Source: Clostridia bacterium (GTDB lineage Bacteria > Bacillota > Clostridia > Oscillospirales > Acutalibacteraceae). From it: a DNA stretch of 64,000 nucleotides. This document shows positions 1-64,000 of the stretch, piece after piece. Location: assembly GCA_017474045.1 (NCBI GenBank), contig JAFUHX010000015.1, forward strand, positions 25,289 to 89,288, written 5' to 3'. A program made the translations under genes and the position numbers. Under the pieces are notes generated by a model. It saw only the letters and a program-made list of their open reading frames with translations, was not told the DNA's origin and ran no database searches. Within the stretch, counting starts at the first letter, position 1, and each line of letters begins with the position of its first letter.

Positions 1-1622
1 GCACCCTGGTGTCTTTTTTCTTCTTGTAAAAATGCTTTTGAAGAAAAGCTTGATTTAAGGGTTGTTGAAGGAACAATAAATGAAAAGAGCGAAAATGTTT
101 CGGAAAGAGTTATTCTTGAAAAGCCTGACGCAGTTCTGATGTCTTGCTATATCTGGAATATTACAAAAACTCTTGAAACAGCGAAGGAAATTAAAAGCGT
201 TTTGCCTGAAACAAAATTATTCTGGGCGGGCCTGAAGTGAGCTTTAACAGCGAAAGAATTATGAAGGAAAACTCCTTTGTTGACTATGTTCTTTGCGGAG
301 AGGGCGAAGAAAGCAGTGCTTTTTTGCTTGAAGCTCTTTCTCAGCGCGTCAATCCCGAAAGAGAAATTGCAACTATGAGAACTGAAGAGGGAATCGTTTG
401 CGGAAAATATCATATTGCTGAAAAAACCGTTTCCCCCTATACTCAGGAATATTTTGAAAGCTTAAAAAACAGAATAGCCTATATTGAGTCTTCAAGAGGC
501 TGCCCCTATAACTGCGCCTTCTGTCTTTCGGGAGACGACAGAAGCGTTCGATTTTTTGACCTTGAAAGAATTAAAAAAGAGATTCTTCTTCTTTCTCAGT
601 CGGGAACAAAAACTGTTAAGTTCGTTGACAGAACCTTTAATTGCAACAAAAAAAGAGCAAATGAAATTTTGCTTTTCATAAAAGAAGCTGTTGAAGAAGG
701 AAAAATTAAAGATGTTTGTTTTCACTTCGAAATTGCAGCAGATATTCTGGCTGATGACACTCTTGAAATCATTTCTCAGATGCCAAAAGGTGCTGTTCAG
801 TTTGAAGCGGGAATTCAGAGCTTTAACCCGTTGACTCTTGAAAAAATTCACAGAAAAACCAACCTTGAAAAGCTTTGTCGGAACATTGAAAGGCTGATTT
901 CTTTTAAAAACTGCCATATTCACATTGACCTGATTGCCGGTCTTCCATTTGAAGATTTGACTTCTTTAAAAGAAAGCTTCAACAAGGCGTTTTCTCTCAG
1001 AGCAAACATGCTTCAGCTTGGATTTTTAAAGATTCTTTACGGCTCATGCATGAAAAACAACAGAGAAGAATTTCCGTGTTTATATAAAAAAGAGCCGCCT
1101 TATGAGGTTATTGAAACAATGTGGCTTTCAAGTGAGGAGCTTTCTTTTCTTCATGAATTTGAAGATGCATTTGAAAGGCTTTATAACAGCGGAAGATTCA
1201 GAAGAACTTTGGAGTATGTTCTTGAGATTTCTAAGCTTTCTCCGTTTGAGGTTTTTGCTTTTTTTGCTGATTTTATTAAAAAACGAAAAAAACAAAATTT
1301 TACCCTCGATGAATATACGGCGTTGGTGTTTGAATATTTTTCTTCGCAGCCAAAAATCAATCCTTCTGTTCTCAGAGACAAAATGATTACCGACAGAATT
1401 GCAACTAATTCTTCGGGAATTATTCCGAAATGCCTTCAGATAGAAGACGGAAATTTAAGAAAGGTAAAGCATGAAGTTGCTCTTTCTTATCCGAAAAAGA
1501 AGAATATAATGCGTTCGGTGGCAATTTTATATAGTGAAAACGCAGTTTTATTTTGCGATTACACAGAAAAAGATGTTCTAAGTGGGGAATACCCACTTAA
1601 ATATCTTCGTGTTGACATTTAA
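1..1622 (+). pseudogene. B12-binding radical SAM protein (DUF4080-like), frameshifted, 5' end outside window
   Basis: The first 237 bases are open in frame 1 and encode a cobalamin-binding-like segment, ending at TGA 238-240. From about base 228 the protein continues in frame 3 to 1622, with the 4Fe-4S/SAM motif GCPYNCAFC encoded at 498-524 and a long C-terminal half like that of DUF4080 radical SAM proteins. Adding one G to the GGG run at 224-226 joins both parts and gives the W-G-G-P-E segment expected of this family, so a single-base deletion is the simplest explanation. It could be a true inactivating mutation or a sequencing error. Radical SAM enzymes cleave S-adenosylmethionine to start radical chemistry; the substrate of this family is not known to me. 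The start lies left of the window. Confidence 0.8.
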
Positions 1623-1702
1623 TAGCTTTAATGATAAAATTCTCCTATTAGAGCTTTAACGCCCTGAATTAAAGAACCCCAAAAAGAAAGGTTGTTTGCC
1701 AA

Positions 1703-2908
1703 ATGGAAAAGATTAAAATGGGAAAAATTGTTGAGATGGACGGCGACGAAATGACCAGAATCATCTGGAAGATGATTAAAGACGAGCTTTTAGAGCCCTT
1801 CGTTGAGCTTAATACAGAATATTACGATCTGGGTCTGCCTCACAGAGATGAAACAAACGACATGGTCAGCATTGAAGCCGGTGAGGCAATTAAAAAATAT
1901 AAGGTCGGCGTAAAATGCGCAACCATTACTCCCAACGCACAGCGCGTTGAGGAATATAACCTCAAAGAAATGTGGAAGAGCCCCAACGGAACAATCCGCG
2001 CAATCCTTGACGGAACTGTTTTCAGAGCTCCCGTTCTTGTCAGCGGAATCAAGCCTTCCGTCAGAAGCTGGGAAAAGCCCATTACCATTGCCCGTCATGC
2101 ATACGGTGATGTTTATAAAGCAACAGAATTCCGTCTTGAAAAGCCCGGCAAGGCAGAGCTTGTTTTCACAAGTGAAGACGGAGAAGAAAAAAGAGCAACA
2201 ATTTATGATTTTGAATGTGGCGGCGTTCTTCAGGGAATGTATAATAAAGACACTTCAATCCGTTCCTTTGCTCACTCTTGCTTTAAATATGCAATTTCAA
2301 CAAAACAAGATCTTTGGTTTTCAACCAAAGACACAATTTCAAAGCAATATGATCAGACCTTCAAGCTCATTTTCCAGGAGATTTATGAAAATGAATATAA
2401 GGAAGAGTTTGAAAAGAATGGAATTGAATATTTCTATACTTTAATTGATGACGCCGTTGCAAGAGTAATCCGTTCAAAAGGCGGCTACATCTGGGCTTGC
2501 AAAAACTATGACGGTGACGTTATGAGCGACATGGTTTCAACTGCTTTCGGCTCACTTGCCATGATGACCAGCGTTCTTGTCAGTCCTGACGGCAACTATG
2601 AATATGAAGCAGCCCACGGAACTGTAACAAGACATTATTATCGCTATCTTGAAGGTGAAAAGACCTCAACCAACCCTGTGGCAACTATTTTTGCCTGGAC
2701 AGGAGCGTTAAGAAAAAGAGGTGAGCTTGACGGAAACGCTGAACTTATGGATTTTGCCGCAAAGCTTGAAAAGGCATCGCTGGATGTTATTGAAAGCGGA
2801 AGAATGACCAAAGACCTGGTGGGCTTGTGGCAGGGAAGTCAGGCAACTGCTTTAACCACAGAAGAATTTATTCAGGCAATCAGAGCAGAGCTTGAAAAAT
2901 ATATTTGA
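1703..2908 (+). CDS. icd: NADP-dependent isocitrate dehydrogenase
   Basis: 401 aa. Oxidatively decarboxylates isocitrate to 2-oxoglutarate, making NADPH, in the cytoplasm. The protein is of the homodimeric, eukaryote-like type: TITPN at 74-78, the substrate-binding KSPNGTIR at 92-99, a lysine in the TKD segment near 209, metal-binding aspartates in YDGDVMSD (269-276), and AAHGTVTRH at 303-311, whose Arg-His pair is the usual NADP-specificity signature. Length matches the family (about 400 aa). An AAGAAAGG ribosome site precedes the ATG. The next gene follows after 15 bp and is probably co-transcribed. No other TCA-cycle gene is nearby. Confidence 0.95.
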
Positions 2909-2923
2909 AAAAGGTGATTTAAA

Positions 2924-3646
2924 ATGATCAGATATGAAATCGAGGGTGGACATCTTCCTGTTTTAATCTGCTATCCGGAAGAAAATCAGACTCTTTGCAC
3001 CGAAAGCGGAGCTATGAGTTGGATGAGTCCCAATATGGCAATGAACACTAACGCAGGCGGCGGCTTTAAAAAGGCTTTCGGAAGATTTTTTGCCGGTGAA
3101 TCTGTTTTTATGAATGAATACACAGCGCAGGGAGGTCCCGGAATGATTGCTTTTGCCTCCTCTTTCCCGGGGTCAATAATTCCCTATCAGGTAACACCGG
3201 GAAATTCTCTGATTGTTCAGAAAAGAGGCTTTCTCGCCATGGAAAAAGGGCTTGACCTTTCTATTCATTTCAACAGAAAACTGGGAAGAGGCTTTTTCGG
3301 CGGTGAAGGTTTTATAATGCAAAAAATCAGCGGCAACGGACTTGTTTTTCTTGAAATAGACGGTCATTGCAAGGAATATAATCTTGCGGCAGGTCAAAGA
3401 ATTGTTGTTGACACCGGCTACCTTGCCGCAATGAGCGAAACCTGTACTATGGATATTCAAACTATTTCGGGCGTGAAAAATATGTTTTTCGGCGGTGAGG
3501 GCTTGTTCCACACAGTAATAACCGGTCCGGGAAGGGTGTATATTCAGTCAATGCCGGTTATTAACACCGCAAGCAGAATTCTTCCCTATATTAATGTTTC
3601 CACCGGCTCTCAGGGCAGCGGAATTAATATCAGATTAGGTGAATGA
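2924..3646 (+). CDS. AIM24 / TIGR00266-family protein
   Basis: 240 aa. The whole protein fits the TIGR00266/AIM24 family of glycine-rich beta-structured proteins: repeated GG-G-F-K segments, an early SGAMSWM motif and internal repeats such as GGEGF and GGEGL (around 125 and 190). The bacterial function is unknown; the mitochondrial relative AIM24 affects inner-membrane organisation. No signal peptide or membrane segment is seen. It follows icd by 15 bp with an AAAGGTGAT ribosome site and is closed by the strong hairpin at 3702-3741, so the two genes likely form one transcript. Confidence 0.85.
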   Translation: MIRYEIEGGHLPVLICYPEENQTLCTESGAMSWMSPNMAMNTNAGGGFKKAFGRFFAGESVFMNEYTAQGGPGMIAFASSFPGSIIPYQVTPGNSLIVQKRGFLAMEKGLDLSIHFNRKLGRGFFGGEGFIMQKISGNGLVFLEIDGHCKEYNLAAGQRIVVDTGYLAAMSETCTMDIQTISGVKNMFFGGEGLFHTVITGPGRVYIQSMPVINTASRILPYINVSTGSQGSGINIRLGE

Positions 3647-3701
3647 TTTTTTTATAAGTAAAAAAGAGATATAAAAAGTGCAGACTGCATAAAACAAGAT
3701 G

Positions 3702-3741
3702 AAAAAGGGGTTCTTTGGTCATAACCAAAGAACCCCTTTTT
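3702..3741. terminator. bidirectional intrinsic terminator
   Basis: An 18-bp inverted repeat (3702-3719 with 3724-3741) with a 4-nt loop, A-rich at one end and T-rich at the other. It sits between the convergent AIM24 gene (+) and iolC (-) and can serve both strands. Confidence 0.9.
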
Positions 3742-3751
3742 GCTTATATGC

Positions 3752-4768
3752 TTATACTCTTGCCACCATTTCACCGTAAAGCTCTTTTTCTTCTTTAATA
3801 AAAGCTTCAACGGCTTCAACTGTTGGCATTGCGGCTGAACAGCTGTGGGCAGAAATGAGCATTGATGCGCTGGCAGTTCCGAATTCAAGGGCATCAATCA
3901 TATCCCAGCCTTCAAGAAGACAGCGGATAAATGCACTTGCATAGCCGTCGCCGCCGCCGAAGCCTTTCATGGCTTTAACGGGGAAGGGCTTGATTGAATA
4001 GCTCTTTCCGTCATTAGTATAGGCGGTTGAGCCATCTTTTCCGTGCTTGATAATAACAATTTTTGCTCCGTAGGATTGCCAGAGCTTTGCGCTTTCTTCG
4101 TCAGTCTTGCAAACGCCGGTTATAGCTTCAGTCAGGTCATATTCTTCTCTTGAGCCGAGAATAATGTCGGCATTTCTGGCGACCGTTGAATAATAGATTG
4201 AAATTTCGTCTTTGTTTTTCCATGTGTATGCGCGGTAGTCAATATCAAAAATAACAACAACACCGTTTTTCTTTGCAAGCATCATGGCTTTAAGAGCTGC
4301 CTCTCTTGAAGGACTCTGGGAGAGGGCGGTTCCTGAAATAACAATGGCTTTTGCGCTGCTTATATATTCTTCGCTGACCTCAGAGGGCTCAAGCTGAAGG
4401 TCGGCAATGCAGTCTCTATACATAAGAATACTGCTTTCGGTGGGGCTTTTGATTTCAGTAAATGTAAGACCCAGCTTTTCGCCGTTTTTTGCTCTGAAAA
4501 TGTTTGAGGTGTCAATTCCTTCTTTGTCAAAATAATTAACAACGAAGTCGCCGTGCTGATCGTCCGAAACTTTTCCGATGAAGCCGACTTTTTTGCTGAG
4601 TCTTGCAAGACCTACGGCAATATTAGCCGGTGAGCCGCCGACGTATTTGTTGAAGTTGCAACTTTCTGCAAGGGGTCTGTTCATATCGGTGGGATTGAAG
4701 TCAATGGCAACTCTGCCTAAAGGGATTACATCGAGAGGTTTTGATTGGTCAAATTCAACATATTTCAT
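3752..4768 (-). CDS. iolC: PfkB-family sugar kinase, probable 5-dehydro-2-deoxygluconokinase
   Basis: 338 aa from the ATG at 4768; a longer open frame exists, but AAGGAAG stands just upstream of this ATG and the family starts here. PfkB motif 1 is GGSPANIAVGLARL (44-57). The C-terminal motif is FGGGDGYASAF (270-280), with catalytic Asp at 274; the usual GAGD is GGGD here. IolC phosphorylates 5-dehydro-2-deoxygluconate in myo-inositol breakdown. The neighbouring class II aldolase, 40 bp upstream in the same operon, would cleave the product, which supports this assignment over other PfkB kinases. The rest of an iol operon is not in the window, so the exact sugar is inferred. Confidence 0.75.
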   Translation of the reverse strand: MKYVEFDQSKPLDVIPLGRVAIDFNPTDMNRPLAESCNFNKYVGGSPANIAVGLARLSKKVGFIGKVSDDQHGDFVVNYFDKEGIDTSNIFRAKNGEKLGLTFTEIKSPTESSILMYRDCIADLQLEPSEVSEEYISSAKAIVISGTALSQSPSREAALKAMMLAKKNGVVVIFDIDYRAYTWKNKDEISIYYSTVARNADIILGSREEYDLTEAITGVCKTDEESAKLWQSYGAKIVIIKHGKDGSTAYTNDGKSYSIKPFPVKAMKGFGGGDGYASAFIRCLLEGWDMIDALEFGTASASMLISAHSCSAAMPTVEAVEAFIKEEKELYGEMVARV

Positions 4769-4808
4769 GCTGTGTGCTTCCTTTCCGTTTTGTTTCTTTA
4801 TAAATAGC

Positions 4809-5657
4809 TTATTCGGCTTTTCCCACCGAATAAAAAATTTCCATGTGTTTCTTTGCGTTTTCATAGGCGCCTTTGATTTCAGCTTGATGAAGGTCATAAT
4901 AGCCGCCGATTTCATTTTCATTATAAGCTTTTCTGACCTGATTTTCAACACTTGCAAAGGTTGCTGTTGCAATGTTTATTTTTTTAATTCCGTTTTGATG
5001 ACATCTGATGAAATCTTCTTCGCTTATTCCGGTTCCTCCATGAAGAACAAGGGGAACGGAAACGGTTTCTTTAACCTTTTGAAGAATATCAAAACGAAGG
5101 CAGGGCGCTTCTTTATAAAATCCGTGAGCATTTCCGATTGCAATTGCAAGAGCGTCAACCTTTGTTTCGCTGAAAAATTTTTCTGCCTGCTGAGGTGAGG
5201 TGCAACGCATAGCGATGTCAACGCTTCCGTCTTCGCTTCCGCCAACACAGCCGATTTCTGCTTCAACTGCCGCGCCATAGGGCTTTGCCATGGCAACCAC
5301 CTTTTGTGTCATGGAAATATTTTCATCAAGGGGAAGGTGGGAGCCGTCAAACATAACAGAGGTGAAGCCTAAGTCAAGAGCCTGCCTGATACATTCAAGC
5401 GTTGTTCCGTGGTCAAGATGAACGGCAACGGGAACTTTTGCGTTTTTTGCTGCCGCAACCATAAGCGGACCGATTACGGCAAGGGGTGAATGGTTAAGCC
5501 TGACTTCAGCTATCTGAAGAATAATGGGAGATTTGGTTTCTTCAGCGGCTTTAATAACGCCCAGAACCATTTCCATGTTTGCAACAGAAAAAGAACCGAC
5601 GGCGTAGTTTTTGTCCTGAGCATCTTTGAGCAAAGTTTTGATATTTGCAAGTGACAT
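4809..5657 (-). CDS. iolJ: class II ketose-bisphosphate aldolase, probable 6-phospho-5-dehydro-2-deoxygluconate aldolase
   Basis: 282 aa, the usual length of class II fructose-bisphosphate/tagatose-bisphosphate aldolases. Visible catalytic features are VHLDHG (H80, D82, zinc ligand H83), E134 in AEIG, H178 in GNAHGFY and H206 in LHGGTG. Class II aldolases cleave phosphorylated ketoses into dihydroxyacetone phosphate or a related C3 unit and an aldehyde. Because the next gene is an iolC-like kinase, the inositol-pathway activity is more likely than glycolytic FBA, but sequence alone cannot exclude FBA, GatY or KbaY. Translation starts at ATG 5657 behind an AGGTAAA-type site. Confidence 0.75.
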   Translation of the reverse strand: MSLANIKTLLKDAQDKNYAVGSFSVANMEMVLGVIKAAEETKSPIILQIAEVRLNHSPLAVIGPLMVAAAKNAKVPVAVHLDHGTTLECIRQALDLGFTSVMFDGSHLPLDENISMTQKVVAMAKPYGAAVEAEIGCVGGSEDGSVDIAMRCTSPQQAEKFFSETKVDALAIAIGNAHGFYKEAPCLRFDILQKVKETVSVPLVLHGGTGISEEDFIRCHQNGIKKINIATATFASVENQVRKAYNENEIGGYYDLHQAEIKGAYENAKKHMEIFYSVGKAE

Positions 5658-5672
5658 ATTTTTACCTCGTTT

Positions 5673-8600
5673 TTATTCGTTTGATTTAAGTGATTCAACC
5701 ATATCAACCTTTTTAAGATTGCTTCTTAAAATAAGGTTGACAAGCATTGAAAAGCCTATTGAAAGAACTGCGGCATAGAAGAAGCCCATGAAGCCAACGC
5801 TTCTTCCGAACATAACAATGTCAACTTCACCAACGGCAACAACAACACGGTGAAGAATAACACCGAAAAACAGTCCGAAAAAGGTTCCGAGAAGGCTGAG
5901 AAGAATGTTTTCTCTGAAAATATATGCGGAAACCTCGCGGTTATCAAAGCCGAGAACCTTTATGGTGGCAATTTCTTTAACTCTTTCGTTGATGTTCATA
6001 ACCGAAAGATTATACATTACAATCAATGAAAGAAGCCCTGCGGAAACAACGAGGATGATAACAATATAGCCTATACTGTTGAGAATATTTTCAAACATCG
6101 TTTGAATTTCGTCGCTGTAGGAAACGGCGCTGATTTCATATTCGTTTGTCAGTTCCGCGGAGAGAGCAGCTCTTTGCTCCGGTGAAAGCTCAGTTGCAAG
6201 GTTGGCAGTAATATAGTTATATCGCGGATTTGCACCGAAAAGGCCCTTGTAAACATTTTTGCTCATGTAAACATAGTGGAAAGCATAGTTTTCTGCTATG
6301 GCAGAAACAGGAACACCGACTCTGTATCCGCTTGTCATTGTTACAAAAATGATGTCGCCCACACTAAGCTCTAATTCATCGGCGAGCTTTTTGGTAATAA
6401 TTGCGCCGTTGTCGGGAAGGGTAAGGGGGTCGCCGCTTTTTGCATCACGAAGCCTTATAAAGTTATGAATAATTTCGGCGTTTTCCGGAATGAGAAGATA
6501 GGTTTCCATGGTTTTGCTGCTGCGGGCGCTGTTGGTGTCAAAAACCTTCATATATTGAAGCATGGAGAGCGAAATTTCCGGTCTTGATGAAACCACGGCT
6601 GCTGCATCGCAATTTGTTATTGTTGTGTCATAGGAGCCGTTCAAAACAATCTGCATATCATAGTTCCAGATTTTTTCTTCATCTGTAAACTGATTTTTCA
6701 AGGTTGCATTTATGGAATTGTTCAGACCGAAGCCGGCAACCATAAGGGCAGTACAGCCCATAACACCGATTACAGCCATAACAAAACGCTTTTTGTTTCT
6801 GAAAACATTTCTGAATGTAACCTTTGTGGTAAAGCCCAGCTTTGACCAAAGAGCAGGGAAGTTTTCAAGCCAAACTCTTTTTCCGCCTTTTGGTGCCTTG
6901 GGTCTCATAAGCGTTGAAGCAGAGGTTCTCAGACTCTTTTTTGCGGCGAGATATGATGCTAAAACAGTAACTCCCACAGAAATAATAATTCCGGGAACGG
7001 CATAAACAAGGCGGAACCTGATTACAACGGGAGGCATATCAAAAAGAATAGAGAAGGCCTTGGTCAGAACCGTCGGGAAAATTGAAAAACCGAGAAGACA
7101 GCCCGAAACAGCACCTATAAGGCTGGCTGAAAGAGAATATACAACATATTTTGAAACAATCTCTTTATCATAAAAGCCCATCGCCTTGAGTGTTCCCAGC
7201 TGGGTTCTTTCATCGTCAATCATTCTTGTCATGCTGTTAAGGCAAACAAGGGCGGCAACGATAAAGAATATCCAGGGAAAAACCGCTGAAAGCGCAGAGG
7301 TTCTTTCGGCCATCTGATAATAATCGTCAAGACCTGTAAGGCCTTCGGCTCTTCCGGAAACATACCACTTGGCAGAGTCGAGGCTTAAAAGAAAGTCTTT
7401 TGCCGCCTCAAGCTGATTTTTGGCCTTGTCAAGCTGAATATAGGCGTTGGTTTTTGTTTCTTCAAACTCGGCTTCAATAGTCTTAGCTTTTTCTTTAGCC
7501 ATCTGAAGATTGGTTTCATAGTTTGTTATCTGGTTTTTCATGTCAGAAAGCTGAGAAAGAACCTCAAGCTCTCCCATCTGAATGTCGTAGTTTGCTGTTG
7601 TGAGAGCTTTTTCAGCCTGAGTGAGCTCAATTTCAGCCTTCTTAAGCTCAGCTTCCAGTTGATTAAGGGTCGCAACAAGCTTTTCGGCTTTTTCAAGCTC
7701 AGCTTTTTTGTTGGCGAGCTCTGTCTGAGCGTCGCTGAGCTCTTGCTTTGAAGCAGCGAGCTGTTCTTCAAGCTGTTGAAGCTGAGGCTCCATATATGCC
7801 GACATTTCTTCAGCTGTTCCGACAGCGGTCCAGCTGTTTATGGAAGAAATAATCTGGTCAACTTCGCTTCCCACAAGGCCGCTTTCTTCAAATCTTCCAA
7901 CAATGTCTGAAAGCGAAACGGCTTGATTTGTGTTGAGCTGATCTATAGCGCTTCTTGTTGTGGCAACAAGGTTCTGAAGATATTCCACGGTCTGAAGCGA
8001 GGTGTTGACCTGAGTGGTGGCAACATTATATTCGGTAACAGCGTTTTTATAGTCGGTTTCAGCTGACGAATATTTGTCGCAAAGCTCTTTTGCCGCATTA
8101 TAAGCGTTTCTTTTCTTTTCCCATTCAGCGTATTGAGCTGAATGTTCCAGCTTGCTTTCGTCAATTTTTTCAGAGGCTTCCTTCGCCTTTTGGTTATATT
8201 GCTCTTTATATCCGGCAAGGGTAGCGTCGCCGTTCTGAGCCATTTCTAATATTTCGGCAACCTGCTTTTCCCCTGAGGCAATCTGAGCTTCAATGTCTGC
8301 CTTTGATGTGGCGTAGCTTATTTCGCTTTTTGCAACAAGGGCGGTGTAGGTAGCCTTCAGGGCTGCTACGCGAAGAGAGAGTCTTTCCTGAGAAATAGAA
8401 GAAATATATGAAACATAGGGATCAATCAGAGCTTTATATTCTTCGCTGTCAGTTCTGAATTTTTCAGAGCCGCTGATTTTTATGTTGACTGCACCGTAAT
8501 AATCGGTCAGAAAGTTTTCTTCAGGAACATAAATAAAGGTTCCCAGCTTTCCTGTTCCGATAGTGGTGTAGCCTCTTTCATAAGAAATATAAAGGGGGGT

Positions 8601-9188
8601 TCTGATAATTCCCGTAATTGTGTACTGAGTGTTCTGAAGAGAACCGGTAATGTCGCTTCCGTCGCCTTCAACGGTAATGACCGAGCCGATTTTGAACTCT
8701 TCGGGAGTGGAAAGCTGACTTTGGTCAACGAGACATTGATTTGCTCCCGTGGGCCAGCTTCCTTCAATAAGCTGAGGACGGTTCATGAAAGATTTGTCGT
8801 TTTCGCCTGCGGCGGCATACTGAGCTTTTGTGCAGTCAAGAGCAATTACTCTGACTGTAAGCTGAGAGCCGTCAATATCGCTGACTTTTTGGTCGTTAAC
8901 GCTGAGAATTCCGTCAACAAATTTTTCGCCGCTGATGTTTTCAACACCCTGAATGCTGCCTAAAACGGCAATATCTTCGTTCGTCAGACCGGCAGAAGAA
9001 ACTATTCTGACATCGGCAGCGTTGGAAGCGGTAAGATATTTCTCGGCGGTGTCTTTCATATCGGGGGCAGTGGCATTCATGCCCGCGAAAAAGCTGATTC
9101 CCAACGCAACGATTAAAACGATTGAAAAAAATCGCGATTGGGTTCGGCTTATGGTTCTTATTGTGTCTGTTAATAAAGCCCTGTTCAT
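5673..9188 (-). CDS. FtsX-family ABC transporter permease with long extracytoplasmic coiled coil
   Basis: 1171 aa from ATG 9188, which is preceded by AGAGGTGA; an in-frame TTG directly after the upstream stop would add 13 residues but lacks spacing for a ribosome site. One membrane segment lies near the N-terminus (FFSIVLIVALGISFFAG). A long extracytoplasmic region follows, including a roughly 300-residue Glu/Lys/Ala-rich coiled coil (about residues 290-600). Then comes a first FtsX domain with three membrane segments, and a second FtsX domain at the C-terminus. This is the large-permease type of MacB-like exporters and mechanotransmission ABC systems. It is 39 bp downstream of its ATPase. 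The substrate (peptide, lipid or a cell-wall signal) cannot be read from sequence. Confidence 0.88.
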   Translation of the reverse strand: MNRALLTDTIRTISRTQSRFFSIVLIVALGISFFAGMNATAPDMKDTAEKYLTASNAADVRIVSSAGLTNEDIAVLGSIQGVENISGEKFVDGILSVNDQKVSDIDGSQLTVRVIALDCTKAQYAAAGENDKSFMNRPQLIEGSWPTGANQCLVDQSQLSTPEEFKIGSVITVEGDGSDITGSLQNTQYTITGIIRTPLYISYERGYTTIGTGKLGTFIYVPEENFLTDYYGAVNIKISGSEKFRTDSEEYKALIDPYVSYISSISQERLSLRVAALKATYTALVAKSEISYATSKADIEAQIASGEKQVAEILEMAQNGDATLAGYKEQYNQKAKEASEKIDESKLEHSAQYAEWEKKRNAYNAAKELCDKYSSAETDYKNAVTEYNVATTQVNTSLQTVEYLQNLVATTRSAIDQLNTNQAVSLSDIVGRFEESGLVGSEVDQIISSINSWTAVGTAEEMSAYMEPQLQQLEEQLAASKQELSDAQTELANKKAELEKAEKLVATLNQLEAELKKAEIELTQAEKALTTANYDIQMGELEVLSQLSDMKNQITNYETNLQMAKEKAKTIEAEFEETKTNAYIQLDKAKNQLEAAKDFLLSLDSAKWYVSGRAEGLTGLDDYYQMAERTSALSAVFPWIFFIVAALVCLNSMTRMIDDERTQLGTLKAMGFYDKEIVSKYVVYSLSASLIGAVSGCLLGFSIFPTVLTKAFSILFDMPPVVIRFRLVYAVPGIIISVGVTVLASYLAAKKSLRTSASTLMRPKAPKGGKRVWLENFPALWSKLGFTTKVTFRNVFRNKKRFVMAVIGVMGCTALMVAGFGLNNSINATLKNQFTDEEKIWNYDMQIVLNGSYDTTITNCDAAAVVSSRPEISLSMLQYMKVFDTNSARSSKTMETYLLIPENAEIIHNFIRLRDAKSGDPLTLPDNGAIITKKLADELELSVGDIIFVTMTSGYRVGVPVSAIAENYAFHYVYMSKNVYKGLFGANPRYNYITANLATELSPEQRAALSAELTNEYEISAVSYSDEIQTMFENILNSIGYIVIILVVSAGLLSLIVMYNLSVMNINERVKEIATIKVLGFDNREVSAYIFRENILLSLLGTFFGLFFGVILHRVVVAVGEVDIVMFGRSVGFMGFFYAAVLSIGFSMLVNLILRSNLKKVDMVESLKSNE

Positions 9189-9227
9189 TTTGTGCGTATC
9201 ACCTCTTGGGATTTTTTTGTTTTTCAA

Positions 9228-9929
9228 TTACCACTCCAGCTTTTCAACAGGAACAGGTCTGTCGTTGACCGCGATCTGAATAACGCGGCCGCTTCGCATA
9301 GTGATTATTCTGTCTGCCATGTCTGCAAGAGCCTGGTTATGAGTAATAACAACAACCGTCATGCCGGTTTCACGGCAGGTTCGCTGGAGAAGCTTTAAAA
9401 TCTGTTTGCTTGTTTTGTAGTCGAGAGCACCGGTGGGTTCGTCGCAAAGAAGAAGTTTTGGATTTTTGGCAAGTGCTCTGGCAATAGAAACTCTTTGCTG
9501 TTCACCGCCTGAAAGCTGAGAGGGGAAGTTATCCATTCTTTCGGCAAGACCGACTCTTTCAAGAACCTTTTCAGGCTTGAGTGCTTTTTCAACAATCTGG
9601 CTTGCAAGCTCAACGTTTTCAAGGGCAGTAAGATTGGGAACGAGGTTATAAAACTGAAAAACAAAGCCAACATCGCTGCGGCGATAGTCAATAAGAGCCT
9701 TTTCGTCAAGACCGTTTATAAGCTTTCCGGCAACGCGGATTTTTCCGTCGTCACAGCTGTCCATTCCGCCGAGCATATTCAAAACGGTAGATTTACCTGC
9801 ACCGCTGGCGCCGACGATTAAACAAAACTCGCCCTTTTCAATGCTGAAAGAGACTCCGTCTGCTGCGGTTATTATAATTTCTCCGGTCTGATATCTTTTA
9901 TAAACATTTTCAAATTCAATAAAGCTCAT
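9228..9929 (-). CDS. ABC transporter ATP-binding protein (LolD/MacB type)
   Basis: 233 aa, the usual size of a stand-alone MacB/LolD-like ATPase. It has Walker [10 protein letters not shown] (about 42-50), signature [15 protein letters not shown], Walker [13 protein letters not shown] and the switch histidine in VVVITHN. It energises the FtsX-type permease encoded directly downstream in the same operon. No membrane segment is present, so it acts at the inner face of the membrane. Confidence 0.92.
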
Positions 9930-9974
9930 AATTAACCTCGGTTCAATAACTTTTTAGTGTTTTACGGAATAAAA

Positions 9975-10004
9975 GGCGGAAGGCGGCGAAGCCGCCCCGC
10001 CCGG
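9975..10004 (-). terminator. GC-rich hairpin terminator after uxuA
   Basis: GGCGGC (9982-9987) pairs with GCCGCC (9991-9996), extended by outer GGCGG/CCGCC arms. On the minus strand it is followed by CTTTTATT. It ends uxuA transcription and insulates the downstream ABC operon. Confidence 0.8.
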
Positions 10005-10007
10005 ATT

Positions 10008-11075
10008 TTATTTTTTCAAAGATTTTTCAACAGCTTCCCATACTCCGTTGATATATGCAGCGCCGAGAGCTCTGTCATAGAGTCCGTAGCCGGGTCTTGC
10101 TGTTTCGCCCCAGATCATTCTTCCGTGATCAGGACGGATATAGCCGTCGAAGCCGCTTTCCTGAAGTGCCTTAACAATTTCATAGATATCAAGGCTTCCT
10201 TCTGAAGAAAGGTGGGCAGTTTCGTTGAAACGGTTGCCCACAACCTTAACATTTCTGATGTGAGCAAAATAAATTCGGTTGCCAACTTCGCGAATCATGG
10301 CGGGAAGGTCATTCTTTTCTGAAGCACCCAGAGAGCCGGTGCAGAAGGTCAGACCGTTGTAAGGACTGTCAACAAGCTTAAGAAAACGCTTGAGAGAGTC
10401 AATGTCTTTAATAATTCTGGGAAGGCCGAAAATATCCCATGGCGGATCGTCGGGATGAATAGCCATTCTGACGTCACATTCCTCACAAACGGGAATGATT
10501 TTTTCAAGAAAATATTTAAGGTTGGCCCACAGGTCTTCTGCGGTAATTCCCTTGTATTTTTCAAAAAGCTCTTTAATTTCGCCCATGCGCTCTGTTTCCC
10601 AGCCGGGCATTGCATAGCCGTTTGAGTTAGCGTCTATTTCGCGGAACATATCTTCAGGGCTTTTTCCTTCAACCTGCTCGCCGAAATAGCAAAGGCAGGT
10701 TGCTCCGTCACCCATATCCATTGCAAGATCAGTTCTTGTCCAGTCAAAAACCGGCATGAAGTTATAGCAGATAACCTTAACGCCTGCTTTGGCAAGGTTG
10801 CGAATAGAGGTGATATAGTTTTCGATATATTTTTCTCTTGAGGGGAGGCCAAGCTTAATGTCTTCATGAACATTAACGCTTTCGATGCATTCCATTGTCA
10901 GACCGGCGTCCTCAATTTCTTTTTTCATTTCCATAATCATGTCGAGGGGCCAGGCTTCTCCGCAAGGAAGCTTATGAAGGGCGGGAACAACACCCGCAAC
11001 CCCCGGAATCTGCTTGATTTGCTGAAGTGAAACGGTGTCCTTGTCGGCTCCGAACCACCTGAAAGTCATTTGCAT
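10008..11075 (-). CDS. uxuA: mannonate dehydratase
   Basis: 355 aa, typical length. Dehydrates D-mannonate to 2-keto-3-deoxygluconate in glucuronate catabolism. The family start MxMTFRWFG, the segment AIHPDDPPW, the histidine in FAHIRNVK and the C-terminal [11 protein letters not shown] give metal and active-site positions. ATG 11075 is preceded by AGAAAGGATG. It is a single gene in this window; other hexuronate genes (uxaC, uxuB, kdgK, kdgA) are not present nearby, so the pathway must be completed elsewhere. Confidence 0.93.
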
Positions 11076-11135
11076 AAAGGTTCATCCTTTCTCTCTGTTT
11101 TGATTTATAAAACGGGAAACCCGATTTTATTGAAT

Positions 11136-11771
11136 TTATTGGGTATAGGTTTTTGTGTCAATAAGCTTGTCTGTTTTACTGCTTAGAACAAGAATTTCAC
11201 ATTTGTATTCGTCGCTTTCAGTGTGAACCTGATAATAAAGGCACATACTTCCGATTGTTGAAAGAGCCTCTTCGGCCTGCTTTTTGTTCTTTTCATATTT
11301 CTTTTCGCTGACCTTTATAACAACCTTGCGGAAGTTTTCGGTATCAATGCTTTCAATTTCTTTTATAAAGGGGTAGGCGCCGCTTTCCTGAATGTCATAA
11401 ACCGCCTTGATAACACGCATACCGATTTTGGTCAGAAGAAGCTCATAGGAAAAGGTTTTCATTTTAATTGTAACTGTCTGATCCTTTTCGTTGAGTCTTG
11501 CGCTTGCGTAGCCATATTCATCGCAAAGACCGTCCAGATTTTTCTGGTATTTTTCTTCAATAACAGCCAAAGGAATGGTGATTTTTGTTGTGTCTCTGAG
11601 GCTGCCTTCCTCTTTCTTCTCTGTTTCTTCTTCGGTGGTTGTTACAACAACGGGGGAGTCAACAGAAACTTCTCCTCTTTTTGTAAAGAAATAAACAAGT
11701 CCGCCGGCAATGATACACAGGGCAAGAACAATGCAGATGATTTTAACAGCATTATGTTTTATTGTGGTCAT
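11136..11771 (-). CDS. membrane-anchored protein of unknown function
   Basis: 211 aa. An N-terminal membrane segment (IICIVLALCIIAGGLVYFF, about 10-28) is followed by a Thr/Glu-rich linker (about 43-58) and a mixed alpha/beta domain rich in Lys and Glu. No known catalytic motif is seen. It is probably an extracytoplasmic domain tethered by one helix. It is transcribed toward uxuA with 60 bp between them, so co-transcription is possible. An AGGGAGGTTA-like ribosome site stands upstream of the ATG. Confidence 0.7.
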   Translation of the reverse strand: MTTIKHNAVKIICIVLALCIIAGGLVYFFTKRGEVSVDSPVVVTTTEEETEKKEEGSLRDTTKITIPLAVIEEKYQKNLDGLCDEYGYASARLNEKDQTVTIKMKTFSYELLLTKIGMRVIKAVYDIQESGAYPFIKEIESIDTENFRKVVIKVSEKKYEKNKKQAEEALSTIGSMCLYYQVHTESDEYKCEILVLSSKTDKLIDTKTYTQ

Positions 11772-11779
11772 TTTTAATT

Positions 11780-12022
11780 AACCTCCCTATAGAAAAGATT
11801 GTTAAGTTCAGTTTAATTGAAGAGGCTTTATTTAACCTTAAAGCAAAAAAGCCTCACCAAAACAAAAATACAGATATAATAATACCATATATAAAGAAAA
11901 ATTTCTATAGATAATTGTAAAAAAACATATTCAATTTTTAACAGCTTGCTTCGGACTGAAAAAGGATGTAATTTTCTACAAAATTTACAAAATTATTCCA
12001 ATATATATATCAAAATCAACAA
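11780..12022. other. AT-rich divergent intergenic region
   Basis: About 240 bp of strongly AT-rich DNA between the minus-strand membrane-protein gene and ppdK. No open frame worth naming; it must hold the promoters of both genes. No recognised riboswitch was seen. Confidence 0.6.
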
Positions 12023-12052
12023 TAGACAAAATGAGCCTTTTTATGTTAAAAT
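12023..12052 (+). promoter_or_regulatory. candidate sigma-A promoter of ppdK
   Basis: TAGACA at 12023-12028 and TAAAAT at 12047-12052 with 18-bp spacing, each one mismatch from consensus, about 70 bp upstream of the ppdK start. Confidence 0.5.
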
Positions 12053-12124
12053 GCTATGAAAGCCGAACCATCTCTGTTTCGGCTGTGTAACTATGTAATT
12101 AATTTTTCAGAAGGAGTGATTCCA

Positions 12125-14758
12125 ATGGGCAAGAAATTTGTTTATTTGTTCAAAGAAGGAAACGGCAGCATGAGAGAACTTCTTGGCGGTAAAGGTGCAA
12201 ACCTTGCTGAAATGACTAATCTCGGTCTTCCCGTTCCCCAGGGCTTCACTGTTACAACAGAAGCCTGCACGCAGTATTATGAAGACGGCCGCGTAATCAA
12301 CGATGAGATTCAGGCTGAAATTATGGCAAACATCGACAAGATGGAAGAAATCACCGGCAAAAAGTTCGGCGATCTTGAAAATCCCCTTCTTGTTTCTGTT
12401 CGTTCAGGTGCCCGCGCATCAATGCCCGGCATGATGGACACAATTCTTAACCTTGGTCTTAACGAAGACGTTGTTAAGGTTATGGCTGAAAAGTCAGGCA
12501 ACGAAAGATGGGCTTATGACTGCTACAGACGTTTCATTCAGATGTATTCTGACGTTGTTATGGAAGTTGGTAAGAAATACTTTGAAGAGCTTATCGACAA
12601 AATGAAAGAAGACAGAGGAGTTACTCAGGATACAGAGCTCACAGCTGCTGATCTTAAGGAACTCGCAGAGCAGTTCAAGGCTGAATACAAAGCAAAGATC
12701 GGTTCAGATTTCCCCACCGATCCCAAAGAGCAGCTTATGGGTGCTGTTAAAGCTGTTTTCCGTTCATGGGACAACCCCCGTGCAAACGTATATCGCCGCG
12801 ACAACGACATTCCTTATTCATGGGGTACTGCCGTTAACGTTCAGGCAATGGCTTTCGGTAACATGGGCGAAGATTGCGGAACAGGTGTTGCTTTCACCCG
12901 TGACCCCGCAACAGGCGAAAAGAAACTCATGGGTGAGTTCCTCACAAATGCACAGGGCGAAGACGTTGTTGCCGGTGTAAGAACTCCCATGCCTATCGCT
13001 GAAATGGCAAACAAATTCCCTGCAGCTTACAAGCAGTTCACAGAAGTTTGCGAGCTTCTTGAAAAGCACTACAGAGACATGCAGGATATGGAATTCACAG
13101 TTGAAAACGAAAAACTCTATATGCTTCAGACCCGTAACGGTAAGAGAACAGCTCAGGCTGCTCTTAAGATCGCTTGCGACCTCGTTGACGAAGGAATGAA
13201 GACTGAAGAAGAAGCAGTTGCAATGATCGATCCCAGAAACCTCGACACTCTTCTTCATCCCCAGTTCGATGCTAAAATTCTTAAGAAGGCAGAGCCCATG
13301 GGCAAAGGCCTTGGTGCATCTCCCGGTGCTGCTTGCGGTAAAGTAGTGTTCACTGCTGAAGACGCAGAAGCTTGGAACGCAAAGGGCGAAAAGGTTATTC
13401 TTGTTCGTCTTGAAACATCTCCTGAAGACATTACCGGTATGAAGGCTTCTCAGGGTATTCTTACTGTTCGTGGCGGTATGACTTCTCACGCAGCCGTTGT
13501 TGGTCGTGGTATGGGTACATGCTGCGTATCAGGTTGCTCAGAAATCGTTATGGACGAAGAAAACAAGAAGTTCACTCTTGCCGGCAAGACATTTGTTGAA
13601 GGTGACGTTATTTCAATCGACGGTTCAACAGGTAACATCTATGACGGTGCTATCCCCACAGTTGACGCTCAGATCGCCGGTGAATTCGGAAGAATCATGG
13701 GCTGGGCAGACAAGTTCAGAACCCTTAAGGTAAGAACAAACGCAGACACTCCTGCTGACGCTAAGAAAGCTCGCGAGCTCGGCGCAGAAGGTATCGGTCT
13801 TTGCCGTACAGAGCATATGTTCTTTGAAGCAGACAGAATTGCTGCATTCAGAGAAATGATCTGCTCAGACACTGCTGAAGAAAGAGAAGCAGCTCTTGCT
13901 AAGATTCTTCCCATGCAGCAGTCAGACTTCGAAGCTCTTTATGAAGCTCTTGAAGGCAACCCTGTAACAATCCGTTTCCTTGATCCTCCTCTTCATGAGT
14001 TCGTTCCCACTGAAGAAGCAGACATCGCAGCTCTCGCTGAGGCTCAGGGCAAGAGCGTTGAAACAATTAAGGCAATTATCGCTTCTCTCCACGAATTCAA
14101 CCCCATGATGGGTCACCGTGGATGCCGTCTTGCAGTTACCTATCCTGAAATTGCAAAGATGCAGACAAGCGCTGTAATCCGTGCTGCAATCAACGTTCAG
14201 AAGGCTCATCCCGACTGGAAGATCGTTCCTGAAATCATGATTCCTCTTGCAGGCGACGTTAAGGAACTTAAATATGTTAAGAAGTTTGTTGTTGAAACTG
14301 CAGATGCAGAAATCGCAGCAGCAGGCGTAGAACTTAAATATGAAGTTGGAACAATGATCGAAATTCCCAGAGCATGTCTCACAGCTGATGAAATTGCTGA
14401 AGCTGCAGACTTCTTCTGCTTCGGAACAAACGACCTTACCCAGATGACATTCGGCTTCAGCCGTGATGACGCCGGTAAGTTCCTCGATGCATATTATGAT
14501 GCAAAGATCTTCGAAAACGATCCCTTTGCAAAGCTCGACCAGAACGGCGTAGGCAAGCTTATGGATATGACTCTTAAGCTTGGCAAGCCCGTAAATCCTG
14601 CTCTTCACTGCGGTATCTGCGGTGAACACGGCGGCGATCCCTCATCAGTTGAGTTCTGCCACAAGATCGGTCTTGACTATGTATCATGCTCACCCTTCCG
14701 TGTGCCCATCGCAAGACTTGCAGCCGCACAGGCTGCTATTAACGAAGGAAGGAAGTAA
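12125..14758 (+). CDS. ppdK: pyruvate, phosphate dikinase
   Basis: 877 aa from ATG 12125, chosen because AAGGAGTGAT (12111-12120) stands just upstream and the family starts MGKKFVYLF; the frame extends 23 codons further without a ribosome site. Interconverts pyruvate, ATP and phosphate with phosphoenolpyruvate, AMP and pyrophosphate. The phosphorylated histidine is H455 in GGMTSHAAVVG, the same number as in the Clostridium symbiosum enzyme. The C-terminal PEP/pyruvate domain carries GLCRTEHM and ALHCGICGEHGGDP with the catalytic cysteine. The N-terminal ATP-grasp domain begins GGKGANLAEM. Codon use is strongly biased, suggesting high expression. It is a single-gene transcript ended by the hairpin at 14924-14957. 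Confidence 0.97.
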   Translation: MGKKFVYLFKEGNGSMRELLGGKGANLAEMTNLGLPVPQGFTVTTEACTQYYEDGRVINDEIQAEIMANIDKMEEITGKKFGDLENPLLVSVRSGARASMPGMMDTILNLGLNEDVVKVMAEKSGNERWAYDCYRRFIQMYSDVVMEVGKKYFEELIDKMKEDRGVTQDTELTAADLKELAEQFKAEYKAKIGSDFPTDPKEQLMGAVKAVFRSWDNPRANVYRRDNDIPYSWGTAVNVQAMAFGNMGEDCGTGVAFTRDPATGEKKLMGEFLTNAQGEDVVAGVRTPMPIAEMANKFPAAYKQFTEVCELLEKHYRDMQDMEFTVENEKLYMLQTRNGKRTAQAALKIACDLVDEGMKTEEEAVAMIDPRNLDTLLHPQFDAKILKKAEPMGKGLGASPGAACGKVVFTAEDAEAWNAKGEKVILVRLETSPEDITGMKASQGILTVRGGMTSHAAVVGRGMGTCCVSGCSEIVMDEENKKFTLAGKTFVEGDVISIDGSTGNIYDGAIPTVDAQIAGEFGRIMGWADKFRTLKVRTNADTPADAKKARELGAEGIGLCRTEHMFFEADRIAAFREMICSDTAEEREAALAKILPMQQSDFEALYEALEGNPVTIRFLDPPLHEFVPTEEADIAALAEAQGKSVETIKAIIASLHEFNPMMGHRGCRLAVTYPEIAKMQTSAVIRAAINVQKAHPDWKIVPEIMIPLAGDVKELKYVKKFVVETADAEIAAAGVELKYEVGTMIEIPRACLTADEIAEAADFFCFGTNDLTQMTFGFSRDDAGKFLDAYYDAKIFENDPFAKLDQNGVGKLMDMTLKLGKPVNPALHCGICGEHGGDPSSVEFCHKIGLDYVSCSPFRVPIARLAAAQAAINEGRK

Positions 14759-14923
14759 TTTTGGCCTGATTTCAAGGGTAAATCAAAGCTCTTTTGTGCG
14801 AGTTTATCAAAAAATCTTCACAAAAGACGATGCAAAGGCTTACCTTTACGCAGAGTCAACAAAACACAGAATCCTACAATGGCAGGATATTGAATTAAAT
14901 ATCTTGATTTAAAAAAACAAATT

Positions 14924-14957
14924 AGAGCTATGTCATTCATTTGGCATAGCTCTTTTT
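14924..14957 (+). terminator. ppdK intrinsic terminator
   Basis: AGAGCTATG (14924-14932) pairs with CATAGCTCT (14945-14953), followed by a T run. Confidence 0.88.
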
Positions 14958-15010
14958 GTATTTTATCTCGTTTTTGTTTAGTTATCTTTTAAATAATAAT
15001 GATAATGAAT

Positions 15011-15050
15011 AAGGACTCTATCATCCGTGCTGGTTGATAAAGTCCTTTTA
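15011..15050. terminator. hairpin between ppdK region and XRE gene
   Basis: AAGGACT..TATCA (15011-15023) pairs with TGATA..AGTCCTT (15035-15047) with one mismatch, immediately beyond the stop of the minus-strand XRE gene. It is T-rich on both sides and probably bidirectional. The 14760-14920 stretch upstream holds no gene I can support. Confidence 0.65.
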
Positions 15051-15341
15051 CTTTTTATTCTTTTTACGGAGTGTTTCTATGGTAATTAGAAGAAAGTGCA
15101 TATCCTCGTCTGAGAGGTCAGATACATCTATCATCTTCTTATGGTCAATGCCTAAGAGATAATCAGTTGTAACGTGAAAAATATCTGCTAACTGAATGAG
15201 TACATCCGGCGAAGGTGTTCTCTCCTGCAATTCATAGTAAGATACCACAGACTTAGTTATGCTTAACCGCTTGGCTAATTCTGTTTGGGTCATTCCTGCT
15301 TCTGTACGCAGAGTTTTTAGCTTATCTCCAAAGTTGACCAT
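15048..15341 (-). CDS. XRE-family transcriptional repressor
   Basis: 97 aa. A classic helix-turn-helix in the first 65 residues (LRTEAGMTQTELAKRLSITKSVVSYYE) followed by a short C-terminal tail ending in a Lys-rich stretch. It is divergent from the lipoprotein gene at 15502, and the dyad at 15367-15383 lies between them, so it probably represses its own and the divergent promoter. It marks the left side of the accessory region. Confidence 0.9.
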   Translation of the reverse strand: MVNFGDKLKTLRTEAGMTQTELAKRLSITKSVVSYYELQERTPSPDVLIQLADIFHVTTDYLLGIDHKKMIDVSDLSDEDMHFLLITIETLRKKNKK

Positions 15342-15366
15342 ATTAACACCTCCGTTCTAAGATAGT

Positions 15367-15383
15367 TTACATTATTAGTGTAA
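15367..15383. promoter_or_regulatory. dyad, candidate operator of the XRE protein
   Basis: TTACA-7-TGTAA palindrome in the divergent promoter region, 26 bp upstream of the XRE start codon. Confidence 0.5.
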
Positions 15384-15412
15384 GTATTGGGTTGAAATGT
15401 GTATCAATCCAG

Positions 15413-15441
15413 TTGACATTAAATAAAAAGTATGCTAAAAT
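15413..15441 (+). promoter_or_regulatory. sigma-A promoter of the lipoprotein/zinc-ribbon operon
   Basis: TTGACA 15413-15418 and TAAAAT 15436-15441, 17-bp spacing. The AGTATGC motif (15429-15435, again at 15450-15457) overlaps it. Confidence 0.7.
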
Positions 15442-15501
15442 GTACTTGCAGTATGCGTTAGGTCATAATCTCATAGCTGAGAATAAAGGAGCTTGCTTGC
15501 G

Positions 15502-16194
15502 ATGAATAACATTAAAAAATCAATTAGCGTATTATTTGTTTTAATCATTACAATACTGCTGTGTAGTTGTGATGTTTCTCCGTCCTCTAATGATGGAAAT
15601 AATGTATCTGAATCATCTGGAATAGATGAACAATCTATATTTGTTGGCGAATGGAAATGTCTAAAAGAAAATTCCTGCAACAATATAGAAATAACTCTTT
15701 CAATTACACAGGAGAATGGAGAACTTAATGTTGTAAGAGATATGCAGAGTGGTTCTCCATCTGGGTCAAAAATCACTTTCTCTGTTGATATTCCTAAGGG
15801 AACTTCTTTTTACTCGTCACATACAAAAGGTACATATGAGCTGAAAGATGACGTGTTACAGGAAACATTTGAAAACGGCAAAACAAATTACTACTCTGTT
15901 ACCGGTGAGCTATCGACAAATATTTGTGAATTTCCTTTCTGCTCAAAAGAATGTGGAGATGTAACATATTGTGAGGCTCATAACACAACTGATAAAAGGT
16001 ATAGTTCTTTAACCGATTCAAATAAGCAATCAATTTGTTATTATATAGAAGGAAGATACGATTACTACGATAGCCTTAACAATGGCTATGCTGGTGATAA
16101 ATATTCTGACCAAATAATGCAGGAAGCAGCATCTAAATATGGAATTACCTCTGAACAGGCATACATAATTTGGATGAATTACTACTCATATTAA
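15502..16194 (+). CDS. putative lipoprotein
   Basis: 230 aa from ATG 15502 with AAAGGAG at 15486. The N-terminus is a lipoprotein signal peptide: MNNIKKS, a hydrophobic run, then a lipobox LCSC followed by a Ser-rich linker. The body (about 45-150) looks beta-rich, and the C-terminus is Tyr-rich. No family recognised. It heads a probable operon with the two zinc-ribbon proteins and the SLOG protein (gaps of 14, 14 and 6 bp). Confidence 0.75.
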   Translation: MNNIKKSISVLFVLIITILLCSCDVSPSSNDGNNVSESSGIDEQSIFVGEWKCLKENSCNNIEITLSITQENGELNVVRDMQSGSPSGSKITFSVDIPKGTSFYSSHTKGTYELKDDVLQETFENGKTNYYSVTGELSTNICEFPFCSKECGDVTYCEAHNTTDKRYSSLTDSNKQSICYYIEGRYDYYDSLNNGYAGDKYSDQIMQEAASKYGITSEQAYIIWMNYYSY

Positions 16195-16208
16195 GGAAGG
16201 TAATAGAT

Positions 16209-16988
16209 ATGGCTCTTATCAAATGTCCTGAATGTGGAAAAGAAATTTCTGACAAGTCACCGGCTTGTATTCACTGTGGATTCCCTCTTGAAGCTGCTGA
16301 GTTGAAAGAGAGTGTAAACGGTATTGTTGTTTTATTTGAAGCGTATGCCGCTAATAGCGCATCTGTTGGAGATGTAAGTAACATCTTTTCAAATGTTATG
16401 CAAGAGGTATATAATATTAAACAGAAACACAGTCAACAAGAAGCGACTGACTTAATCGCAAAAAGTATCATTGATGGTCTTAGTCTTATTCCCGGCAAAC
16501 TTAGCTGGATGAACGGCAAACAGTATTGTGAGATTATAAATTATAAAGCTCTGTCTGCTGAAGGTATGGATTATTTCTCTAATCAGCTTTATTCCGTACT
16601 CTCTATTCAAAAGTTCTATGATGACGGTAGTGGTGGTTACTGTTACATTACTCCATTCTTTTACGCTGCATATATGGTTTTGCAATATGGCTCTGAGAGT
16701 AATAAGGCAAAACTAATGACCATACTCAAACATTCATTTGCTGGTAGCAAACAATCTTGGTATGACCACGTTGTTTCAATGTTCCGTCAGCACGGAGGCG
16801 GTAACTCAGTACAGCAGATAGCCGCCGTTCAAAGTAGTCTGCAAAGCATTAAGTGTCCTGTTTGTGGCTCTACCAGAGTTAATAAAATATCAACAGCAAA
16901 TAGACTTACCTCTGTGTTTGCGTTTGGACTTGCATCTTCCAAAATCGGAAAACAATATGAATGCAAATCCTGCAAACACAAATGGTAA
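16209..16988 (+). CDS. double zinc-ribbon protein of unknown function
   Basis: 259 aa from ATG 16209, behind AAGGAAGG. The N-terminal zinc ribbon is CPECGKEISDKSPACIHCG (about 5-23). The middle is helical with no recognised fold. The C-terminal zinc-ribbon-like module CPVCGS..YECKSCKHKW is nearly the same as in the next protein (17003-17773). Short linked zinc ribbons often mediate protein or nucleic-acid contacts; the actual role is unknown. Confidence 0.75.
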   Translation: MALIKCPECGKEISDKSPACIHCGFPLEAAELKESVNGIVVLFEAYAANSASVGDVSNIFSNVMQEVYNIKQKHSQQEATDLIAKSIIDGLSLIPGKLSWMNGKQYCEIINYKALSAEGMDYFSNQLYSVLSIQKFYDDGSGGYCYITPFFYAAYMVLQYGSESNKAKLMTILKHSFAGSKQSWYDHVVSMFRQHGGGNSVQQIAAVQSSLQSIKCPVCGSTRVNKISTANRLTSVFAFGLASSKIGKQYECKSCKHKW

Positions 16989-17002
16989 TAGGAGATGAGA
17001 AA

Positions 17003-17773
17003 ATGGGTAAACATTACTATTGTCCTTATTGTGGAGAAACACAATTTCCACATAGAACCGAGTGCGTGAAATGTCATTCCCGTGTTGGTTTAGTAGAATC
17101 AAAATATGACAGCACATATTATCAAGAAATGTCACAAAAGCGTTGCGGTGATTTTTCTCAATGGTATTCTTTTCTTTTACAGGAAATAAGACAAAATCCG
17201 TTATTCAATGAGGATTTATATTATGGCTCAGAGTATAAACAAGCTACGTCTAAGCCTATAACTAAACCTCAGGCAAAAGAAAAAGTTGAGGATGAAACTA
17301 CAAGGCAAGCAAAAGCCATAAAGGAAATTGAATCCAAAAAAGCGAATAGCGGTAAGTATAGCCTTATTTCTGCTTTAATATCTATCGGCGCATTTGGATT
17401 AGCATTTGTGGTGGCACTTTTAAGCATTGAATTTATGATTTGGGTATGTGTCATTGCATCTGCTATTGGCTTCTTTGCATTTTTAGGTTTTTTAGGAGAG
17501 TGGCGAACATATCAGAAAGATTTAGCGTTAGTCAAAGGCAATTTTAAAGAGTACGAAAAACTACTTGCTAAGAGAGCAGAAGATAACGCAAATTTCCAGC
17601 AAGCACAACAGCAACAATGGCAAAATACACATCCGGTCTGCCCCTCTTGTGGTAGCAGAAATACAAGTCGAATAGGTAATATAAATAGGGCGGCTTCTGT
17701 TGCTACTTGGGGTTTGGCTTCTTCTAAAATTGGTAAACAATACGAATGCAAGAATTGTAAACATAAGTGGTAA
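17003..17773 (+). CDS. zinc-ribbon membrane protein, C-terminus shared with preceding protein
   Basis: 256 aa from ATG 17003 (ribosome site GGAG at 16991). It begins with zinc ribbon CPYCGETQFPHRTECVKCH. Two adjacent hydrophobic helices lie at about 130-170 (SLISALISIGAFGLAFVVA and a following run), then a Gln-rich helix. It ends in CPSCGSRN..YECKNCKHKW, a module almost identical to that of 16209-16988 (both contain GLASSKIGKQYECK). The paired C-termini suggest a common partner. Function unknown. Confidence 0.75.
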   Translation: MGKHYYCPYCGETQFPHRTECVKCHSRVGLVESKYDSTYYQEMSQKRCGDFSQWYSFLLQEIRQNPLFNEDLYYGSEYKQATSKPITKPQAKEKVEDETTRQAKAIKEIESKKANSGKYSLISALISIGAFGLAFVVALLSIEFMIWVCVIASAIGFFAFLGFLGEWRTYQKDLALVKGNFKEYEKLLAKRAEDNANFQQAQQQQWQNTHPVCPSCGSRNTSRIGNINRAASVATWGLASSKIGKQYECKNCKHKW

Positions 17774-17779
17774 GGAACA

Positions 17780-18169
17780 ATGAAACAGCGAATAATCATA
17801 GCCGGAAGTAGAAATTTTAATGACTATCACTATTTGGAATATGTAGTTGACCGCTATTTCTCAAAGTTTGTCTCCGATAAAAAGGATGTGCAAATAATAA
17901 GCGGTACTGCCAAAGGTGCGGATAGTTTAGGAGAACTTTATGCCGAAAAGCACGGTATAGGGGTTATTCGTTGTCCTGCAAATTGGGATAAATATGGGAG
18001 AGCAGCCGGGTACAGAAGAAATGAAGAAATGGCTATTCTCTCTATGTCCGATGGTTACACCGGAGTTTTACTTGCTTTCTGGGACGGTCTAAGCAGAGGT
18101 ACTAAACATATGATAGACCTTGCTGAAAAGCATAATGTTAAAGTGTATATTATAAAGATTAAGGCGTGA
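17780..18169 (+). CDS. SLOG-family protein (YspA/DUF2493-like)
   Basis: 129 aa. Starts with a beta strand and the nucleotide-binding loop IIIAGSRNFND, then SGTAKGADSLGE and a C-terminal GLSRGTKHMIDLA, the pattern of the DUF2493/YspA branch of the SLOG superfamily (Rossmann-like, related to DprA and LOG). SLOG domains are proposed to bind nucleotide-derived ligands, and several occur in conflict systems. It is the last gene of the 15502-18169 operon and is followed at once by a terminator. Confidence 0.82.
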   Translation: MKQRIIIAGSRNFNDYHYLEYVVDRYFSKFVSDKKDVQIISGTAKGADSLGELYAEKHGIGVIRCPANWDKYGRAAGYRRNEEMAILSMSDGYTGVLLAFWDGLSRGTKHMIDLAEKHNVKVYIIKIKA

Positions 18170-18194
18170 CTTTTGACGGTCACGCCTCTTTCTT
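18162..18194. terminator. terminator between convergent genes
   Basis: AGGCGTGAC (18162-18170) pairs with GTCACGCCT (18179-18187), then CTTTCTT. It lies between the SLOG gene (+) and the secreted protein gene (-). Confidence 0.85.
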
Positions 18195-18196
18195 AT

Positions 18197-18706
18197 TTAG
18201 TCGATGGGATTACAGCTAAAAGAATATTTCATAATTCCGGTATAATCTCCCGGAGTTCCCCATTGTGACATTTCAAGTCCGAAATACTTAACGCAGGAAG
18301 TACCAGACGGAAAATCTGATGCCGTGAAAGATACTATCGGTTCATTGGGAGTGGTCACAGTAACGGTGCTGTCACCCTCATATCTAAGAACAGAGCATTC
18401 GGTGCTTGCATACTGGTCTGTGACGTGCTTCAAGCTAAGCATACCAGAGTCATTGAGATTGGTCACAAATACATCCAGAGAATATCCTTCCTCAATGTAA
18501 CCGTCATTAACGGTCACTTCACAGATGGGTGTGTCCTTAATATTGATAGTTGCCGGAATGGTGATATTATAGTGTGAATAAACGTGTCCGGTAACTTCTA
18601 ATTCACCAGAGCCAGCATAAGCATCTTCTGTTTCCGCTGCAAAGGCAGTGGTAGAGAATGAAGCTATCATAAGTACAGATAAAACTAACGCTAAAACCTT
18701 TTTCAT
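18197..18706 (-). CDS. secreted protein with signal peptide
   Basis: 169 aa from ATG 18706 (AAAGGA upstream); the frame extends 18 codons further, but only this start puts the signal peptide (MKKVLALVLSVLMIASF..TTAFA) at the N-terminus. The mature part is Thr/Ser/Val-rich and beta-structured, resembling small surface proteins with Ig-like or WxL-type folds. It is 20 bp downstream of a membrane-anchored protein gene in the same direction. Function unknown. Confidence 0.75.
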   Translation of the reverse strand: MKKVLALVLSVLMIASFSTTAFAAETEDAYAGSGELEVTGHVYSHYNITIPATINIKDTPICEVTVNDGYIEEGYSLDVFVTNLNDSGMLSLKHVTDQYASTECSVLRYEGDSTVTVTTPNEPIVSFTASDFPSGTSCVKYFGLEMSQWGTPGDYTGIMKYSFSCNPID

Positions 18707-18725
18707 ATTATTGTAAATCCTTTCT

Positions 18726-19205
18726 TCATTGAGAGTTGATTTCCAGCTTAACTTCTCCACTATTGAGAGTAGCTTTATTATTTAGTGCGTAACAGTCATA
18801 AACTAACCGGCAATTTCCGTAAACCCCACGTTTCAATACTTGCGTGAGCTTGATATTATTTATATGCTCTGAAGGTGCAATGAAATCTGATTTATAGATT
18901 AGTGTACCGTCAGACAGATATAGAGAAATAACAAAATAGCAAGGGTTATTATTGGGATTAAAGAAATCTACCTTCTGTTCTAATTGACCAGCTTTGAGGT
19001 TGATTCCGGTTACGCCGGGAATAGTGATTGACTTGTCCTCATAATCAATAGCCGGTGTAAAGTCAAGTGTGCTGGATGTCGTTGTGGATGGCGTGTCTCC
19101 CTTGTCAGGCGGCTTATTTACATTGCAAGACCGCAAAAGGAAAATTAACAATACCAGAATTACTATCACAGCGATAAGAATTAAAAATATGTGCATTTTC
19201 TTCAC
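18726..19205 (-). CDS. single-pass membrane protein, extracellular beta domain
   Basis: 159 aa from GTG 19205, with AAAGGAAG about 8 bp upstream; an ATG three codons later is possible. One membrane helix (about 5-25), a short Pro/Thr/Ser linker, and a domain of about 110 residues on the outside. Its partner gene 18197-18706 also encodes an exported beta protein, so the pair may form a surface structure. No known family recognised. Confidence 0.7.
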   Translation of the reverse strand: MKKMHIFLILIAVIVILVLLIFLLRSCNVNKPPDKGDTPSTTTSSTLDFTPAIDYEDKSITIPGVTGINLKAGQLEQKVDFFNPNNNPCYFVISLYLSDGTLIYKSDFIAPSEHINNIKLTQVLKRGVYGNCRLVYDCYALNNKATLNSGEVKLEINSQ

Positions 19206-19284
19206 TGCTTGCTTCCTTTCTCCTAAGATAGCTTGTACCTATTTTAAAGTGAAAAGAAGAAATGATAAAGGCAAAGTTGGTGTG

Positions 19285-19616
19285 TTATTTTTTCCTCCAG
19301 CGATATATTGTTTTGTTGTCTCCGCTAAAAGTATCATCTGAGCCGGAGATTACTTTCTCTATTGTTGGTTTGGAGTAGTGCTTAAACTTCTCAATGAAAT
19401 CTGGAATTTCTGTATGTACCTGACCGCATTTAAGGCATTGTAAACGCCTTAAAGTAAAGGTGTATCTGTTTCCCTCAGAGTCCTTAACAAGCCTTTTACG
19501 GCTGTCCCTGACCCTCATAGGGGACTTGCAAGAGGGACAAACGGGTGTGTCGAGATTACAGACTACATAGCCCCTTTTTTACGCTGTAAAATGGTGTAGT
19601 TGGTTGCGATAATCAT
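19285..19616 (-). pseudogene. DUF6431-like zinc-finger protein with frameshift at an A6 run
   Basis: The gene starts at ATG 19616 behind a near-perfect AGGAGGG site (8-nt spacing). The first frame gives 17 codons and stops at 19565-19563. The minus-strand run A6-G4 lies at 19580-19571. A -1 shift there continues into the frame ending at 19285 and gives a 110-residue protein with CPSC and CLKC zinc-ligand pairs and a basic C-terminus, as I recall for DUF6431 proteins of mobile elements. The good ribosome site and slip-prone run allow programmed or transcriptional slippage, but an inactivating indel or sequencing error is equally possible. Confidence 0.6.
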
Positions 19617-19640
19617 ATGATTACCCTCCTTAATAAAAAT

Positions 19641-19680
19641 AGTATGCTTTCGGTATAAGATGTTACACTTTCGCATACTT
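19641..19680. promoter_or_regulatory. inverted AGTATGC motif pair
   Basis: AGTATGC (19641-19647) and GCATACT (19673-19679) face each other just upstream of the DUF6431-like gene. The same word recurs at four other intergenic sites (see findings). It is probably a binding site in the promoter. Confidence 0.45.
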
Positions 19681-19833
19681 ATTATATATCATAAATTGAA
19701 ATAAGACAAGACACAGAGATTAGAGCATAAATGAATGTATTTGTGTTTTAATCTCTATGCCTTAATCAAGCATAGATAATCCCATAGTGGCAGTCTTAAT
19801 TGTATCGGAATTAGGATTGCTTTTCACGATTTA

Positions 19834-19870
19834 AGCCGTGTAGTTCGTAATGAATTGCACGGCTTTTTCT
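19834..19870 (+). terminator. hairpin upstream of terminase genes
   Basis: AGCCGTG (19834-19840) pairs with CACGGCT (19858-19864), followed by TTTTCT. It resembles the attenuator-like hairpin at 39742-39766 in the capsid region. Confidence 0.65.
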
Positions 19871-19920
19871 ATTTTATAAATCAAAAAAAATATATCAATG
19901 AAAGGACGATTTTATTTACT

Positions 19921-20361
19921 ATGGCTGCTGAAAAAAGTATTATTAGAACTTTAAAACAGATGTTAAATAATGATGCGATTATGTACTATATCCTCTGGAA
20001 ATATGCTCCCGATGCTATCCCTGAGGAAGATAATATTAAAACCTATTCAGATTTGTGCAATAATTATAAGGCTTTGAAAGGACGTACAGAACAAAGCGTT
20101 GAGAAGTCTCTCTATAAAGAGGAGGTTCAGGCTGCAATCAAGTTATTGTTGAAACGTCTGGACGGCAAGAGAGATATTGAATTACTCAACAAATATTATG
20201 ACTTGGCAATGAGTGGAGACGTGCAAGCTCTGAAGGCGTATATGGAATTTAAGACTAAGTTCTTTAAGGACAGTGAGGATGACGAACTCAAAGCCATTTT
20301 GAACGGTGCAAGTACCAGCGTGGACTACTCAGACACAGAAGATTTTAAGATGGAATTTTAA
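19921..20361 (+). CDS. probable terminase small subunit
   Basis: 146 aa from ATG 19921. The sequence is helical and charged, with an N-terminal segment AAEKSIIRTLKQML that could be a DNA-binding helix-turn-helix and a C-terminal acidic tail. No family motif is diagnostic; the call rests on size and position directly upstream of the large terminase gene (15 bp). An upstream ATG at 19855 is in frame but overlaps the terminator stem. The ribosome site AAAGGA is about 14 nt away, farther than usual. Confidence 0.6.
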   Translation: MAAEKSIIRTLKQMLNNDAIMYYILWKYAPDAIPEEDNIKTYSDLCNNYKALKGRTEQSVEKSLYKEEVQAAIKLLLKRLDGKRDIELLNKYYDLAMSGDVQALKAYMEFKTKFFKDSEDDELKAILNGASTSVDYSDTEDFKMEF

Positions 20362-20376
20362 TAAGGCGGTGATACA

Positions 20377-21945
20377 GTGACTAATAAAGAAAAGTTGCGC
20401 CGTATTCTTGCAGACCCTATTTTATGGATTGAAACGTTTGTCAATATCGTTGACAAAAGAGGAAAAGTTGTTCCCTTTAAATTCAATCCGCAGCAAAAAT
20501 ATGTTATGCGAAACAAGGAAAAATTCAATATTATTTTGAAGTCAAGACAGTTGGGTATTACCTCAGTTGCCTTGGCTTATTCTTTATATTTGGCTATCAC
20601 TAAGCCTAATTCAGTGTGTATGATTATGGCTTATTCTCTTGACTCTGTAAACAACATCTTTGAGAAGTTGAAGCAGATGTATAGTGATTTGCCGGATTGC
20701 GTGAGACTTGAAACCATTGCAAACAACAGAAAAGAATTGAAGTTCGTAAATAATAGCAGAATCATTGTGTGTACTTGCGGCAGTAAGGATAATGCCCGTG
20801 GTGCTACACTGAGCTTTGTTCACTTGTCGGAAGTGGCGTTTATGAACGAATACTTGGATAAGCAGTTGACCGCTATTGAGCAAGCCTTAGTCCCTGATGG
20901 CTGTATGATTTTGGAATCAACAGCGAATGGACTTAACCGCTTTTCCGAACTCTGGAATAAGACTGTTTCCGGTGAGAAACCATTATGGAAACCCTTCTTT
21001 TTCTCTTGGGTGCAGGATAAGAGAATGTTTGCAGATGAGTACAAAGAATTTTCAAAAAGATATAAGAACATTTACGGTGCTTATCTTACTGAGGAAGATT
21101 TTGACGAAACAGAGGTAGCATTAAGTCAAAAGGGTGCATCTCTGGAACAGCTTATGTGGCGAAGATTGAAGATTTCAAACAGCAGCGAAGCTAAGTTCTG
21201 TCAAGAATTTCCCTCTAATCCTATGGAGGCATTCCTCAATACCGGCTCTAACATCTTTAGTACATCCGTTATTCAAGAAAGACTCAATGGAATTTACGTT
21301 GCAGAAGCTAAAGGAGAACTTAGGCTGAAATTGCCGGTCAAGGTTGACCCCATTATCAAAAAGCATAATAAGTATATGAGCATTTACAAGTTGCCGGTGA
21401 AGAATAAGAAATACTTTATCGGTGTTGATACCGGCGAAGGACTTGGTGCAGACAATGACTATTCCGTGATTTCCATTGTTGACGAAAGTGGTTTTCAATG
21501 TTTGGAATGGCGCAGCAACAAAGTGAAACCTTATGAATTTGCTGAGCTTACATACAAGATTGCTTGCTGGTATAACAAAGGCTTGCTTATCGTTGAAAAG
21601 GCTTCCGCTGGTCATACCGTAGTGGATAAGGTTCGTCACGATTTCCATTATGTCAATATGTTCAAGTATAGGACTTATGACCAGAAGAAAGGTAAGGCAC
21701 AGCGTAAAGTAGGCTGGGAGACTAATTCAAAGAGTAAACCGATTATGATTTCAGATATGCAAGAATGGTTTGAGACCGGTCAATGTTTGGTGAACTCAAA
21801 ACAGCTTTTGCAGGAAATGAAATTCTTTGAACTGGTTGACGGCAGTATGAAGGCTGTAAGTGGTCACGATGATACAGTTATGGCGTTTGCTATGGCTTTA
21901 CAAGGGTTGAAATCAGGACAGTATTATTTTGCGATTGGCAAATGA
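20377..21945 (+). CDS. terL: phage terminase large subunit
   Basis: 522 aa from GTG 20377 behind AAGGCGGTG. This is the DNA-packaging motor. The ATPase domain has the degenerate Walker A KSRQLGIT (55-62) and Walker B VHLSEVAF with the catalytic Glu near 152. The RNase H-like nuclease domain has the first Asp in FIGVDTGEG (about 350), a second acid in LIVEKASAGH (about 408) and the last in HDDTVMAFAM (about 498). It pumps DNA into the procapsid through the portal encoded next. It is followed by a CCCCATTTT motif at 21963-21971 before the portal gene. Confidence 0.93.
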   Translation: MTNKEKLRRILADPILWIETFVNIVDKRGKVVPFKFNPQQKYVMRNKEKFNIILKSRQLGITSVALAYSLYLAITKPNSVCMIMAYSLDSVNNIFEKLKQMYSDLPDCVRLETIANNRKELKFVNNSRIIVCTCGSKDNARGATLSFVHLSEVAFMNEYLDKQLTAIEQALVPDGCMILESTANGLNRFSELWNKTVSGEKPLWKPFFFSWVQDKRMFADEYKEFSKRYKNIYGAYLTEEDFDETEVALSQKGASLEQLMWRRLKISNSSEAKFCQEFPSNPMEAFLNTGSNIFSTSVIQERLNGIYVAEAKGELRLKLPVKVDPIIKKHNKYMSIYKLPVKNKKYFIGVDTGEGLGADNDYSVISIVDESGFQCLEWRSNKVKPYEFAELTYKIACWYNKGLLIVEKASAGHTVVDKVRHDFHYVNMFKYRTYDQKKGKAQRKVGWETNSKSKPIMISDMQEWFETGQCLVNSKQLLQEMKFFELVDGSMKAVSGHDDTVMAFAMALQGLKSGQYYFAIGK

Positions 21946-22000
21946 TACTGTCTTTTTTTTGACCCCATTTTAATGATTATTTCAAAGGAGATATAAACTT

Positions 22001-23401
22001 ATGTTTAATTATAATAATAAGAAGAATCGTTTCTTCCATCGTAATGAGCCGGGACTTGATTATTTCAAGTCGGTAATTGGCTCATCCGAACATACCTTCA
22101 GACAGGGACAGGTTAATTCTATTCATACCCATTTGCTGAGAAATCACGATGTTTTAAGAAGAAAGAATTTAACCTATACATTCAAGGGTAAGACTTTTGA
22201 ACCGGCTGCAATCATCCTTCAGGGTATGAAAACCGTTATCAATTTCCATACCGCATACTTGCTTGGAAACCCTGTTTCTATCACGGGTACGCCTAAGGCA
22301 GTTGAGCTTATGAATACCTATTACCGCAAAGGTCTGTATTCTAAGATTGACTGGCAGATTTTGAATGAGCTTATCACTTATGGTAATGCTTTTGAGTATG
22401 TATATTGGGATGAAAACACTAAGAGTATTAAATCTAAGGTGTTCAGAAATCAGGATTCTTACCCCATTTACAATGAGAACTTAGAGTATTCATACTTTGT
22501 GGAATACTGGAAGAATAAGACAGATGACACAGAGCATTTTGTTATCTATTCACCTACAAAGATTGATACATATGTGGATGGAAGAAGGATTTCAAGCAAA
22601 ACCAATTTGACCGGATTACCGATTCATTATTCTTGTATGGAGAAGTCACACTATGACCAGTTTGGTGACAGTATGGTGCTTGACCTCATCCCAATTCAGG
22701 ATAAGATTGAATGGCTTATGTCTAAGCTGGATGATGCTATTACTACATTGTCACTTAACCCCATTGGCGTATGTACCGGTGCAAAGGTAACTGAAAGTGA
22801 TATGGTCGATTCTAACATTTCCGGTGCTGTTCTTAATCTTGAAGAAGGCGGCGAATTTAAGTACGCTAATGCTGAGATGGACTATGAGAATATCAAGTTT
22901 GAATTGAACCAGCTTTATCAACAGTTTAACCTTGTAGCTGCTATTCCCTCATCTATTTTAGGTCAGAATAACATTGCTAACGTGTCTGAAAACTCTATGT
23001 CAATGGTTTATCAGCTTACAGAAAACAGAGGTAAGCAGAATATGAACTCCTTGCTTGATGGATTCAGACAGAGATGGGAATATATGCGTAGGCTCTTTAA
23101 TACTAAACATATCCCCATTTCCGATAAAGACTTCGATTCTCTGAATGTCACATTCAATATCAATAAGCCGGTTGATACTAAGCAGGATTTTGAGAATATG
23201 AAAATCCAGTATGAGATTGGCGCACTTAGCAAGAGAACCATTATGGAGCGTTCACCTTATACCACAGATTCCGCACAGGAAATGCAGCGACTTGAAGAAG
23301 AAGGCAGACCTATCTTTCCTAACAAAACTAAGGAAGAAACCACAACGGAAAAAGAAGTGGTAACTGATGAAGATACAAATAACCCCATTTCCGATGAATA
23401 A
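22001..23401 (+). CDS. phage portal protein
   Basis: 466 aa. It fits the SPP1-type portal family: N-terminal clip/wing region with the FHTAYLLGNPVSITG segment (about 80-95), the conserved LVAAIPSSILGQNNIAN stretch (about 310), a stem/crown region and an acidic Thr-rich tail. Portal proteins form the dodecameric gate at one capsid vertex. AAAGGAG precedes the ATG. Four copies of the CCCCATT word fall within or close to terminase and portal coding DNA, two of them at Pro-Ile codons. Confidence 0.9.
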   Translation: MFNYNNKKNRFFHRNEPGLDYFKSVIGSSEHTFRQGQVNSIHTHLLRNHDVLRRKNLTYTFKGKTFEPAAIILQGMKTVINFHTAYLLGNPVSITGTPKAVELMNTYYRKGLYSKIDWQILNELITYGNAFEYVYWDENTKSIKSKVFRNQDSYPIYNENLEYSYFVEYWKNKTDDTEHFVIYSPTKIDTYVDGRRISSKTNLTGLPIHYSCMEKSHYDQFGDSMVLDLIPIQDKIEWLMSKLDDAITTLSLNPIGVCTGAKVTESDMVDSNISGAVLNLEEGGEFKYANAEMDYENIKFELNQLYQQFNLVAAIPSSILGQNNIANVSENSMSMVYQLTENRGKQNMNSLLDGFRQRWEYMRRLFNTKHIPISDKDFDSLNVTFNINKPVDTKQDFENMKIQYEIGALSKRTIMERSPYTTDSAQEMQRLEEEGRPIFPNKTKEETTTEKEVVTDEDTNNPISDE

Positions 23402-23419
23402 TCGGTAATGGGTGTTTGT

Positions 23420-23469
23420 CACTATCCTTTAATAAGATACATAAATTTAAGAATAGTATAAGGATAGTG
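23420..23469 (+). terminator. inverted repeat after portal gene
   Basis: CACTATCCTT (23420-23429) pairs with AAGGATAGTG (23460-23469) with a 30-nt AT-rich loop. It may end portal transcription, though no clean T run follows. Confidence 0.45.
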
Positions 23470-23583
23470 TATATATATCAAGACTATTCTTAATTATATA
23501 ATACTTAATACTATTCCTAATTTCTCTTATATATATTAAGAATCTTATATATAGAAATAGTATTAAGTGCATTAACCTATTGA

Positions 23584-24166
23584 CCCCATTTCTCATAACA
23601 ATATGAAAATTCGGGAATGACTGTTCAATAGGTTATTGCTTTTTATCCCCATTTTTAGAAAAATACATACACGATTTTCTAATAGAGTATTTATTAAGAA
23701 AAGGTGTATCTATTTTTTGTCTCATATAAATAAATACAAATATCATTGTTCTTATGGGTGAGAATTAACCCCATTTTTTGTGTGAAAGGGTGGATTTATG
23801 GGAGGATATGAGTTGATAACCGGAATGGAATATGTTGAGAGGTACAGTTCCTAAAACTTTTTTCTATTCCGACAGAAAAATCAACCCCATTTTCCAAAAA
23901 TTCAAGGTCAAAAAAATATCCCCATTTTTCAGAAAGCACAGAACGGATTGAAATGTCGGAATTTTTATCCCCATTTTCATCTATTCCGGGTATGAATTGA
24001 AACGCAGGATTTTATTTAACCCCATTTTTGAATTGCTGAAGGCTGAAAATTTATCCCCATTTTCTTCACATATAGGATTTGAATTGACTGTGAGATTTTA
24101 TATAGCAGAGTGCAGCATTATTCCCTTGTTGGTTTTCTATGGAGTATGAGAAAATTATCCCCATTT
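23584..24166 (+). repeat. array of CCCCATTT(T) motifs in a gene-free stretch
   Basis: Nine intergenic copies of W-CCCC-A-T(3-6), each preceded by an AT-rich TTA[AT] context, start at 23584, 23647, 23769, 23885, 23920, 23969, 24020, 24055 and 24159. All are on the plus strand, with irregular 34-122 bp spacing. Another copy precedes the portal gene (21963) and one lies at 27677. Nothing else explains this 780-bp gap, and no open frame with a ribosome site was found. Confidence 0.8.
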
Positions 24167-24180
24167 CCAACAAGGCGAAT

Positions 24181-24212
24181 AAAAAAAGCAAGTCACAGAA
24201 AATGTGACTTGC
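24181..24212 (-). terminator. terminator of the integrase operon
   Basis: GCAAGTCAC (24188-24196) pairs with GTGACTTGC (24204-24212). On the minus strand the hairpin is followed by T7 (24187-24181). Confidence 0.88.
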
Positions 24213-24237
24213 GTATATGTGTATGTGCGTATATATG

Positions 24238-24417
24238 TTATTTCCGTTTGTTTCTTTGCCTGAGATACCGTTGACGTTCTTTCTGGCTGTTCATTTGTGA
24301 CAGTGTTTTGATATGTTCGTCTAAGTCATCTATTGGCGGTGCTGGAGGTGTAAAGTGTTTCACTAAGGCGTATATACCCCATACCAGCAGAATGACCACT
24401 ACTGCAACGAGATACAT
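24238..24417 (-). CDS. small single-pass membrane protein
   Basis: 59 aa from ATG 24417, behind AGGTGAT. An N-terminal hydrophobic helix (LVAVVVILLVWGIYALV) is followed by a Pro-rich turn and a very basic C-terminus rich in Gln, Arg and Lys. It starts 4 bp after the stop of the preceding small gene, in the operon headed by the integrase. Function unknown. Confidence 0.7.
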   Translation of the reverse strand: MYLVAVVVILLVWGIYALVKHFTPPAPPIDDLDEHIKTLSQMNSQKERQRYLRQRNKRK

Positions 24418-24421
24418 TTCA

Positions 24422-24601
24422 TCACCTGTACTTTCTCATTATCTTGTCAATTCGCTTGTTGTTATTCTCAAAAACCCTTTTAGTCTTTTCCTGCTCTGAC
24501 ATATTGATGTCATATTTCTGTGACGGTTTATGTTTGCTTACAAGTGCAGTAATTCCACATACTGCTCCAATACCTAACAATATTAAAACTGGCATATTCA
24601 T
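24422..24601 (-). CDS. small single-pass membrane protein
   Basis: 59 aa from ATG 24601; the next ATG (24595) has a better spacing to the GAGGGGG ribosome site and may be the real start. It has one hydrophobic helix (PVLILLGIGAVCGITALV) then a charged tail rich in Lys, Glu and Asn. It has the same size and layout as the next gene, which suggests the two work as a pair, and lies 17 bp after the integrase stop. Confidence 0.7.
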   Translation of the reverse strand: MNMPVLILLGIGAVCGITALVSKHKPSQKYDINMSEQEKTKRVFENNNKRIDKIMRKYR

Positions 24602-24618
24602 ACCCCCTCTATATTCTA

Positions 24619-25494
24619 TCAGAAAAGTTGGAGAGATTCAACAGCATCTATTTGTTCCTGCTTGCTGGAATTGATATAGTATTTCGCTGTCAATTCTACA
24701 TTGCTATGACCGGCAAGAGACGAGATAGTTTTCAAGTCAACATCTGGATTCTTAGCCATAGCAGTAAAGCATTGATGTCTGAGCATATGAGGATATACAT
24801 TCTTACCGAGTGCCTTTTCGCCCAGCTTATTGACTATCTTATAAACGGCACTTCTTGTCAATGCTCCACGTTGACCGATGAACAACTTTTGACTTTCTGC
24901 ATCTGAAGGACGAGCATTCTCTATATAATCCTTTAATGCGTTTCGTGCATCCACATTGAGAGGGATTTCACGGTATTTATTACCCTTGCCATTTCGGATG
25001 GTAATTTGACCTTTTCGGTCTGATATTTCAATGTCGGTTAATTCAAGATTGCAAAGCTCTGATTCTCTTATACCCGTGTTTAAGAGTAAAACCACGATGG
25101 CAATATTCAGCCTATTCTCCGTATTCCGCACATAGCGCAGGAGCTTATAGACTTCGTTCTTCTCTAATACTTCTACTTCCGGTTCGGCTGTTCCTTTCTT
25201 CTGCTGTACCTTTATAGATGGCATTTCGCCACTATTCGACAAGTATTCGGCAAATTTCTGAACGGCTGTCAATTTCGCTTTGATGGTATTCAGTGATTGC
25301 CTTTTCGTCTCTGAAAGGTACTTCGAGTATTCGGCTGCATCCATCGAAAGTATTCGCCCGGTGAACTGTTCGCCCGTTACCTTTTCCAGCCAGTCCACAA
25401 ACAAGGCTGCATTCTGGGTGTATGTGGTGACGGTGTTCGGACTCTTGCCAGCCTCAACCATTGACGAATGAAAACTTGATACAAAATGATTCAT
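24619..25494 (-). CDS. int: tyrosine recombinase / integrase
   Basis: 291 aa, XerC/D-like length. The SAM-like N-terminal domain (2-90) is followed by the catalytic domain: Arg in TGIRESEL (about 168), HMLRHQCF with the H-x2-R pair (about 238-241), H in LAGHSN (about 264) and the nucleophile in the KYY segment (about 273). It carries out site-specific strand exchange. It sits inside the element rather than at an edge, and a second recombinase lies at 45951. The promoter region contains the word AGTATGCG (25553-25560) in a TCGCA/TGCGA dyad. Confidence 0.92.
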   Translation of the reverse strand: MNHFVSSFHSSMVEAGKSPNTVTTYTQNAALFVDWLEKVTGEQFTGRILSMDAAEYSKYLSETKRQSLNTIKAKLTAVQKFAEYLSNSGEMPSIKVQQKKGTAEPEVEVLEKNEVYKLLRYVRNTENRLNIAIVVLLLNTGIRESELCNLELTDIEISDRKGQITIRNGKGNKYREIPLNVDARNALKDYIENARPSDAESQKLFIGQRGALTRSAVYKIVNKLGEKALGKNVYPHMLRHQCFTAMAKNPDVDLKTISSLAGHSNVELTAKYYINSSKQEQIDAVESLQLF

Positions 25495-25745
25495 AGATTG
25501 ATAATACCTCCGTTTCGGTGTTATTCTAAATTATTTTTTAAAGCGTTTCGCAAGTATGCGATAATGTACTATCAATATAATATCACATATTTTTCTATTT
25601 GTCAATAGGCAACATATTATAAAATATGTTTCCAGTTTAAATATTTTTAGATGGATATTTGACCGAATCGGAGAGAATAACGCCCGGAAAACTGGCTACA
25701 TATTTATAAAAGAGCCTTGCACCGCTGCAAGACTCTTTCATTATA

Positions 25746-25994
25746 TCAATATTCTTTTCCGGTCTCTCTGCTCCTGAGTATTACATCATAGCCGAGTATA
25801 TCCATTATTTCCGCTACCTCATCAAAGCGAATTGTTTTTCGTGCGAGCTTGTTTGTTATGTTCTGCGCTGTGGTGGTGTTGTCAGGGTTGCGGCGGTTTA
25901 GTTCGTCAACTATATTCTTTAAGGTTGTACCTTCGGCGGTTATAACCGTTTTAATTCTCTTTCTGCTATCCATATAATATATATATCCTTTCAT
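25746..25994 (-). CDS. small DNA-binding protein (DUF6471/HTH-like)
   Basis: 82 aa. The central region (TTLKNIVDELN..NITNKLARKTIRFDEVAEIMDILGYDV) has the helix pattern of a minimal lambda-type or DUF6471-like DNA-binding domain. It is divergent from ardA, and the intergenic region carries palindromes next to the ardA promoter, so it is probably the repressor of that module. Confidence 0.7.
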   Translation of the reverse strand: MKGYIYYMDSRKRIKTVITAEGTTLKNIVDELNRRNPDNTTTAQNITNKLARKTIRFDEVAEIMDILGYDVILRSRETGKEY

Positions 25995-26061
25995 TTGTTG
26001 GTTGTAGTCTTATTCTATATTATTTATTATAGCGTGTTTGCTGCTGTTTGTCAATAGCTTT

Positions 26062-26083
26062 TATATAACGGTATAGTTATATA
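26062..26083. promoter_or_regulatory. palindromic candidate operator
   Basis: TATATAAC (26062-26069) and GTTATATA (26076-26083) form a perfect 8-bp dyad with a GGTATA centre. A half-related ATATAACTGTATAGT lies within the ardA promoter at 26147-26161. Confidence 0.6.
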
Positions 26084-26138
26084 CATATTATATATAAAAC
26101 CTTTCTAACCAAAAAGAAATATTTTTTTGAAAAAGGGC

Positions 26139-26167
26139 TTGACAAATATAACTGTATAGTGTAGAAT
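26139..26167 (+). promoter_or_regulatory. strong sigma-A promoter of ardA
   Basis: TTGACA 26139-26144 and TAGAAT 26162-26167, spacing 17. The operator-like ATATAACTGTATAGT fills the spacer. The leader of about 140 nt has GAGGCAACCTC and a CCGG hairpin. Confidence 0.85.
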
Positions 26168-26312
26168 ATAACCATAGAGAAAGAAACACCGCCCGGACAG
26201 CTACCAACTAACCCGGACGGAGGCAACCTCTCTTGAACAACAACACAACAAAAGGCGGTTACAGCTACATTATAGCATACACCGCCGAAAAAAGAAAGGC
26301 GGTTAAATAATT

Positions 26313-26825
26313 ATGATTAAGATTTATTTGACGAACTTAGGCAAGTATAACGAAGGTTATCTTGTCGGGAAGTGGGTAGAACTTCCGGCAACAGATGAAG
26401 AACTGGAAGCAGCAAAGAAAGAAATCGGAATAAATCAGTTTTATGAAGAATGGTTTATTACTGATTATGAGTCAGACATTGAGGGTTTAGAAGTTAATGA
26501 GTATGCAAGCATTAGCGAGTTAAACGAGTTAGCGGAAGAACTTGAACAACTGGACGAATTTTATTTACAGATTGTCGGCGGTTTGTTGATGAATGGTCAG
26601 AGTTTAAGAGAAGCGATTGACAATATAGATAATTGTTATATTTACTTTGATTGTTCGGATATGTCAGACGTTGCAAGGGCGTATGTTGAAGAAACGGGAA
26701 TGTTTGAGGGAGTCCCCGAAAACATAACAGATTATTTTGATTATGCCGCCTTAGGTCGTGACCTGTCTTTTACAGCTACATATATTTTTCTTAGCTGTGG
26801 AAATTGTATTGAAATTTGTTTATAA
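26313..26825 (+). CDS. ardA: antirestriction protein ArdA
   Basis: 170 aa, the usual length. An acidic DNA mimic that occupies type I restriction-modification enzymes and protects incoming DNA. The sequence begins IKIYLTNLGKYNEGYLVG, is rich in Asp and Glu throughout, and ends with the conserved FDYAALGRDLSF segment. AAGAAAGGCGG precedes the start. A host type I system (hsdM/S/R) lies 35 kb away in this same window, the natural target. It is under the strong promoter at 26139. Confidence 0.92.
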   Translation: MIKIYLTNLGKYNEGYLVGKWVELPATDEELEAAKKEIGINQFYEEWFITDYESDIEGLEVNEYASISELNELAEELEQLDEFYLQIVGGLLMNGQSLREAIDNIDNCYIYFDCSDMSDVARAYVEETGMFEGVPENITDYFDYAALGRDLSFTATYIFLSCGNCIEICL

Positions 26826-26844
26826 TAGAAAGGAAGAAAGAACA

Positions 26845-27237
26845 ATGACAAACACTATTAAAACCCCTAACACAAAAACCCCTATTGCAAAAAATCCTTG
26901 CTATGTAGTAATCACTAAGAAAACCAAAAATGAAGGATTGAGACCGGCAAAAGAATTTTCTCATATGGTTATTATTTCCGATGGTAAACACACAGCCACA
27001 TTTATAAATAATGGTGAATCCGTTTTAACTCTTGATAATTTTGCATCCGGTCAAAATCAACTTGGTTCTAAGTTCTGGATGAGTAAGGCAGACCACAAAC
27101 TACATTATAATAGTAATTGGGGCGTTAAAACTTCGATGAAGCAGCAGAAGGAAGCATTAAAGCGATTTATTGAAAATTGCTTGAATCTTAGAATTGTGTT
27201 TGATGGTGAATTATGTATTAAAGCATACACAGCATAA
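26845..27237 (+). CDS. hypothetical protein of the ardA module
   Basis: 130 aa from ATG 26845 with GAAAGGAAG upstream; the frame is open further upstream inside ardA but without a ribosome site. Basic and Asn/Lys-rich, no recognised domain, no signal peptide. It follows ardA by 19 bp and is closed by the terminator at 27259, so it belongs to the ardA transcript. Possibly another anti-host function, but this is only context. Confidence 0.65.
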   Translation: MTNTIKTPNTKTPIAKNPCYVVITKKTKNEGLRPAKEFSHMVIISDGKHTATFINNGESVLTLDNFASGQNQLGSKFWMSKADHKLHYNSNWGVKTSMKQQKEALKRFIENCLNLRIVFDGELCIKAYTA

Positions 27238-27258
27238 AACCGAATAACAACCAGAAAA

Positions 27259-27289
27259 GGCAAGCGAACAAAAAACGCTTGTCTTTTTT
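27259..27289 (+). terminator. terminator of the ardA operon
   Basis: GGCAAGCG (27259-27266) pairs with CGCTTG.C (27276-27283), then T6. Confidence 0.82.
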
Positions 27290-27299
27290 GTTATCTATA

Positions 27300-27740
27300 T
27301 ATAAAGGGATAGCAGAGCCGCCAGCACGGGCAAAACATAAAGCCTTGCACGGCTTGAAGCTGTCAACCGTTGCACCGGGTAAGCCTTGCAGCACGTCAGA
27401 GCCGGAGAGAATCAGAGCCGGAAACAGTAATAAAAAAATGCTTTTATTGACTTCTTGCAAGGCGTTATATTGTTTTAGTATGACCGTTTTTCTTTTGGTG
27501 CTGTCTCTGTTCCTGAGATGGAAAAACCAAAGGCAAAAGCGGCTATATTTATATCAAAAATCAATGTGCTTTATAAGGCGTTTAAATGCCGTTTTAAGGC
27601 GTGTTTGTTCTGGGTATGGTAACATATACCCGGAAATAAAAATTGATTGTGGGGCGTTCTGTGAGGTCGTGCAAGACCCCATTTTGACCCTTTACCCCCT
27701 ATGAAACCAAAAAATTTTACACCGAAAAAATTTAAGGAGG
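27300..27740. other. gene-free region with a GC-rich conserved-looking core
   Basis: Bases about 27305-27430 are visibly richer in G and C than the surrounding AT-rich DNA and contain short repeats (CAGAGCCGGA twice, AAGCCTTGCA twice). Both strands are open here, but neither frame has a credible start or ribosome site, so I treat it as non-coding DNA, such as a structured RNA or replication/transfer site. A CCCCATTTT copy lies at 27677. The rest has no feature I can support. Confidence 0.5.
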
Positions 27741-27747
27741 TCACACT

Positions 27748-28134
27748 ATGACTAATCTTTCCAAACTTCAAATCGAACTGAATAACAACAAATATTTTGG
27801 CGAGAATACTCAGTCCATTTACGAGAGTATTCTTGAAGAAAACAACTTAGACCCTCACGAGGAATACACTAAGGCGAATGACCGTGTAAATATGTTAGAG
27901 TCTGTCTATGATGTATTATCCGCATTGGCTAATGACATTAACTCTTTCCGCAAGGTTGAGACTGAGTTTACCACTACATCTGCTGCCTATGAGTATATCC
28001 AGAGACGTTTAAAGGATATTAGAGCAGAGATTGACAGAGTAAAACTTGAAACCAGATACACGGATGAGTCCGGCAATGAAAGTTCCATCCTCAGATATAT
28101 GTACTTCAATACTCAGACTAACTTTGACATTTAA
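27748..28134 (+). CDS. putative head-tail connector/adaptor protein
   Basis: 128 aa with an ideal AAGGAGG site. Largely helical and charged with no membrane segment. Its size and place just before an Ig-domain structural protein suggest a gp6-like adaptor between portal and tail, but no motif proves it. It is separated from the portal gene by 4.3 kb holding the integrase and ardA modules, an unusual break in a head-gene cluster. Confidence 0.5.
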   Translation: MTNLSKLQIELNNNKYFGENTQSIYESILEENNLDPHEEYTKANDRVNMLESVYDVLSALANDINSFRKVETEFTTTSAAYEYIQRRLKDIRAEIDRVKLETRYTDESGNESSILRYMYFNTQTNFDI

Positions 28135-28146
28135 GGCGGTGGTTTT

Positions 28147-29277
28147 ATGAATAACATTCTTACCAGAGTCTTTGATGAAACTATGCAGCGTGAAGGTCGT
28201 ACTATTTCCACTGTAACCAGCGGAGAAAGTTTTGAGTGTTTCTTCCGCAGAAACAATGACAATACCAACAGCAAAGATACTATGATTATGTATTACCGCT
28301 GTGGTTCTCCCGTCAATGCCGGTACTTTGCTTAGCTATGCTGGAAATACCTACATTGCACTTAATAAGGAAACGGCTGAAAACGATGTCTATTTCAAGTC
28401 TGCAATCATCAAGACCAATGGCACTATTAACACACATAGCCTTACTGTCAATGGTTTATCTTTCTATGGTGAGGGCGTGAATAATGCTATGTCAACGGAT
28501 GGCACGAACATTTCTATTATTTCTGGAAATCTTGAAGTGTTGACTGAGGATAACGCTGCATCCAGAGCCTTACAGGTCGATGACTTATTTAATGAGTGGG
28601 GACGTACTTGGAGAATTGATAATCTTTACTTTGTGGACGGTATTTGTCACGTAATCGTAGAAATGTACGCAGATGTTACACCTACATATGAGTATGAGCT
28701 TACTCTTTCTTCTCTCACATCATATAATGTAAAGCCGGGAGATACAGACACTTTGACATATACGGCTATCTGCAATGATGATGAAGTCGATAACCCCGAT
28801 GTCAATTTCACATCTTCTAATGAAGAAGTTGCTAAGATTGATAATAACGGCAATATCACTTACTTAGCCGATGGCGAGGTTTTCTTCTCAGTCGTATGGA
28901 TTGACAAGGCAACGGCGCAGACCGACACAGTAACCGTTGTAACCGAAGCTGTGAGTGATGAAGTTGCAATTTTCGTAACACCGATTGAGGAAATCTATAA
29001 TGGTTTTGAAGAAGTTCTCAATTTCTATGCCACAAAAGGCGGTGTAAAGGATGAGAGCATTCCCGTCTCTTTCAAGGTTGAGAATTTAAGCGTAACAAAC
29101 AACTATGATGTTCATATGAAGAAAATCACTTATACCGATAACGGTGATGGCACTGTTACACTTTTGGTCGATGGTAGTATATCTACACTGTATGGTAAAA
29201 CATTTGATTTCGTCGCATACAATGAAGAATTAGGCATTGAGAATAGACAGACCATCAAAATCACTTCAATGTTCTAA
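28147..29277 (+). CDS. phage structural protein with Ig-like (Big_2) domain
   Basis: 376 aa. The N-terminal part (1-175) resembles small head-closure or tail-completion proteins. The middle (about 180-265) reads as a bacterial Ig-like domain with the VNFTSSNEEVAKIDNNGNIT pattern, a hallmark of Big_2 modules that decorate virions and adhere to surfaces. The C-terminus (270-376) is another beta domain. It follows the adaptor by 12 bp. The strong sigma-A promoter at 29288 lies just after its stop. Confidence 0.65.
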   Translation: MNNILTRVFDETMQREGRTISTVTSGESFECFFRRNNDNTNSKDTMIMYYRCGSPVNAGTLLSYAGNTYIALNKETAENDVYFKSAIIKTNGTINTHSLTVNGLSFYGEGVNNAMSTDGTNISIISGNLEVLTEDNAASRALQVDDLFNEWGRTWRIDNLYFVDGICHVIVEMYADVTPTYEYELTLSSLTSYNVKPGDTDTLTYTAICNDDEVDNPDVNFTSSNEEVAKIDNNGNITYLADGEVFFSVVWIDKATAQTDTVTVVTEAVSDEVAIFVTPIEEIYNGFEEVLNFYATKGGVKDESIPVSFKVENLSVTNNYDVHMKKITYTDNGDGTVTLLVDGSISTLYGKTFDFVAYNEELGIENRQTIKITSMF

Positions 29278-29287
29278 TAAAAGATAC

Positions 29288-29316
29288 TTGCAGTTTCTCA
29301 GGAATTGTGATATAAT
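29288..29316 (+). promoter_or_regulatory. strong sigma-A promoter of the riboswitch transcript
   Basis: TTGCAG 29288-29293 and perfect TATAAT 29311-29316, spacing 17. Transcription would begin near 29323. Confidence 0.88.
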
Positions 29317-29322
29317 CCGTAC

Positions 29323-29501
29323 ATAACCTATAAAGAGTGCGTTAGAGGCAAGCTCGATGACCGCACACCAACCTGCCAGACCGGTAAGGTGGTAATGCTT
29401 GATTGATGGGTGTATAAATGAGTAGTGCATCCATCTGACGATGGGTGTTTTTTAATGCCTCTTTATAGGATTATCATTATCTTATAAGGAGGCATTTTTT
29501 T
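29323..29501 (+). ncRNA. S-box/SAM-I-like riboswitch candidate with antiterminator switch
   Basis: Stem P1: CCTATAAAGAG (29327-29337) pairs perfectly with 29459-29469. P2: GTGCG/CGCAC (29337-29341/29362-29366) with a GAUGA kink-turn-like strand (29356-29360), capped by GAG/CTC. The loop bases CAAGC (29349-29353) pair with GCTTG (29397-29401), a pseudoknot placed as in SAM-I. P3 is CC(A)ACCT/AGGTGG (29368-29374/29387-29392) followed by TAAT. Versus SAM-I, GCAACC/GGUGC becomes CCAACC/GGUGG, a compensatory swap, and the AAGAG before P2 is kept. The bases 29454-29467 can instead pair with 29483-29496, a 14-bp stem that buries AGGAGG and ends in T7: terminator and ribosome-site block in one. P1 excludes it, so ligand binding should turn the gene ON. 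A further hairpin (29430-29448) with T6 lies inside. Confidence 0.6.
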
Positions 29502-29798
29502 ATGTCAGAAAAAGCAATCAGCAATCTCTTAAATCTCAAAGGCAGAGTTTATGTTTATCTTGCCGATGAGGAAACCGGCAAACAGTTTATGCAGCAAGCG
29601 GAAACTGAAGGATTTACTTTCAGAGATGGAGTGAAACCAACAGAAAGACCGTATGATTCTATCATAGCTTTAAATCGTGACCACACGATAAACTATGTCG
29701 GGTTCGTAGGTCATATGGCTTTTGGAGCAAAGGCAAAGACAATAGGCAAAGAGAAACTAATCCGATATGACTTTAAAAAAAGACTACTGCTTACTTGA
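29502..29798 (+). CDS. small hypothetical protein under riboswitch-like control
   Basis: 98 aa, starting at ATG 29502 immediately after the T7 of the switch hairpin, whose stem contains the AAGGAGG site. Composition is mixed with a basic C-terminus; it includes SIIALNRDHTINYVGFVGHMAF. No known domain recognised and no signal peptide. If the leader is SAM-responsive, the product could act in SAM or methylation chemistry, for example anti-restriction, but nothing in the protein shows this. Confidence 0.7.
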   Translation: MSEKAISNLLNLKGRVYVYLADEETGKQFMQQAETEGFTFRDGVKPTERPYDSIIALNRDHTINYVGFVGHMAFGAKAKTIGKEKLIRYDFKKRLLLT

Positions 29799-29818
29799 AG
29801 CAATAGCCTTTATCAGCA

Positions 29819-30028
29819 TTATTGGTTTTCTTCTGGGTCAGGTTCAAATTCTAAAATATCCTCTGGATTGCAATTCAGAAAAATGCAAAGTTTGTTGAGC
29901 GTGTCCGTGGTGACTATTTCGTTTTTACGCAATTTATTGATAGTTGCAGGACTCAATATCTCTTTTAAATCTTTTTGTTTTAACCCAGAACGATTGAGCT
30001 TGTCCCAGAGCCTATAAAATGTAATCAT
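29819..30028 (-). CDS. small XRE-like helix-turn-helix regulator
   Basis: 69 aa. It reads as a compact Cro/C1-type domain (LNRSGLKQKDLKEILSPATINKLRKNEIVTT..LNKLCIFLNCNPEDILEF), as in the YozG/Xre_3 group. An acidic tail follows. It is divergent from 30159 and near the two RNA elements, so it may control this module. Confidence 0.85.
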   Translation of the reverse strand: MITFYRLWDKLNRSGLKQKDLKEILSPATINKLRKNEIVTTDTLNKLCIFLNCNPEDILEFEPDPEENQ

Positions 30029-30158
30029 AAGTAATCCTCCGTTTGGTTACTTCAATTTAATTGATTATAACACATCTAAATGTGATTGTCAAACTGTAAC
30101 AATGATATACTTTCGCAAGACTATTGATACCGATGGCAAACTTATAAAGGAGAATGAA

Positions 30159-30491
30159 ATGAGACTAATCAAGAAAAATGGCGGTAGTTCCGCACCATAT
30201 GAACACAATTTCAAAAATACGACTATCTTCTATGAGAATGAGAAAGTAGAATACAAGCTCTGTGAAGATGATATGTCATCCAGCTTTATGACCTGTGCCA
30301 ATTTGGAATATCAGGCTAAGTTCGGAGATGTCAACGCTCAGTTGCTTGAATACTATCTTTTCTTCAATTCTGCCGGTGAGCCTATTCTAAGGGTAGTAAA
30401 CAGAAGAAATTCACGCTCTGTTATGGCTAACGTGGAGTTGTCGGAATCGGAGAGGGCGCAAATTAAAAGCATAACTGTTTGTAGTAAATGA
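30159..30491 (+). CDS. hypothetical protein
   Basis: 110 aa from ATG 30159, behind AAAGGAG; an upstream in-frame ATG (30102) lacks a ribosome site. Contains IFYENEKVEYKLCEDDMSSS and a beta-rich centre; no domain recognised. It stands alone between a small repressor gene and the orphan RNA. Codon use matches the element. Confidence 0.55.
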   Translation: MRLIKKNGGSSAPYEHNFKNTTIFYENEKVEYKLCEDDMSSSFMTCANLEYQAKFGDVNAQLLEYYLFFNSAGEPILRVVNRRNSRSVMANVELSESERAQIKSITVCSK

Positions 30492-30569
30492 GTTACTACG
30501 AAAATGTACCATTGATATTATTAAGCGTAAAAAAGTATGCGAAAACATAATATTTTTTTAAATTTGCTA

Positions 30570-30598
30570 TTGACAACGCACTACTTCTATGGTATAAT
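30570..30598 (+). promoter_or_regulatory. consensus sigma-A promoter of the orphan RNA
   Basis: TTGACA 30570-30575 and TATAAT 30593-30598, spacing 17: a full consensus match. An AGTATGCG motif sits upstream at 30534-30541. Confidence 0.92.
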
Positions 30599-30604
30599 GA
30601 TAAA

Positions 30605-30928
30605 AATTGAATATGATGATGCTGGGAATAGGAATGAACACCTATGCATCATAGCTATTAACCAGTAGTGGCGTATGGTATATATTGATTGATGTATCAT
30701 ATCGCATAAGCACTCAGGCAATCAAGAATTATTTGTTCTCTGTTTAGTGAAGTACATACTTGAAAGTCAGCTAAGAGTATGGGCGTGTATGCGCCGGTTG
30801 CTGACCTTAGGGAAGATTTGGAATCACCGATGTAATTAAGCTCAGCGCAGGAAATGGCGTTTTGATATTGGTTAATTCAAGGCTATCTTGATACGACTTT
30901 AACGGTCGTGTTGGGATAGCCTTTTTTT
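30605..30928 (+). ncRNA. orphan structured RNA, about 320 nt
   Basis: Bounded by a perfect promoter and a strong terminator: AGGCTATC (30880-30887) with GATAGCCT (30915-30922), inner ACGAC/GTCGT, then T7. No open frame fits. Hairpins include TGATGC..ATAGG/CCTAT..GCATCA (about 30616-30652) and GCG.ATGGTATA/TATCATAT.GC (30671-30705). GTCAGC (30766-30771) pairs with GCTGAC (30800-30805) while CTAAG (30771-30775) can pair with CTTAG (30806-30810), forming an H-type pseudoknot around the stem GGCG/CGCC (30782-30785/30792-30795). It lacks the signature sequences of tmRNA, RNase P RNA and SRP RNA. It could be a 6S-like or element-specific RNA. Confidence 0.7.
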
Positions 30929-30963
30929 GTTTGTTTTTTAAGACATAGAAAGGAATTTGGAAA

Positions 30964-31200
30964 ATGGATGAAAGAAAATATTTAGTAGTCAATGTTTCCG
31001 GCAATACAGAGAAAGTATTACATAGCTACATCGACAGAGATGAGGCTATTTCCAAAATGAACATAATCGGTAAACGCAACAGAAGCGGAGGCATTATTTG
31101 TGTCATTCTCGGTAGAGAGTTGTCTAATGGAAGTATTGCTCGTGGTAGAGAGCAGATAGCCGTTTATGATGCTTGGTTAGAACGTCTTTTGAAAGATTAA
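30964..31200 (+). CDS. small hypothetical protein
   Basis: 78 aa, ATG with AGAAAGGAA upstream. Basic; the sequence includes KRNRSGGIICVILGRE and ends WLERLLKD. No recognised domain. It lies directly after the orphan RNA terminator and before the five-unit repeat array. Confidence 0.55.
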   Translation: MDERKYLVVNVSGNTEKVLHSYIDRDEAISKMNIIGKRNRSGGIICVILGRELSNGSIARGREQIAVYDAWLERLLKD

Positions 31201-31210
31201 GACGGTGCGT

Positions 31211-32000
31211 TTTTGAAGATGTTAGCTCAGCCATTTTGAGATGAGGACATAAATTCCGTTTTTATTTTTGGAGATAAAGCCTTTGTTTATAGGCGTTTTC
31301 GCCTTTGGTTACAAGGGGTTTGAGAACCACAAAAACAAACACCTGAAAATCGTTTATAGATGGGAATGTAACGCAGCGTTTTAAAAGATGTAATCATTTA
31401 TATTTTGGGATGAGGTCAACACAAACCATTGAAAAATCGGCGTTTTTTCAATGGTTTTAAAGGACTAAAAAAACTTTAAAAATATTTATTGGGTTTTCTA
31501 TATAGAAGGGAATGTAAAAATGTAATCAGAGCAATTTTGAGATAACCCGCAAATTGTAGAAAAGAGTTTTTAAAGATGAAGCCTTAAAACAAGCCAATTT
31601 TAGCCGATAAATCAACGGTTTTTCGGCTCTGATATAAAAACCTTAAAAATGGTTTATAGATGGATATACAGAAAATGTGAAGTGACCAATTTTGAGATGA
31701 CAGAGAAATAATACCGGTTCATTTTGAGATGAAGTTTTCAAAATCCGTTTAGCAAATGGAGATGAAGCCTCAATTTATGGGCGTTTTTCCCTTATAAATC
31801 AAGCACTTTTCGCTCCCTCAAAAAAACACCTAAAAATCGTATATAGATGGAAAGTAGAAATAGCAATTTTGAGATGTCCCCTAAGTTCATTTTTGGATGA
31901 CCGCTTATTTACCCTCAATTTCTCTATGCTTTATAAGGGATTTGAGACCATCATAAAAAAACTCTGATTTTTTGTTTTATAGAAGGGATATGTCCCATTA
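31211..32000 (+). repeat. five-unit imperfect repeat array, non-coding
   Basis: Two motifs recur in a fixed order. Motif A, TTTTGAGATGA or close: 31234, 31403, 31535, 31690, 31722, 31867, 31890. Motif B, TTTATAGATGGGAATGTA or close: 31353, 31497, 31653, 31840, 31975 (spacing 144, 156, 187, 135). Between A and B three units share GAT(A/G)AAGCCT followed by an inverted repeat such as GGCGTTTTCGCC, and most have AAACACCT-AAAATCG before motif B. There is no ribosome site or sustained reading frame. Each unit ends in a TATAGAT-like -10 box, so it may be an array of promoters, small RNAs or binding sites. Confidence 0.75.
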
Positions 32001-32053
32001 CTTTATTTTTTTAATTTCCATATTTGAAAACATAGAAAGAAAGGAGGCACAAT

Positions 32054-32236
32054 ATGCCGGATTTAAAAACCAGATGTGTCAATCTATTAACGGCTCTTGA
32101 TTTACCGAAAACGAGATTTTGTAAAAATATCAAAATCAGCACTCAGGCGTTTAATGCGTGGTTGCGTGGCGATTTGAATTTAGCAGAATCCACAACGAAT
32201 AGAATTGATAAATATTTGAAGAATTTTAATTTCTAA
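32054..32236 (+). CDS. tiny helix-turn-helix-like protein
   Basis: 60 aa with AAAGGAGG upstream. The pattern LPKTRFCKNIKISTQAFNAWLRGDLNLAESTTNRIDKYL is that of a minimal XRE-type HTH, similar in size and layout to the proteins at 38650 and 29819. It lies right after the repeat array and is a candidate to bind it. Confidence 0.7.
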   Translation: MPDLKTRCVNLLTALDLPKTRFCKNIKISTQAFNAWLRGDLNLAESTTNRIDKYLKNFNF

Positions 32237-32302
32237 TGAGATAAAGAGAAAAGAAAAAGAAAATCGGAGAGCATAAAGAAACATTGAAAGGATTTAATTG
32301 TA

Positions 32303-32926
32303 ATGAAAATGAAAAGATATTTCTATGAGCATTTATGCGTTGAAGATTTACCCGGTGAAAAATGGAAACCGATTGAAAACTATCCATTATATCAAGTGTC
32401 AAATTTAGGTCGTATCAAGTCTATCACTTATGAAAGATTTATTAGTAACGGTTATACCACTTTTCACACTGCAAAGATTATTAGGCAAACCATAGGTAAA
32501 AAAGGATATTTATATGTGACCATTTATGAAAATGGGAACAGACATACATTGCTGGTCAGTAGATTAGTTGCTATTGCATTTATCAAAAACCCACATAATC
32601 TTCCGGAAGTAAACCACAAATCAGAAGATAAAAAAGATAACACTGTTTCCAATTTGGAATGGGTGTCACATCAAGATAATTCTGACTGGGGTACACGTAA
32701 TGAAAGAATCGGAAAAGCCATTAAGGGCGTTAAAAGAACATCAGTACAGAAAGAAAGATTATCTGTTGCACACGGTTTTCCGGTCAAGTGCGAAGGAAAG
32801 AAATTTAACAGTATTACAAAGTGCGCCCAGCATTACGGCGTACCACATCAAACAATGACAAAATGGCTAAATGGTGTTCGCCCTATGCCCCAGAAATGGA
32901 AAGATAAAGGACTGAAATTTATCTAA
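32303..32926 (+). CDS. HNH homing endonuclease with NUMOD4 domain
   Basis: 207 aa. NUMOD4 segment EKWKPIENYPLYQVSNLGRIKS (about 19-40), HNH-type core LPEVNHKSEDKKDNTVSNLEWV (about 98-120) and a C-terminal NUMOD1/HTH-like DNA-binding part. Such free-standing enzymes cut specific DNA sites and spread themselves in phages. No intron boundary was recognised around it. It lies just upstream of the helicase gene. An AAAGGATTT site precedes the ATG (an ATG two codons later is equally possible). Confidence 0.85.
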   Translation: MKMKRYFYEHLCVEDLPGEKWKPIENYPLYQVSNLGRIKSITYERFISNGYTTFHTAKIIRQTIGKKGYLYVTIYENGNRHTLLVSRLVAIAFIKNPHNLPEVNHKSEDKKDNTVSNLEWVSHQDNSDWGTRNERIGKAIKGVKRTSVQKERLSVAHGFPVKCEGKKFNSITKCAQHYGVPHQTMTKWLNGVRPMPQKWKDKGLKFI

Positions 32927-32955
32927 AAGCTAAAAGTAGAAAGGATAGTTACTAT

Positions 32956-34806
32956 ATGATAAAAGTTGAAACATTTAATCTCAATTTAGAAGAAACATTC
33001 CCCGAAAGAGATTTTCATACTAAGCAGAAAGAGTTTTTCAAGTATGCACTTAATCAGATAAACAATGACAGATGCACCGACAGAGTGACCGTTTTTGCCG
33101 CACGTTGCGGATTAGGTAAAAGCACATTCCTTCAGTTGCTTGTAAAAAGCTGGTTAGAAGATAACAAGAACAGAGGCTTGATTATTGTAACTGACAACTT
33201 ACAGAGATTAGCTTCTTTCAATGATAATACCGACAAGAGAATAGCTTACCTCACTGCTGAGAATAAAGATACAGAGTTGGTTCGTCAGGCATATTGCCCG
33301 GTACTCTTAATGTCAACTCAGCGTTATTTTCAAATGGATAGCATAGAGCCGTTTCTTACCTACTATGTGGGCGGCAACAAGTATTCCCGTGATACTGTCA
33401 TTTTTGATGAAACGCCTTATTTCAAAGAGATTAACGAAATTGGTATTGATGAGTTAGACTTGCTGCATTCTGCTTTGAATGAGGGTATCACAGATTTGTG
33501 TAATCCGATTGACAAAGAATGGGTACTTACTCAATATTCAGAATTTAGACAGACGATGATTGAGACTATTAACGCCTTAGAGCAGAAGCGAAATAGAACT
33601 ACATACCTTTTTTATCACCCTGAGTTCACCAGAATTTCAGAAGATGACATTCGTTTTTATGCGATTGTAAATGAATCTTTGAAAAACATTAACGGCAAAT
33701 ATCCTAAGGCAAAAAAGATTCTTGAAGATATTGAAGATTTCCTCCAGCACGGAGCATTCTTTTCTTCTTTCAAGTTGCAGGACAGTAACCACTACCACAA
33801 GAGTTTCATTCTTCATAAGGATTGCAAAGAAAAGTTTATGCTCGGCGGTAGCTTAAAGACATTTATTTTTGATGCCAGTGCTGGCACATCTGAGCTTTAC
33901 CCTTACGATGCCGAATGGCTAACGATGCTTGAATGTAACCAATTCAATATGCCGTTAGACTTTTTGCACATTCATTTAGTGGATGTCAATACCTCCAGAA
34001 ATGCACTTATCAATCAAGAGGATAAAGAAACTAAGCTCACAGCAATTAAAAACTACATCTCCGGCAAAGGCTTTAATGTGGATGATACTCTCTTAGTCAG
34101 CTATAAGGCATTAACAGAGTCAAACAAATTTGCTGAGATTGGCTTTGACAGAGACCATTCAATGTATTTTGGCAATGTCAAAGGATTTAATCACAATAAA
34201 GACAAACACACCTTATTGCAGATTGGTTTGAACCGTCAATCTGACATTAACTATCTTCTTATGTTCCTCTCGAATAATGAAGATTTTGAACTTAGGCTCA
34301 AAAATGATATTTCCGGTATTGAGGATAGTATAGCCGAATGCGACAAGATGCTTAGAAGTGAATGCACCGAAGAATATATGGCAGCAGAGGTAGTAACTGA
34401 CCTCATCCAGAATGTATTTAGAACTAAGGCAAGAGAGCTTACCAACAGAGACAGAATTGACATTTACTTGTTCTGCAAGTACAGCGAATGTATTCTGACC
34501 GAAATTCAGTATAGCCTTGGAAGGCTGGGTACATCTATTGAGATTGAAGAACTCAGCGACTTGCAGATAGCTAAGATTAAAAATCGCAAGGGTGAAAGTA
34601 CGGCTCAGAAGATTTTGGATTGGGTCGAAAAACAGGAATGCGGTAGAGAATTTACAGTTGATGAGTTTTTAGCGGAACTCGGTATTGAGGCTAAGAACTT
34701 CACCGTTGCCAAAAGAAACAAAAGTATTAAGAAACTCTTTGATGATATGAAGATTGAGCATACGAAGGGCAAATATCGTATTGCCGATAAAGGAAAGGAA
34801 CATTGA
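32956..34806 (+). CDS. SF2-like helicase/ATPase of the element
   Basis: 616 aa. N-terminal P-loop AARCGLGKST (48-57) and Walker B VIFDETPYF (148-156; DE at 151-152), then STQRYF and further helicase-like segments. The C-terminal third is a winged-helix-like tail. This is the usual pattern of phage replication or transcription-coupled DNA translocases. The gene ends four bases before the GTG of the RNA polymerase homologue, so both proteins are made from one message and may act together in copying or transcribing element DNA. Confidence 0.75.
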   Translation: MIKVETFNLNLEETFPERDFHTKQKEFFKYALNQINNDRCTDRVTVFAARCGLGKSTFLQLLVKSWLEDNKNRGLIIVTDNLQRLASFNDNTDKRIAYLTAENKDTELVRQAYCPVLLMSTQRYFQMDSIEPFLTYYVGGNKYSRDTVIFDETPYFKEINEIGIDELDLLHSALNEGITDLCNPIDKEWVLTQYSEFRQTMIETINALEQKRNRTTYLFYHPEFTRISEDDIRFYAIVNESLKNINGKYPKAKKILEDIEDFLQHGAFFSSFKLQDSNHYHKSFILHKDCKEKFMLGGSLKTFIFDASAGTSELYPYDAEWLTMLECNQFNMPLDFLHIHLVDVNTSRNALINQEDKETKLTAIKNYISGKGFNVDDTLLVSYKALTESNKFAEIGFDRDHSMYFGNVKGFNHNKDKHTLLQIGLNRQSDINYLLMFLSNNEDFELRLKNDISGIEDSIAECDKMLRSECTEEYMAAEVVTDLIQNVFRTKARELTNRDRIDIYLFCKYSECILTEIQYSLGRLGTSIEIEELSDLQIAKIKNRKGESTAQKILDWVEKQECGREFTVDEFLAELGIEAKNFTVAKRNKSIKKLFDDMKIEHTKGKYRIADKGKEH

Positions 34807-34810
34807 TACA

Positions 34811-37648
34811 GTGGAAGAAAGAAAGTTGAAACAGTTTGAGATATATAAGATTGCTACATCCCGTTTCACTGAGAAGAAAGGTACGAAAATCAAAATCAAT
34901 CCTCTTACTCTTACGAAGCGTGAAGCAGTTGAAAACGGCGAGTTGGTCAAAATCCAGTCTAACCAGCTTACCAATAAAATACTTGATTATTTTTCAGAGT
35001 TTGGCATTCCAAACACTAAATTAGAAATGGCTGAACTCATTGTTAATATCGTTGTACCGCCAGAATCTAAGAAGTCCGGCGAAAAGGAATATGCTGAGCT
35101 TGCTAAGAAAGGCTTTGACTTAAACGGCAAGCATTTTGTGAGATTGTATTCCGGCTCTGGTCAAATTCGCAGAAATACAATTACATTCATTAGGGAAGAT
35201 TTATATGAGCCTATCTTCACTTCTCTGCTGTGTGGATTGACATTAGAAGATTTTGGCGATGATTTCAATGCAGCTAAGTTTAATGCTTACTGTGGTTTGA
35301 ATATGTCCGGTTGTTATCTTCTCCCGGAAGAACTTACTCCGAATGTCTGTGTAGTGGATGACTTTGAAGCTATCAGACCACACAACAAAGTAAACTGTGT
35401 GACAGAATCCACGGTTGAATACATTACCCTGCCCGAATGCGATTTCATTCTCACGGATGAGCAAACGGAATTTGACATTGCAGACGGAAAAGCCATTAGA
35501 AAAGCGGATGGAGTAGAATTTACCATCCACAAAGGCGTACATAAGAATATTGAGGTTATTCCCTATGATGAGATTGCAAATTCACCGGCTCTTAACTCAT
35601 TTGATGGTCAAGGGTTGATGACTCCCGAATGGGCGCAGAAGATAGCAAAATTCTTAGATTGGGACTATACCCCGTCTGAAATTATTGTTCGTGCGCCTTG
35701 GGTCAAAGGCTTGCTTGTCACTATGCCTTTAAAGGATTGGTTTGACGAACACGGTATCACAGAGATTACAGACTCTTTTGGAAAAAAGAGACCGGTTGCA
35801 GAGCTTGATTGTATTATCAGCAAGTCACAATTCAAGATGCTCAAAATCTACAAGGCAAAGTGTACGCCTATGGGAGTAAATGCGTGGGACTACCACACAC
35901 AGGCTATGCAGGAGAATCACTTGCTATGGGGTATCAATAAGTCAAACAACAAAGTTGATGACTACAACAAAGCACTGAACTATCAATACCTTCAGGCATT
36001 GCAGCTTAGCAATGACGATATTGGGGAACTTTGCAAGCCAACTGAGGAATTTTTAGAGAAAATCAATAGCGGTAACATTGAAGAAGTTTATAGAAATCTC
36101 GTAGTCAATAACAAGGGATTTCTCGATGATACGACAGAGGATGTCAATTACAAGAAGCTATTCCAGCAAGTGATTGAAGCTAATCCGGCGTTGATTGATG
36201 ATAAGTACATCCGTGAGCTTATCTTCAAAGAATGTGACTCTAAGCTAAACGGCGCAAAGCTCGGAAAGATACTTATTAGAGGTAACTTTCAATTCTGCGT
36301 ATCAGACCCGGTAGCTCAGTTAGAATGGATTTCAAGAAACCATTGTGGATTGGATATTGAGGTCAAGGGCATTGTTCCAGCCGGTCATATCTATTCAAAC
36401 TACTGGCTTAATGCAGATGACTTTACAGAGGAAATTACACTGCTGAGAAGTCCACTAATCGACAGAAACGAAATTGCAAGACGTAAGCTGTTAAGCAACA
36501 CTGAGAGCTATTTCCGCTATCTTCAAAGTGGTTTAGTATTTAGCATTCACGACTTAACCCCGTTGCAGCAAGGCGGCTGTGACTTTGACGGAGATATTAT
36601 TTACTCAACAAATAATCCGATTGTCGCAAAAGGTTGTTATTCCTATGAGGATGCAAAGCCTCTCTATTATGAATTGACTGCAACAGACCTTGTAGGCAGG
36701 ATTACCCCGGCAAACATTATCAATGCTGACATTAGAGGTCTTAATAGCAAAGTTGGAACTATCTCTAACAAGGGTGGTAGCCTGTACGCTAATCTTTTCA
36801 ATTATACTGAGGGTTCACCTGAGTATGAGAATATCTACAATAGCATTATTGCGCTGGGTCAGATAGTTGGAATGGAGATTGACAGAATCAAAACGGCGGT
36901 ATCTCCTACATTCCCTATGGAGTGGAGCTTAATTCAGGCAAAGAAAGGACAGAGCCGTGACTTTGAAGAAGTAAACACAATTTCTGAGGATGAACAGCAA
37001 GGAATTTACAGACATAATGATTTAGTCCCGGATGTTAAGCCTTACTACTTCCGATACAACTATGACTACCTTGCAAAAGCCATTACTCAGCTTAACAAGG
37101 CATTCAATAAGGTCTGTGTGGTTACATATGGGATGAAGTTGTCAGAATTGATTGAGGAATGCAAAAATGGAAAAGCAACAGAAGATATGATGAGATTGTA
37201 TGCTCAGTATCAGAATGCTTACCCCGTCATTGATACAGATTGCATTGTGAATCACATTTGCCATCACTTTGAAGATTTTGAAGCGGCAATGCACAAACAA
37301 GCTCTTTCTGAAGGTAGAAATATGCTAACAGAGTTTGTAAGTGGTAAGCCATTGGATAAGGCTATTCTTGCAAAGACTGAAAATGTCATTGCTGAGTACC
37401 AGAGGTTCAAGAGATTCATCGTGAAGTCATTCACTACCAATTATAAAGAAAGTAACAAAAGCAAGAAGGAAAATACTCACAATTCACTTTCAATGATGAG
37501 GCTCTATTACAGAGATATGATGCTTGACTATGCTGGAGGCGATTATCAGCTTGTATTTGATTACTTAGTCACTGCCTGTAAATCCAATGAAAAGATTGTG
37601 TGGGAAATTCTTGATAAGGATATTATTAAGATTCTGAAAAGAGGTTGA
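34811..37648 (+). CDS. single-chain two-barrel RNA polymerase homologue (YonO/RdRP-like)
   Basis: 945 aa from GTG 34811, 4 bp after the helicase stop with GGAAAGG upstream (an ATG at 34754 is in frame but overlaps the helicase). The catalytic signature CDFDGDIIY lies at 590-598 (D591, D593, D595), preceded by LRSPLIDRNEI (about 545-555), the counterpart of the RNPxxxPGD segment of eukaryotic RNA-dependent RNA polymerases, and followed by DIRGLNSKVGTISNKGG. This is the pattern of the double-psi-beta-barrel polymerases that includes SP-beta YonO and RdRP relatives, not a T7-type enzyme. It is predicted to transcribe element DNA. No partner subunits are seen. Confidence 0.75.
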   Translation: MEERKLKQFEIYKIATSRFTEKKGTKIKINPLTLTKREAVENGELVKIQSNQLTNKILDYFSEFGIPNTKLEMAELIVNIVVPPESKKSGEKEYAELAKKGFDLNGKHFVRLYSGSGQIRRNTITFIREDLYEPIFTSLLCGLTLEDFGDDFNAAKFNAYCGLNMSGCYLLPEELTPNVCVVDDFEAIRPHNKVNCVTESTVEYITLPECDFILTDEQTEFDIADGKAIRKADGVEFTIHKGVHKNIEVIPYDEIANSPALNSFDGQGLMTPEWAQKIAKFLDWDYTPSEIIVRAPWVKGLLVTMPLKDWFDEHGITEITDSFGKKRPVAELDCIISKSQFKMLKIYKAKCTPMGVNAWDYHTQAMQENHLLWGINKSNNKVDDYNKALNYQYLQALQLSNDDIGELCKPTEEFLEKINSGNIEEVYRNLVVNNKGFLDDTTEDVNYKKLFQQVIEANPALIDDKYIRELIFKECDSKLNGAKLGKILIRGNFQFCVSDPVAQLEWISRNHCGLDIEVKGIVPAGHIYSNYWLNADDFTEEITLLRSPLIDRNEIARRKLLSNTESYFRYLQSGLVFSIHDLTPLQQGGCDFDGDIIYSTNNPIVAKGCYSYEDAKPLYYELTATDLVGRITPANIINADIRGLNSKVGTISNKGGSLYANLFNYTEGSPEYENIYNSIIALGQIVGMEIDRIKTAVSPTFPMEWSLIQAKKGQSRDFEEVNTISEDEQQGIYRHNDLVPDVKPYYFRYNYDYLAKAITQLNKAFNKVCVVTYGMKLSELIEECKNGKATEDMMRLYAQYQNAYPVIDTDCIVNHICHHFEDFEAAMHKQALSEGRNMLTEFVSGKPLDKAILAKTENVIAEYQRFKRFIVKSFTTNYKESNKSKKENTHNSLSMMRLYYRDMMLDYAGGDYQLVFDYLVTACKSNEKIVWEILDKDIIKILKRG

Positions 37649-37651
37649 TAT

Positions 37652-38500
37652 ATGATTATATTTGACAAGGATAAATACCTGAAAGATATTAAAGAAAATG
37701 GCATTGGTGCAACAGACCAATGCGCTAAGCAAAAAATCCGATATGTGATTGAAGATTTGATTCTAAATTCATCCTATCGTAAAAATAAGATTGTCGAAAA
37801 GGTAAAGGAAATCGCAAGAGATTACTTTACCGGTCTGCCGGATGAAATTGTAAGCTCTGAGATTGAAACAATGTATGATGAGTCTAAGGCTGTGGTTATT
37901 GACGATGAAGCTCGAAGTGAGCATAACACGAAAACTATCCATCTTTACGTCAGTGAGATGGAAACCATAGCAAAGATTAAGGATGAAAAACTTATGAGAC
38001 TTGCTTTTGCTACACTTATTCTTCATAAGCATTGCGGTCAATTCTCTGTGAATGGTGTAGAGAAATATCATCCCTCAGTTAGAAATTGTGATGCCGATAT
38101 TTACCGTGTAGCTGAGCTTAACGATGTTTCCGGCACTAAGAAAAATAAGATGTGGAAACAGTTAGCAGATATGGGATTGGTCAAATTCTATGTGAAAACC
38201 AATACAGCATTTAAGTTTAATCCTGAGTGGATAGCAATGACCTTATTCACCGTCCCTTTCAATGTGGATTTGAAAGAAGATAAGACGGGTGAAGAAATCT
38301 ATATGGATGTTACCAATTATGATGACCTTATGATTTATTTGAAACACTATAAAGGTCAGCGAAATCTTATTCGTTGCACCGATTGCGGAACTCCGATTGA
38401 AAGAACCGGCAACTCAAAATGTCTGTGTATCAAGTGTGCTGCTGAGCGCAAAAAACAGAGTGACAGAGCCAGATATAGCCGTAAATTGACTTTTGCATAA
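37652..38500 (+). CDS. zinc-finger protein, possible transcription partner
   Basis: 282 aa, 3 bp after the polymerase stop, so coupled to it. The N-terminal 230 residues are helical with no recognised fold. The C-terminus carries CTDCGTPIERTGNSKCLCIKC, a four-cysteine zinc finger, followed by a basic tail (RKKQSDRARYSRK), suitable for binding DNA or RNA. Position next to the polymerase suggests an initiation or specificity factor. This is context only. Confidence 0.55.
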   Translation: MIIFDKDKYLKDIKENGIGATDQCAKQKIRYVIEDLILNSSYRKNKIVEKVKEIARDYFTGLPDEIVSSEIETMYDESKAVVIDDEARSEHNTKTIHLYVSEMETIAKIKDEKLMRLAFATLILHKHCGQFSVNGVEKYHPSVRNCDADIYRVAELNDVSGTKKNKMWKQLADMGLVKFYVKTNTAFKFNPEWIAMTLFTVPFNVDLKEDKTGEEIYMDVTNYDDLMIYLKHYKGQRNLIRCTDCGTPIERTGNSKCLCIKCAAERKKQSDRARYSRKLTFA

Positions 38501-38586
38501 ATGAAAAAATCCGAAATCTCAACCATATGTAAACCCTCAATTATTGGGAGTGTTTTTATGAGTTTGTCAAAAAGTATATTATGGAA

Positions 38587-38622
38587 TAGGTAGTAGTTCT
38601 CAGATTACTACCTATTTTTATT
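38587..38622 (+). terminator. terminator after the polymerase operon
   Basis: TAGGTAGTA (38587-38595) pairs with TACTACCTA (38606-38614), followed by TTTTTATTTT. Confidence 0.85.
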
Positions 38623-38649
38623 TTACGAAATTGACAAGGAGGCTTTCAA

Positions 38650-38832
38650 ATGTCCGATACTTTACTTCAAGAGGAAGTAGAGAGATTTGTCAAGGAGCAA
38701 AAAATGCAGAAAAAGGTTTTTGCGGCAAAAATCGGCGTTTCCCCGGTCAAACTTTCACACTGGCTAAAAGGGCGTGTGGCATTTAACCGCATAACTCTTG
38801 AAAAGATTATTGCAATTCTTGACAGTCAGTAA
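38650..38832 (+). CDS. tiny helix-turn-helix protein
   Basis: 60 aa with ACAAGGAGG upstream. The pattern MQKKVFAAKIGVSPVKLSHWLKGRVAFNRITLEKIIAIL is a minimal XRE-type HTH. It is a close structural parallel of 32054-32236. It lies between the polymerase operon and the head genes and may switch between early and late expression. Confidence 0.75.
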   Translation: MSDTLLQEEVERFVKEQKMQKKVFAAKIGVSPVKLSHWLKGRVAFNRITLEKIIAILDSQ

Positions 38833-39152
38833 CTTTCTTATTTTTGGTAGTAACGCCTTCAGCAAGCGTTATTATATATAATTTTGGATTATCTAAGCCA
38901 ATAGGGGGATGGTTTTTCATCCGTCAGCGCAACGACGAAGATTATTCAAAGTTTGTATGTTAATTTCTTTTGGTAGGTTTGCTATTTTCTCCTGAGTTAT
39001 TGGGAATCAACTTTGCTCGAAAAAAATAGCACTTTCCTTTCTTTAGGTCTGGCATAGCCTTTAAGTATGCCATCTTCTATTAAAAATAGTGGGTGTGTAA
39101 AACGAACAATTACGGGCGTGTAAAGCAAACACAGAAAGTAGGTATTTTATTT
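38833..39152 (+). other. gene-free leader of the capsid operon, with hairpins
   Basis: 320 bp without a gene. Three stems are visible: TAACGC/GCGTTA (38851-38871), GGATG/CATCC (38907-38922) and TGGCATA/TATGCCA (39050-39072). None is followed by a T run. They could form a structured leader for the scaffold gene. No clear sigma-A promoter was found, which would fit use of the element's own polymerase. Confidence 0.5.
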
Positions 39153-39719
39153 ATGGATGATAAAATTGATACTGTGGTAGAAGGCACTGGTGCAACTGAT
39201 ACTTCTGGGGCAACAGACACAACTGATACTTCTGGGGTGGAAACCGAAGAAACCACATTAACGATGACTCAGGATGAACTTAATAAAAAGATTCAGAGTG
39301 AGACAGATAAACTTAGAAATCAGTATTCTAAGCAAATTAAAGAACTCGAAGCAAAGGTAAAGGAGCTTACTCCGGTGCAAAAGTCGGAGGCAGAACTTGA
39401 CTATGAAAAGAGACTTGCAGCACTTGAAGCAAGAGAAAAGGCAGCTACACTTAATGATTCTTTAAAGGCGAATGGAATTTCTAATGAAATTGCAAAGTAC
39501 CTGAAGGATGATGTTGACGTTTCTGCTCTTGCTGAAACTTTAAAGAGTATTGTCGGCGCAGAAGTTGACAAGCACCTGACGGAGGAAGGCTTTGTTCCTA
39601 CTGGTCATAAGTCTGGAAATCCCTTAACAAAAGAGGATTTCAATAAGATGAATATGAGTGAAAAAGAACGCTTGTATGCTGAAAATCCAGACCTCTATAA
39701 ATCTTTGAGTAGAGGCTAA
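39153..39719 (+). CDS. capsid scaffolding protein (DUF4355-like)
   Basis: 188 aa from ATG 39153; the frame opens upstream but the acidic Thr-rich N-terminus (DTVVEGTGATDTSGATDT) of scaffolds starts here. A coiled coil (about 45-110) is followed by a compact C-terminal domain ending GNPLTKEDFNKMNMSEKERLY, the pattern of DUF4355/phage minor structural scaffold proteins. It is made in excess during head assembly and lost before packaging. The next gene is the major capsid protein. Confidence 0.8.
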   Translation: MDDKIDTVVEGTGATDTSGATDTTDTSGVETEETTLTMTQDELNKKIQSETDKLRNQYSKQIKELEAKVKELTPVQKSEAELDYEKRLAALEAREKAATLNDSLKANGISNEIAKYLKDDVDVSALAETLKSIVGAEVDKHLTEEGFVPTGHKSGNPLTKEDFNKMNMSEKERLYAENPDLYKSLSRG

Positions 39720-39741
39720 CAACTGAATATATTATTGTTTT

Positions 39742-39766
39742 GCACGGCTTAGTCCGTGCTTTTTTA
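39742..39766 (+). terminator. terminator or attenuator between scaffold and capsid genes
   Basis: GCACGG (39742-39747) pairs with CCGTGC (39754-39759), followed by T7. It sits inside an assembly operon, so it may tune the scaffold:capsid ratio rather than end the transcript. Confidence 0.8.
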
Positions 39767-39800
39767 TTTATCTAACTAAAATTGAAAAGGAGGGCTTATA

Positions 39801-40634
39801 ATGCCTAATAACATTATTGTTCCTGAGGTATTTGCTGATGCCGTTAATGCCGCTATGGGCGTGAAGCTCCGTGCTGGTAACATTGCAACAGACTATACCA
39901 ATATGATGGATGAAATTACCGAATACGGCGGTAAGGTTCATTTTCCTGTAATTGACCGTATCAATGATGCAGCAGTGGTTGAAAAGGGCGTTGCAATCGT
40001 TCCTAACGACGTGAATATGACTGATGCCGAAGCTGAAATTAAGCAGGTTGCTGCATCTGTCAGAATCTATGATAAGGACAACATTCAGGTTAAGGGTCAT
40101 CTGAAGGATTCTATGGCAAAGCAGCTTGGTGAATCTTTGGCTAAGGCTGTTGATGCTGACCTTGTTAATGCAATTCGTACCGAGGCTGTTTACAAGGATG
40201 ACACTGTGACAGATTTGACACAGGCTGAAATTGAAACTGCATTTGATGTGTTCGGTGACGATGTTGACAATGATACTTTTGCTGGTATTCTTATCAACTC
40301 TCGTCTGCGTAAGAAGTTTATGATGATGGATGCGTTCACCGATTTAACTAAGACAAACACTGTTCTTGGTAATGGTGTTTCTATTCACGGTTGCATCGGT
40401 TTGTGGAATGGTACTATCCCCGTATACGTTTCCAACAACGGTACTTACAATGACGGCAAGGCTATGTTGGCTATTGCTAAGAAGGATGCCCTTGGCATTG
40501 TTTGGCAGCGTGTTCCTTCCGTTGAGGAAGAAAGAGAAGCTAAGTTGCGTTGTACTGACATTGTAGCAGACGAACTTTACGCAACAAAGCTCGTTCATAC
40601 TGATGGTGTATCAGTTCTTGAAATCACTGCTTAA
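39801..40634 (+). CDS. major capsid protein (HK97 fold, N4-gp56-like)
   Basis: 277 aa with a GGAGG site. The whole sequence follows the N4-gp56/HK97-type pattern: an N-terminal arm, the GGKVHFPVIDRINDAAVVEKG segment (about 49-68), a helix with KQLGESLAKAVDADLV (about 118-134), and a C-terminal axial domain with SNNGTYNDGKAMLAIAK. Length is about that of small capsid proteins. Codon use is more regular than that of its neighbours, consistent with high expression. Confidence 0.85.
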   Translation: MPNNIIVPEVFADAVNAAMGVKLRAGNIATDYTNMMDEITEYGGKVHFPVIDRINDAAVVEKGVAIVPNDVNMTDAEAEIKQVAASVRIYDKDNIQVKGHLKDSMAKQLGESLAKAVDADLVNAIRTEAVYKDDTVTDLTQAEIETAFDVFGDDVDNDTFAGILINSRLRKKFMMMDAFTDLTKTNTVLGNGVSIHGCIGLWNGTIPVYVSNNGTYNDGKAMLAIAKKDALGIVWQRVPSVEEEREAKLRCTDIVADELYATKLVHTDGVSVLEITA

Positions 40635-40660
40635 TTACTACTTTTAATATTTTGATGATA

Positions 40661-40689
40661 CTACCCCGTTATTACACCTAACGGGGTAG
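40661..40689 (+). terminator. perfect 10-bp hairpin after the capsid gene
   Basis: CTACCCCGTT (40661-40670) pairs with AACGGGGTAG (40680-40689), followed by ATTGTATTTCT, a weak T tract. It may stabilise the capsid message as much as terminate it. Confidence 0.65.
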
Positions 40690-40736
40690 ATTGTATTTCT
40701 ATATAAAAATTTTAAATGAAAGTGTAGGTGTAAAAA

Positions 40737-41489
40737 ATGCCTGATGTAAATAAAGCTAATAGACAGGTATGCGATGTTTTGATTAACGACCTCAAGACGA
40801 TGAAGCCGTTTCTGAGTTTCGATACCGCTAATACTACTACTGCTGGTCTTTCCAGCGATAGCGTGTACGCTATGGCAAAGGGTTCTCGTAGAATCTCTTT
40901 CACTAACCCCTTGGAGGGCGAAATGAAGATTAGCGCACAGGTGTACCCCTTTAAGTTCTTCGCTCTGCTTTCCGATGGTGTTATTGATAGCACTGCCGTT
41001 TATGCAGATAGCCAGACCGTTGAGTGTGCTACTGCCGGTGAACTTGCTTTGACAGTTCCTACTAATGGTACTATCACTGCCGGTACTGTGTTCGCTTATC
41101 CTGCTGATTCTTTCGGTGATGAGTCTGCTTTGATTGTTGGTACATATGCTGATAATAAGTTCACTGCTACTAATGCCGGTGATATTGCTGTTGGCTCTAA
41201 GTACACTGTTGGTTATGTGATTAACCGTACTGGTGTTAAGAAGATTGCCTTCAATAACAGTAGAGTTCCTAAGGACTACTACATTACTATGACTACGGTT
41301 GATAAGGACGAAGATGGTCTTTTGACTCCGTTCAAGATTATCGCTTACAAGGCTACTATCAATCGTAACTTTGAGCTTTCCTTCAGCTCTGAGGGAGACC
41401 CCGCAGAAGTCGAATTGAGTTTCGCACTTATGGAGGACAAGGACGGCAACGTTCTTGATATGGTAGAGCTTACAGAGGACTCTATCTAA
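40737..41489 (+). CDS. putative virion protein (tail tube or decoration type)
   Basis: 250 aa. A beta-rich, Thr/Ala/Gly-rich protein with an internal Ig-like or tube-like segment (TNGTITAGTVFAYPADSFGDE). Position directly after the major capsid gene and strong codon bias mark it as an abundant structural protein. It most resembles small tail tube/major tail proteins or head decoration proteins, but no motif decides between them. If it is a tail tube protein, it is the only tail gene found. Confidence 0.5.
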   Translation: MPDVNKANRQVCDVLINDLKTMKPFLSFDTANTTTAGLSSDSVYAMAKGSRRISFTNPLEGEMKISAQVYPFKFFALLSDGVIDSTAVYADSQTVECATAGELALTVPTNGTITAGTVFAYPADSFGDESALIVGTYADNKFTATNAGDIAVGSKYTVGYVINRTGVKKIAFNNSRVPKDYYITMTTVDKDEDGLLTPFKIIAYKATINRNFELSFSSEGDPAEVELSFALMEDKDGNVLDMVELTEDSI

Positions 41490-41600
41490 TTTTTCCGTTT
41501 AACTGTTTAACATAAACATATATATAAATTCATTCTTTTCTCTGAATCTTTTATTTTTTCATTGTTGCCTTTCAATATATAAAGATAATTTGGAATGTGG

Positions 41601-41619
41601 GACAGGCTTTGTGCCTGTC
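41601..41619 (+). terminator. hairpin in intergenic region
   Basis: GACAGGC (41601-41607) pairs with GCCTGTC (41613-41619). There is no T run directly after it, so it may be a processing or attenuation stem. The surrounding 41490-41688 holds no gene. Confidence 0.5.
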
Positions 41620-41688
41620 TCATATTCATTTGGAACGGTTCAATTTTTTTACGAAATTCAGAGAGAGTTTGAAAAACAAGGAGGAACT

Positions 41689-41991
41689 ATGCTTAATCGA
41701 CAGCAGATTAAAGATTATAGATTATTAAGAGGCGTTACTACAAGAGATGTAGCCGCCTATTGCGAAATTTCACAGCCTTTAATCGTTCAGGTAGAGAACG
41801 GCACAAAGGATGTCACGAAATACAATCACGATGAAATTTTGAAAGGAATTAACGCTGCTTTTGCGGCAAAAAAGATGGGTACTTATGTGAAGCCATCTAA
41901 CGTGAATTTGCCGAAAACGGTAACAGAGACCGGAGAAACCACTAAGCCGGTCAAGAAATCAACTAAGAAGAAATCTAAGGAGAATGAATAA
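41689..41991 (+). CDS. small HTH protein with Lys-rich tail
   Basis: 100 aa from ATG 41689 with an ideal AAGGAGG. A compact XRE-like HTH (about 5-50; LLRGVTTRDVAAYCEISQPLIVQ) is followed by a Thr/Lys-rich basic tail. It is next in line after the capsid genes and directly abuts the gene at 41992 (no gap). Probably a DNA-binding regulator. Confidence 0.7.
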   Translation: MLNRQQIKDYRLLRGVTTRDVAAYCEISQPLIVQVENGTKDVTKYNHDEILKGINAAFAAKKMGTYVKPSNVNLPKTVTETGETTKPVKKSTKKKSKENE

Positions 41992-42483
41992 ATGAAAGAA
42001 AGATTGTTAATCGCATTGAGAGATTTTGTAGCATTCAATCCTCATTACGATTTAAAGAAGCCAATTAAGGTTAAAAAAGGTTCAATTATCATTGTTGACG
42101 GCGGTATGCCTAAGGATTGTCTCATTTCAAATGATAATGCAATGAGCTTGTTTAGCTCTGATACAGAGGACGGATTTAAGGATATTCTCAACATCTGTAC
42201 TGCAAACAATATAAAAGTTTATGATTTCAGATTAGTAAGAAACACTAAGGCTTTTAAGAATGAAATTTTACTCGCAAATGGAGTGAATTTCCCTCTGTTT
42301 TATTGGTTCGACAATTTCAAGAATGTTCCGTTTAGTGAGTACGACTTTAATAATAATTATCATATCGTCTCCACTGTTGACATTTACGGAAAACCCATTG
42401 ATATGGTTGTTACTATCACAAATAAAGATAGAATTGTTATGAGTGACGATAACCATTTGATTATGATTATTGGAGATGAGTAA
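41992..42483 (+). CDS. hypothetical protein
   Basis: 163 aa, ATG immediately after the previous stop codon. Beta-rich with acidic patches (SSDTEDGFKDILNIC) and a C-terminal segment IVSTVDIYGKPIDMVVTITNKDR. No recognised domain, no signal peptide. Probably expressed together with the adjacent small genes. Confidence 0.6.
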   Translation: MKERLLIALRDFVAFNPHYDLKKPIKVKKGSIIIVDGGMPKDCLISNDNAMSLFSSDTEDGFKDILNICTANNIKVYDFRLVRNTKAFKNEILLANGVNFPLFYWFDNFKNVPFSEYDFNNNYHIVSTVDIYGKPIDMVVTITNKDRIVMSDDNHLIMIIGDE

Positions 42484-42486
42484 AAA

Positions 42487-42663
42487 GTGAAAACAGCTAA
42501 TGACTTAGAACACTTGAAAAGTGTAGCTAAGCGGAATATTGACTTTTACAAATTCTACCCAGATGAGTTTGAAGAAACTATGTCAATGAAAGGCTATAAG
42601 CAGTCTGAGATTGACTTTATGAAAAAGCATATTGAGAAATTAGGCGGTAAGCCTACTGACTAA
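42487..42663 (+). CDS. small hypothetical protein
   Basis: 58 aa from GTG 42487, behind GGAGATGAG, 3 bp after the preceding stop. Helical, with many Lys and Glu residues (NDLEHLKSVAKRNIDFYKFY). It has continuous coding character but is too short to assign. It precedes the radical SAM cassette by 55 bp. Confidence 0.6.
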   Translation: MKTANDLEHLKSVAKRNIDFYKFYPDEFEETMSMKGYKQSEIDFMKKHIEKLGGKPTD

Positions 42664-42718
42664 GGAAATTTAAGGAGTAACAATGAAATGAATATTTTAT
42701 TAGGAGGTGTATTGCATA

Positions 42719-43969
42719 GTGATTAAAGATGCAATGACCGGTTTAAATATTGAGCTTACCAGAAGATGTAATATGAATTGCCCTCATTGTGCAAAGGGTG
42801 AACCTCAGAATATTGATATAAGCAAAGAAATAATTGATAAAACCTTTGATGAAGTAGGTAATATATATATTCGTACAATCAGAATCACAGGTGGAGAACC
42901 TTTTCTTAATCCAGATGGGTTAGAATATTTGGTTGATAGTATGATTAACCACAAAATAAAAGTGCGCCATATTGAAGTCTTTACAAATGGTTCTATTCAA
43001 AACAACAATATAGCGAAGTCATTACAGCGTTTGTGCGCTTATTTAAATACCATTCAATCTGATGTGTTGAAGTATGAAAATTGCTATTTTGGAAGTGGAC
43101 ATATCATTTCTGACAATCCAAATAACCTAAACAGAAAAACTAAAGCAGGAGAAGTCTATTGTATAGTTAGTCAACAATATCATCGAAATATTTTCCAAGA
43201 AAATACTGTTTCGTATTACAAGAATAAGGTAGATATGGACAATTTCTTTATCAATTTACAAAACGCTACGATATTTAAAAATATCTGGAAAAACTTAGAG
43301 GGTAACTTACTAAAAAACTATAAATCTTTTTCAAAAAGAGACCTTCAAGCAATTCTTATTAAAAACAATCGCTTTTGTATCATCAATGATGACTGTGGAA
43401 AAAGAATCATTGAAAAAACTATTACTGTTTCTGCAAATGGAAATGTTTTTGCTGGAAATCTAATTGCGTATGAAAAAGTTGATAGAGAAGTAATGATTTT
43501 AAATATCTCTGATTGTCAGAATAATTTTATGGATTTGATTGATTTGTGGTGTTGGAAACATCCAATAAATCACATAACTAACAGAAAATATGAAGAATAT
43601 ATGGCATATGAGTGGTTAAAAGACAAAGGCTTATTGTGTTCAGGTTCGCCACTGAACAAATATAAAGATTACCCAGTGAGTGTTAGTGATTATGTTAAGG
43701 CTGCTGAACAAGACTTAATTAAAATACATCATATGCTACCATATCTATCACATAATGAAATTGAGGAATTTTATACTCTTGATTTTTGTATGCAAATGGG
43801 CATAAATGATGTAACCAAATTTTTCCTTCGTACTTTTTCTAAATATGATGAAAACTCAATAAATGTAATTTTGAATACGCCGGGATATTTCAAAGCTGGA
43901 AAAATGAAATTAGCTATTGAAAATGAAGTTAGAAAAATACAGGCAAAGAAAGGAGGAGTTGGTGCGTGA
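42719..43969 (+). CDS. radical SAM protein of the three-gene cassette
   Basis: 416 aa from GTG 42719, 11 nt after AGGAGG; a further-upstream GTG at 42707 overlaps the ribosome site. The 4Fe-4S/SAM motif is C-NMN-C-PH-C (C18, C22, C25), followed by RITGGEPFLNPDGLEYL, the GGEP motif. The C-terminal part (about 220-416) holds further cysteines (CIINDDC, CW, CSG) that may form an auxiliary cluster region, as in SPASM/twitch-type enzymes that modify peptides. It is not viperin-like. A 12-codon mini-ORF (42688-42726) overlaps its start and may couple translation. The next gene begins inside its stop (GTGA). Confidence 0.8.
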   Translation: MIKDAMTGLNIELTRRCNMNCPHCAKGEPQNIDISKEIIDKTFDEVGNIYIRTIRITGGEPFLNPDGLEYLVDSMINHKIKVRHIEVFTNGSIQNNNIAKSLQRLCAYLNTIQSDVLKYENCYFGSGHIISDNPNNLNRKTKAGEVYCIVSQQYHRNIFQENTVSYYKNKVDMDNFFINLQNATIFKNIWKNLEGNLLKNYKSFSKRDLQAILIKNNRFCIINDDCGKRIIEKTITVSANGNVFAGNLIAYEKVDREVMILNISDCQNNFMDLIDLWCWKHPINHITNRKYEEYMAYEWLKDKGLLCSGSPLNKYKDYPVSVSDYVKAAEQDLIKIHHMLPYLSHNEIEEFYTLDFCMQMGINDVTKFFLRTFSKYDENSINVILNTPGYFKAGKMKLAIENEVRKIQAKKGGVGA

Positions 43970-44778
43970 GTTTTGGGAGTGAAATAAAAGATAAAAATAT
44001 GTGGGACAAAAATCTACTTTCAGCATATAAAAGTTTTTTTAAAATGGTAAATGATTTAAATTTCCCATTGTTTTCATCATATGAAAAGATATTGAATCTT
44101 TGTAAAAACGATTTGTATTTAAAATATGAAATAAGCAACTTTATAAATCAAGTTTTTCCTTCACCACAAAACACCATATATGGCGAATTTATTTCTAATA
44201 ATATAACAGAATTGTTAAGGAAAAATAATGTAGTGAATGGTTTTGATGGCTTTTTGGCACAAAAATCAATAACCGATTATAAATTATTTCTCGATGAATT
44301 AAAACGAACTGATGATAGCCTAAAAGAAAAAGGATTGCTTGTAGACGATATTATGAGAGATAGAGCAAGAAGATTTGATACTAAACCAATACATATAGAC
44401 GGTTATAATTTGTTTTTTCACGGAACTCCACGTGAGAATTTTTTAAAAATTGAGAAATCCGGTTGCTTAATGTATAAACCATATGAACCAGCTATTCACG
44501 ACAGCTTTATGAATACAATTATAGAGTTAGAAAAAAAGAGAGTATATCTTAGCGATAACTTTGATGATACAATTTATTATGCGCTGAAACAATCTCTCGA
44601 TGGTTACATTATTGCGGTGAATATGGATGGATGTATTTTACACAATGACCTACATATATCTAATCGTCATTTTTGGACTACTGAACCAATTCAAAAAGAT
44701 AGGTTTGTTAATATATATCATATTACGGTGAAAGACAACAAAATCACTATAACTGATAAGGATGGTGTTATCTTATGA
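43966..44778 (+). CDS. ADP-ribosyltransferase-like protein (PARP/Tpt1 fold)
   Basis: 270 aa from GTG 43966, overlapping the upstream stop by 4 nt. The C-terminal half carries an ADP-ribosyltransferase-type pattern: LFFHGTPRENFLKIEKSG (H152), KRVYLSDNFDDTIYYAL (Y194) and TTEPIQKDRFVNI (E240), consistent with an H-Y-E catalytic triad. The N-terminal half is helical with no recognised domain. Relatives transfer ADP-ribose from NAD to proteins or nucleic acids, or act as RNA 2'-phosphotransferases; which of these applies here cannot be read from sequence. It is coupled to radical SAM and phosphatase genes. Confidence 0.65.
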   Translation: MSFGSEIKDKNMWDKNLLSAYKSFFKMVNDLNFPLFSSYEKILNLCKNDLYLKYEISNFINQVFPSPQNTIYGEFISNNITELLRKNNVVNGFDGFLAQKSITDYKLFLDELKRTDDSLKEKGLLVDDIMRDRARRFDTKPIHIDGYNLFFHGTPRENFLKIEKSGCLMYKPYEPAIHDSFMNTIIELEKKRVYLSDNFDDTIYYALKQSLDGYIIAVNMDGCILHNDLHISNRHFWTTEPIQKDRFVNIYHITVKDNKITITDKDGVIL

Positions 44779-45677
44779 TTTATTGTGTTTCTGATATTCA
44801 CGGAAGGATTGACCTTTTTGAAAGATTGCTGGAAACAATAAACTTTTCAAATAATGACACTATTTATGTTTTAGGTGATAGTATAGACAGAGGCGGTGGT
44901 TTTGCTGTCTTAGAGAAAATTATTAAATTACAAGAAAAAGGTCAGGCTAAATTCATACAAGGAAACCACGAAATAAATTTTGTGTCTAATGTATCAAAAT
45001 TAAATAATTCAGTAGTAAGCGAATTGTATTATGGTGACTTATTTTTTGAATCTAAGAGAAGAAGAAACCGAGTTTCGTTTTCAGATGAATACAAACATAT
45101 GGTGAAACAGCAAGAATTATTCCAACAATTTCGTGATTCTGTAAATGCAGCTACAAATCTAACACAATATGAATCTTACTTATCCTGCGAAGAATACTTT
45201 AATAGTTATGAATTAGAAGAAAGAAAAAAGGTAATAGATTTCATTTCATCTGCACCGACATATATTGACATCGAAGTAAATATGCACAAATTTAGATTAC
45301 TTCACGCTGGCTGTAACTCTGATGGAAAGACGAATTTATATATTCGAGAGGAATTTTATAAAAATCCAAATCCACTTGAAAACACAACTATTATTTTCGG
45401 ACATACAACCACAAAAGATATTCGTATGCAGATAGATGGCGTTTATTCACAGCCTTCAATATGGTATGATAATAGGAATAATAATGATAAAATTGGAATA
45501 GATTGTGGTTGCTGCTTTGCTGGTGGTAAATTAGCTTGCCTCAGATTAGACGATATGAAGGAATTTTATGTTGATAATGACAAATTAACAGCGTTTCCAT
45601 TCTCAAAACTGAACGATTATTTTTATAATAATCAATACTCTATGTCAAAATTAAAAGAAGATATATGGAGTTTATAA
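44775..45677 (+). CDS. calcineurin-like metallophosphatase
   Basis: 300 aa; ATG overlaps the stop of the ART-like gene (ATGA). Motifs of the PPP/ApaH-type dinuclear phosphoesterases: DIHGR (7-11), LGDSIDRGGG (about 33-42), GNHE (about 62-65), HAG (about 192) and FGHT (about 218), the five metal-binding blocks. About 100 residues are inserted between the third and fourth blocks. Such enzymes remove phosphate from Ser/Thr or cleave dinucleoside polyphosphates. In this cassette it may reverse or complete the reaction of its partners. A terminator (45688-45718) closes the unit. Confidence 0.85.
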   Translation: MIYCVSDIHGRIDLFERLLETINFSNNDTIYVLGDSIDRGGGFAVLEKIIKLQEKGQAKFIQGNHEINFVSNVSKLNNSVVSELYYGDLFFESKRRRNRVSFSDEYKHMVKQQELFQQFRDSVNAATNLTQYESYLSCEEYFNSYELEERKKVIDFISSAPTYIDIEVNMHKFRLLHAGCNSDGKTNLYIREEFYKNPNPLENTTIIFGHTTTKDIRMQIDGVYSQPSIWYDNRNNNDKIGIDCGCCFAGGKLACLRLDDMKEFYVDNDKLTAFPFSKLNDYFYNNQYSMSKLKEDIWSL

Positions 45678-45687
45678 TAAAATGAAT

Positions 45688-45718
45688 TTAAGGACTACCC
45701 TTCAGCAAGGTAGTCCTT
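45688..45718 (+). terminator. terminator of the three-gene cassette
   Basis: GGACTACC (45690-45697) pairs with GGTAGTCC (45707-45714), then TTTT. Confidence 0.88.
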
Positions 45719-45742
45719 TTCACATATATAGGAGACCAATAA

Positions 45743-45907
45743 ATGAAGAAAAAAATTAGTGAAGAAGAATACAATATTACTTATGCTGCCTTAAAGCTCA
45801 TCGAGAACTTATTCAAGCAAGGCAGAATCAAACAACATATTTTTAAGAACATTTTAGAGGATTATCGAGACTCTATTGACATATCAGCTTTTAAGTGCTA
45901 TACTTAA
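45743..45907 (+). CDS. small SHOCT-like protein upstream of the serine recombinase
   Basis: 54 aa from ATG 45743 with AGGAG upstream. Pattern ISEEEYNITYAALKLIENLFKQGRI.., helical with charged residues, as seen in small proteins encoded next to serine recombinases of Firmicute elements. The promoter of the recombinase lies inside its 3' end. Confidence 0.6.
   Translation: MKKKISEEEYNITYAALKLIENLFKQGRIKQHIFKNILEDYRDSIDISAFKCYT
45876..45904 (+). promoter_or_regulatory. sigma-A promoter of the serine recombinase
   Basis: TTGACA 45876-45881 and TATACT 45899-45904, spacing 17, within the end of the small SHOCT-like gene. Confidence 0.82.
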
Positions 45908-45950
45908 AACACAACAACTATTAACAAAGTGAGGAAATGGAGAGAGGAAA

Positions 45951-47762
45951 ATGTATAACTATAATACACTTACTCCAAAGGAAAGAAAAGTAGTAGTCTA
46001 TGCCCGTGTTTCAACGGAACACGAAGCTCAGCTATCAGCACTGGAAAATCAGAAGGATTGGTATAAACCTATTCTTGCACAACATCCTGAATGGACTGTA
46101 ATTAGGATGTATGTTGATGAGGGTATCACCGGTACATCGGCACAAAAGAGACCTCAGTTTATGCAGATGATTGAAGATGCTGACGATGGAGAATTTGACT
46201 TGATTCTTACCAGAGAGGTATCAAGATTTGCAAGAAACACAGTTGATACACTGCAATATACCCGTAACCTGAAGGCAAAGGGTGTTGAGGTTTTCTTTAT
46301 CAACGATAACATTAAGACTTTTGATGGAGATGGAGAACTCAGACTTACCATTATGGCTACATTGGCGCAGGATGAGAGCCGTAAGACTTCAATCCGTGTA
46401 AAGAGTGGTCAACAGACCTCAATGGAAAATGGCGTTTTCTATGGTAACGGAAATATTCTTGGCTATGACCGTGTAGGTAAGGAAATGATTATCAATCCCG
46501 AACAGGCTAAGACCGTTAGAATGATTTTCGATGATTACTTAGACGGTGTTGGCATTCGTGCAATAAAGTTTAGGCTTGAACAAGCCGGAAGATTAACTGC
46601 TATGGGTAAATCCAACTGGCACGAGAGTAACATATCTAAGGTATTACAGAATAGCTTCTATTGTGGTATTATCACCTATCACAAAGAGTTTACTCCTGAC
46701 TTCTTAGAGCAGAAGAAAATCCGTAATTTTGGTGATATGGAATTTACCAAAGTAAGAGGTTCACACGAACCTATCATTACTGAGGAAGAATTTGAAAGAG
46801 TGCAAAAGATGATTGCAGCACGTAGAAGAACTTTATCGAATGTTACTTCTGGAAAGAGAAAAGCATTAGGCGAAAAACAGCCGGGTGACGTTTGGACTGA
46901 GCTTTTAATCTGTGAGTGTGGTCATAAATTCAATCGTAAGATTTGGCACAATAAAGGTGATATTAAACAGTATGGGTATCAGTGCTATTCATCTATCCGT
47001 ACCGGCTCATTAAAGACAAGGCAAAACAAAGGCTTATCTACTGAAGGCATTTGTGAAGTGCCTATGCTGGCTGGCTGGAAATTACAGATGATGGCTAAGC
47101 ATATTTTCAGAGAGTATTTGAAAGATACCGTACAAGTATTGGCTCTTGCAGAATCAATGTTGGAAAAACACATTGACGATGTAGAAGAACCACAAGACAA
47201 TGAAAAGATAATTAAGCAAAAACGAGATGAAGCAGACAAGCTAAATAAACGTTTGCATAATCTTATTGAGATGAGAGCAGACGGCGAAATTTCAAGAGAT
47301 GTATTCAAGGTCAAGAAAGAAGAAATTGAAAACCGCCTTGCTGCTATTCAAAAAGAATTGGCTGAGTTAGAGCCGGTTCAAGAAGTGGTAGACGAAGCTA
47401 CACACGAAGAAAAGATTACACTGTTAAAATACTATTTGGAACAGTCGGTTAAGCCTACAAATGATGAGGATATACCGGAAGATGTAATTCGTGCATTCGT
47501 AATAAAAATCGTAGCTCATAAGGATGGATTTGACTGGTATTTACGTTTTAGTCCCGATAAACCGCCTAAAACATTGGGTATTGAAGGCAAGCGTAAAGAC
47601 TCCGCAAAAGTTTCCTCCCTTAGTTTGCCACAACACAGGCAGCAATCGCAAATAAGTAATCTATCTTATATAGATTTGTCCCCACCGATTCTCGGTGGGG
47701 ATTTTGTTATTTATAGGTATGCAACGACAACACAGGCAGCTATTGCCGATGGCAGGAAATAA
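45951..47762 (+). CDS. large serine recombinase
   Basis: 603 aa. Catalytic Ser21 in VVVYARVSTEHEAQ, then the resolvase domain (about 12-160) with SRFARNTVDTL, the recombinase domain (about 165-290), a zinc-ribbon part (about 320-375, CECG..C) and a long coiled coil (about 400-480). These enzymes catalyse integration and excision. The last 30 residues (SYIDLSPPILGGDFVIYRYATTTQ) resemble read-through into adjacent DNA, as seen when an element end follows the gene. Second integrase of the element. Confidence 0.9.
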   Translation: MYNYNTLTPKERKVVVYARVSTEHEAQLSALENQKDWYKPILAQHPEWTVIRMYVDEGITGTSAQKRPQFMQMIEDADDGEFDLILTREVSRFARNTVDTLQYTRNLKAKGVEVFFINDNIKTFDGDGELRLTIMATLAQDESRKTSIRVKSGQQTSMENGVFYGNGNILGYDRVGKEMIINPEQAKTVRMIFDDYLDGVGIRAIKFRLEQAGRLTAMGKSNWHESNISKVLQNSFYCGIITYHKEFTPDFLEQKKIRNFGDMEFTKVRGSHEPIITEEEFERVQKMIAARRRTLSNVTSGKRKALGEKQPGDVWTELLICECGHKFNRKIWHNKGDIKQYGYQCYSSIRTGSLKTRQNKGLSTEGICEVPMLAGWKLQMMAKHIFREYLKDTVQVLALAESMLEKHIDDVEEPQDNEKIIKQKRDEADKLNKRLHNLIEMRADGEISRDVFKVKKEEIENRLAAIQKELAELEPVQEVVDEATHEEKITLLKYYLEQSVKPTNDEDIPEDVIRAFVIKIVAHKDGFDWYLRFSPDKPPKTLGIEGKRKDSAKVSSLSLPQHRQQSQISNLSYIDLSPPILGGDFVIYRYATTTQAAIADGRK

Positions 47763-47884
47763 TCTTCACTCAGTTCGCTGAATTCACCCTGACGATTGAG
47801 GATGCACAGGAATATGTCTATTCCATATCCCCAACAAAGCGTGTCAGAGGCTGGCGAGATATTGAAGTAAAACTCTATATTTAA
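47762..47884 (+). pseudogene. 3' remnant of a gene beyond the recombinase
   Basis: A frame continues after the recombinase stop, overlapping it by one base, and encodes about 40 residues (IFTQFAEFTLTIEDAQEYVY followed by a basic segment ending IEVKLYI), ending at TAA 47882-47884. No start or ribosome site precedes it. It looks like the tail of a host or older recombinase gene cut by integration, so the element's right end probably lies within about 100 bp of here. Confidence 0.45.
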
Positions 47885-47887
47885 AAT

Positions 47888-47928
47888 GAACTCCCTTTGT
47901 CAGAAATGACAGAGGGAGTTCGTTATTT
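47888..47928. terminator. strong terminator with GAAA loop
   Basis: A 15-bp stem (47888-47902 with 47907-47921, one G-T pair) with a GAAA tetraloop, then TTATTTTTTATT. It ends transcription from the recombinase side; no T-rich tract is seen on the other strand. Confidence 0.9.
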
Positions 47929-47989
47929 TTTATTATATAAAAGATGAACTATCAAATTAAATAAATACAGTTCATTGTAAAAATATGTA

Positions 47990-48898
47990 TTAATTAGGAA
48001 TAAGAGTTTTTAATTTCGAAGTGTTTTTGATTGTTCTAATTAAAAAGCTTTTCTCCTCATCAGGAATATTGTTTCTAGGGGATGCAATAATTCCTTCTAT
48101 AACGCTAATAACTTGATCATATTTTGATTCAATATGACATTCCTTAATAAATGCAAGAGCATCTTCTGCAGTTTTTATGTCTTGCTCATGTGCTTCCAGC
48201 TCTTTTTTTAATGCATTAATTTGTGATTTTTCACCTTTTATGCAATGTGATTGCAACTCTTCTGTTAGCATATTTTTTCTTTCTGAAGATGTTTTTATGC
48301 TTTCCCAATCAGTTGTGCCAACACGAGAATAAATATTGCCAACCAACCATCCTAACTTTGCTTTAAATTCATCACTTAATTCCAACACCTTGGCTGATAG
48401 GCATTTGTCATAATGTAGCTCGCTTTTTAGTGCGATTGAAACTTTGAGAGATGCTATCATTGAATTTGTCAAACCAAGAGAGCCATCTTTGTATAAAAAG
48501 AAATAATCAGGTTCCGTATTATTATACATTCTTTCTAGAAGTTGATAAGACTTTTCCCAATTCTTGGAATCCATAAATAATAATCCATTTATGCATTCTG
48601 CATATTTATTCTTCAGTAATAAACTTTCAAAAAAATCATCGAAACTCCTTACTGCTGCCAATGTTATATAAGGTGTTTTACATTTATTGTTTTTTCTACG
48701 AACTAAATCACAACTTTGAGTAAGAACCATAAAATATTTATATTGTTCATTTAAAAAGTATGGATGTATTTCCTTTAAAACATCTTTTAGTTCATCTGTT
48801 ATTTCAAGTAGATCACCTTGGCATAATGAGGACTGATCCAAGTTCTCTTTATAAGTAAAGTGTACAGTACTAACTCTATCATTGTCTGACAAAGACAT
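47990..48898 (-). CDS. unknown protein of a three-gene putative defence operon
   Basis: 302 aa from ATG 48898, overlapping the upstream stop by one base (TGATG). The segment YFMVLTQSCDLVRRKNNKC (about 56-74) is notable: a Cys-Asp pair after a hydrophobic strand, seen in uncharacterised proteins of defence neighbourhoods. A coiled-coil/helical C-terminus (about 200-270) follows. I do not recognise a catalytic site. Its neighbours are also unknown, and the location between mobile-element and defence genes makes a defence role plausible. Confidence 0.55.
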   Translation of the reverse strand: MSLSDNDRVSTVHFTYKENLDQSSLCQGDLLEITDELKDVLKEIHPYFLNEQYKYFMVLTQSCDLVRRKNNKCKTPYITLAAVRSFDDFFESLLLKNKYAECINGLLFMDSKNWEKSYQLLERMYNNTEPDYFFLYKDGSLGLTNSMIASLKVSIALKSELHYDKCLSAKVLELSDEFKAKLGWLVGNIYSRVGTTDWESIKTSSERKNMLTEELQSHCIKGEKSQINALKKELEAHEQDIKTAEDALAFIKECHIESKYDQVISVIEGIIASPRNNIPDEEKSFLIRTIKNTSKLKTLIPN

Positions 48899-49134
48899 CA
48901 ACCTTCTTTTAACATTTTATTTAATTCCTTATATGAATCTTTTTTCTGTTTGCTTTTGAAATCGACTTTAATGTGTCCACTAACTTTAATTTTTGAAACA
49001 TGAGAATCAATCGAAACTTTTATAGAAATGTCACGTTGTACAATATTTGCACGTGTATTGTGAGTTAAACTTTTTTTGGGAGTTAATACAGCTTTTCTAC
49101 CAAAAGTTGCTTTTGCATTATTTGTATTACTCAT
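48898..49134 (-). CDS. small basic protein of the same operon
   Basis: 78 aa from ATG 49134, which overlaps the upstream gene's stop by 8 nt. Basic, Lys-rich, with strand-like patterns (ISIKVSIDSHVSKIKVSGHI). No domain recognised. Tight overlap on both sides suggests a stoichiometric partner. Confidence 0.65.
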   Translation of the reverse strand: MSNTNNAKATFGRKAVLTPKKSLTHNTRANIVQRDISIKVSIDSHVSKIKVSGHIKVDFKSKQKKDSYKELNKMLKEG

Positions 49135-49750
49135 TATCAATATCCTCAATATCATATCCTAAGCTAGTTACAATATCTTTAGAATATCCAATAAAGTCGA
49201 CAACACGCTCATAATCAAAAACAATGGAGCTAATATCCGGTTCAGAATGATGTTCATTTAAATGAATTTTCGAATAATTCTGTTCTTGATTGTATTGAAT
49301 GTTGATTGTCTTATCATCTTTTTCTATTGTGCGATTCATTTGTGAATTAACAATTGCATAATTTAATCTGCTCAGAACTTGTGAATCTGAAACGTTATCA
49401 AACATATCAGGTAACAATGTATTGTCAGTTTCTATAAAATCAATATTTAATCCATAAGCAGCCAAAAAGGGAGTTTTTGCTTTAGTAATATAGTTGTTTG
49501 CACATTTTGCAAGGAAATCAATGGTTTCCGGTTTGATATTTGTTGCGGTAAGGACGACTTTTTCTTGTGAAGGGTTAATTATGATATTATCGCATTTATA
49601 AGAAACATTAATATCTATTCCCTGGGCATCAACACCAATTTCCATTTCGGATTTACAAAAAATGTTTGTAGCAACCCAATCAGGTTGAACATAAAGTTTA
49701 TTCCAATCTCCTAATAATACAATTGCCAAAGAGTTATCAACAATATTCAT
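49127..49750 (-). CDS. unknown protein, first gene of the same operon
   Basis: 207 aa. Mixed alpha/beta with a start LAIVLLGDWNKLYVQPDWVATN, and a mid-protein FLAAYGLNIDF. Weak similarity in layout to the sporadic TIGR04255 proteins is possible but I cannot confirm it. ATG is preceded by GAGGGACAA. It heads a three-gene operon with overlapping ends. Confidence 0.55.
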   Translation of the reverse strand: MNIVDNSLAIVLLGDWNKLYVQPDWVATNIFCKSEMEIGVDAQGIDINVSYKCDNIIINPSQEKVVLTATNIKPETIDFLAKCANNYITKAKTPFLAAYGLNIDFIETDNTLLPDMFDNVSDSQVLSRLNYAIVNSQMNRTIEKDDKTINIQYNQEQNYSKIHLNEHHSEPDISSIVFDYERVVDFIGYSKDIVTSLGYDIEDIDNE

Positions 49751-49932
49751 TTATTGTCCCTCGATTCATTGTTATATTTTATATTTTATTATATCATAAA
49801 AATATTAAAATTACCACATTTATTTAGACTTAATTGCATAAAAGTTTTAGAATTATAATAATATCCGCACATTCGACAAAACACAGACCTCCTTGTAAAA
49901 TGGTATTACCAAATACAAGGAGGTCGATTTTA

Positions 49933-50091
49933 ATGTTCAGCAAAAAAACCAAACTGAAGCTCACGGATTTTGAGTGTAACCTTTTAATCAACGGAATGAA
50001 CGAGTTCCGAAATATGCTTCTCTCGGACGGTATCCCCACGGAAGATGTTGACGAACTGCTCCTGAAAATCATCAACCAATCTGAACGGTAG
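49933..50091 (+). CDS. small conserved mobile-element protein
   Basis: 52 aa from ATG 49933 with AAGGAGG 9 nt upstream; the longer frame lacks a ribosome site. Pattern KKTKLKLTDFECNLLINGMN.., an acidic helical protein often found just upstream of DUF6809 and TnpV genes in clostridial elements (from memory of that gene order). Confidence 0.7.
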   Translation: MFSKKTKLKLTDFECNLLINGMNEFRNMLLSDGIPTEDVDELLLKIINQSER

Positions 50092-50102
50092 GGGGTGATA
50101 CT

Positions 50103-50381
50103 ATGTCAGACTTTATTGAGGAATTTTATTACGGAAACATTGAGCCTCAGGAGTGTACCACCAACCTGACGGCAAAAGTCAAAAAGAGCCTCAGTGAGCT
50201 TGCCGGCAAAGAGGAGCACCTGACATCAATCCTCACTGACAAGGAGCAGGAGCTTTTCACCGACTATGTAGCAACCTACATCAAGTTTTCAAGCCTCTGC
50301 AACGCAGATAGCTTCACCGTCGGCTTCAGACTCGGGGCAAGATTCACCTACGACACTTTTATCAACAACAAGAAAGGATGA
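50103..50381 (+). CDS. DUF6809-like protein
   Basis: 92 aa with AGGGGGTGAT upstream. The sequence MSDFIEEFYYGNIEPQE... matches my recollection of DUF6809 proteins of clostridial mobile elements: N-terminal helical signature, then a helix and the C-terminal FTVGFRLGARFTYD segment. Function unknown; part of the TnpV operon. Confidence 0.75.
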   Translation: MSDFIEEFYYGNIEPQECTTNLTAKVKKSLSELAGKEEHLTSILTDKEQELFTDYVATYIKFSSLCNADSFTVGFRLGARFTYDTFINNKKG

Positions 50382-50386
50382 ACTAA

Positions 50387-50740
50387 ATGAATATTACATA
50401 CAGACAAGTCAACGATTATATGATACCCAACCTCAAACTCCCACCCGAAGAAACAGCCATCCGCCTCGGAAAATGGGGTATGATGTATAAGGACTACTTG
50501 CAAAAACACAACTCCGTCCTTTTCATAACACTCCTGACCCAAGGCACTCTCTACCAACACTGCGCTGATATAGAAAATCAGGCTCAGCAGATGTTCAACA
50601 CCCTCGTAGAGCAAATGACAAAAACCGAAAACATCACCGAACAACTCAAATCCCAAAACCAACTCGAATGGGTACAACGAATGAACAGTATTCAGGAAAG
50701 AGCAAATGAGATTGTCTGCAATGAGTTGATATATGTATAA
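50387..50740 (+). CDS. tnpV: TnpV-like transposon-encoded protein
   Basis: 117 aa with GAAAGGA upstream. Pattern LPPEETAIRLGKWGMMYKDY, of the TnpV family of Firmicute mobile elements. Its role is not established. It is the last gene before a terminator and co-transcribed with DUF6809. Confidence 0.78.
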   Translation: MNITYRQVNDYMIPNLKLPPEETAIRLGKWGMMYKDYLQKHNSVLFITLLTQGTLYQHCADIENQAQQMFNTLVEQMTKTENITEQLKSQNQLEWVQRMNSIQERANEIVCNELIYV

Positions 50741-50743
50741 ACA

Positions 50744-50778
50744 TCAAGCCGCCCGATTACTCGGACGGCTCTTTTTAT
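50744..50778 (+). terminator. terminator of the tnpV operon
   Basis: Nested stem GCCG-CCGA / TCGG-CGGC around ATTAC, followed by CTTTTTATT. Confidence 0.85.
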
Positions 50779-50787
50779 TCAGTCAGG

Positions 50788-51411
50788 TTAAAACAGTTGT
50801 GTGGAGAGCTTTAGCTTTTCTTTCGGCGGGAACTGTTTGTCGAATTCTTCGGCTTCTGCCTCATCAACAAAATATCCCTTTGGTGGAGTGTATTCACCGC
50901 TGATGCCGTCAAGATAACCTTTTTTCAGCTCCTTGCAAAGAAAGAACGATGCGTCCGCACCTTCGGGCAAACCGTGGTAACGGATACCGAATTCGCTCGC
51001 ATATGTGAATCCGCTTTTACCGTAGAAATTGATATTTCCCTCAAAGCAAAGTGCTCCGCAACCAAGCTCTGCCGCCTTTTCCAAGGAATAGTCAAGCAGT
51101 ATCTTGCCGTAACCTTGCCCTTGTAATTCGGGTGAAATGCAGATGGGTCCCATAGTCATAATGGGCAAATCTGAGCCGTCATCGGCTTTGATAGCCGCCC
51201 TCATAAACATATTTTGACCAATCAGTCTGCCGTCTTTTTCCATAACGAAATTAAGCTCGGGCACAAACGCTTTGTCATTTCTCAGCTGATTGAGTACATA
51301 ATGCTCAAGACAACCGGGACGGTACACATTCCAGAACGCTTCCCTGACGAGAGCTTCGGTTTCGCGGTGTTCTTCTGTTTTTTCCAAACGAATGATGCAG
51401 TCATTTTTCAT
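50788..51411 (-). CDS. GNAT-family N-acetyltransferase
   Basis: 207 aa. Acetyl-CoA binding pattern GPICISPELQGQGYGKILLDYSLEKA (about 92-117), the Q/R-x-x-G-x-G/A motif of GNAT enzymes, and a preceding beta strand. Substrate unknown. It is convergent with tnpV, with the terminator at 50744 between them. ATG 51411 has GGAGG upstream. Confidence 0.88.
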   Translation of the reverse strand: MKNDCIIRLEKTEEHRETEALVREAFWNVYRPGCLEHYVLNQLRNDKAFVPELNFVMEKDGRLIGQNMFMRAAIKADDGSDLPIMTMGPICISPELQGQGYGKILLDYSLEKAAELGCGALCFEGNINFYGKSGFTYASEFGIRYHGLPEGADASFFLCKELKKGYLDGISGEYTPPKGYFVDEAEAEEFDKQFPPKEKLKLSTQLF

Positions 51412-51593
51412 TGTTAAACCTCCAAAAATTGTTGACCTTCAATCACCGGAGGCTTGCGGGGAGAAGTATTTGCAAACCTCACGGTTTACATTACTATCTC
51501 CAAGGTGTTGTTCATTTTCAAACAGCATTCTCCAAAAATTTTATTCAGGCTTTTGCCTGTAAATTCAGTATAGCATATATACAAATAAATAAC

Positions 51594-51630
51594 AAGTGGC
51601 TGCTTCACTTCGTTCGTGATGCAGCCACTT
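51594..51630. terminator. terminator of the XRE gene
   Basis: AAGTGGCTGC / GCAGCCACTT with partial inner TCAC/GTGA pairing; T-rich on the minus strand. The preceding 51412-51593 holds no gene. Confidence 0.78.
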
Positions 51631-51636
51631 CAAAAC

Positions 51637-51879
51637 TCATTTAATCTCTTGTTCTAAATCATCAAACAAATTGCTGTCAAAGAATTCTCTTATGCTGATT
51701 TCAAGACCGTCGCAAATCTTTTTGATTGACACTACACCGGGATTCTTGCTTTTCTCGTTAAGCATACTGTAAATTGTCGAGGGTGAAACACCTGAGATAT
51801 TAGCAAGTGCGTTAATTGCAATGTTTCTTTCATTGCAAAGTTCAAGTATTCTCTTTTCAACCGCTTCTTTAATATTCAT
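51637..51879 (-). CDS. XRE-family regulator, partner of the divergent SLOG gene
   Basis: 80 aa, an XRE HTH (LCNERNIAINALANISGVSPSTIYSMLNEKSKNPGVVSIKKICDGLEIS) with a short acidic tail. Divergent from the SLOG gene at 52013. The intergenic region carries four ATCGC-type palindromic motifs, so it is the likely repressor of both. Confidence 0.9.
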   Translation of the reverse strand: MNIKEAVEKRILELCNERNIAINALANISGVSPSTIYSMLNEKSKNPGVVSIKKICDGLEISIREFFDSNLFDDLEQEIK

Positions 51880-51895
51880 ACCTATACCACCTTTA

Positions 51896-51990
51896 CGATA
51901 TATCGCTAATATAAGTTTAATAAAATATGCGATAAATCGTGTGGGACATATCGCATATTTATAATTCTTGTGATATAATTGCGATATATC
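51896..51990. promoter_or_regulatory. operator cluster between XRE and SLOG genes
   Basis: Four related sites: CGATATATCG (51896-51905), GCGATAAATCG (51929-51939), ATATCGCATAT (51948-51958), GCGATATATC (51981-51990). TATAAT (51974-51979) lies between the last two, without a good -35, so repressor occupancy would block this promoter. Confidence 0.7.
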
Positions 51991-52012
51991 CCATATTAAG
52001 AGGTGGTATTTT

Positions 52013-52441
52013 ATGGTTTGTACCTTCTTTGGTCACAAGGACACACCAAAAGAAATAGAGCCGACCCTGCGGTCGACTCTGATAGATTTGATTGAGAATA
52101 AAAATGTAACTGTGTTTTATGTAGGCAACAACGGCAACTTTGATACAATGGTTCGCCGACAGCTTGAAGATTTATCTCAAACTTATCCTATAACATATAA
52201 CATAGTTTTAGCCTATCTCCCAACCGAGAAAAATAAGTACGATAACTTAACAAACACAATTTACCCCGAAGGCCTTGAAACCGTACCAAAACGCTTCGCA
52301 ATCTCCCAGCGTAACAAATGGATGATTCAGCAGTCAAATGTTGTCGTTACCTACGTCACCCACACTTGCGGCGGTGCTGCTCAGTTTAAAGAAATGGCGG
52401 AGAGGTTGAATAAACATGTAGTAGAATTAAGATACTACTAA
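52013..52441 (+). CDS. SLOG-domain protein
   Basis: 142 aa. Begins CTFFGHKDTPKEI, a Rossmann-like first strand and nucleotide loop, with VFYVGNNGNFDTMVRRQL and a C-terminal HTCGGAAQFKEMAER; this is the pattern of the YpsA/SLOG superfamily. Such proteins are proposed to bind nucleotide-derived signals. It is the second SLOG protein of the window. The following 160 bp up to the hamB stop hold nothing I recognise. Confidence 0.8.
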   Translation: MVCTFFGHKDTPKEIEPTLRSTLIDLIENKNVTVFYVGNNGNFDTMVRRQLEDLSQTYPITYNIVLAYLPTEKNKYDNLTNTIYPEGLETVPKRFAISQRNKWMIQQSNVVVTYVTHTCGGAAQFKEMAERLNKHVVELRYY

Positions 52442-52603
52442 TGAGTTTCAAGAACAAAAGATGTTACGTTTAGTTTAAATGATAATACACTATGCTTAAT
52501 GTTAATAAATATAATATCCTAATAAGAGTTATCTGGATTGCAAACTATCTTTAAGATTTTTTACAAAATCATCAACAATTAGTTGATATTTAAAACAGAT
52601 TAA

Positions 52604-54652
52604 TTATATTAAATATTTACGCCTTAAATCTATAAAAAAACTTCTGTTCTTGCTATGACTGTTTGCTAAATAATTTATTGCTCGTATAACATCTGTGGTA
52701 GAATACCGGATATTCAGTTGGTCGACTATTTCATCTAAAATCTCTGTATTTAGACTTTTTAAAGAGCTAGTCATTCCATAATCCTTCATAGCACTTATTA
52801 CAAGCCTTTGATTTTCTGATAAATTATCTATATCTAGATTGCCATAAGTTTTAGTATAATATCTGCTCTTACATGCCTCTAAAGACTCAATAACGTTTTT
52901 CCCAAATACCCAATCACGTTTTTGTTCATAAAGTTCTAAGCCGATATTAACAATAGGCATTATGTAATATTCAAGCGTAGAGTAAATAAATTGCATATAA
53001 GCATTAATGATTGATGTATTACTCCACTTAAAATCAGTTTTATATTTAAAAAAAGCAATTCTATCGTTATAATCATTTAAAAAGTTTTTTTGGCCGTTTT
53101 TAAAATAATTAAACTGCAAATATCCTTGCATTAACACCGCATCTGTTTTGGGAACACCTGAATATTCCCTAGAAAACGCTTTGCTAGCCATAAAAGGCAA
53201 GTTTGTAAAGTTAGGAAAGTTCCTATCTTCTTTTAATACATCTAATATTTTTCCAAGCTTATTTAATGAAATCTTATGACTTTTTATTACTTCTTGGCAA
53301 AAATCAAAATTGATATCATAAGATTCTGAAAAACTAGTTATTTTATCTGTGTTTTTACTATCTTCAATCTCTGATAATTCTTCTTCATCGGAAATAGCTA
53401 ATGAAATAATAATCTCATCTTCTACAACATTTTCTATTTTACTAGTCGAAAAAATATGTCCTATTGGATACTTGCCTAATCTTCCAGCTCTTCCCACTGT
53501 GTTTTTTAATAATAAAGTATCAATCGAATTTGTTGAATCAGGATGAATAAAAAGATTTTTAGTAGATGTATTTATCCCTTCTGAAATTGAGTTGGTTCCA
53601 AACAAAATATTATAGCATTCATTTTCATTAAATAAATTAATCATTCTGTTTTGAACATACTTTGGCATTTGGCCGTGATGGGTTAAAATTTTTGCCTTTA
53701 AAAGTTTAACTACACTCCAATCAGGATGTATATCCGTTTCTAGTTGCCTAACAAAATCTGTGATTTCCTCAGAGGTCAAAAGGGAACTTATTTCTTCATA
53801 TGTATCATTTATTTGATTTGGCGTCCTGCAAAACAGTAGAGTTTTTTCATCTAACCCTTTGGTTAATAGCGTTGAGAAAAAATTGTCTTTTTCTAAAATT
53901 GAATAGTTTTTTTCAACGGCATTAAAACTAGAATTAAAAATATGAAAACCATACTTTTCAAACCCTTGTAATGTTGCTTTGGGTGTCAGAAGAAAAACTT
54001 TTTTTGAATTGTTTGCTAAACTATCTAAAAAGGTTTCGGATAACTTATACGCTCTTTGGTTATTAACAACTGATTCTTGAAGCTTATACGCCTCATCAAT
54101 AACAAATAAATCTATTGTTCCTATAATGGAAAAATCTATTTCCAAAAACTTTTCCTGAGTACCTATAAAAAACAAATTTTCATCTATTTTTTGCTTTTCC
54201 TTTAGTCTATCAATCTGAGAACACTTGTCAAAAATAACATATTGTGAAAAGTTGGGGTTTTCTTTAAAACTTCTTTCCAATTCATACGCAAGCGCATTTG
54301 TTGGAACGATATAAACAATATTTCTAGGTTTTTTTTGAAATATATATTCCTTAACTAGTAATGTTTTTCCGAATGATGTTGGCGCAGAAATTATAACCCT
54401 TTCTTTTTCATATAAACACGCCAAGGCCCTATACTGAGGTGGAGAAAAATATAATTCATCATTTATGTGTTCAATTTTTCTTGAAAAATTTTTGTTAATC
54501 ATTATCGACTCATAAAGATTCATATCAAAGTCATCGGTTTTAAAATATGGAGTAAGATCGTACATTCCTAATTCCATATTCGATACTTCTTTGCCTTGGT
54601 CTAATTCTTCTAATATTTTTTTGCGCTTATTATTAAATCCGATTTCACTCAT
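52604..54652 (-). CDS. hamB: Hachiman helicase HamB
   Basis: 682 aa. SF2 helicase: motif I ISAPTSFGKTLL (K96), motif II VIDEAYKLQ (D186, E187) and motif VI VGRAGRLG (about 395), followed by a large C-terminal region. In the Hachiman defence system HamB senses DNA changes and licenses HamA nuclease. The start overlaps the hamA stop (ATGA at 54652-54649), which supports a two-gene operon. Its sequence is close to known HamB length and pattern. Confidence 0.8.
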   Translation of the reverse strand: MSEIGFNNKRKKILEELDQGKEVSNMELGMYDLTPYFKTDDFDMNLYESIMINKNFSRKIEHINDELYFSPPQYRALACLYEKERVIISAPTSFGKTLLVKEYIFQKKPRNIVYIVPTNALAYELERSFKENPNFSQYVIFDKCSQIDRLKEKQKIDENLFFIGTQEKFLEIDFSIIGTIDLFVIDEAYKLQESVVNNQRAYKLSETFLDSLANNSKKVFLLTPKATLQGFEKYGFHIFNSSFNAVEKNYSILEKDNFFSTLLTKGLDEKTLLFCRTPNQINDTYEEISSLLTSEEITDFVRQLETDIHPDWSVVKLLKAKILTHHGQMPKYVQNRMINLFNENECYNILFGTNSISEGINTSTKNLFIHPDSTNSIDTLLLKNTVGRAGRLGKYPIGHIFSTSKIENVVEDEIIISLAISDEEELSEIEDSKNTDKITSFSESYDINFDFCQEVIKSHKISLNKLGKILDVLKEDRNFPNFTNLPFMASKAFSREYSGVPKTDAVLMQGYLQFNYFKNGQKNFLNDYNDRIAFFKYKTDFKWSNTSIINAYMQFIYSTLEYYIMPIVNIGLELYEQKRDWVFGKNVIESLEACKSRYYTKTYGNLDIDNLSENQRLVISAMKDYGMTSSLKSLNTEILDEIVDQLNIRYSTTDVIRAINYLANSHSKNRSFFIDLRRKYLI

Positions 54653-55536
54653 ATTTTATCACCCAACTCATACAATTTGGAACGAGAGGTTTCTATAATT
54701 TTGGCAATAAGCCACTTCTTGCTTTTTATAGGTAAGTGCACCATAAAAATTTCAAACTTACCTTTTATATCCTTAACATTTAATGATTTTTTTATGTTTT
54801 CCGTTAAGGCTTGCGTAGATATTTTATAAACATCATAAAAATTATCATTACTATACTTACTAATGTCAGTTTCTGAATGTAGAACAAATCCTGCAAAGAT
54901 AATTTTTTGGTTTATAAATTGGTCAACAGTAAGCTCGTCATAACCATCCGAACCCAAATTTTTAATAATAATTCTGCATGTTTCAATACAATTTTCTGCC
55001 GCACTTTGAAGATTTTCTAATTTATTTTTAATACTTTTTTTCGTAAAATCTTCAATTATTTTGTTAATGCCAGAATATAAATCGCTGTAAAATTTAGCTT
55101 CACCTAAAACAATAATATTATTTTCTATGTCGTACATACACGCGTCAACGCCCGTATGAGAATCGTTCAGAGTATCAGTTACATCAATTATACCTTTTGC
55201 TAATTGATAATCGTATAAATCTCTAAAAACTAAACCGAGTATTCCTTCGGCAAGGAAAGAGTAAAACGAAACATTTGAAGCCATACTTTTATCAATAAAA
55301 TCATCTAAATTTATGGTGGTTTTTGTTTTGGGAGCAAATCTTCTGTATATATTCCTTTTTTTAAAAGTGTCTAAGTTGTCTTCTGCAAACATATGTTTCA
55401 AATTTTCATCATCAAAGACAATATCGGGTAATGCTTTTTCAATTTCGCCAGGAGCAAAAATAATATTTTTAATTCCAATCGAACCAAAAGTTGTTTTTAG
55501 TTCAACTTTTGGAATCTTATACTGATATTCAAACAT
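54649..55536 (-). CDS. hamA: Hachiman nuclease HamA (DUF1837-like)
   Basis: 295 aa. Nuclease-fold residues: E97 in SFLAEGIL, D131 in SHTGVDACM, E146 and K148 in VLGEAKFY, a PD-(D/E)xK-type arrangement as in HamA. It lies upstream of the helicase with overlapping start. Together they form Hachiman, an anti-phage system in which HamA degrades DNA on activation. Family known for phage defence; the identification is from domain pattern and gene order. Confidence 0.78.
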   Translation of the reverse strand: MFEYQYKIPKVELKTTFGSIGIKNIIFAPGEIEKALPDIVFDDENLKHMFAEDNLDTFKKRNIYRRFAPKTKTTINLDDFIDKSMASNVSFYSFLAEGILGLVFRDLYDYQLAKGIIDVTDTLNDSHTGVDACMYDIENNIIVLGEAKFYSDLYSGINKIIEDFTKKSIKNKLENLQSAAENCIETCRIIIKNLGSDGYDELTVDQFINQKIIFAGFVLHSETDISKYSNDNFYDVYKISTQALTENIKKSLNVKDIKGKFEIFMVHLPIKSKKWLIAKIIETSRSKLYELGDKI

Positions 55537-55553
55537 ATATTCACTCCTTTAAT

Positions 55554-55967
55554 TTATATTAGCACCCCATCACAATGGTCAACCTCGTGCTGAATTATCT
55601 GTGCGGGAAAGCCCGTAAAGGTTTTGATACGAGTCTGCATTTCAGATGTTTGCCATTGTACTTTTATACTCTTATAGCGCTTACACTTACGAGGTCCGCC
55701 GAGCAGAGAAAGACAACCTTCTTCTGTTTCGTACGGTTCTGATTTTTTGATAATCTCAGGGTTGAACATCACCATATATGTACCCATATTATCAAAGGCA
55801 ATAATGCGTTTGCATACGCCTATCATATTTGCAGCCATACCAACACAGCCATCCTTATGGGCAATGAGCGTATCAAGTAAGTCTTCTGCAACTTGTAAAT
55901 CTTCTTTTGTTGCGACTTCCGATTTCAGACTGAGGAAAATCGGGTCGTGAATAAGTTCTTTAATCAT
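55554..55967 (-). CDS. def: peptide deformylase (short type)
   Basis: 137 aa from ATG 55967 (AAAGGTAAGTG upstream); the frame is open further upstream but without a ribosome site. Motif 2 EEGCLS (Cys85) and motif 3 HEVDH (H127, H131; catalytic E128) provide the metal site. Motif 1 is GCVGMAANMIG, where the usual G-x-G-L-A-A-x-Q has Met in place of Gln. It removes the formyl group from nascent proteins. Its place between hamA and hsdR is odd for a housekeeping enzyme, and it could be an extra copy acquired with the island. Confidence 0.82.
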   Translation of the reverse strand: MIKELIHDPIFLSLKSEVATKEDLQVAEDLLDTLIAHKDGCVGMAANMIGVCKRIIAFDNMGTYMVMFNPEIIKKSEPYETEEGCLSLLGGPRKCKRYKSIKVQWQTSEMQTRIKTFTGFPAQIIQHEVDHCDGVLI

Positions 55968-56059
55968 ATGATCACTTACCTTTAATAACAGGAATATACA
56001 CCTTCTGCAATGGAACGATCCGTTGTATAAATTCAACCAATAATTCCGTCGTCCATAAA

Positions 56060-59000
56060 TTATACTTCCATATTATCCGTCCAGAGCTCACACTGAGTCA
56101 TAACAGTCTGAACTGCATCATCCATACCCTCTGGTGGATACTTGTATTTCTTTAACAGTCGTTTAACCATTTTTCTCATACCGGCACGTGCAGTCTCTTT
56201 TTTCTGCCAGTCAATAGTACGATTTTTACGAAGCGTTTCCGTAAGTTCTCTTGTTATAGCAATCAAATCTTCATTTGTATAGAAATCCTTTACTGCTTCG
56301 GGCTTGGTAAGCGCATCATAAAAGGCTAATTCCACAGTTGTTAGTCCGAGCTTTTCGCCTTCCTTATGAAGATTAGCAATTTCTTGAGCTGCTTCAAGAA
56401 GCTCCTTTATTACTTCTTCATTGGTAATAAGCCCATTATAATAAGCATTCATCAGTTTTGCAATTTTTTCAGAGAACTTTTCAGATTTAACGACATTAGT
56501 TCTTTTGTAAAGTGATATCTGTTCTGCCATTAACTTTCTCAATATTTCAACAGCAATATTCTTTTCTTTCATCTTGGAGATTTCTTCCAAGATGTTGGGG
56601 TCAAACAATGAGAAGTTTTCACCTACTGTTTTACTGTCAAAAAGGTTAATAACACCTTCGCTCTGAATACTTGCTTTCAGCAGTTCATTGATTTGTGCAT
56701 TGATTTCTTTAAGTGACAGCGGTCTTCCGTTGGTACCACCGTATATAAGCTTTATAACACCTGAACGGACAGCTTCAAAATATGCCTGCTCACGACGTTC
56801 TTTATCAGTTGTCATACTGGAACAAAGTGACATTGCCTGTCTCATAAGCAATGCTTCTTTAAGATACATATCTTTTCTTTCGGGGACTTTTACATCAAGT
56901 ACAAAGTTGACACCGTTCTTGATTGCTTGTGCCATTTCAAGAGCAGAACCATTGATAAATCCACTGTAATCAAATCCGTGGAACAAGTCGCGGCACACCT
57001 GCAGTTTTTCCTGAAATTTAGGATACGCAGTTTTTGCAATATCCATATCACCGTATCTTGAACGGTCACGGGCGGTGTATTCATTCATTGCAGCTTTAAG
57101 AGCAGAAGCAATACCAACATAGTCAACAACAAGACCGCCTTCCTTGTCCTTAAATACTCGGTTTACTCGTGCGATAGCCTGCATAAGATTGTAACCATGC
57201 ATTGGCTTATAGACATACATTGTTGCCATAGACGGAACATCAAAGCCTGTGAGCCACATATCAACAACAATAGCAATTTTCATTGAATCGTTGTTATCCT
57301 TGAACTTACGTGCAAGTTCTTCTTTATGGTGCTTTGTTCCGATAATTTCTTTCCAGTCTTCCGGATCATTGTTGCCGCTTGTCATAACAACGCCGACTTT
57401 TTCTTTCCAGTCGGGTCTAACTTCCATAAGACGGCGGTATATCTTCATAGCAATCGGTCTGGAATATGCAACTATCATAGCCTTACCTGTCAGAAGATTT
57501 GCTCTGCCGTTTTCATAGTGTTTGACAATATCATCTACAAGCGATTCAATGGTAGAATCTGCGCCGAGAACACTTTCCATCTGACCGAGCATCTTTTTGC
57601 TCTTTTCAATGGTTACAGCATCAGCTTGCTGCTCTAAAACATCATAAGTTGAGTCGATAAGTTTCAGTGTGTTTTCATCCAACTTAAGATGTATAACACG
57701 GCTTTCATAGTATACGGGACGGGTTGCGCCATCTTCAACAGCCTGAGTCATATCGTAAATATCAATATATTCACCGAACACTTCACGGGTATTACGGTCT
57801 TTTGAAGATACAGGCGTTCCTGTAAAACCGATGAATGTTGCATTTGGAAGTGAATCACGAATAATACGGGCATTACCTACAACAATTCTTGCCTCGGCTT
57901 CGCCCTGCTCATTTTCAGTCATTACAACACGCTCATCCATGCCATATTGTCCACGGTGAGCTTCATCTGCCATAACAACAATATTTCTGCGTGTAGAAAG
58001 TGGCTCTTCACTTTCCTCAAATTTGAACATCGTTGTAAATATGATACCGTTAGCCTGTCTGCCTGCAAGAAGTTCTTTCAAATGCACTTTGCTTTCTGCC
58101 TGAACCGGAGTCTGTCTGAGGAAGTCAGCACACTTTGAAAATTGAGAATACAATTGATCATCAAGGTCAATTCTGTCGGTCATAACAACAATGGTCGGAC
58201 TGTCTAAAGCCTCCTGTAAAAGGTGAGCATAGAATACCATTGAAAGTGATTTACCGCTTCCCTGAGTATGCCAGAACACGCCGCCTTTGCCGTCTGTGGC
58301 AGTTGCAATTTTTGCTCTTTCAACAGCTTTTTTGACAGCGAAATACTGATGATACCCTGCAAGAATCTTTATAGGATTCTGAGCATCACCTGAAAAGAGA
58401 ATAAAGTTTTTAATAATATCAAGAAGTCGTTCTCTTTGGAACATACCTTCATAAAATGTTTCAAAATCAGCTAAAGTTACAGTTTCAATACCGTCTTTTG
58501 ATTTCCAATCCATAAACCGATCAAGACCTGAAGTGATTGTACCTGCCTTATTGGCAGTCAGATCACTTATTACACAGATTGCATTGTAAATGAACATTGA
58601 CGGAATGTCCTGCATATAGTTGCGTATCTGATTGTAAGCATTTTCAGCACCGACTTCGTCTTTGGAAGGACTCTTTAGTTCCATTAAAACAAGCGGAAGT
58701 CCATTGATAAAAAGAATTATATCAGGACGGCGGTTGTTACCGTTTTCGATATATGTATATTGGTTAACTGCATAGAAGGTATTGTTATCAGCTTTGCTGT
58801 AATCCATCAGATAAACAATAGAAGAGCATTCTTCACCCTTGAAGAAATATTTAACCTCGACACCATTTTGCAAATAGCTCATAAAGGTCTTATTCTTCTG
58901 AACAAAACTTCCGCTTTCAAAGTTTTTGAGCTTGTATATTGCTTCATTGATTGCTTCAATGGGCAGTTTTTTATTGATGCGAACAAGGCTGTCAAGAAGA

Positions 59001-59125
59001 GCAGATTCTATAAGAGGACTTGAAAAATCCTCTCTGTTCATATCCGGTGCATAGATATGGGTATAGCCCATCTTTTCTAATAACTCTATGACAGCTTGTT
59101 CAAACATATCTTCTGTAAAATGCAT
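56060..59125 (-). CDS. hsdR: type I restriction enzyme subunit R
   Basis: 1021 aa. Nuclease motif RRPDIILFINGLPLVLMELK (D135, E149, K151), helicase motif I HTQGSGKS (about 285-292), motif II ADEAHRG (about 386), then further SF2 motifs and a helical C-terminus that joins the complex. It translocates DNA and cuts at random distance from unmethylated sites. It lies downstream of the other hsd genes; the FRG gene, hsdS, a small ORF and hsdM precede it in the operon. Promoter region not seen; transcription from the 63.4 kb side. Confidence 0.95.
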   Translation of the reverse strand: MHFTEDMFEQAVIELLEKMGYTHIYAPDMNREDFSSPLIESALLDSLVRINKKLPIEAINEAIYKLKNFESGSFVQKNKTFMSYLQNGVEVKYFFKGEECSSIVYLMDYSKADNNTFYAVNQYTYIENGNNRRPDIILFINGLPLVLMELKSPSKDEVGAENAYNQIRNYMQDIPSMFIYNAICVISDLTANKAGTITSGLDRFMDWKSKDGIETVTLADFETFYEGMFQRERLLDIIKNFILFSGDAQNPIKILAGYHQYFAVKKAVERAKIATATDGKGGVFWHTQGSGKSLSMVFYAHLLQEALDSPTIVVMTDRIDLDDQLYSQFSKCADFLRQTPVQAESKVHLKELLAGRQANGIIFTTMFKFEESEEPLSTRRNIVVMADEAHRGQYGMDERVVMTENEQGEAEARIVVGNARIIRDSLPNATFIGFTGTPVSSKDRNTREVFGEYIDIYDMTQAVEDGATRPVYYESRVIHLKLDENTLKLIDSTYDVLEQQADAVTIEKSKKMLGQMESVLGADSTIESLVDDIVKHYENGRANLLTGKAMIVAYSRPIAMKIYRRLMEVRPDWKEKVGVVMTSGNNDPEDWKEIIGTKHHKEELARKFKDNNDSMKIAIVVDMWLTGFDVPSMATMYVYKPMHGYNLMQAIARVNRVFKDKEGGLVVDYVGIASALKAAMNEYTARDRSRYGDMDIAKTAYPKFQEKLQVCRDLFHGFDYSGFINGSALEMAQAIKNGVNFVLDVKVPERKDMYLKEALLMRQAMSLCSSMTTDKERREQAYFEAVRSGVIKLIYGGTNGRPLSLKEINAQINELLKASIQSEGVINLFDSKTVGENFSLFDPNILEEISKMKEKNIAVEILRKLMAEQISLYKRTNVVKSEKFSEKIAKLMNAYYNGLITNEEVIKELLEAAQEIANLHKEGEKLGLTTVELAFYDALTKPEAVKDFYTNEDLIAITRELTETLRKNRTIDWQKKETARAGMRKMVKRLLKKYKYPPEGMDDAVQTVMTQCELWTDNMEV

Positions 59126-59141
59126 AACGATGCCTCCCCCC

Positions 59142-60091
59142 TTATTTCTTCTTAAACAAGGTACTTTTTTCGCTACGTTTATCCTTTACTTTTCTTTCCA
59201 CAGCTTCACATACACTTGGCAAATCCGGCATGATTCGGAATGCATTAATTCCTATCGTATCAAGATATGTAAGCAAATCATTGCGCAAATCCTTTTTAAT
59301 CTTTATAAGTCTTGTGTTGCTTTCAATTACATGTAGATGCTTTTTTTCATCAAGAGTATACGGGAACATAAATAAACCTTGTTGCATAACCAAACGTTGA
59401 TTGGACTGATTTGGATCAATAAACAACATAGCGCCTTGAGCGACTTTATTTTTATTATCGCTTGTAAAAACATCCACATCATTGATGTCTGTATGTATAG
59501 CTATGGACTTAAAGAAAGCCGAAATCATCTTTTCTGGGCTATCAAATATTAAACCACTAATGTTCTGTCCTGAAAACATTGCCTCAACAGTTTTGATTAA
59601 AACCATACTCCGCTGTGCCATCGAGTTAATTTCAAATAATGGACCATCATTAAAATACGGGATGTGCTGTATCATAATATTGTTTTCGATGGAGGCATAA
59701 CGAATATAGTAATAGTCTCTGTCATCCGGATTTTTATAATTACCGGTCGATTTGGGTGAAAACAGGGCAAAATATAGTGCAACGAAGGGATTGTATGTAA
59801 AGTCTAACAATCTTGTTGGAAGACCAAAATGTTGAGCATACGACATGAAATCAACAGGATTACTTGCGTTTATATATTGTGCGCCGTAACGTTCAAATTC
59901 GAAGAGTAGTGTATCTTCTACATCTGACATATTTCTTCTAATGACGGTCGGTAGTAAATGCTCCTGAATATTGTAACCTCCGGTAGTAAATGCTCCTGAA
60001 TATTGTAACCTCGGAATACCCATTGCCCAGAAATGGCAAGTTCCGTAAGGCGATCGATTAAATGATCTTTATTCGTAAAAACTTCTGCCAT
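59142..60091 (-). pseudogene. FRG-domain protein disrupted by a 32-bp tandem duplication
   Basis: Start at ATG 60091, 16 bp before the hsdR start region. The protein begins MAEVFTNKDHLI, with FRG segment WVFRG then, after the duplication, YGAQYINASNPVDFMSYAQHFGLPTRLLDFTYNPFVALYFAL in another frame. The 32-bp unit at 59949-59980 is repeated exactly at 59981-60012. Its removal leaves 918 bp, 306 codons, in one open frame to 59142, giving a 305-residue FRG protein. FRG domains occur in abortive-infection genes in type I restriction operons. The duplication introduces a frameshift and a stop at 59918. Confidence 0.85.
59949..60012. repeat. exact 32-bp tandem duplication inside the FRG gene
   Basis: Copies at 59949-59980 and 59981-60012 are identical. 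One copy, in frame, encodes part of the FRG motif (GYNIQEHLLP). Thirty-two is not a multiple of three, so gain or loss of one unit switches the gene between off and on. Confidence 0.95.
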
Positions 60092-60131
60092 AACAATTCT
60101 CTCTTTCTCTGCTAAACGATAATTTAGCGGC

Positions 60132-61259
60132 TTAAAAGTTGATGTTAGATACATCAATTTCGCCAGACATCAACTTAGGAAGCAACGCATCCCTAACTTG
60201 TGCCAACGCCTCATTTTGCTGCTGGTTGTGTTGTATAGTAGTCAATAGCGTTTTTGCCTTCTCCGAGAAATCTGCAAATTCTGCACGATTAAACGGGAAT
60301 TCAAACTTCGCAAGGTCATTCATGACGATATATGGTATCGATGAACCGTGTGTTCCACCAGCAATTTTGGTGTGAAGTTCAATCTTCAATATAGCAAACA
60401 AACCGAAGATAAAATCAGCAGGCATCGCCTCTTTCAGTGTGCAAGCATATGTTCTTTGGTATAAGTCGAATTTGCCATTATAAAAAAGCGTTCGGCCTGT
60501 ATATGATCCATTACCAGAAATAATGATTGCTGGGCCATCGTAGACGTAGCTGTTGATCCGCAGCGGTTTTTCGCCGCAGGTAAAGAACACATATTGACCG
60601 TTTTCGTCAAATTGATTTGCGTTTTTCTTTCCTGTGAAGATGTGACACCACTCATCCAATGTGACTGAATGGCACTCTGAAGTAGATGACTTGATCGTAC
60701 CGCGATATAGGGCTTCTAGTTGCTGCTGTAAATTATCGTTTATCTTTTGATTATTATCGATTTTCTGATCCAACAAATGTAAGACCTTGGCTATGCGTTG
60801 TTGTTCCTCTAATTCTGGAATAAGAAATGAGTATTCGCGCATTTGTTTTAGTGATACGTTTTTTATTGTTGTACCTGTGGCAACCGAGTTAATATATTGC
60901 TGAAAACAAGGTGATGAAGCCACATAACGCATAAACTGTACATCGCAGTCGGAGGACACATTGAAATAACACGCACTTTTGCCAAGTATAACCTTTTCGC
61001 CGTTGTAAACAGCAACATTTCCTAATGTGCCGTTGATGGAAACTAAAACCGTTCTATCGGTTAGTTCTTTTTTGTGTTTTTCATATTCACTCAACCCAAC
61101 ACGTTTAGTATCGGGTTTTATTACGATTCTACCGTTATGTAAATTGTTTCCGTTAATAAAAGCGTATTCACCATTTTCATCATATTTAGGTGTACCATGC
61201 AACCCATCACCTAATATCGTTGAACATTCGGCTATTGTTGTCATTTTCCAATCTCGCAT
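60132..61259 (-). CDS. hsdS: type I restriction specificity subunit S
   Basis: 375 aa from ATG 61259 (AGGATGT 8 nt upstream; an ATG three codons earlier lies on the ribosome site). Two target-recognition domains (about 1-150 and 190-330) separated by the conserved helix ELEEQQRIAKVLHLLDQKI and a similar C-terminal helix QNEALAQVRDALLPKLMSGEI. The subunit recognises the bipartite target and links HsdM and HsdR. The target sequence cannot be read. The gene order is hsdM, small ORF, hsdS, FRG, hsdR. Confidence 0.93.
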   Translation of the reverse strand: MRDWKMTTIAECSTILGDGLHGTPKYDENGEYAFINGNNLHNGRIVIKPDTKRVGLSEYEKHKKELTDRTVLVSINGTLGNVAVYNGEKVILGKSACYFNVSSDCDVQFMRYVASSPCFQQYINSVATGTTIKNVSLKQMREYSFLIPELEEQQRIAKVLHLLDQKIDNNQKINDNLQQQLEALYRGTIKSSTSECHSVTLDEWCHIFTGKKNANQFDENGQYVFFTCGEKPLRINSYVYDGPAIIISGNGSYTGRTLFYNGKFDLYQRTYACTLKEAMPADFIFGLFAILKIELHTKIAGGTHGSSIPYIVMNDLAKFEFPFNRAEFADFSEKAKTLLTTIQHNQQQNEALAQVRDALLPKLMSGEIDVSNINF

Positions 61260-61335
61260 ATGTAACATCCTATTCTATTTTTCTATAAAAATAAATTTTA
61301 ATTTTTTACCTTCTATGAAGTAGTGATTAGAAGTG

Positions 61336-61689
61336 TCATTCAATACCAAGAAGTTTGTTAAATGCATATGAAGTGAGTTCTCGTTTGAGAGCGATTATTG
61401 GAATTTGATTATTGATATAAGATAATTCGTTTTTTAGTTGATCGCTGTCTTTTTTAGGGGGATTAGGTACAACCGTCATTCCATTTTGGTATACTTCAGC
61501 AAGCCAGTTTAAATCATCGCCATATTTTCCTACCATAGTTGATATTTGATTTTTTGCTTTTGTTTCATCAAAAGGAAATCCATTTATAATTTCTGAATTA
61601 TCACAAATATCTTTAAAATAGTCCAAATATTCCTTTGTTGATTTTACTTCTTCAAACTTCTTATATAATTCTTGAATGTTATATTTCAT
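61336..61689 (-). CDS. small protein between hsdM and hsdS
   Basis: 117 aa from ATG 61689, which overlaps the end of hsdM by 11 nt. Charged, helical (IQELYKKFEEVKSTKEYLDY) with a C-terminal ALKRELTSYAFNKLLGIE. No domain recognised. Overlap with hsdM suggests translational coupling. Its presence in the operon is unusual and may point to a regulator of the restriction complex. Confidence 0.6.
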   Translation of the reverse strand: MKYNIQELYKKFEEVKSTKEYLDYFKDICDNSEIINGFPFDETKAKNQISTMVGKYGDDLNWLAEVYQNGMTVVPNPPKKDSDQLKNELSYINNQIPIIALKRELTSYAFNKLLGIE

Positions 61690-63181
61690 AACCAATAGCC
61701 CCCAATTTTTCTCTAATCTCCGCTTCAAGCTTGTGAGATTTCGCAAAGAGTTCCGATAGCTCAGATGTTAAACGATTCATCTTATCTTCAAAAGGTTCGC
61801 CGTCATCATCTTGTTCTTCAATTCCCACATAGCGACCGGGAGTGAGGATATAATCCTGCTTTGCGATTTCTTCGGTATCAACAACAGCACAAAAGCCGTT
61901 TGCATTTTCAAGAGAACCGTCAGCGTATGCGTTGTAAGTGTCAGCAATTTTTGCAATATCTTCATCTGTCAGTTCTCTGAGTTTTCGGGTAACCATTGTA
62001 CCCAGTTTACGAGCATCAATAAACAAGGTTTTTCCCTTTTGCTTCTTGTTCTTTGCAAGGAACCAGAGGGAAACAGGAATCTGTGTCGTGTAGAAAAGCT
62101 GAGTAGGCATAGCAACGATACACTCAACCAAATCAGCATTGATGATATTTTTGCGAATTTCTCCTTCGCCGCCGGACTGAGAAGAAAGTGAACCATTAGC
62201 AAGAACCATACCAATTTTACCGTTTGGTGCAAGATGATGTATCATGTGCTGAAGCCATGCAAAGTTGGCATTACCTGCAGGTGGCATACCGTATTGCCAG
62301 CGAACGTCATCTGTGAGCTTATCCGCACCCCAATCAGAAAGGTTGAATGGCGGATTTGCCATAATGTAATCAGCTCGAAGTGTAGGATGGCAATCGTTAA
62401 AGAAAGTGTCAGCATTAAATTTGCCAAGATCAGCATCAATGCCACGAATGGCAAGGTTCATCTGTGCCATTTTCCAAGTGGTAGGGTTAGAATCCTGACC
62501 GTATACGGAAATATCATTAATATTGCCACGGTGATTTTCAACAAACTTTGCCGACTGAACAAACATACCGCCTGACCCACAGCAAGGGTCATAAACACGA
62601 CCATTGTATGGCTGTAAAACTTCAACAAGTGTACGAACAACACAAGAAGGAGTATAGAATTCACCTGCAAGTTTGCCTTCCTGTTCGGCAAATTTAGAAA
62701 GACAGTATTCATAAGTTCTGCCGAGAATATCTTTACTTGAGCCTGCATCAACCATTTTAATGTTTGTAAAAAGGTCAACTACATCACCAAGACGACGCTT
62801 ATCCAATTCAGGACGAGCAAAGTTTTTAGGAAGAATATCTTTAAGTCGTTTGTTTTCCTTTTCGATTGCACGCATTGCTTCATCAATAATTGTACCGATT
62901 TCAGGTGTGTGAGCATTTGAAGCAATAACATTCCAACGTGCATTTTCGGGTACAAAGAAAATGCCTTCAGAAGTGTATTCGTCTATATCTTCTTCGAATC
63001 CGTCACCTTCAGCAACAAGCGCCTGATACTTTTCATCAAATCTGTCAGAAATATACTTGAGAAAAATAAGTCCCAGTACAACAGATTTATATTCTGATGC
63101 ATCCATATTGCCACGCAATACGCAAGCCGCATCCCATATCTGTTTTTCAAAGCCAATTCCGGCTGTATTATTTGTAGCCAT
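61679..63181 (-). CDS. hsdM: type I restriction methyltransferase subunit M
   Basis: 500 aa. N6-adenine methyltransferase motifs: DPCCGSGGMF (about 198-207) for S-adenosylmethionine binding and NPPF (about 277-280) for catalysis. It methylates adenine in the target defined by HsdS. Start ATG 63181 with the XRE gene stop only 2 bp upstream. Confidence 0.96.
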   Translation of the reverse strand: MATNNTAGIGFEKQIWDAACVLRGNMDASEYKSVVLGLIFLKYISDRFDEKYQALVAEGDGFEEDIDEYTSEGIFFVPENARWNVIASNAHTPEIGTIIDEAMRAIEKENKRLKDILPKNFARPELDKRRLGDVVDLFTNIKMVDAGSSKDILGRTYEYCLSKFAEQEGKLAGEFYTPSCVVRTLVEVLQPYNGRVYDPCCGSGGMFVQSAKFVENHRGNINDISVYGQDSNPTTWKMAQMNLAIRGIDADLGKFNADTFFNDCHPTLRADYIMANPPFNLSDWGADKLTDDVRWQYGMPPAGNANFAWLQHMIHHLAPNGKIGMVLANGSLSSQSGGEGEIRKNIINADLVECIVAMPTQLFYTTQIPVSLWFLAKNKKQKGKTLFIDARKLGTMVTRKLRELTDEDIAKIADTYNAYADGSLENANGFCAVVDTEEIAKQDYILTPGRYVGIEEQDDDGEPFEDKMNRLTSELSELFAKSHKLEAEIREKLGAIGYEI

Positions 63182-63183
63182 AG

Positions 63184-63399
63184 TTAATTCTCCTTAATAT
63201 CTACTATCTCAACAATATCATCCATTGTACACCCAAGAGCTGTACATATCTTCACAAGAACATCACTTGATACAACAGCGCCGTCTTTGCCCATTTTTGT
63301 AATGGTGGCAATGCTGATACCAGCCTTTTCGGCGAGTTCTTTTTTCTTCATATCACGGTCGATTAGTAGTTTGAATAATTTCTTATAACTTGCAGCCAT
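63184..63399 (-). CDS. XRE-family regulator of the restriction operon
   Basis: 71 aa. XRE HTH pattern LFKLLIDRDMKKKELAEKAG.. with a short tail. First gene of the type I operon, 2 bp upstream of hsdM. It may delay restriction expression until the methyltransferase has worked, as such C-like proteins do. Confidence 0.85.
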   Translation of the reverse strand: MAASYKKLFKLLIDRDMKKKELAEKAGISIATITKMGKDGAVVSSDVLVKICTALGCTMDDIVEIVDIKEN

Positions 63400-63419
63400 G
63401 TTACACCTCGTTTAAAATA

Positions 63420-63760
63420 GTTAGTATGACTTTACTATAATAAATTAGTATAGCACAAAGAACGCTTTCTCTCAATATATTTCAGCAAAAATGTGGAGAT
63501 TTCAGCATTTTTCTTGTTCTCTTATATATAGATGACAAAAATAATAAAATGTAACGCTTGAAAATTAAATTTTGTCGAAACGCACAATAAAGAATCGAAT
63601 TCATTGTAAATAATGACCAGTGTTTTATATCAGCTTCCCTGTGAATCACAAAAAAATTATGCTAAACAGTCCCATAAAACGGACTCTAACTGTCAAAGGG
63701 GTTGAAAAGGGAACTTTTGTTCGGTATAATTCACCTGTAATAAAAAACGAGGTGATAAAA
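63420..63760. other. divergent intergenic region at right edge
   Basis: AT-rich DNA between the XRE/hsd operon and the partial gene. The word TTAGTAT occurs twice (63420-63426, 63446-63452), possibly operator half-sites for the XRE gene. TTGAAA (63702-63707) and TATAAT (63725-63730), spacing 17, form the promoter of the plus-strand gene. Nothing else is supported. Confidence 0.6.
63702..63730 (+). promoter_or_regulatory. sigma-A promoter of the edge gene
   Basis: TTGAAA and TATAAT, 17-bp spacing, 30 bp upstream of the GTG start. Confidence 0.78.
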
Positions 63761-64000
63761 GTGGTGTTTCAGAAAGAGCTTTTTGAAAAAGGTTTTGACA
63801 GTAGAATCTTTGGTGAAAATATGCCGGGAAGCATTGAAGATTTGCGTAAGTATTACCGTAAAAATGATTTTACTGTTAAGTATCAGTCGTACAAGCGACC
63901 GGTAGAAAATAATGCTGAGGCAAAAGTATATGAAAAGGCTTGTGAGCAATTCAAGAGCGCATTCATCAAAGCGATATGTGATGAGAACGGCAAAAATAAA
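63761..64000 (+). CDS. partial hypothetical protein running off the window
   Basis: At least 80 aa from GTG 63761 (or 63764) with GAGGTGAT upstream. Pattern VFQKELFEKGFDSRIFGENM.. then charged, with many Lys, Glu and Tyr residues. No domain recognised in the visible part; the end lies outside the window. Confidence 0.65.
   Translation, partial: MVFQKELFEKGFDSRIFGENMPGSIEDLRKYYRKNDFTVKYQSYKRPVENNAEAKVYEKACEQFKSAFIKAICDENGKNK

Follow-up and report, generated by a model that had tools for sequence, protein, structure and literature searches.

Satellites of the cfPICI type are described in PMC11389934 as satellites that use phage tails. In PMC9503650, most viral ADP-ribosyltransferases (ARTs) are presented as fast-evolving and as hinting at conflict roles, and an ADP-ribosylating sirtuin is placed in phage RNA-repair neighbourhoods whose other members now and then include a calcineurin-like phosphoesterase; its main text nowhere mentions "radical SAM". 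PMC11833690 discusses KptA-like toxins and how ADP-ribose is taken off RNA ends. Among the published material found, the sirtuin–phosphoesterase neighbourhood is the nearest parallel to the cassette considered here, which encodes a radical SAM protein, an ART-like protein and a PPP-type metallophosphatase. No link between radical SAM chemistry and ADP-ribosylation in phage conflict was found in the literature searched, and this limited search agreed with the original prediction that no system with this combination has been described. None of the known anti-phage systems in PADLOC-DB was detected with all its components; the models of this database matched the radical SAM core with pVip, which is unspecific (1.2e-9), and the phosphatase weakly with two Cas4 models (0.001 and 0.008), and gave nothing for the ART-like protein.

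The cassette is located in a window of 64,000 nucleotides, i.e., the whole stretch of DNA that was analysed. Its three open reading frames (ORFs) are present as originally predicted, the first and second genes overlapping by GTGA and the second and third by ATGA, four bases in each case (Table 1). Such overlaps are by themselves frequent in operons. By reading of the sequence, AGGAGG was noticed upstream of the first and second genes and a weaker AAGGA upstream of the third.

Table 1. Positions of the cassette and of the surrounding element genes in the window.
Feature	Position	Strand	Basis or remark
TerS (presumed), TerL and portal of the element	19855..23401	+	TerL (start 20377) and portal (start 22001) by PHROG; ORF at 19855 presumed to be TerS because it precedes TerL and matches relatives
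Scaffold, major head protein, ORF 40737, XRE-like protein	39093..41991	+	Scaffold (start 39093) and major head protein (start 39801) by PHROG; relatives; HTH_3
ORFs of 163 and 58 aa separating XRE-like gene and cassette	41992..42663	+	ORF list
Radical SAM protein	42719..43969	+	GTG start; 416 aa
ART-like protein	43966..44778	+	GTG start; 270 aa
PPP-type metallophosphatase	44775..45677	+	ATG start; 300 aa
Hairpin after cassette, possible terminator	45690..45718	.	Terminator scan, minus strand only
Small ORF (52 aa) before recombinase	45743..45901	+	No Pfam match
Large serine recombinase of the element	45951..47762	+	PF00239, 2.9e-31; PF07508, 1e-23

The GC content of the radical SAM, ART-like and phosphatase genes was 0.303, 0.284 and 0.301, and their GC3 was 0.247, 0.229 and 0.229, respectively. 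Of the 29 ORFs of at least 120 aa between 15493 and 47762, these three had the lowest GC3, a comparison made after the genes had been seen and within bounds chosen by the analyst. Among the 52 ORFs of this size in the whole window, similarly low GC3 was found only for an ORF pair at 47990-49750, two Hachiman-like genes and the ORF at 61336-61746. In this the three genes differ from their neighbours, as expected of an operon acquired in one piece, and their GC3 gives good support to a common origin. The coupling, composition and place of the cassette show it to be a compact, foreign-looking operon in a mobile element. The claim that it has its own terminator held in part: a hairpin does follow the third gene, but it was scored as a terminator for the minus strand only, and the claim is weaker than first made because on the plus strand the T-run has just four bases, two of them inside the stem.

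That the cassette is cargo in a phage-like element was borne out by the genes for TerL, portal, scaffold, major head protein and a large serine recombinase, the last starting 273 bases past the cassette. The scaffold, head and XRE-like genes are common to this element and related ones; the HTH_3 match of the XRE-like protein (1.6e-4) was slightly under the Pfam cut-off. No tail module was recognised among the part of the window's ORFs that was scanned, and an Ig-domain protein (28147-29277) gave weak matches to head and tail families (phrog_215, 1.9e-5; phrog_341, 9.1e-5). No identical att repeat was found. A 35-base direct repeat, 80% identical, is located near the ends of the element (14880-14914 and 47852-47886) and may be the trace of an earlier insertion there; the right end is also similar to the last part (3' end) of the 12056-14758 gene. 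The element further encodes a 964-aa protein (34754-37648) matching RNA-dependent RNA polymerases (RdRP; PF05183, 6e-16), and in some related elements a protein of 1,100-1,200 aa is weakly similar to it.

A head protein of about 50% identity is encoded in 12 IMG/VR loci, and the head protein also occurs in two other genomes of a 300-genome family sample. Elements of about 15 kb in G234 and G247 carry an integrase-like ORF (called in G247 by a match to that of the window, in G234 by eye), scaffold, head protein, XRE-like gene, TerS, TerL and portal, then unrelated genes, with no tail module apparent in the ORF lists. The same holds for L123 and L124, integrated elements of this length that encode head and packaging proteins; from their ORF lists one ORF was family-scanned. 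The family appears to consist of capsid-encoding, apparently tailless, satellite-like elements, for which we infer both the lack of tails and the dependence on a helper.

The assignment of the first protein to the radical SAM superfamily proved secure (PF04055, 1.4e-11, 45.3 bits against a cut-off of 29.5, residues 11-104 only; PF13353, 2e-7). It contains the CxxxCxxC core, a GGEP motif and an extra C-terminal region. In the profile search of solved structures YydG came first (1.2e-8), followed by viperins and other radical SAM enzymes, with matches spanning at most the first 166 profile positions; the score for the viperin family NF038283 of NCBIfam (32.6 bits) fell far below its cut-off of 180 bits. 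In the alignment, L108, L020 and L114 conserve all of Cys220, Cys266 and Cys278 and L118 conserves two of them, whereas the more distant rows do not, a pattern compatible with an auxiliary iron–sulphur cluster in this branch.

Named phage records yielded six weak partial matches to the radical SAM protein, and a single-protein scan of viral contigs revealed no relatives. A scan of genome contigs gave at least 190 confirmed relatives, most matching the core only, of which 80 were kept; neighbourhoods were inspected for L025, L026, L027, L030 and L062. A tblastn for the other two cassette genes over 106 loci gave no further instance of the trio. In L062 about 1 kb separates a radical SAM gene from a gene for a PPP phosphatase; with another ORF between them and a different setting, this locus was not counted. 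In the Staphylococcus phage phiST9-A (OQ578993.1; L017, 4923-6068), a radical SAM gene adjoins the integrase gene.

In related elements, a slot of variable genes was defined between the XRE-like gene and TerS, and the radical SAM gene of the window occupies the same slot as its relatives if the element is taken as a circle. A total of 15 loci (12 viral and three from genomes) was surveyed, with the slot at least partly covered in 13 (all except L109 and L125). A radical SAM homologue was present in nine of these (L105, L108, L110, L111, L114, L115, L116, L117 and L118) and absent from four (L112, L113, L123 and L124), a count in which L105 and L108, which look like one element, both figure, L111 is truncated where its contig stops, L114 falls into two frames and L118 has no TerS on the stretch covered. 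No ORF of these loci had the window's ART or phosphatase as its best match (at E 0.01 in one comparison and E 0.001 in the other). The ORF before the radical SAM gene is cold-shock-domain-like in eight of the nine (L105, L108, L110, L111 and L114-L117, taking L105 and L108 as separate cases); Pfam scans of two of these ORFs put that of L115 above the cut-off (9.8e-10) and that of L108 slightly below it (6.8e-6). L118 apparently retains only a broken cold-shock remnant, and no cold-shock-type ORF directly precedes the radical SAM gene of the window. Further homologues occur in G084 (35% identity) and G036 (28%) of the 300-genome family sample, near integrase- or resolvase-like ORFs identified by eye and without the other two cassette genes.

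The third protein was also correctly recognised as a calcineurin-like phosphatase, with matches to phrog_246 (1.6e-34, residues 2-271) and PF00149 (4.1e-11). The near full-length profile match and the complete metal motifs (SDIHG, GDSIDRG, GNHE, LHAG and GHT) place it in the NinI/lambda-type PPP group. D7, H9, D35, N64, H65, H177 and H210 are invariant in an alignment of six sequences (A4), the profile of which matched lambda phosphatase 1g5b (1.5e-24), then ApaH and then a bacterial structure that we take to be PNKP. Since the PPP (lambda/NinI) type is found in other phages too, protein dephosphorylation is at least as likely a role as removal of ADP-ribose. Relatives were found in 56 phage records at E 0.01. 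None of 19 viral phosphatase loci, some of them duplicate contigs, had an ART or radical SAM relative by tblastn (E 1, up to 4 kb on each side). A regular-expression search for ART-like ORFs next to the phosphatase genes hit 12 of the 19 loci, several hits being the phosphatase itself, and was dropped.

The radical SAM gene thus looks like a recurrent stand-alone gene and the ART–phosphatase pair is so far unique. The recurrence of the radical SAM gene without the other two, like that of phosphatase relatives without ART or radical SAM genes (0 of 19 loci, duplicates included), would suit cargo made of two modules without a common history, in which an ART–phosphatase pair landed by chance beside the stand-alone radical SAM gene typical of this element family. 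The four-base overlap and the near-equal GC3 across all three genes argue against this, and we regard such a chance meeting as unlikely.

The middle protein consists of about 140 N-terminal aa without a recognised fold and an ART-like C-terminal domain (about 147-270), with H152, Y194 and E240 at the positions originally given. It had no Pfam, NCBIfam or PADLOC match; phrog_13493, a family without assigned function, was matched at 8.5e-4, and as a bridge this family gave marginal matches in two of 298 other genomes of the phylum and in none of 38 other relatives. No convincing relative was found in anything searched. A match in G496 (E 0.006, 62 aa) was rejected as chance, the frame having three stops; five phage records and no plasmid from a weak-limit tblastn of the domain (E 8-9) were likewise dropped as chance. 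A second ART pattern, around VYLSDNFDD, had zero matches in viral contigs. An ART-like pattern is present in phrog_3303, an unnamed family of Felixounavirus, Pakpunavirus and other phages (e.g., L155-L160), one member of which was matched by 375 phage records.

The ART call survived as a structural prediction of moderate strength. A model of the C-terminal domain, built from an alignment with seven distant phage rows, had a low-confidence pLDDT of 57, and it aligned best with CC0527, tRNA 2'-phosphotransferases and ADP-ribosyltransferases, the matches in VIA-align being almost all ART folds. H152, Y194 and E240 fall in columns invariant across the seven rows, which were picked by a motif search with H in its pattern; beyond the search motif, the profile comparison gave no signal, 10 of 100 shuffles doing as well. 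The tests by sequence and the E-values of Foldseek were weak: Foldseek gave no match to the domain model below E 0.39, most rows after CC0527 being unrelated folds, and against solved structures the mixed alignment of the ART reached no better than E 0.21 and 0.64. Pairwise comparison with KptA, DUF3990 and DarT members gave z of -1.0 to 1.8 (0.6-1.5 for KptA), the best of 31 controls reaching 1.1. In the profile comparison, the KptA score was reached by none of 200 shuffles, over 23 columns only, with a profile from two of the three members found and the third used in the pairwise test; DUF3990 was reached by 11 of 200 and DarT by 142 of 200. KptA/Tpt1 (PF01885) was absent from the matches listed up to E 10, of which HMMER filters drop most above 0.1, and PF01885 had no match in the window's own genome.

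The middle protein might instead carry an unrelated or degenerate domain without ADP-ribosyltransferase activity, in a cassette that serves the host in routine regulation or metabolism. Such a reading would fit the lack of a family match, pairwise scores within or near noise for three ART families, the non-significant Foldseek result and the low pLDDT (35.8) of the single-sequence fold of the full protein, which was discarded as a model; the VIA-align matches, almost all to ART folds, and the invariant H, Y and E columns speak against it, and we consider it rather improbable. RNA-end or tRNA repair, in which a KptA/Tpt1-like ART would act on a terminal phosphate and the phosphatase would remove the remainder so that the element survives tRNA-cutting defences, is quite unlikely; the KptA match spans just 23 columns, the pairwise scores were weak (z 0.6-1.5), and there was no Pfam KptA match and no RNA ligase in the cassette.

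The observation behind the original prediction was right and its enzyme calls were mostly right; the further claim, that the three genes form a recurring system, is not established, because the trio was found nowhere else in the related elements, genomes, viral contigs and phage records searched. A distinctly doubtful extension would make it a hitherto undescribed three-enzyme conflict system on a tailless phage satellite, in which a target or cofactor would first be primed or modified by the radical SAM enzyme and then receive ADP-ribose from a KptA-like ART (on an RNA end or a protein), while the co-translated PPP phosphatase would resolve the product, with the radical SAM/cold-shock pairing as a standing accessory of the satellite family.

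We tentatively prefer, at somewhat less than even confidence, a cargo operon of an apparently tailless, satellite-like element, acquired whole as one low-GC piece, in which an ART-like effector would work with the phosphatase in phage–host conflict and the radical SAM enzyme would be an independent modifying enzyme, from a family whose members occur by themselves at this slot in related elements. The middle protein most likely has an ART-fold domain, a prediction of moderate strength, that would move ADP-ribose from NAD to a macromolecule, and the apparently intact phosphatase, on the same mRNA, most likely counteracts, activates or completes this reaction. That the set serves in conflict with competing phages or the host, through the ART-like protein as its effector, is our best guess, and a weak one. 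Against it, the bounds that the analyst drew for the element do not take in the defence genes.

A Hachiman-like pair on the minus strand (52604-55536; HamB, 2.4e-71; HamA, 1.2e-11), with very low GC3, adjoins type I restriction genes for the nuclease, specificity and methylase subunits (56060-63181). These genes lie about 7 to 17.5 kb to the right of the cassette, a setting that fits defence but is no proof of what the cassette does. A low-GC ORF pair on the minus strand (47990-49750), without convincing family matches, separates them from the element.

If the trio were one system, phage conflict would offer a case in which ADP-ribosylation is tied to radical SAM chemistry. Otherwise the cassette still draws attention to phrog_3303 as a possibly ART-like phage protein family and to a radical SAM gene recurring in capsid-encoding, apparently tailless elements.

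Compared with known enzymes, the radical SAM protein shares the N-terminal core with prokaryotic viperins and the RiPP enzyme YydG, and differs from them by its own C-terminal region, the match being confined to the first 166 profile positions at most. The predicted ART-like domain resembles KptA/Tpt1, other ART-fold enzymes and CC0527 in element order and domain fold in the moderate model, and it has HGT and (Y/H)LS-type motifs in common with this group. KptA members have VHLS where the cassette protein has the Y of its H-Y-E pattern, and the latter has, by sequence, no KptA N-terminal lobe and no significant pairwise identity. The phosphatase has all metal-site motifs of the NinI-like/lambda-type enzymes (phrog_246; 1g5b) and is 33-42% identical to five viral relatives, one from a named Oscillospirales phage. 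However, its stretch from GNHE to LHAG is about 34-49 aa longer than in these relatives and lacks their NGG motif, and it differs from the NinI/lambda type by a C-terminal extension and by its operon with ART and radical SAM genes. The window's element and L123/L124 share with cfPICI their own terminase, portal, head genes and integrase; no tail module was recognised in the ORF lists of L123 and L124, at about 15 kb each. The window's element differs by its serine recombinase and RdRP-like gene, and its likeness to cfPICI is one of gene plan. On such an element, the cassette is a new combination of known superfamilies.
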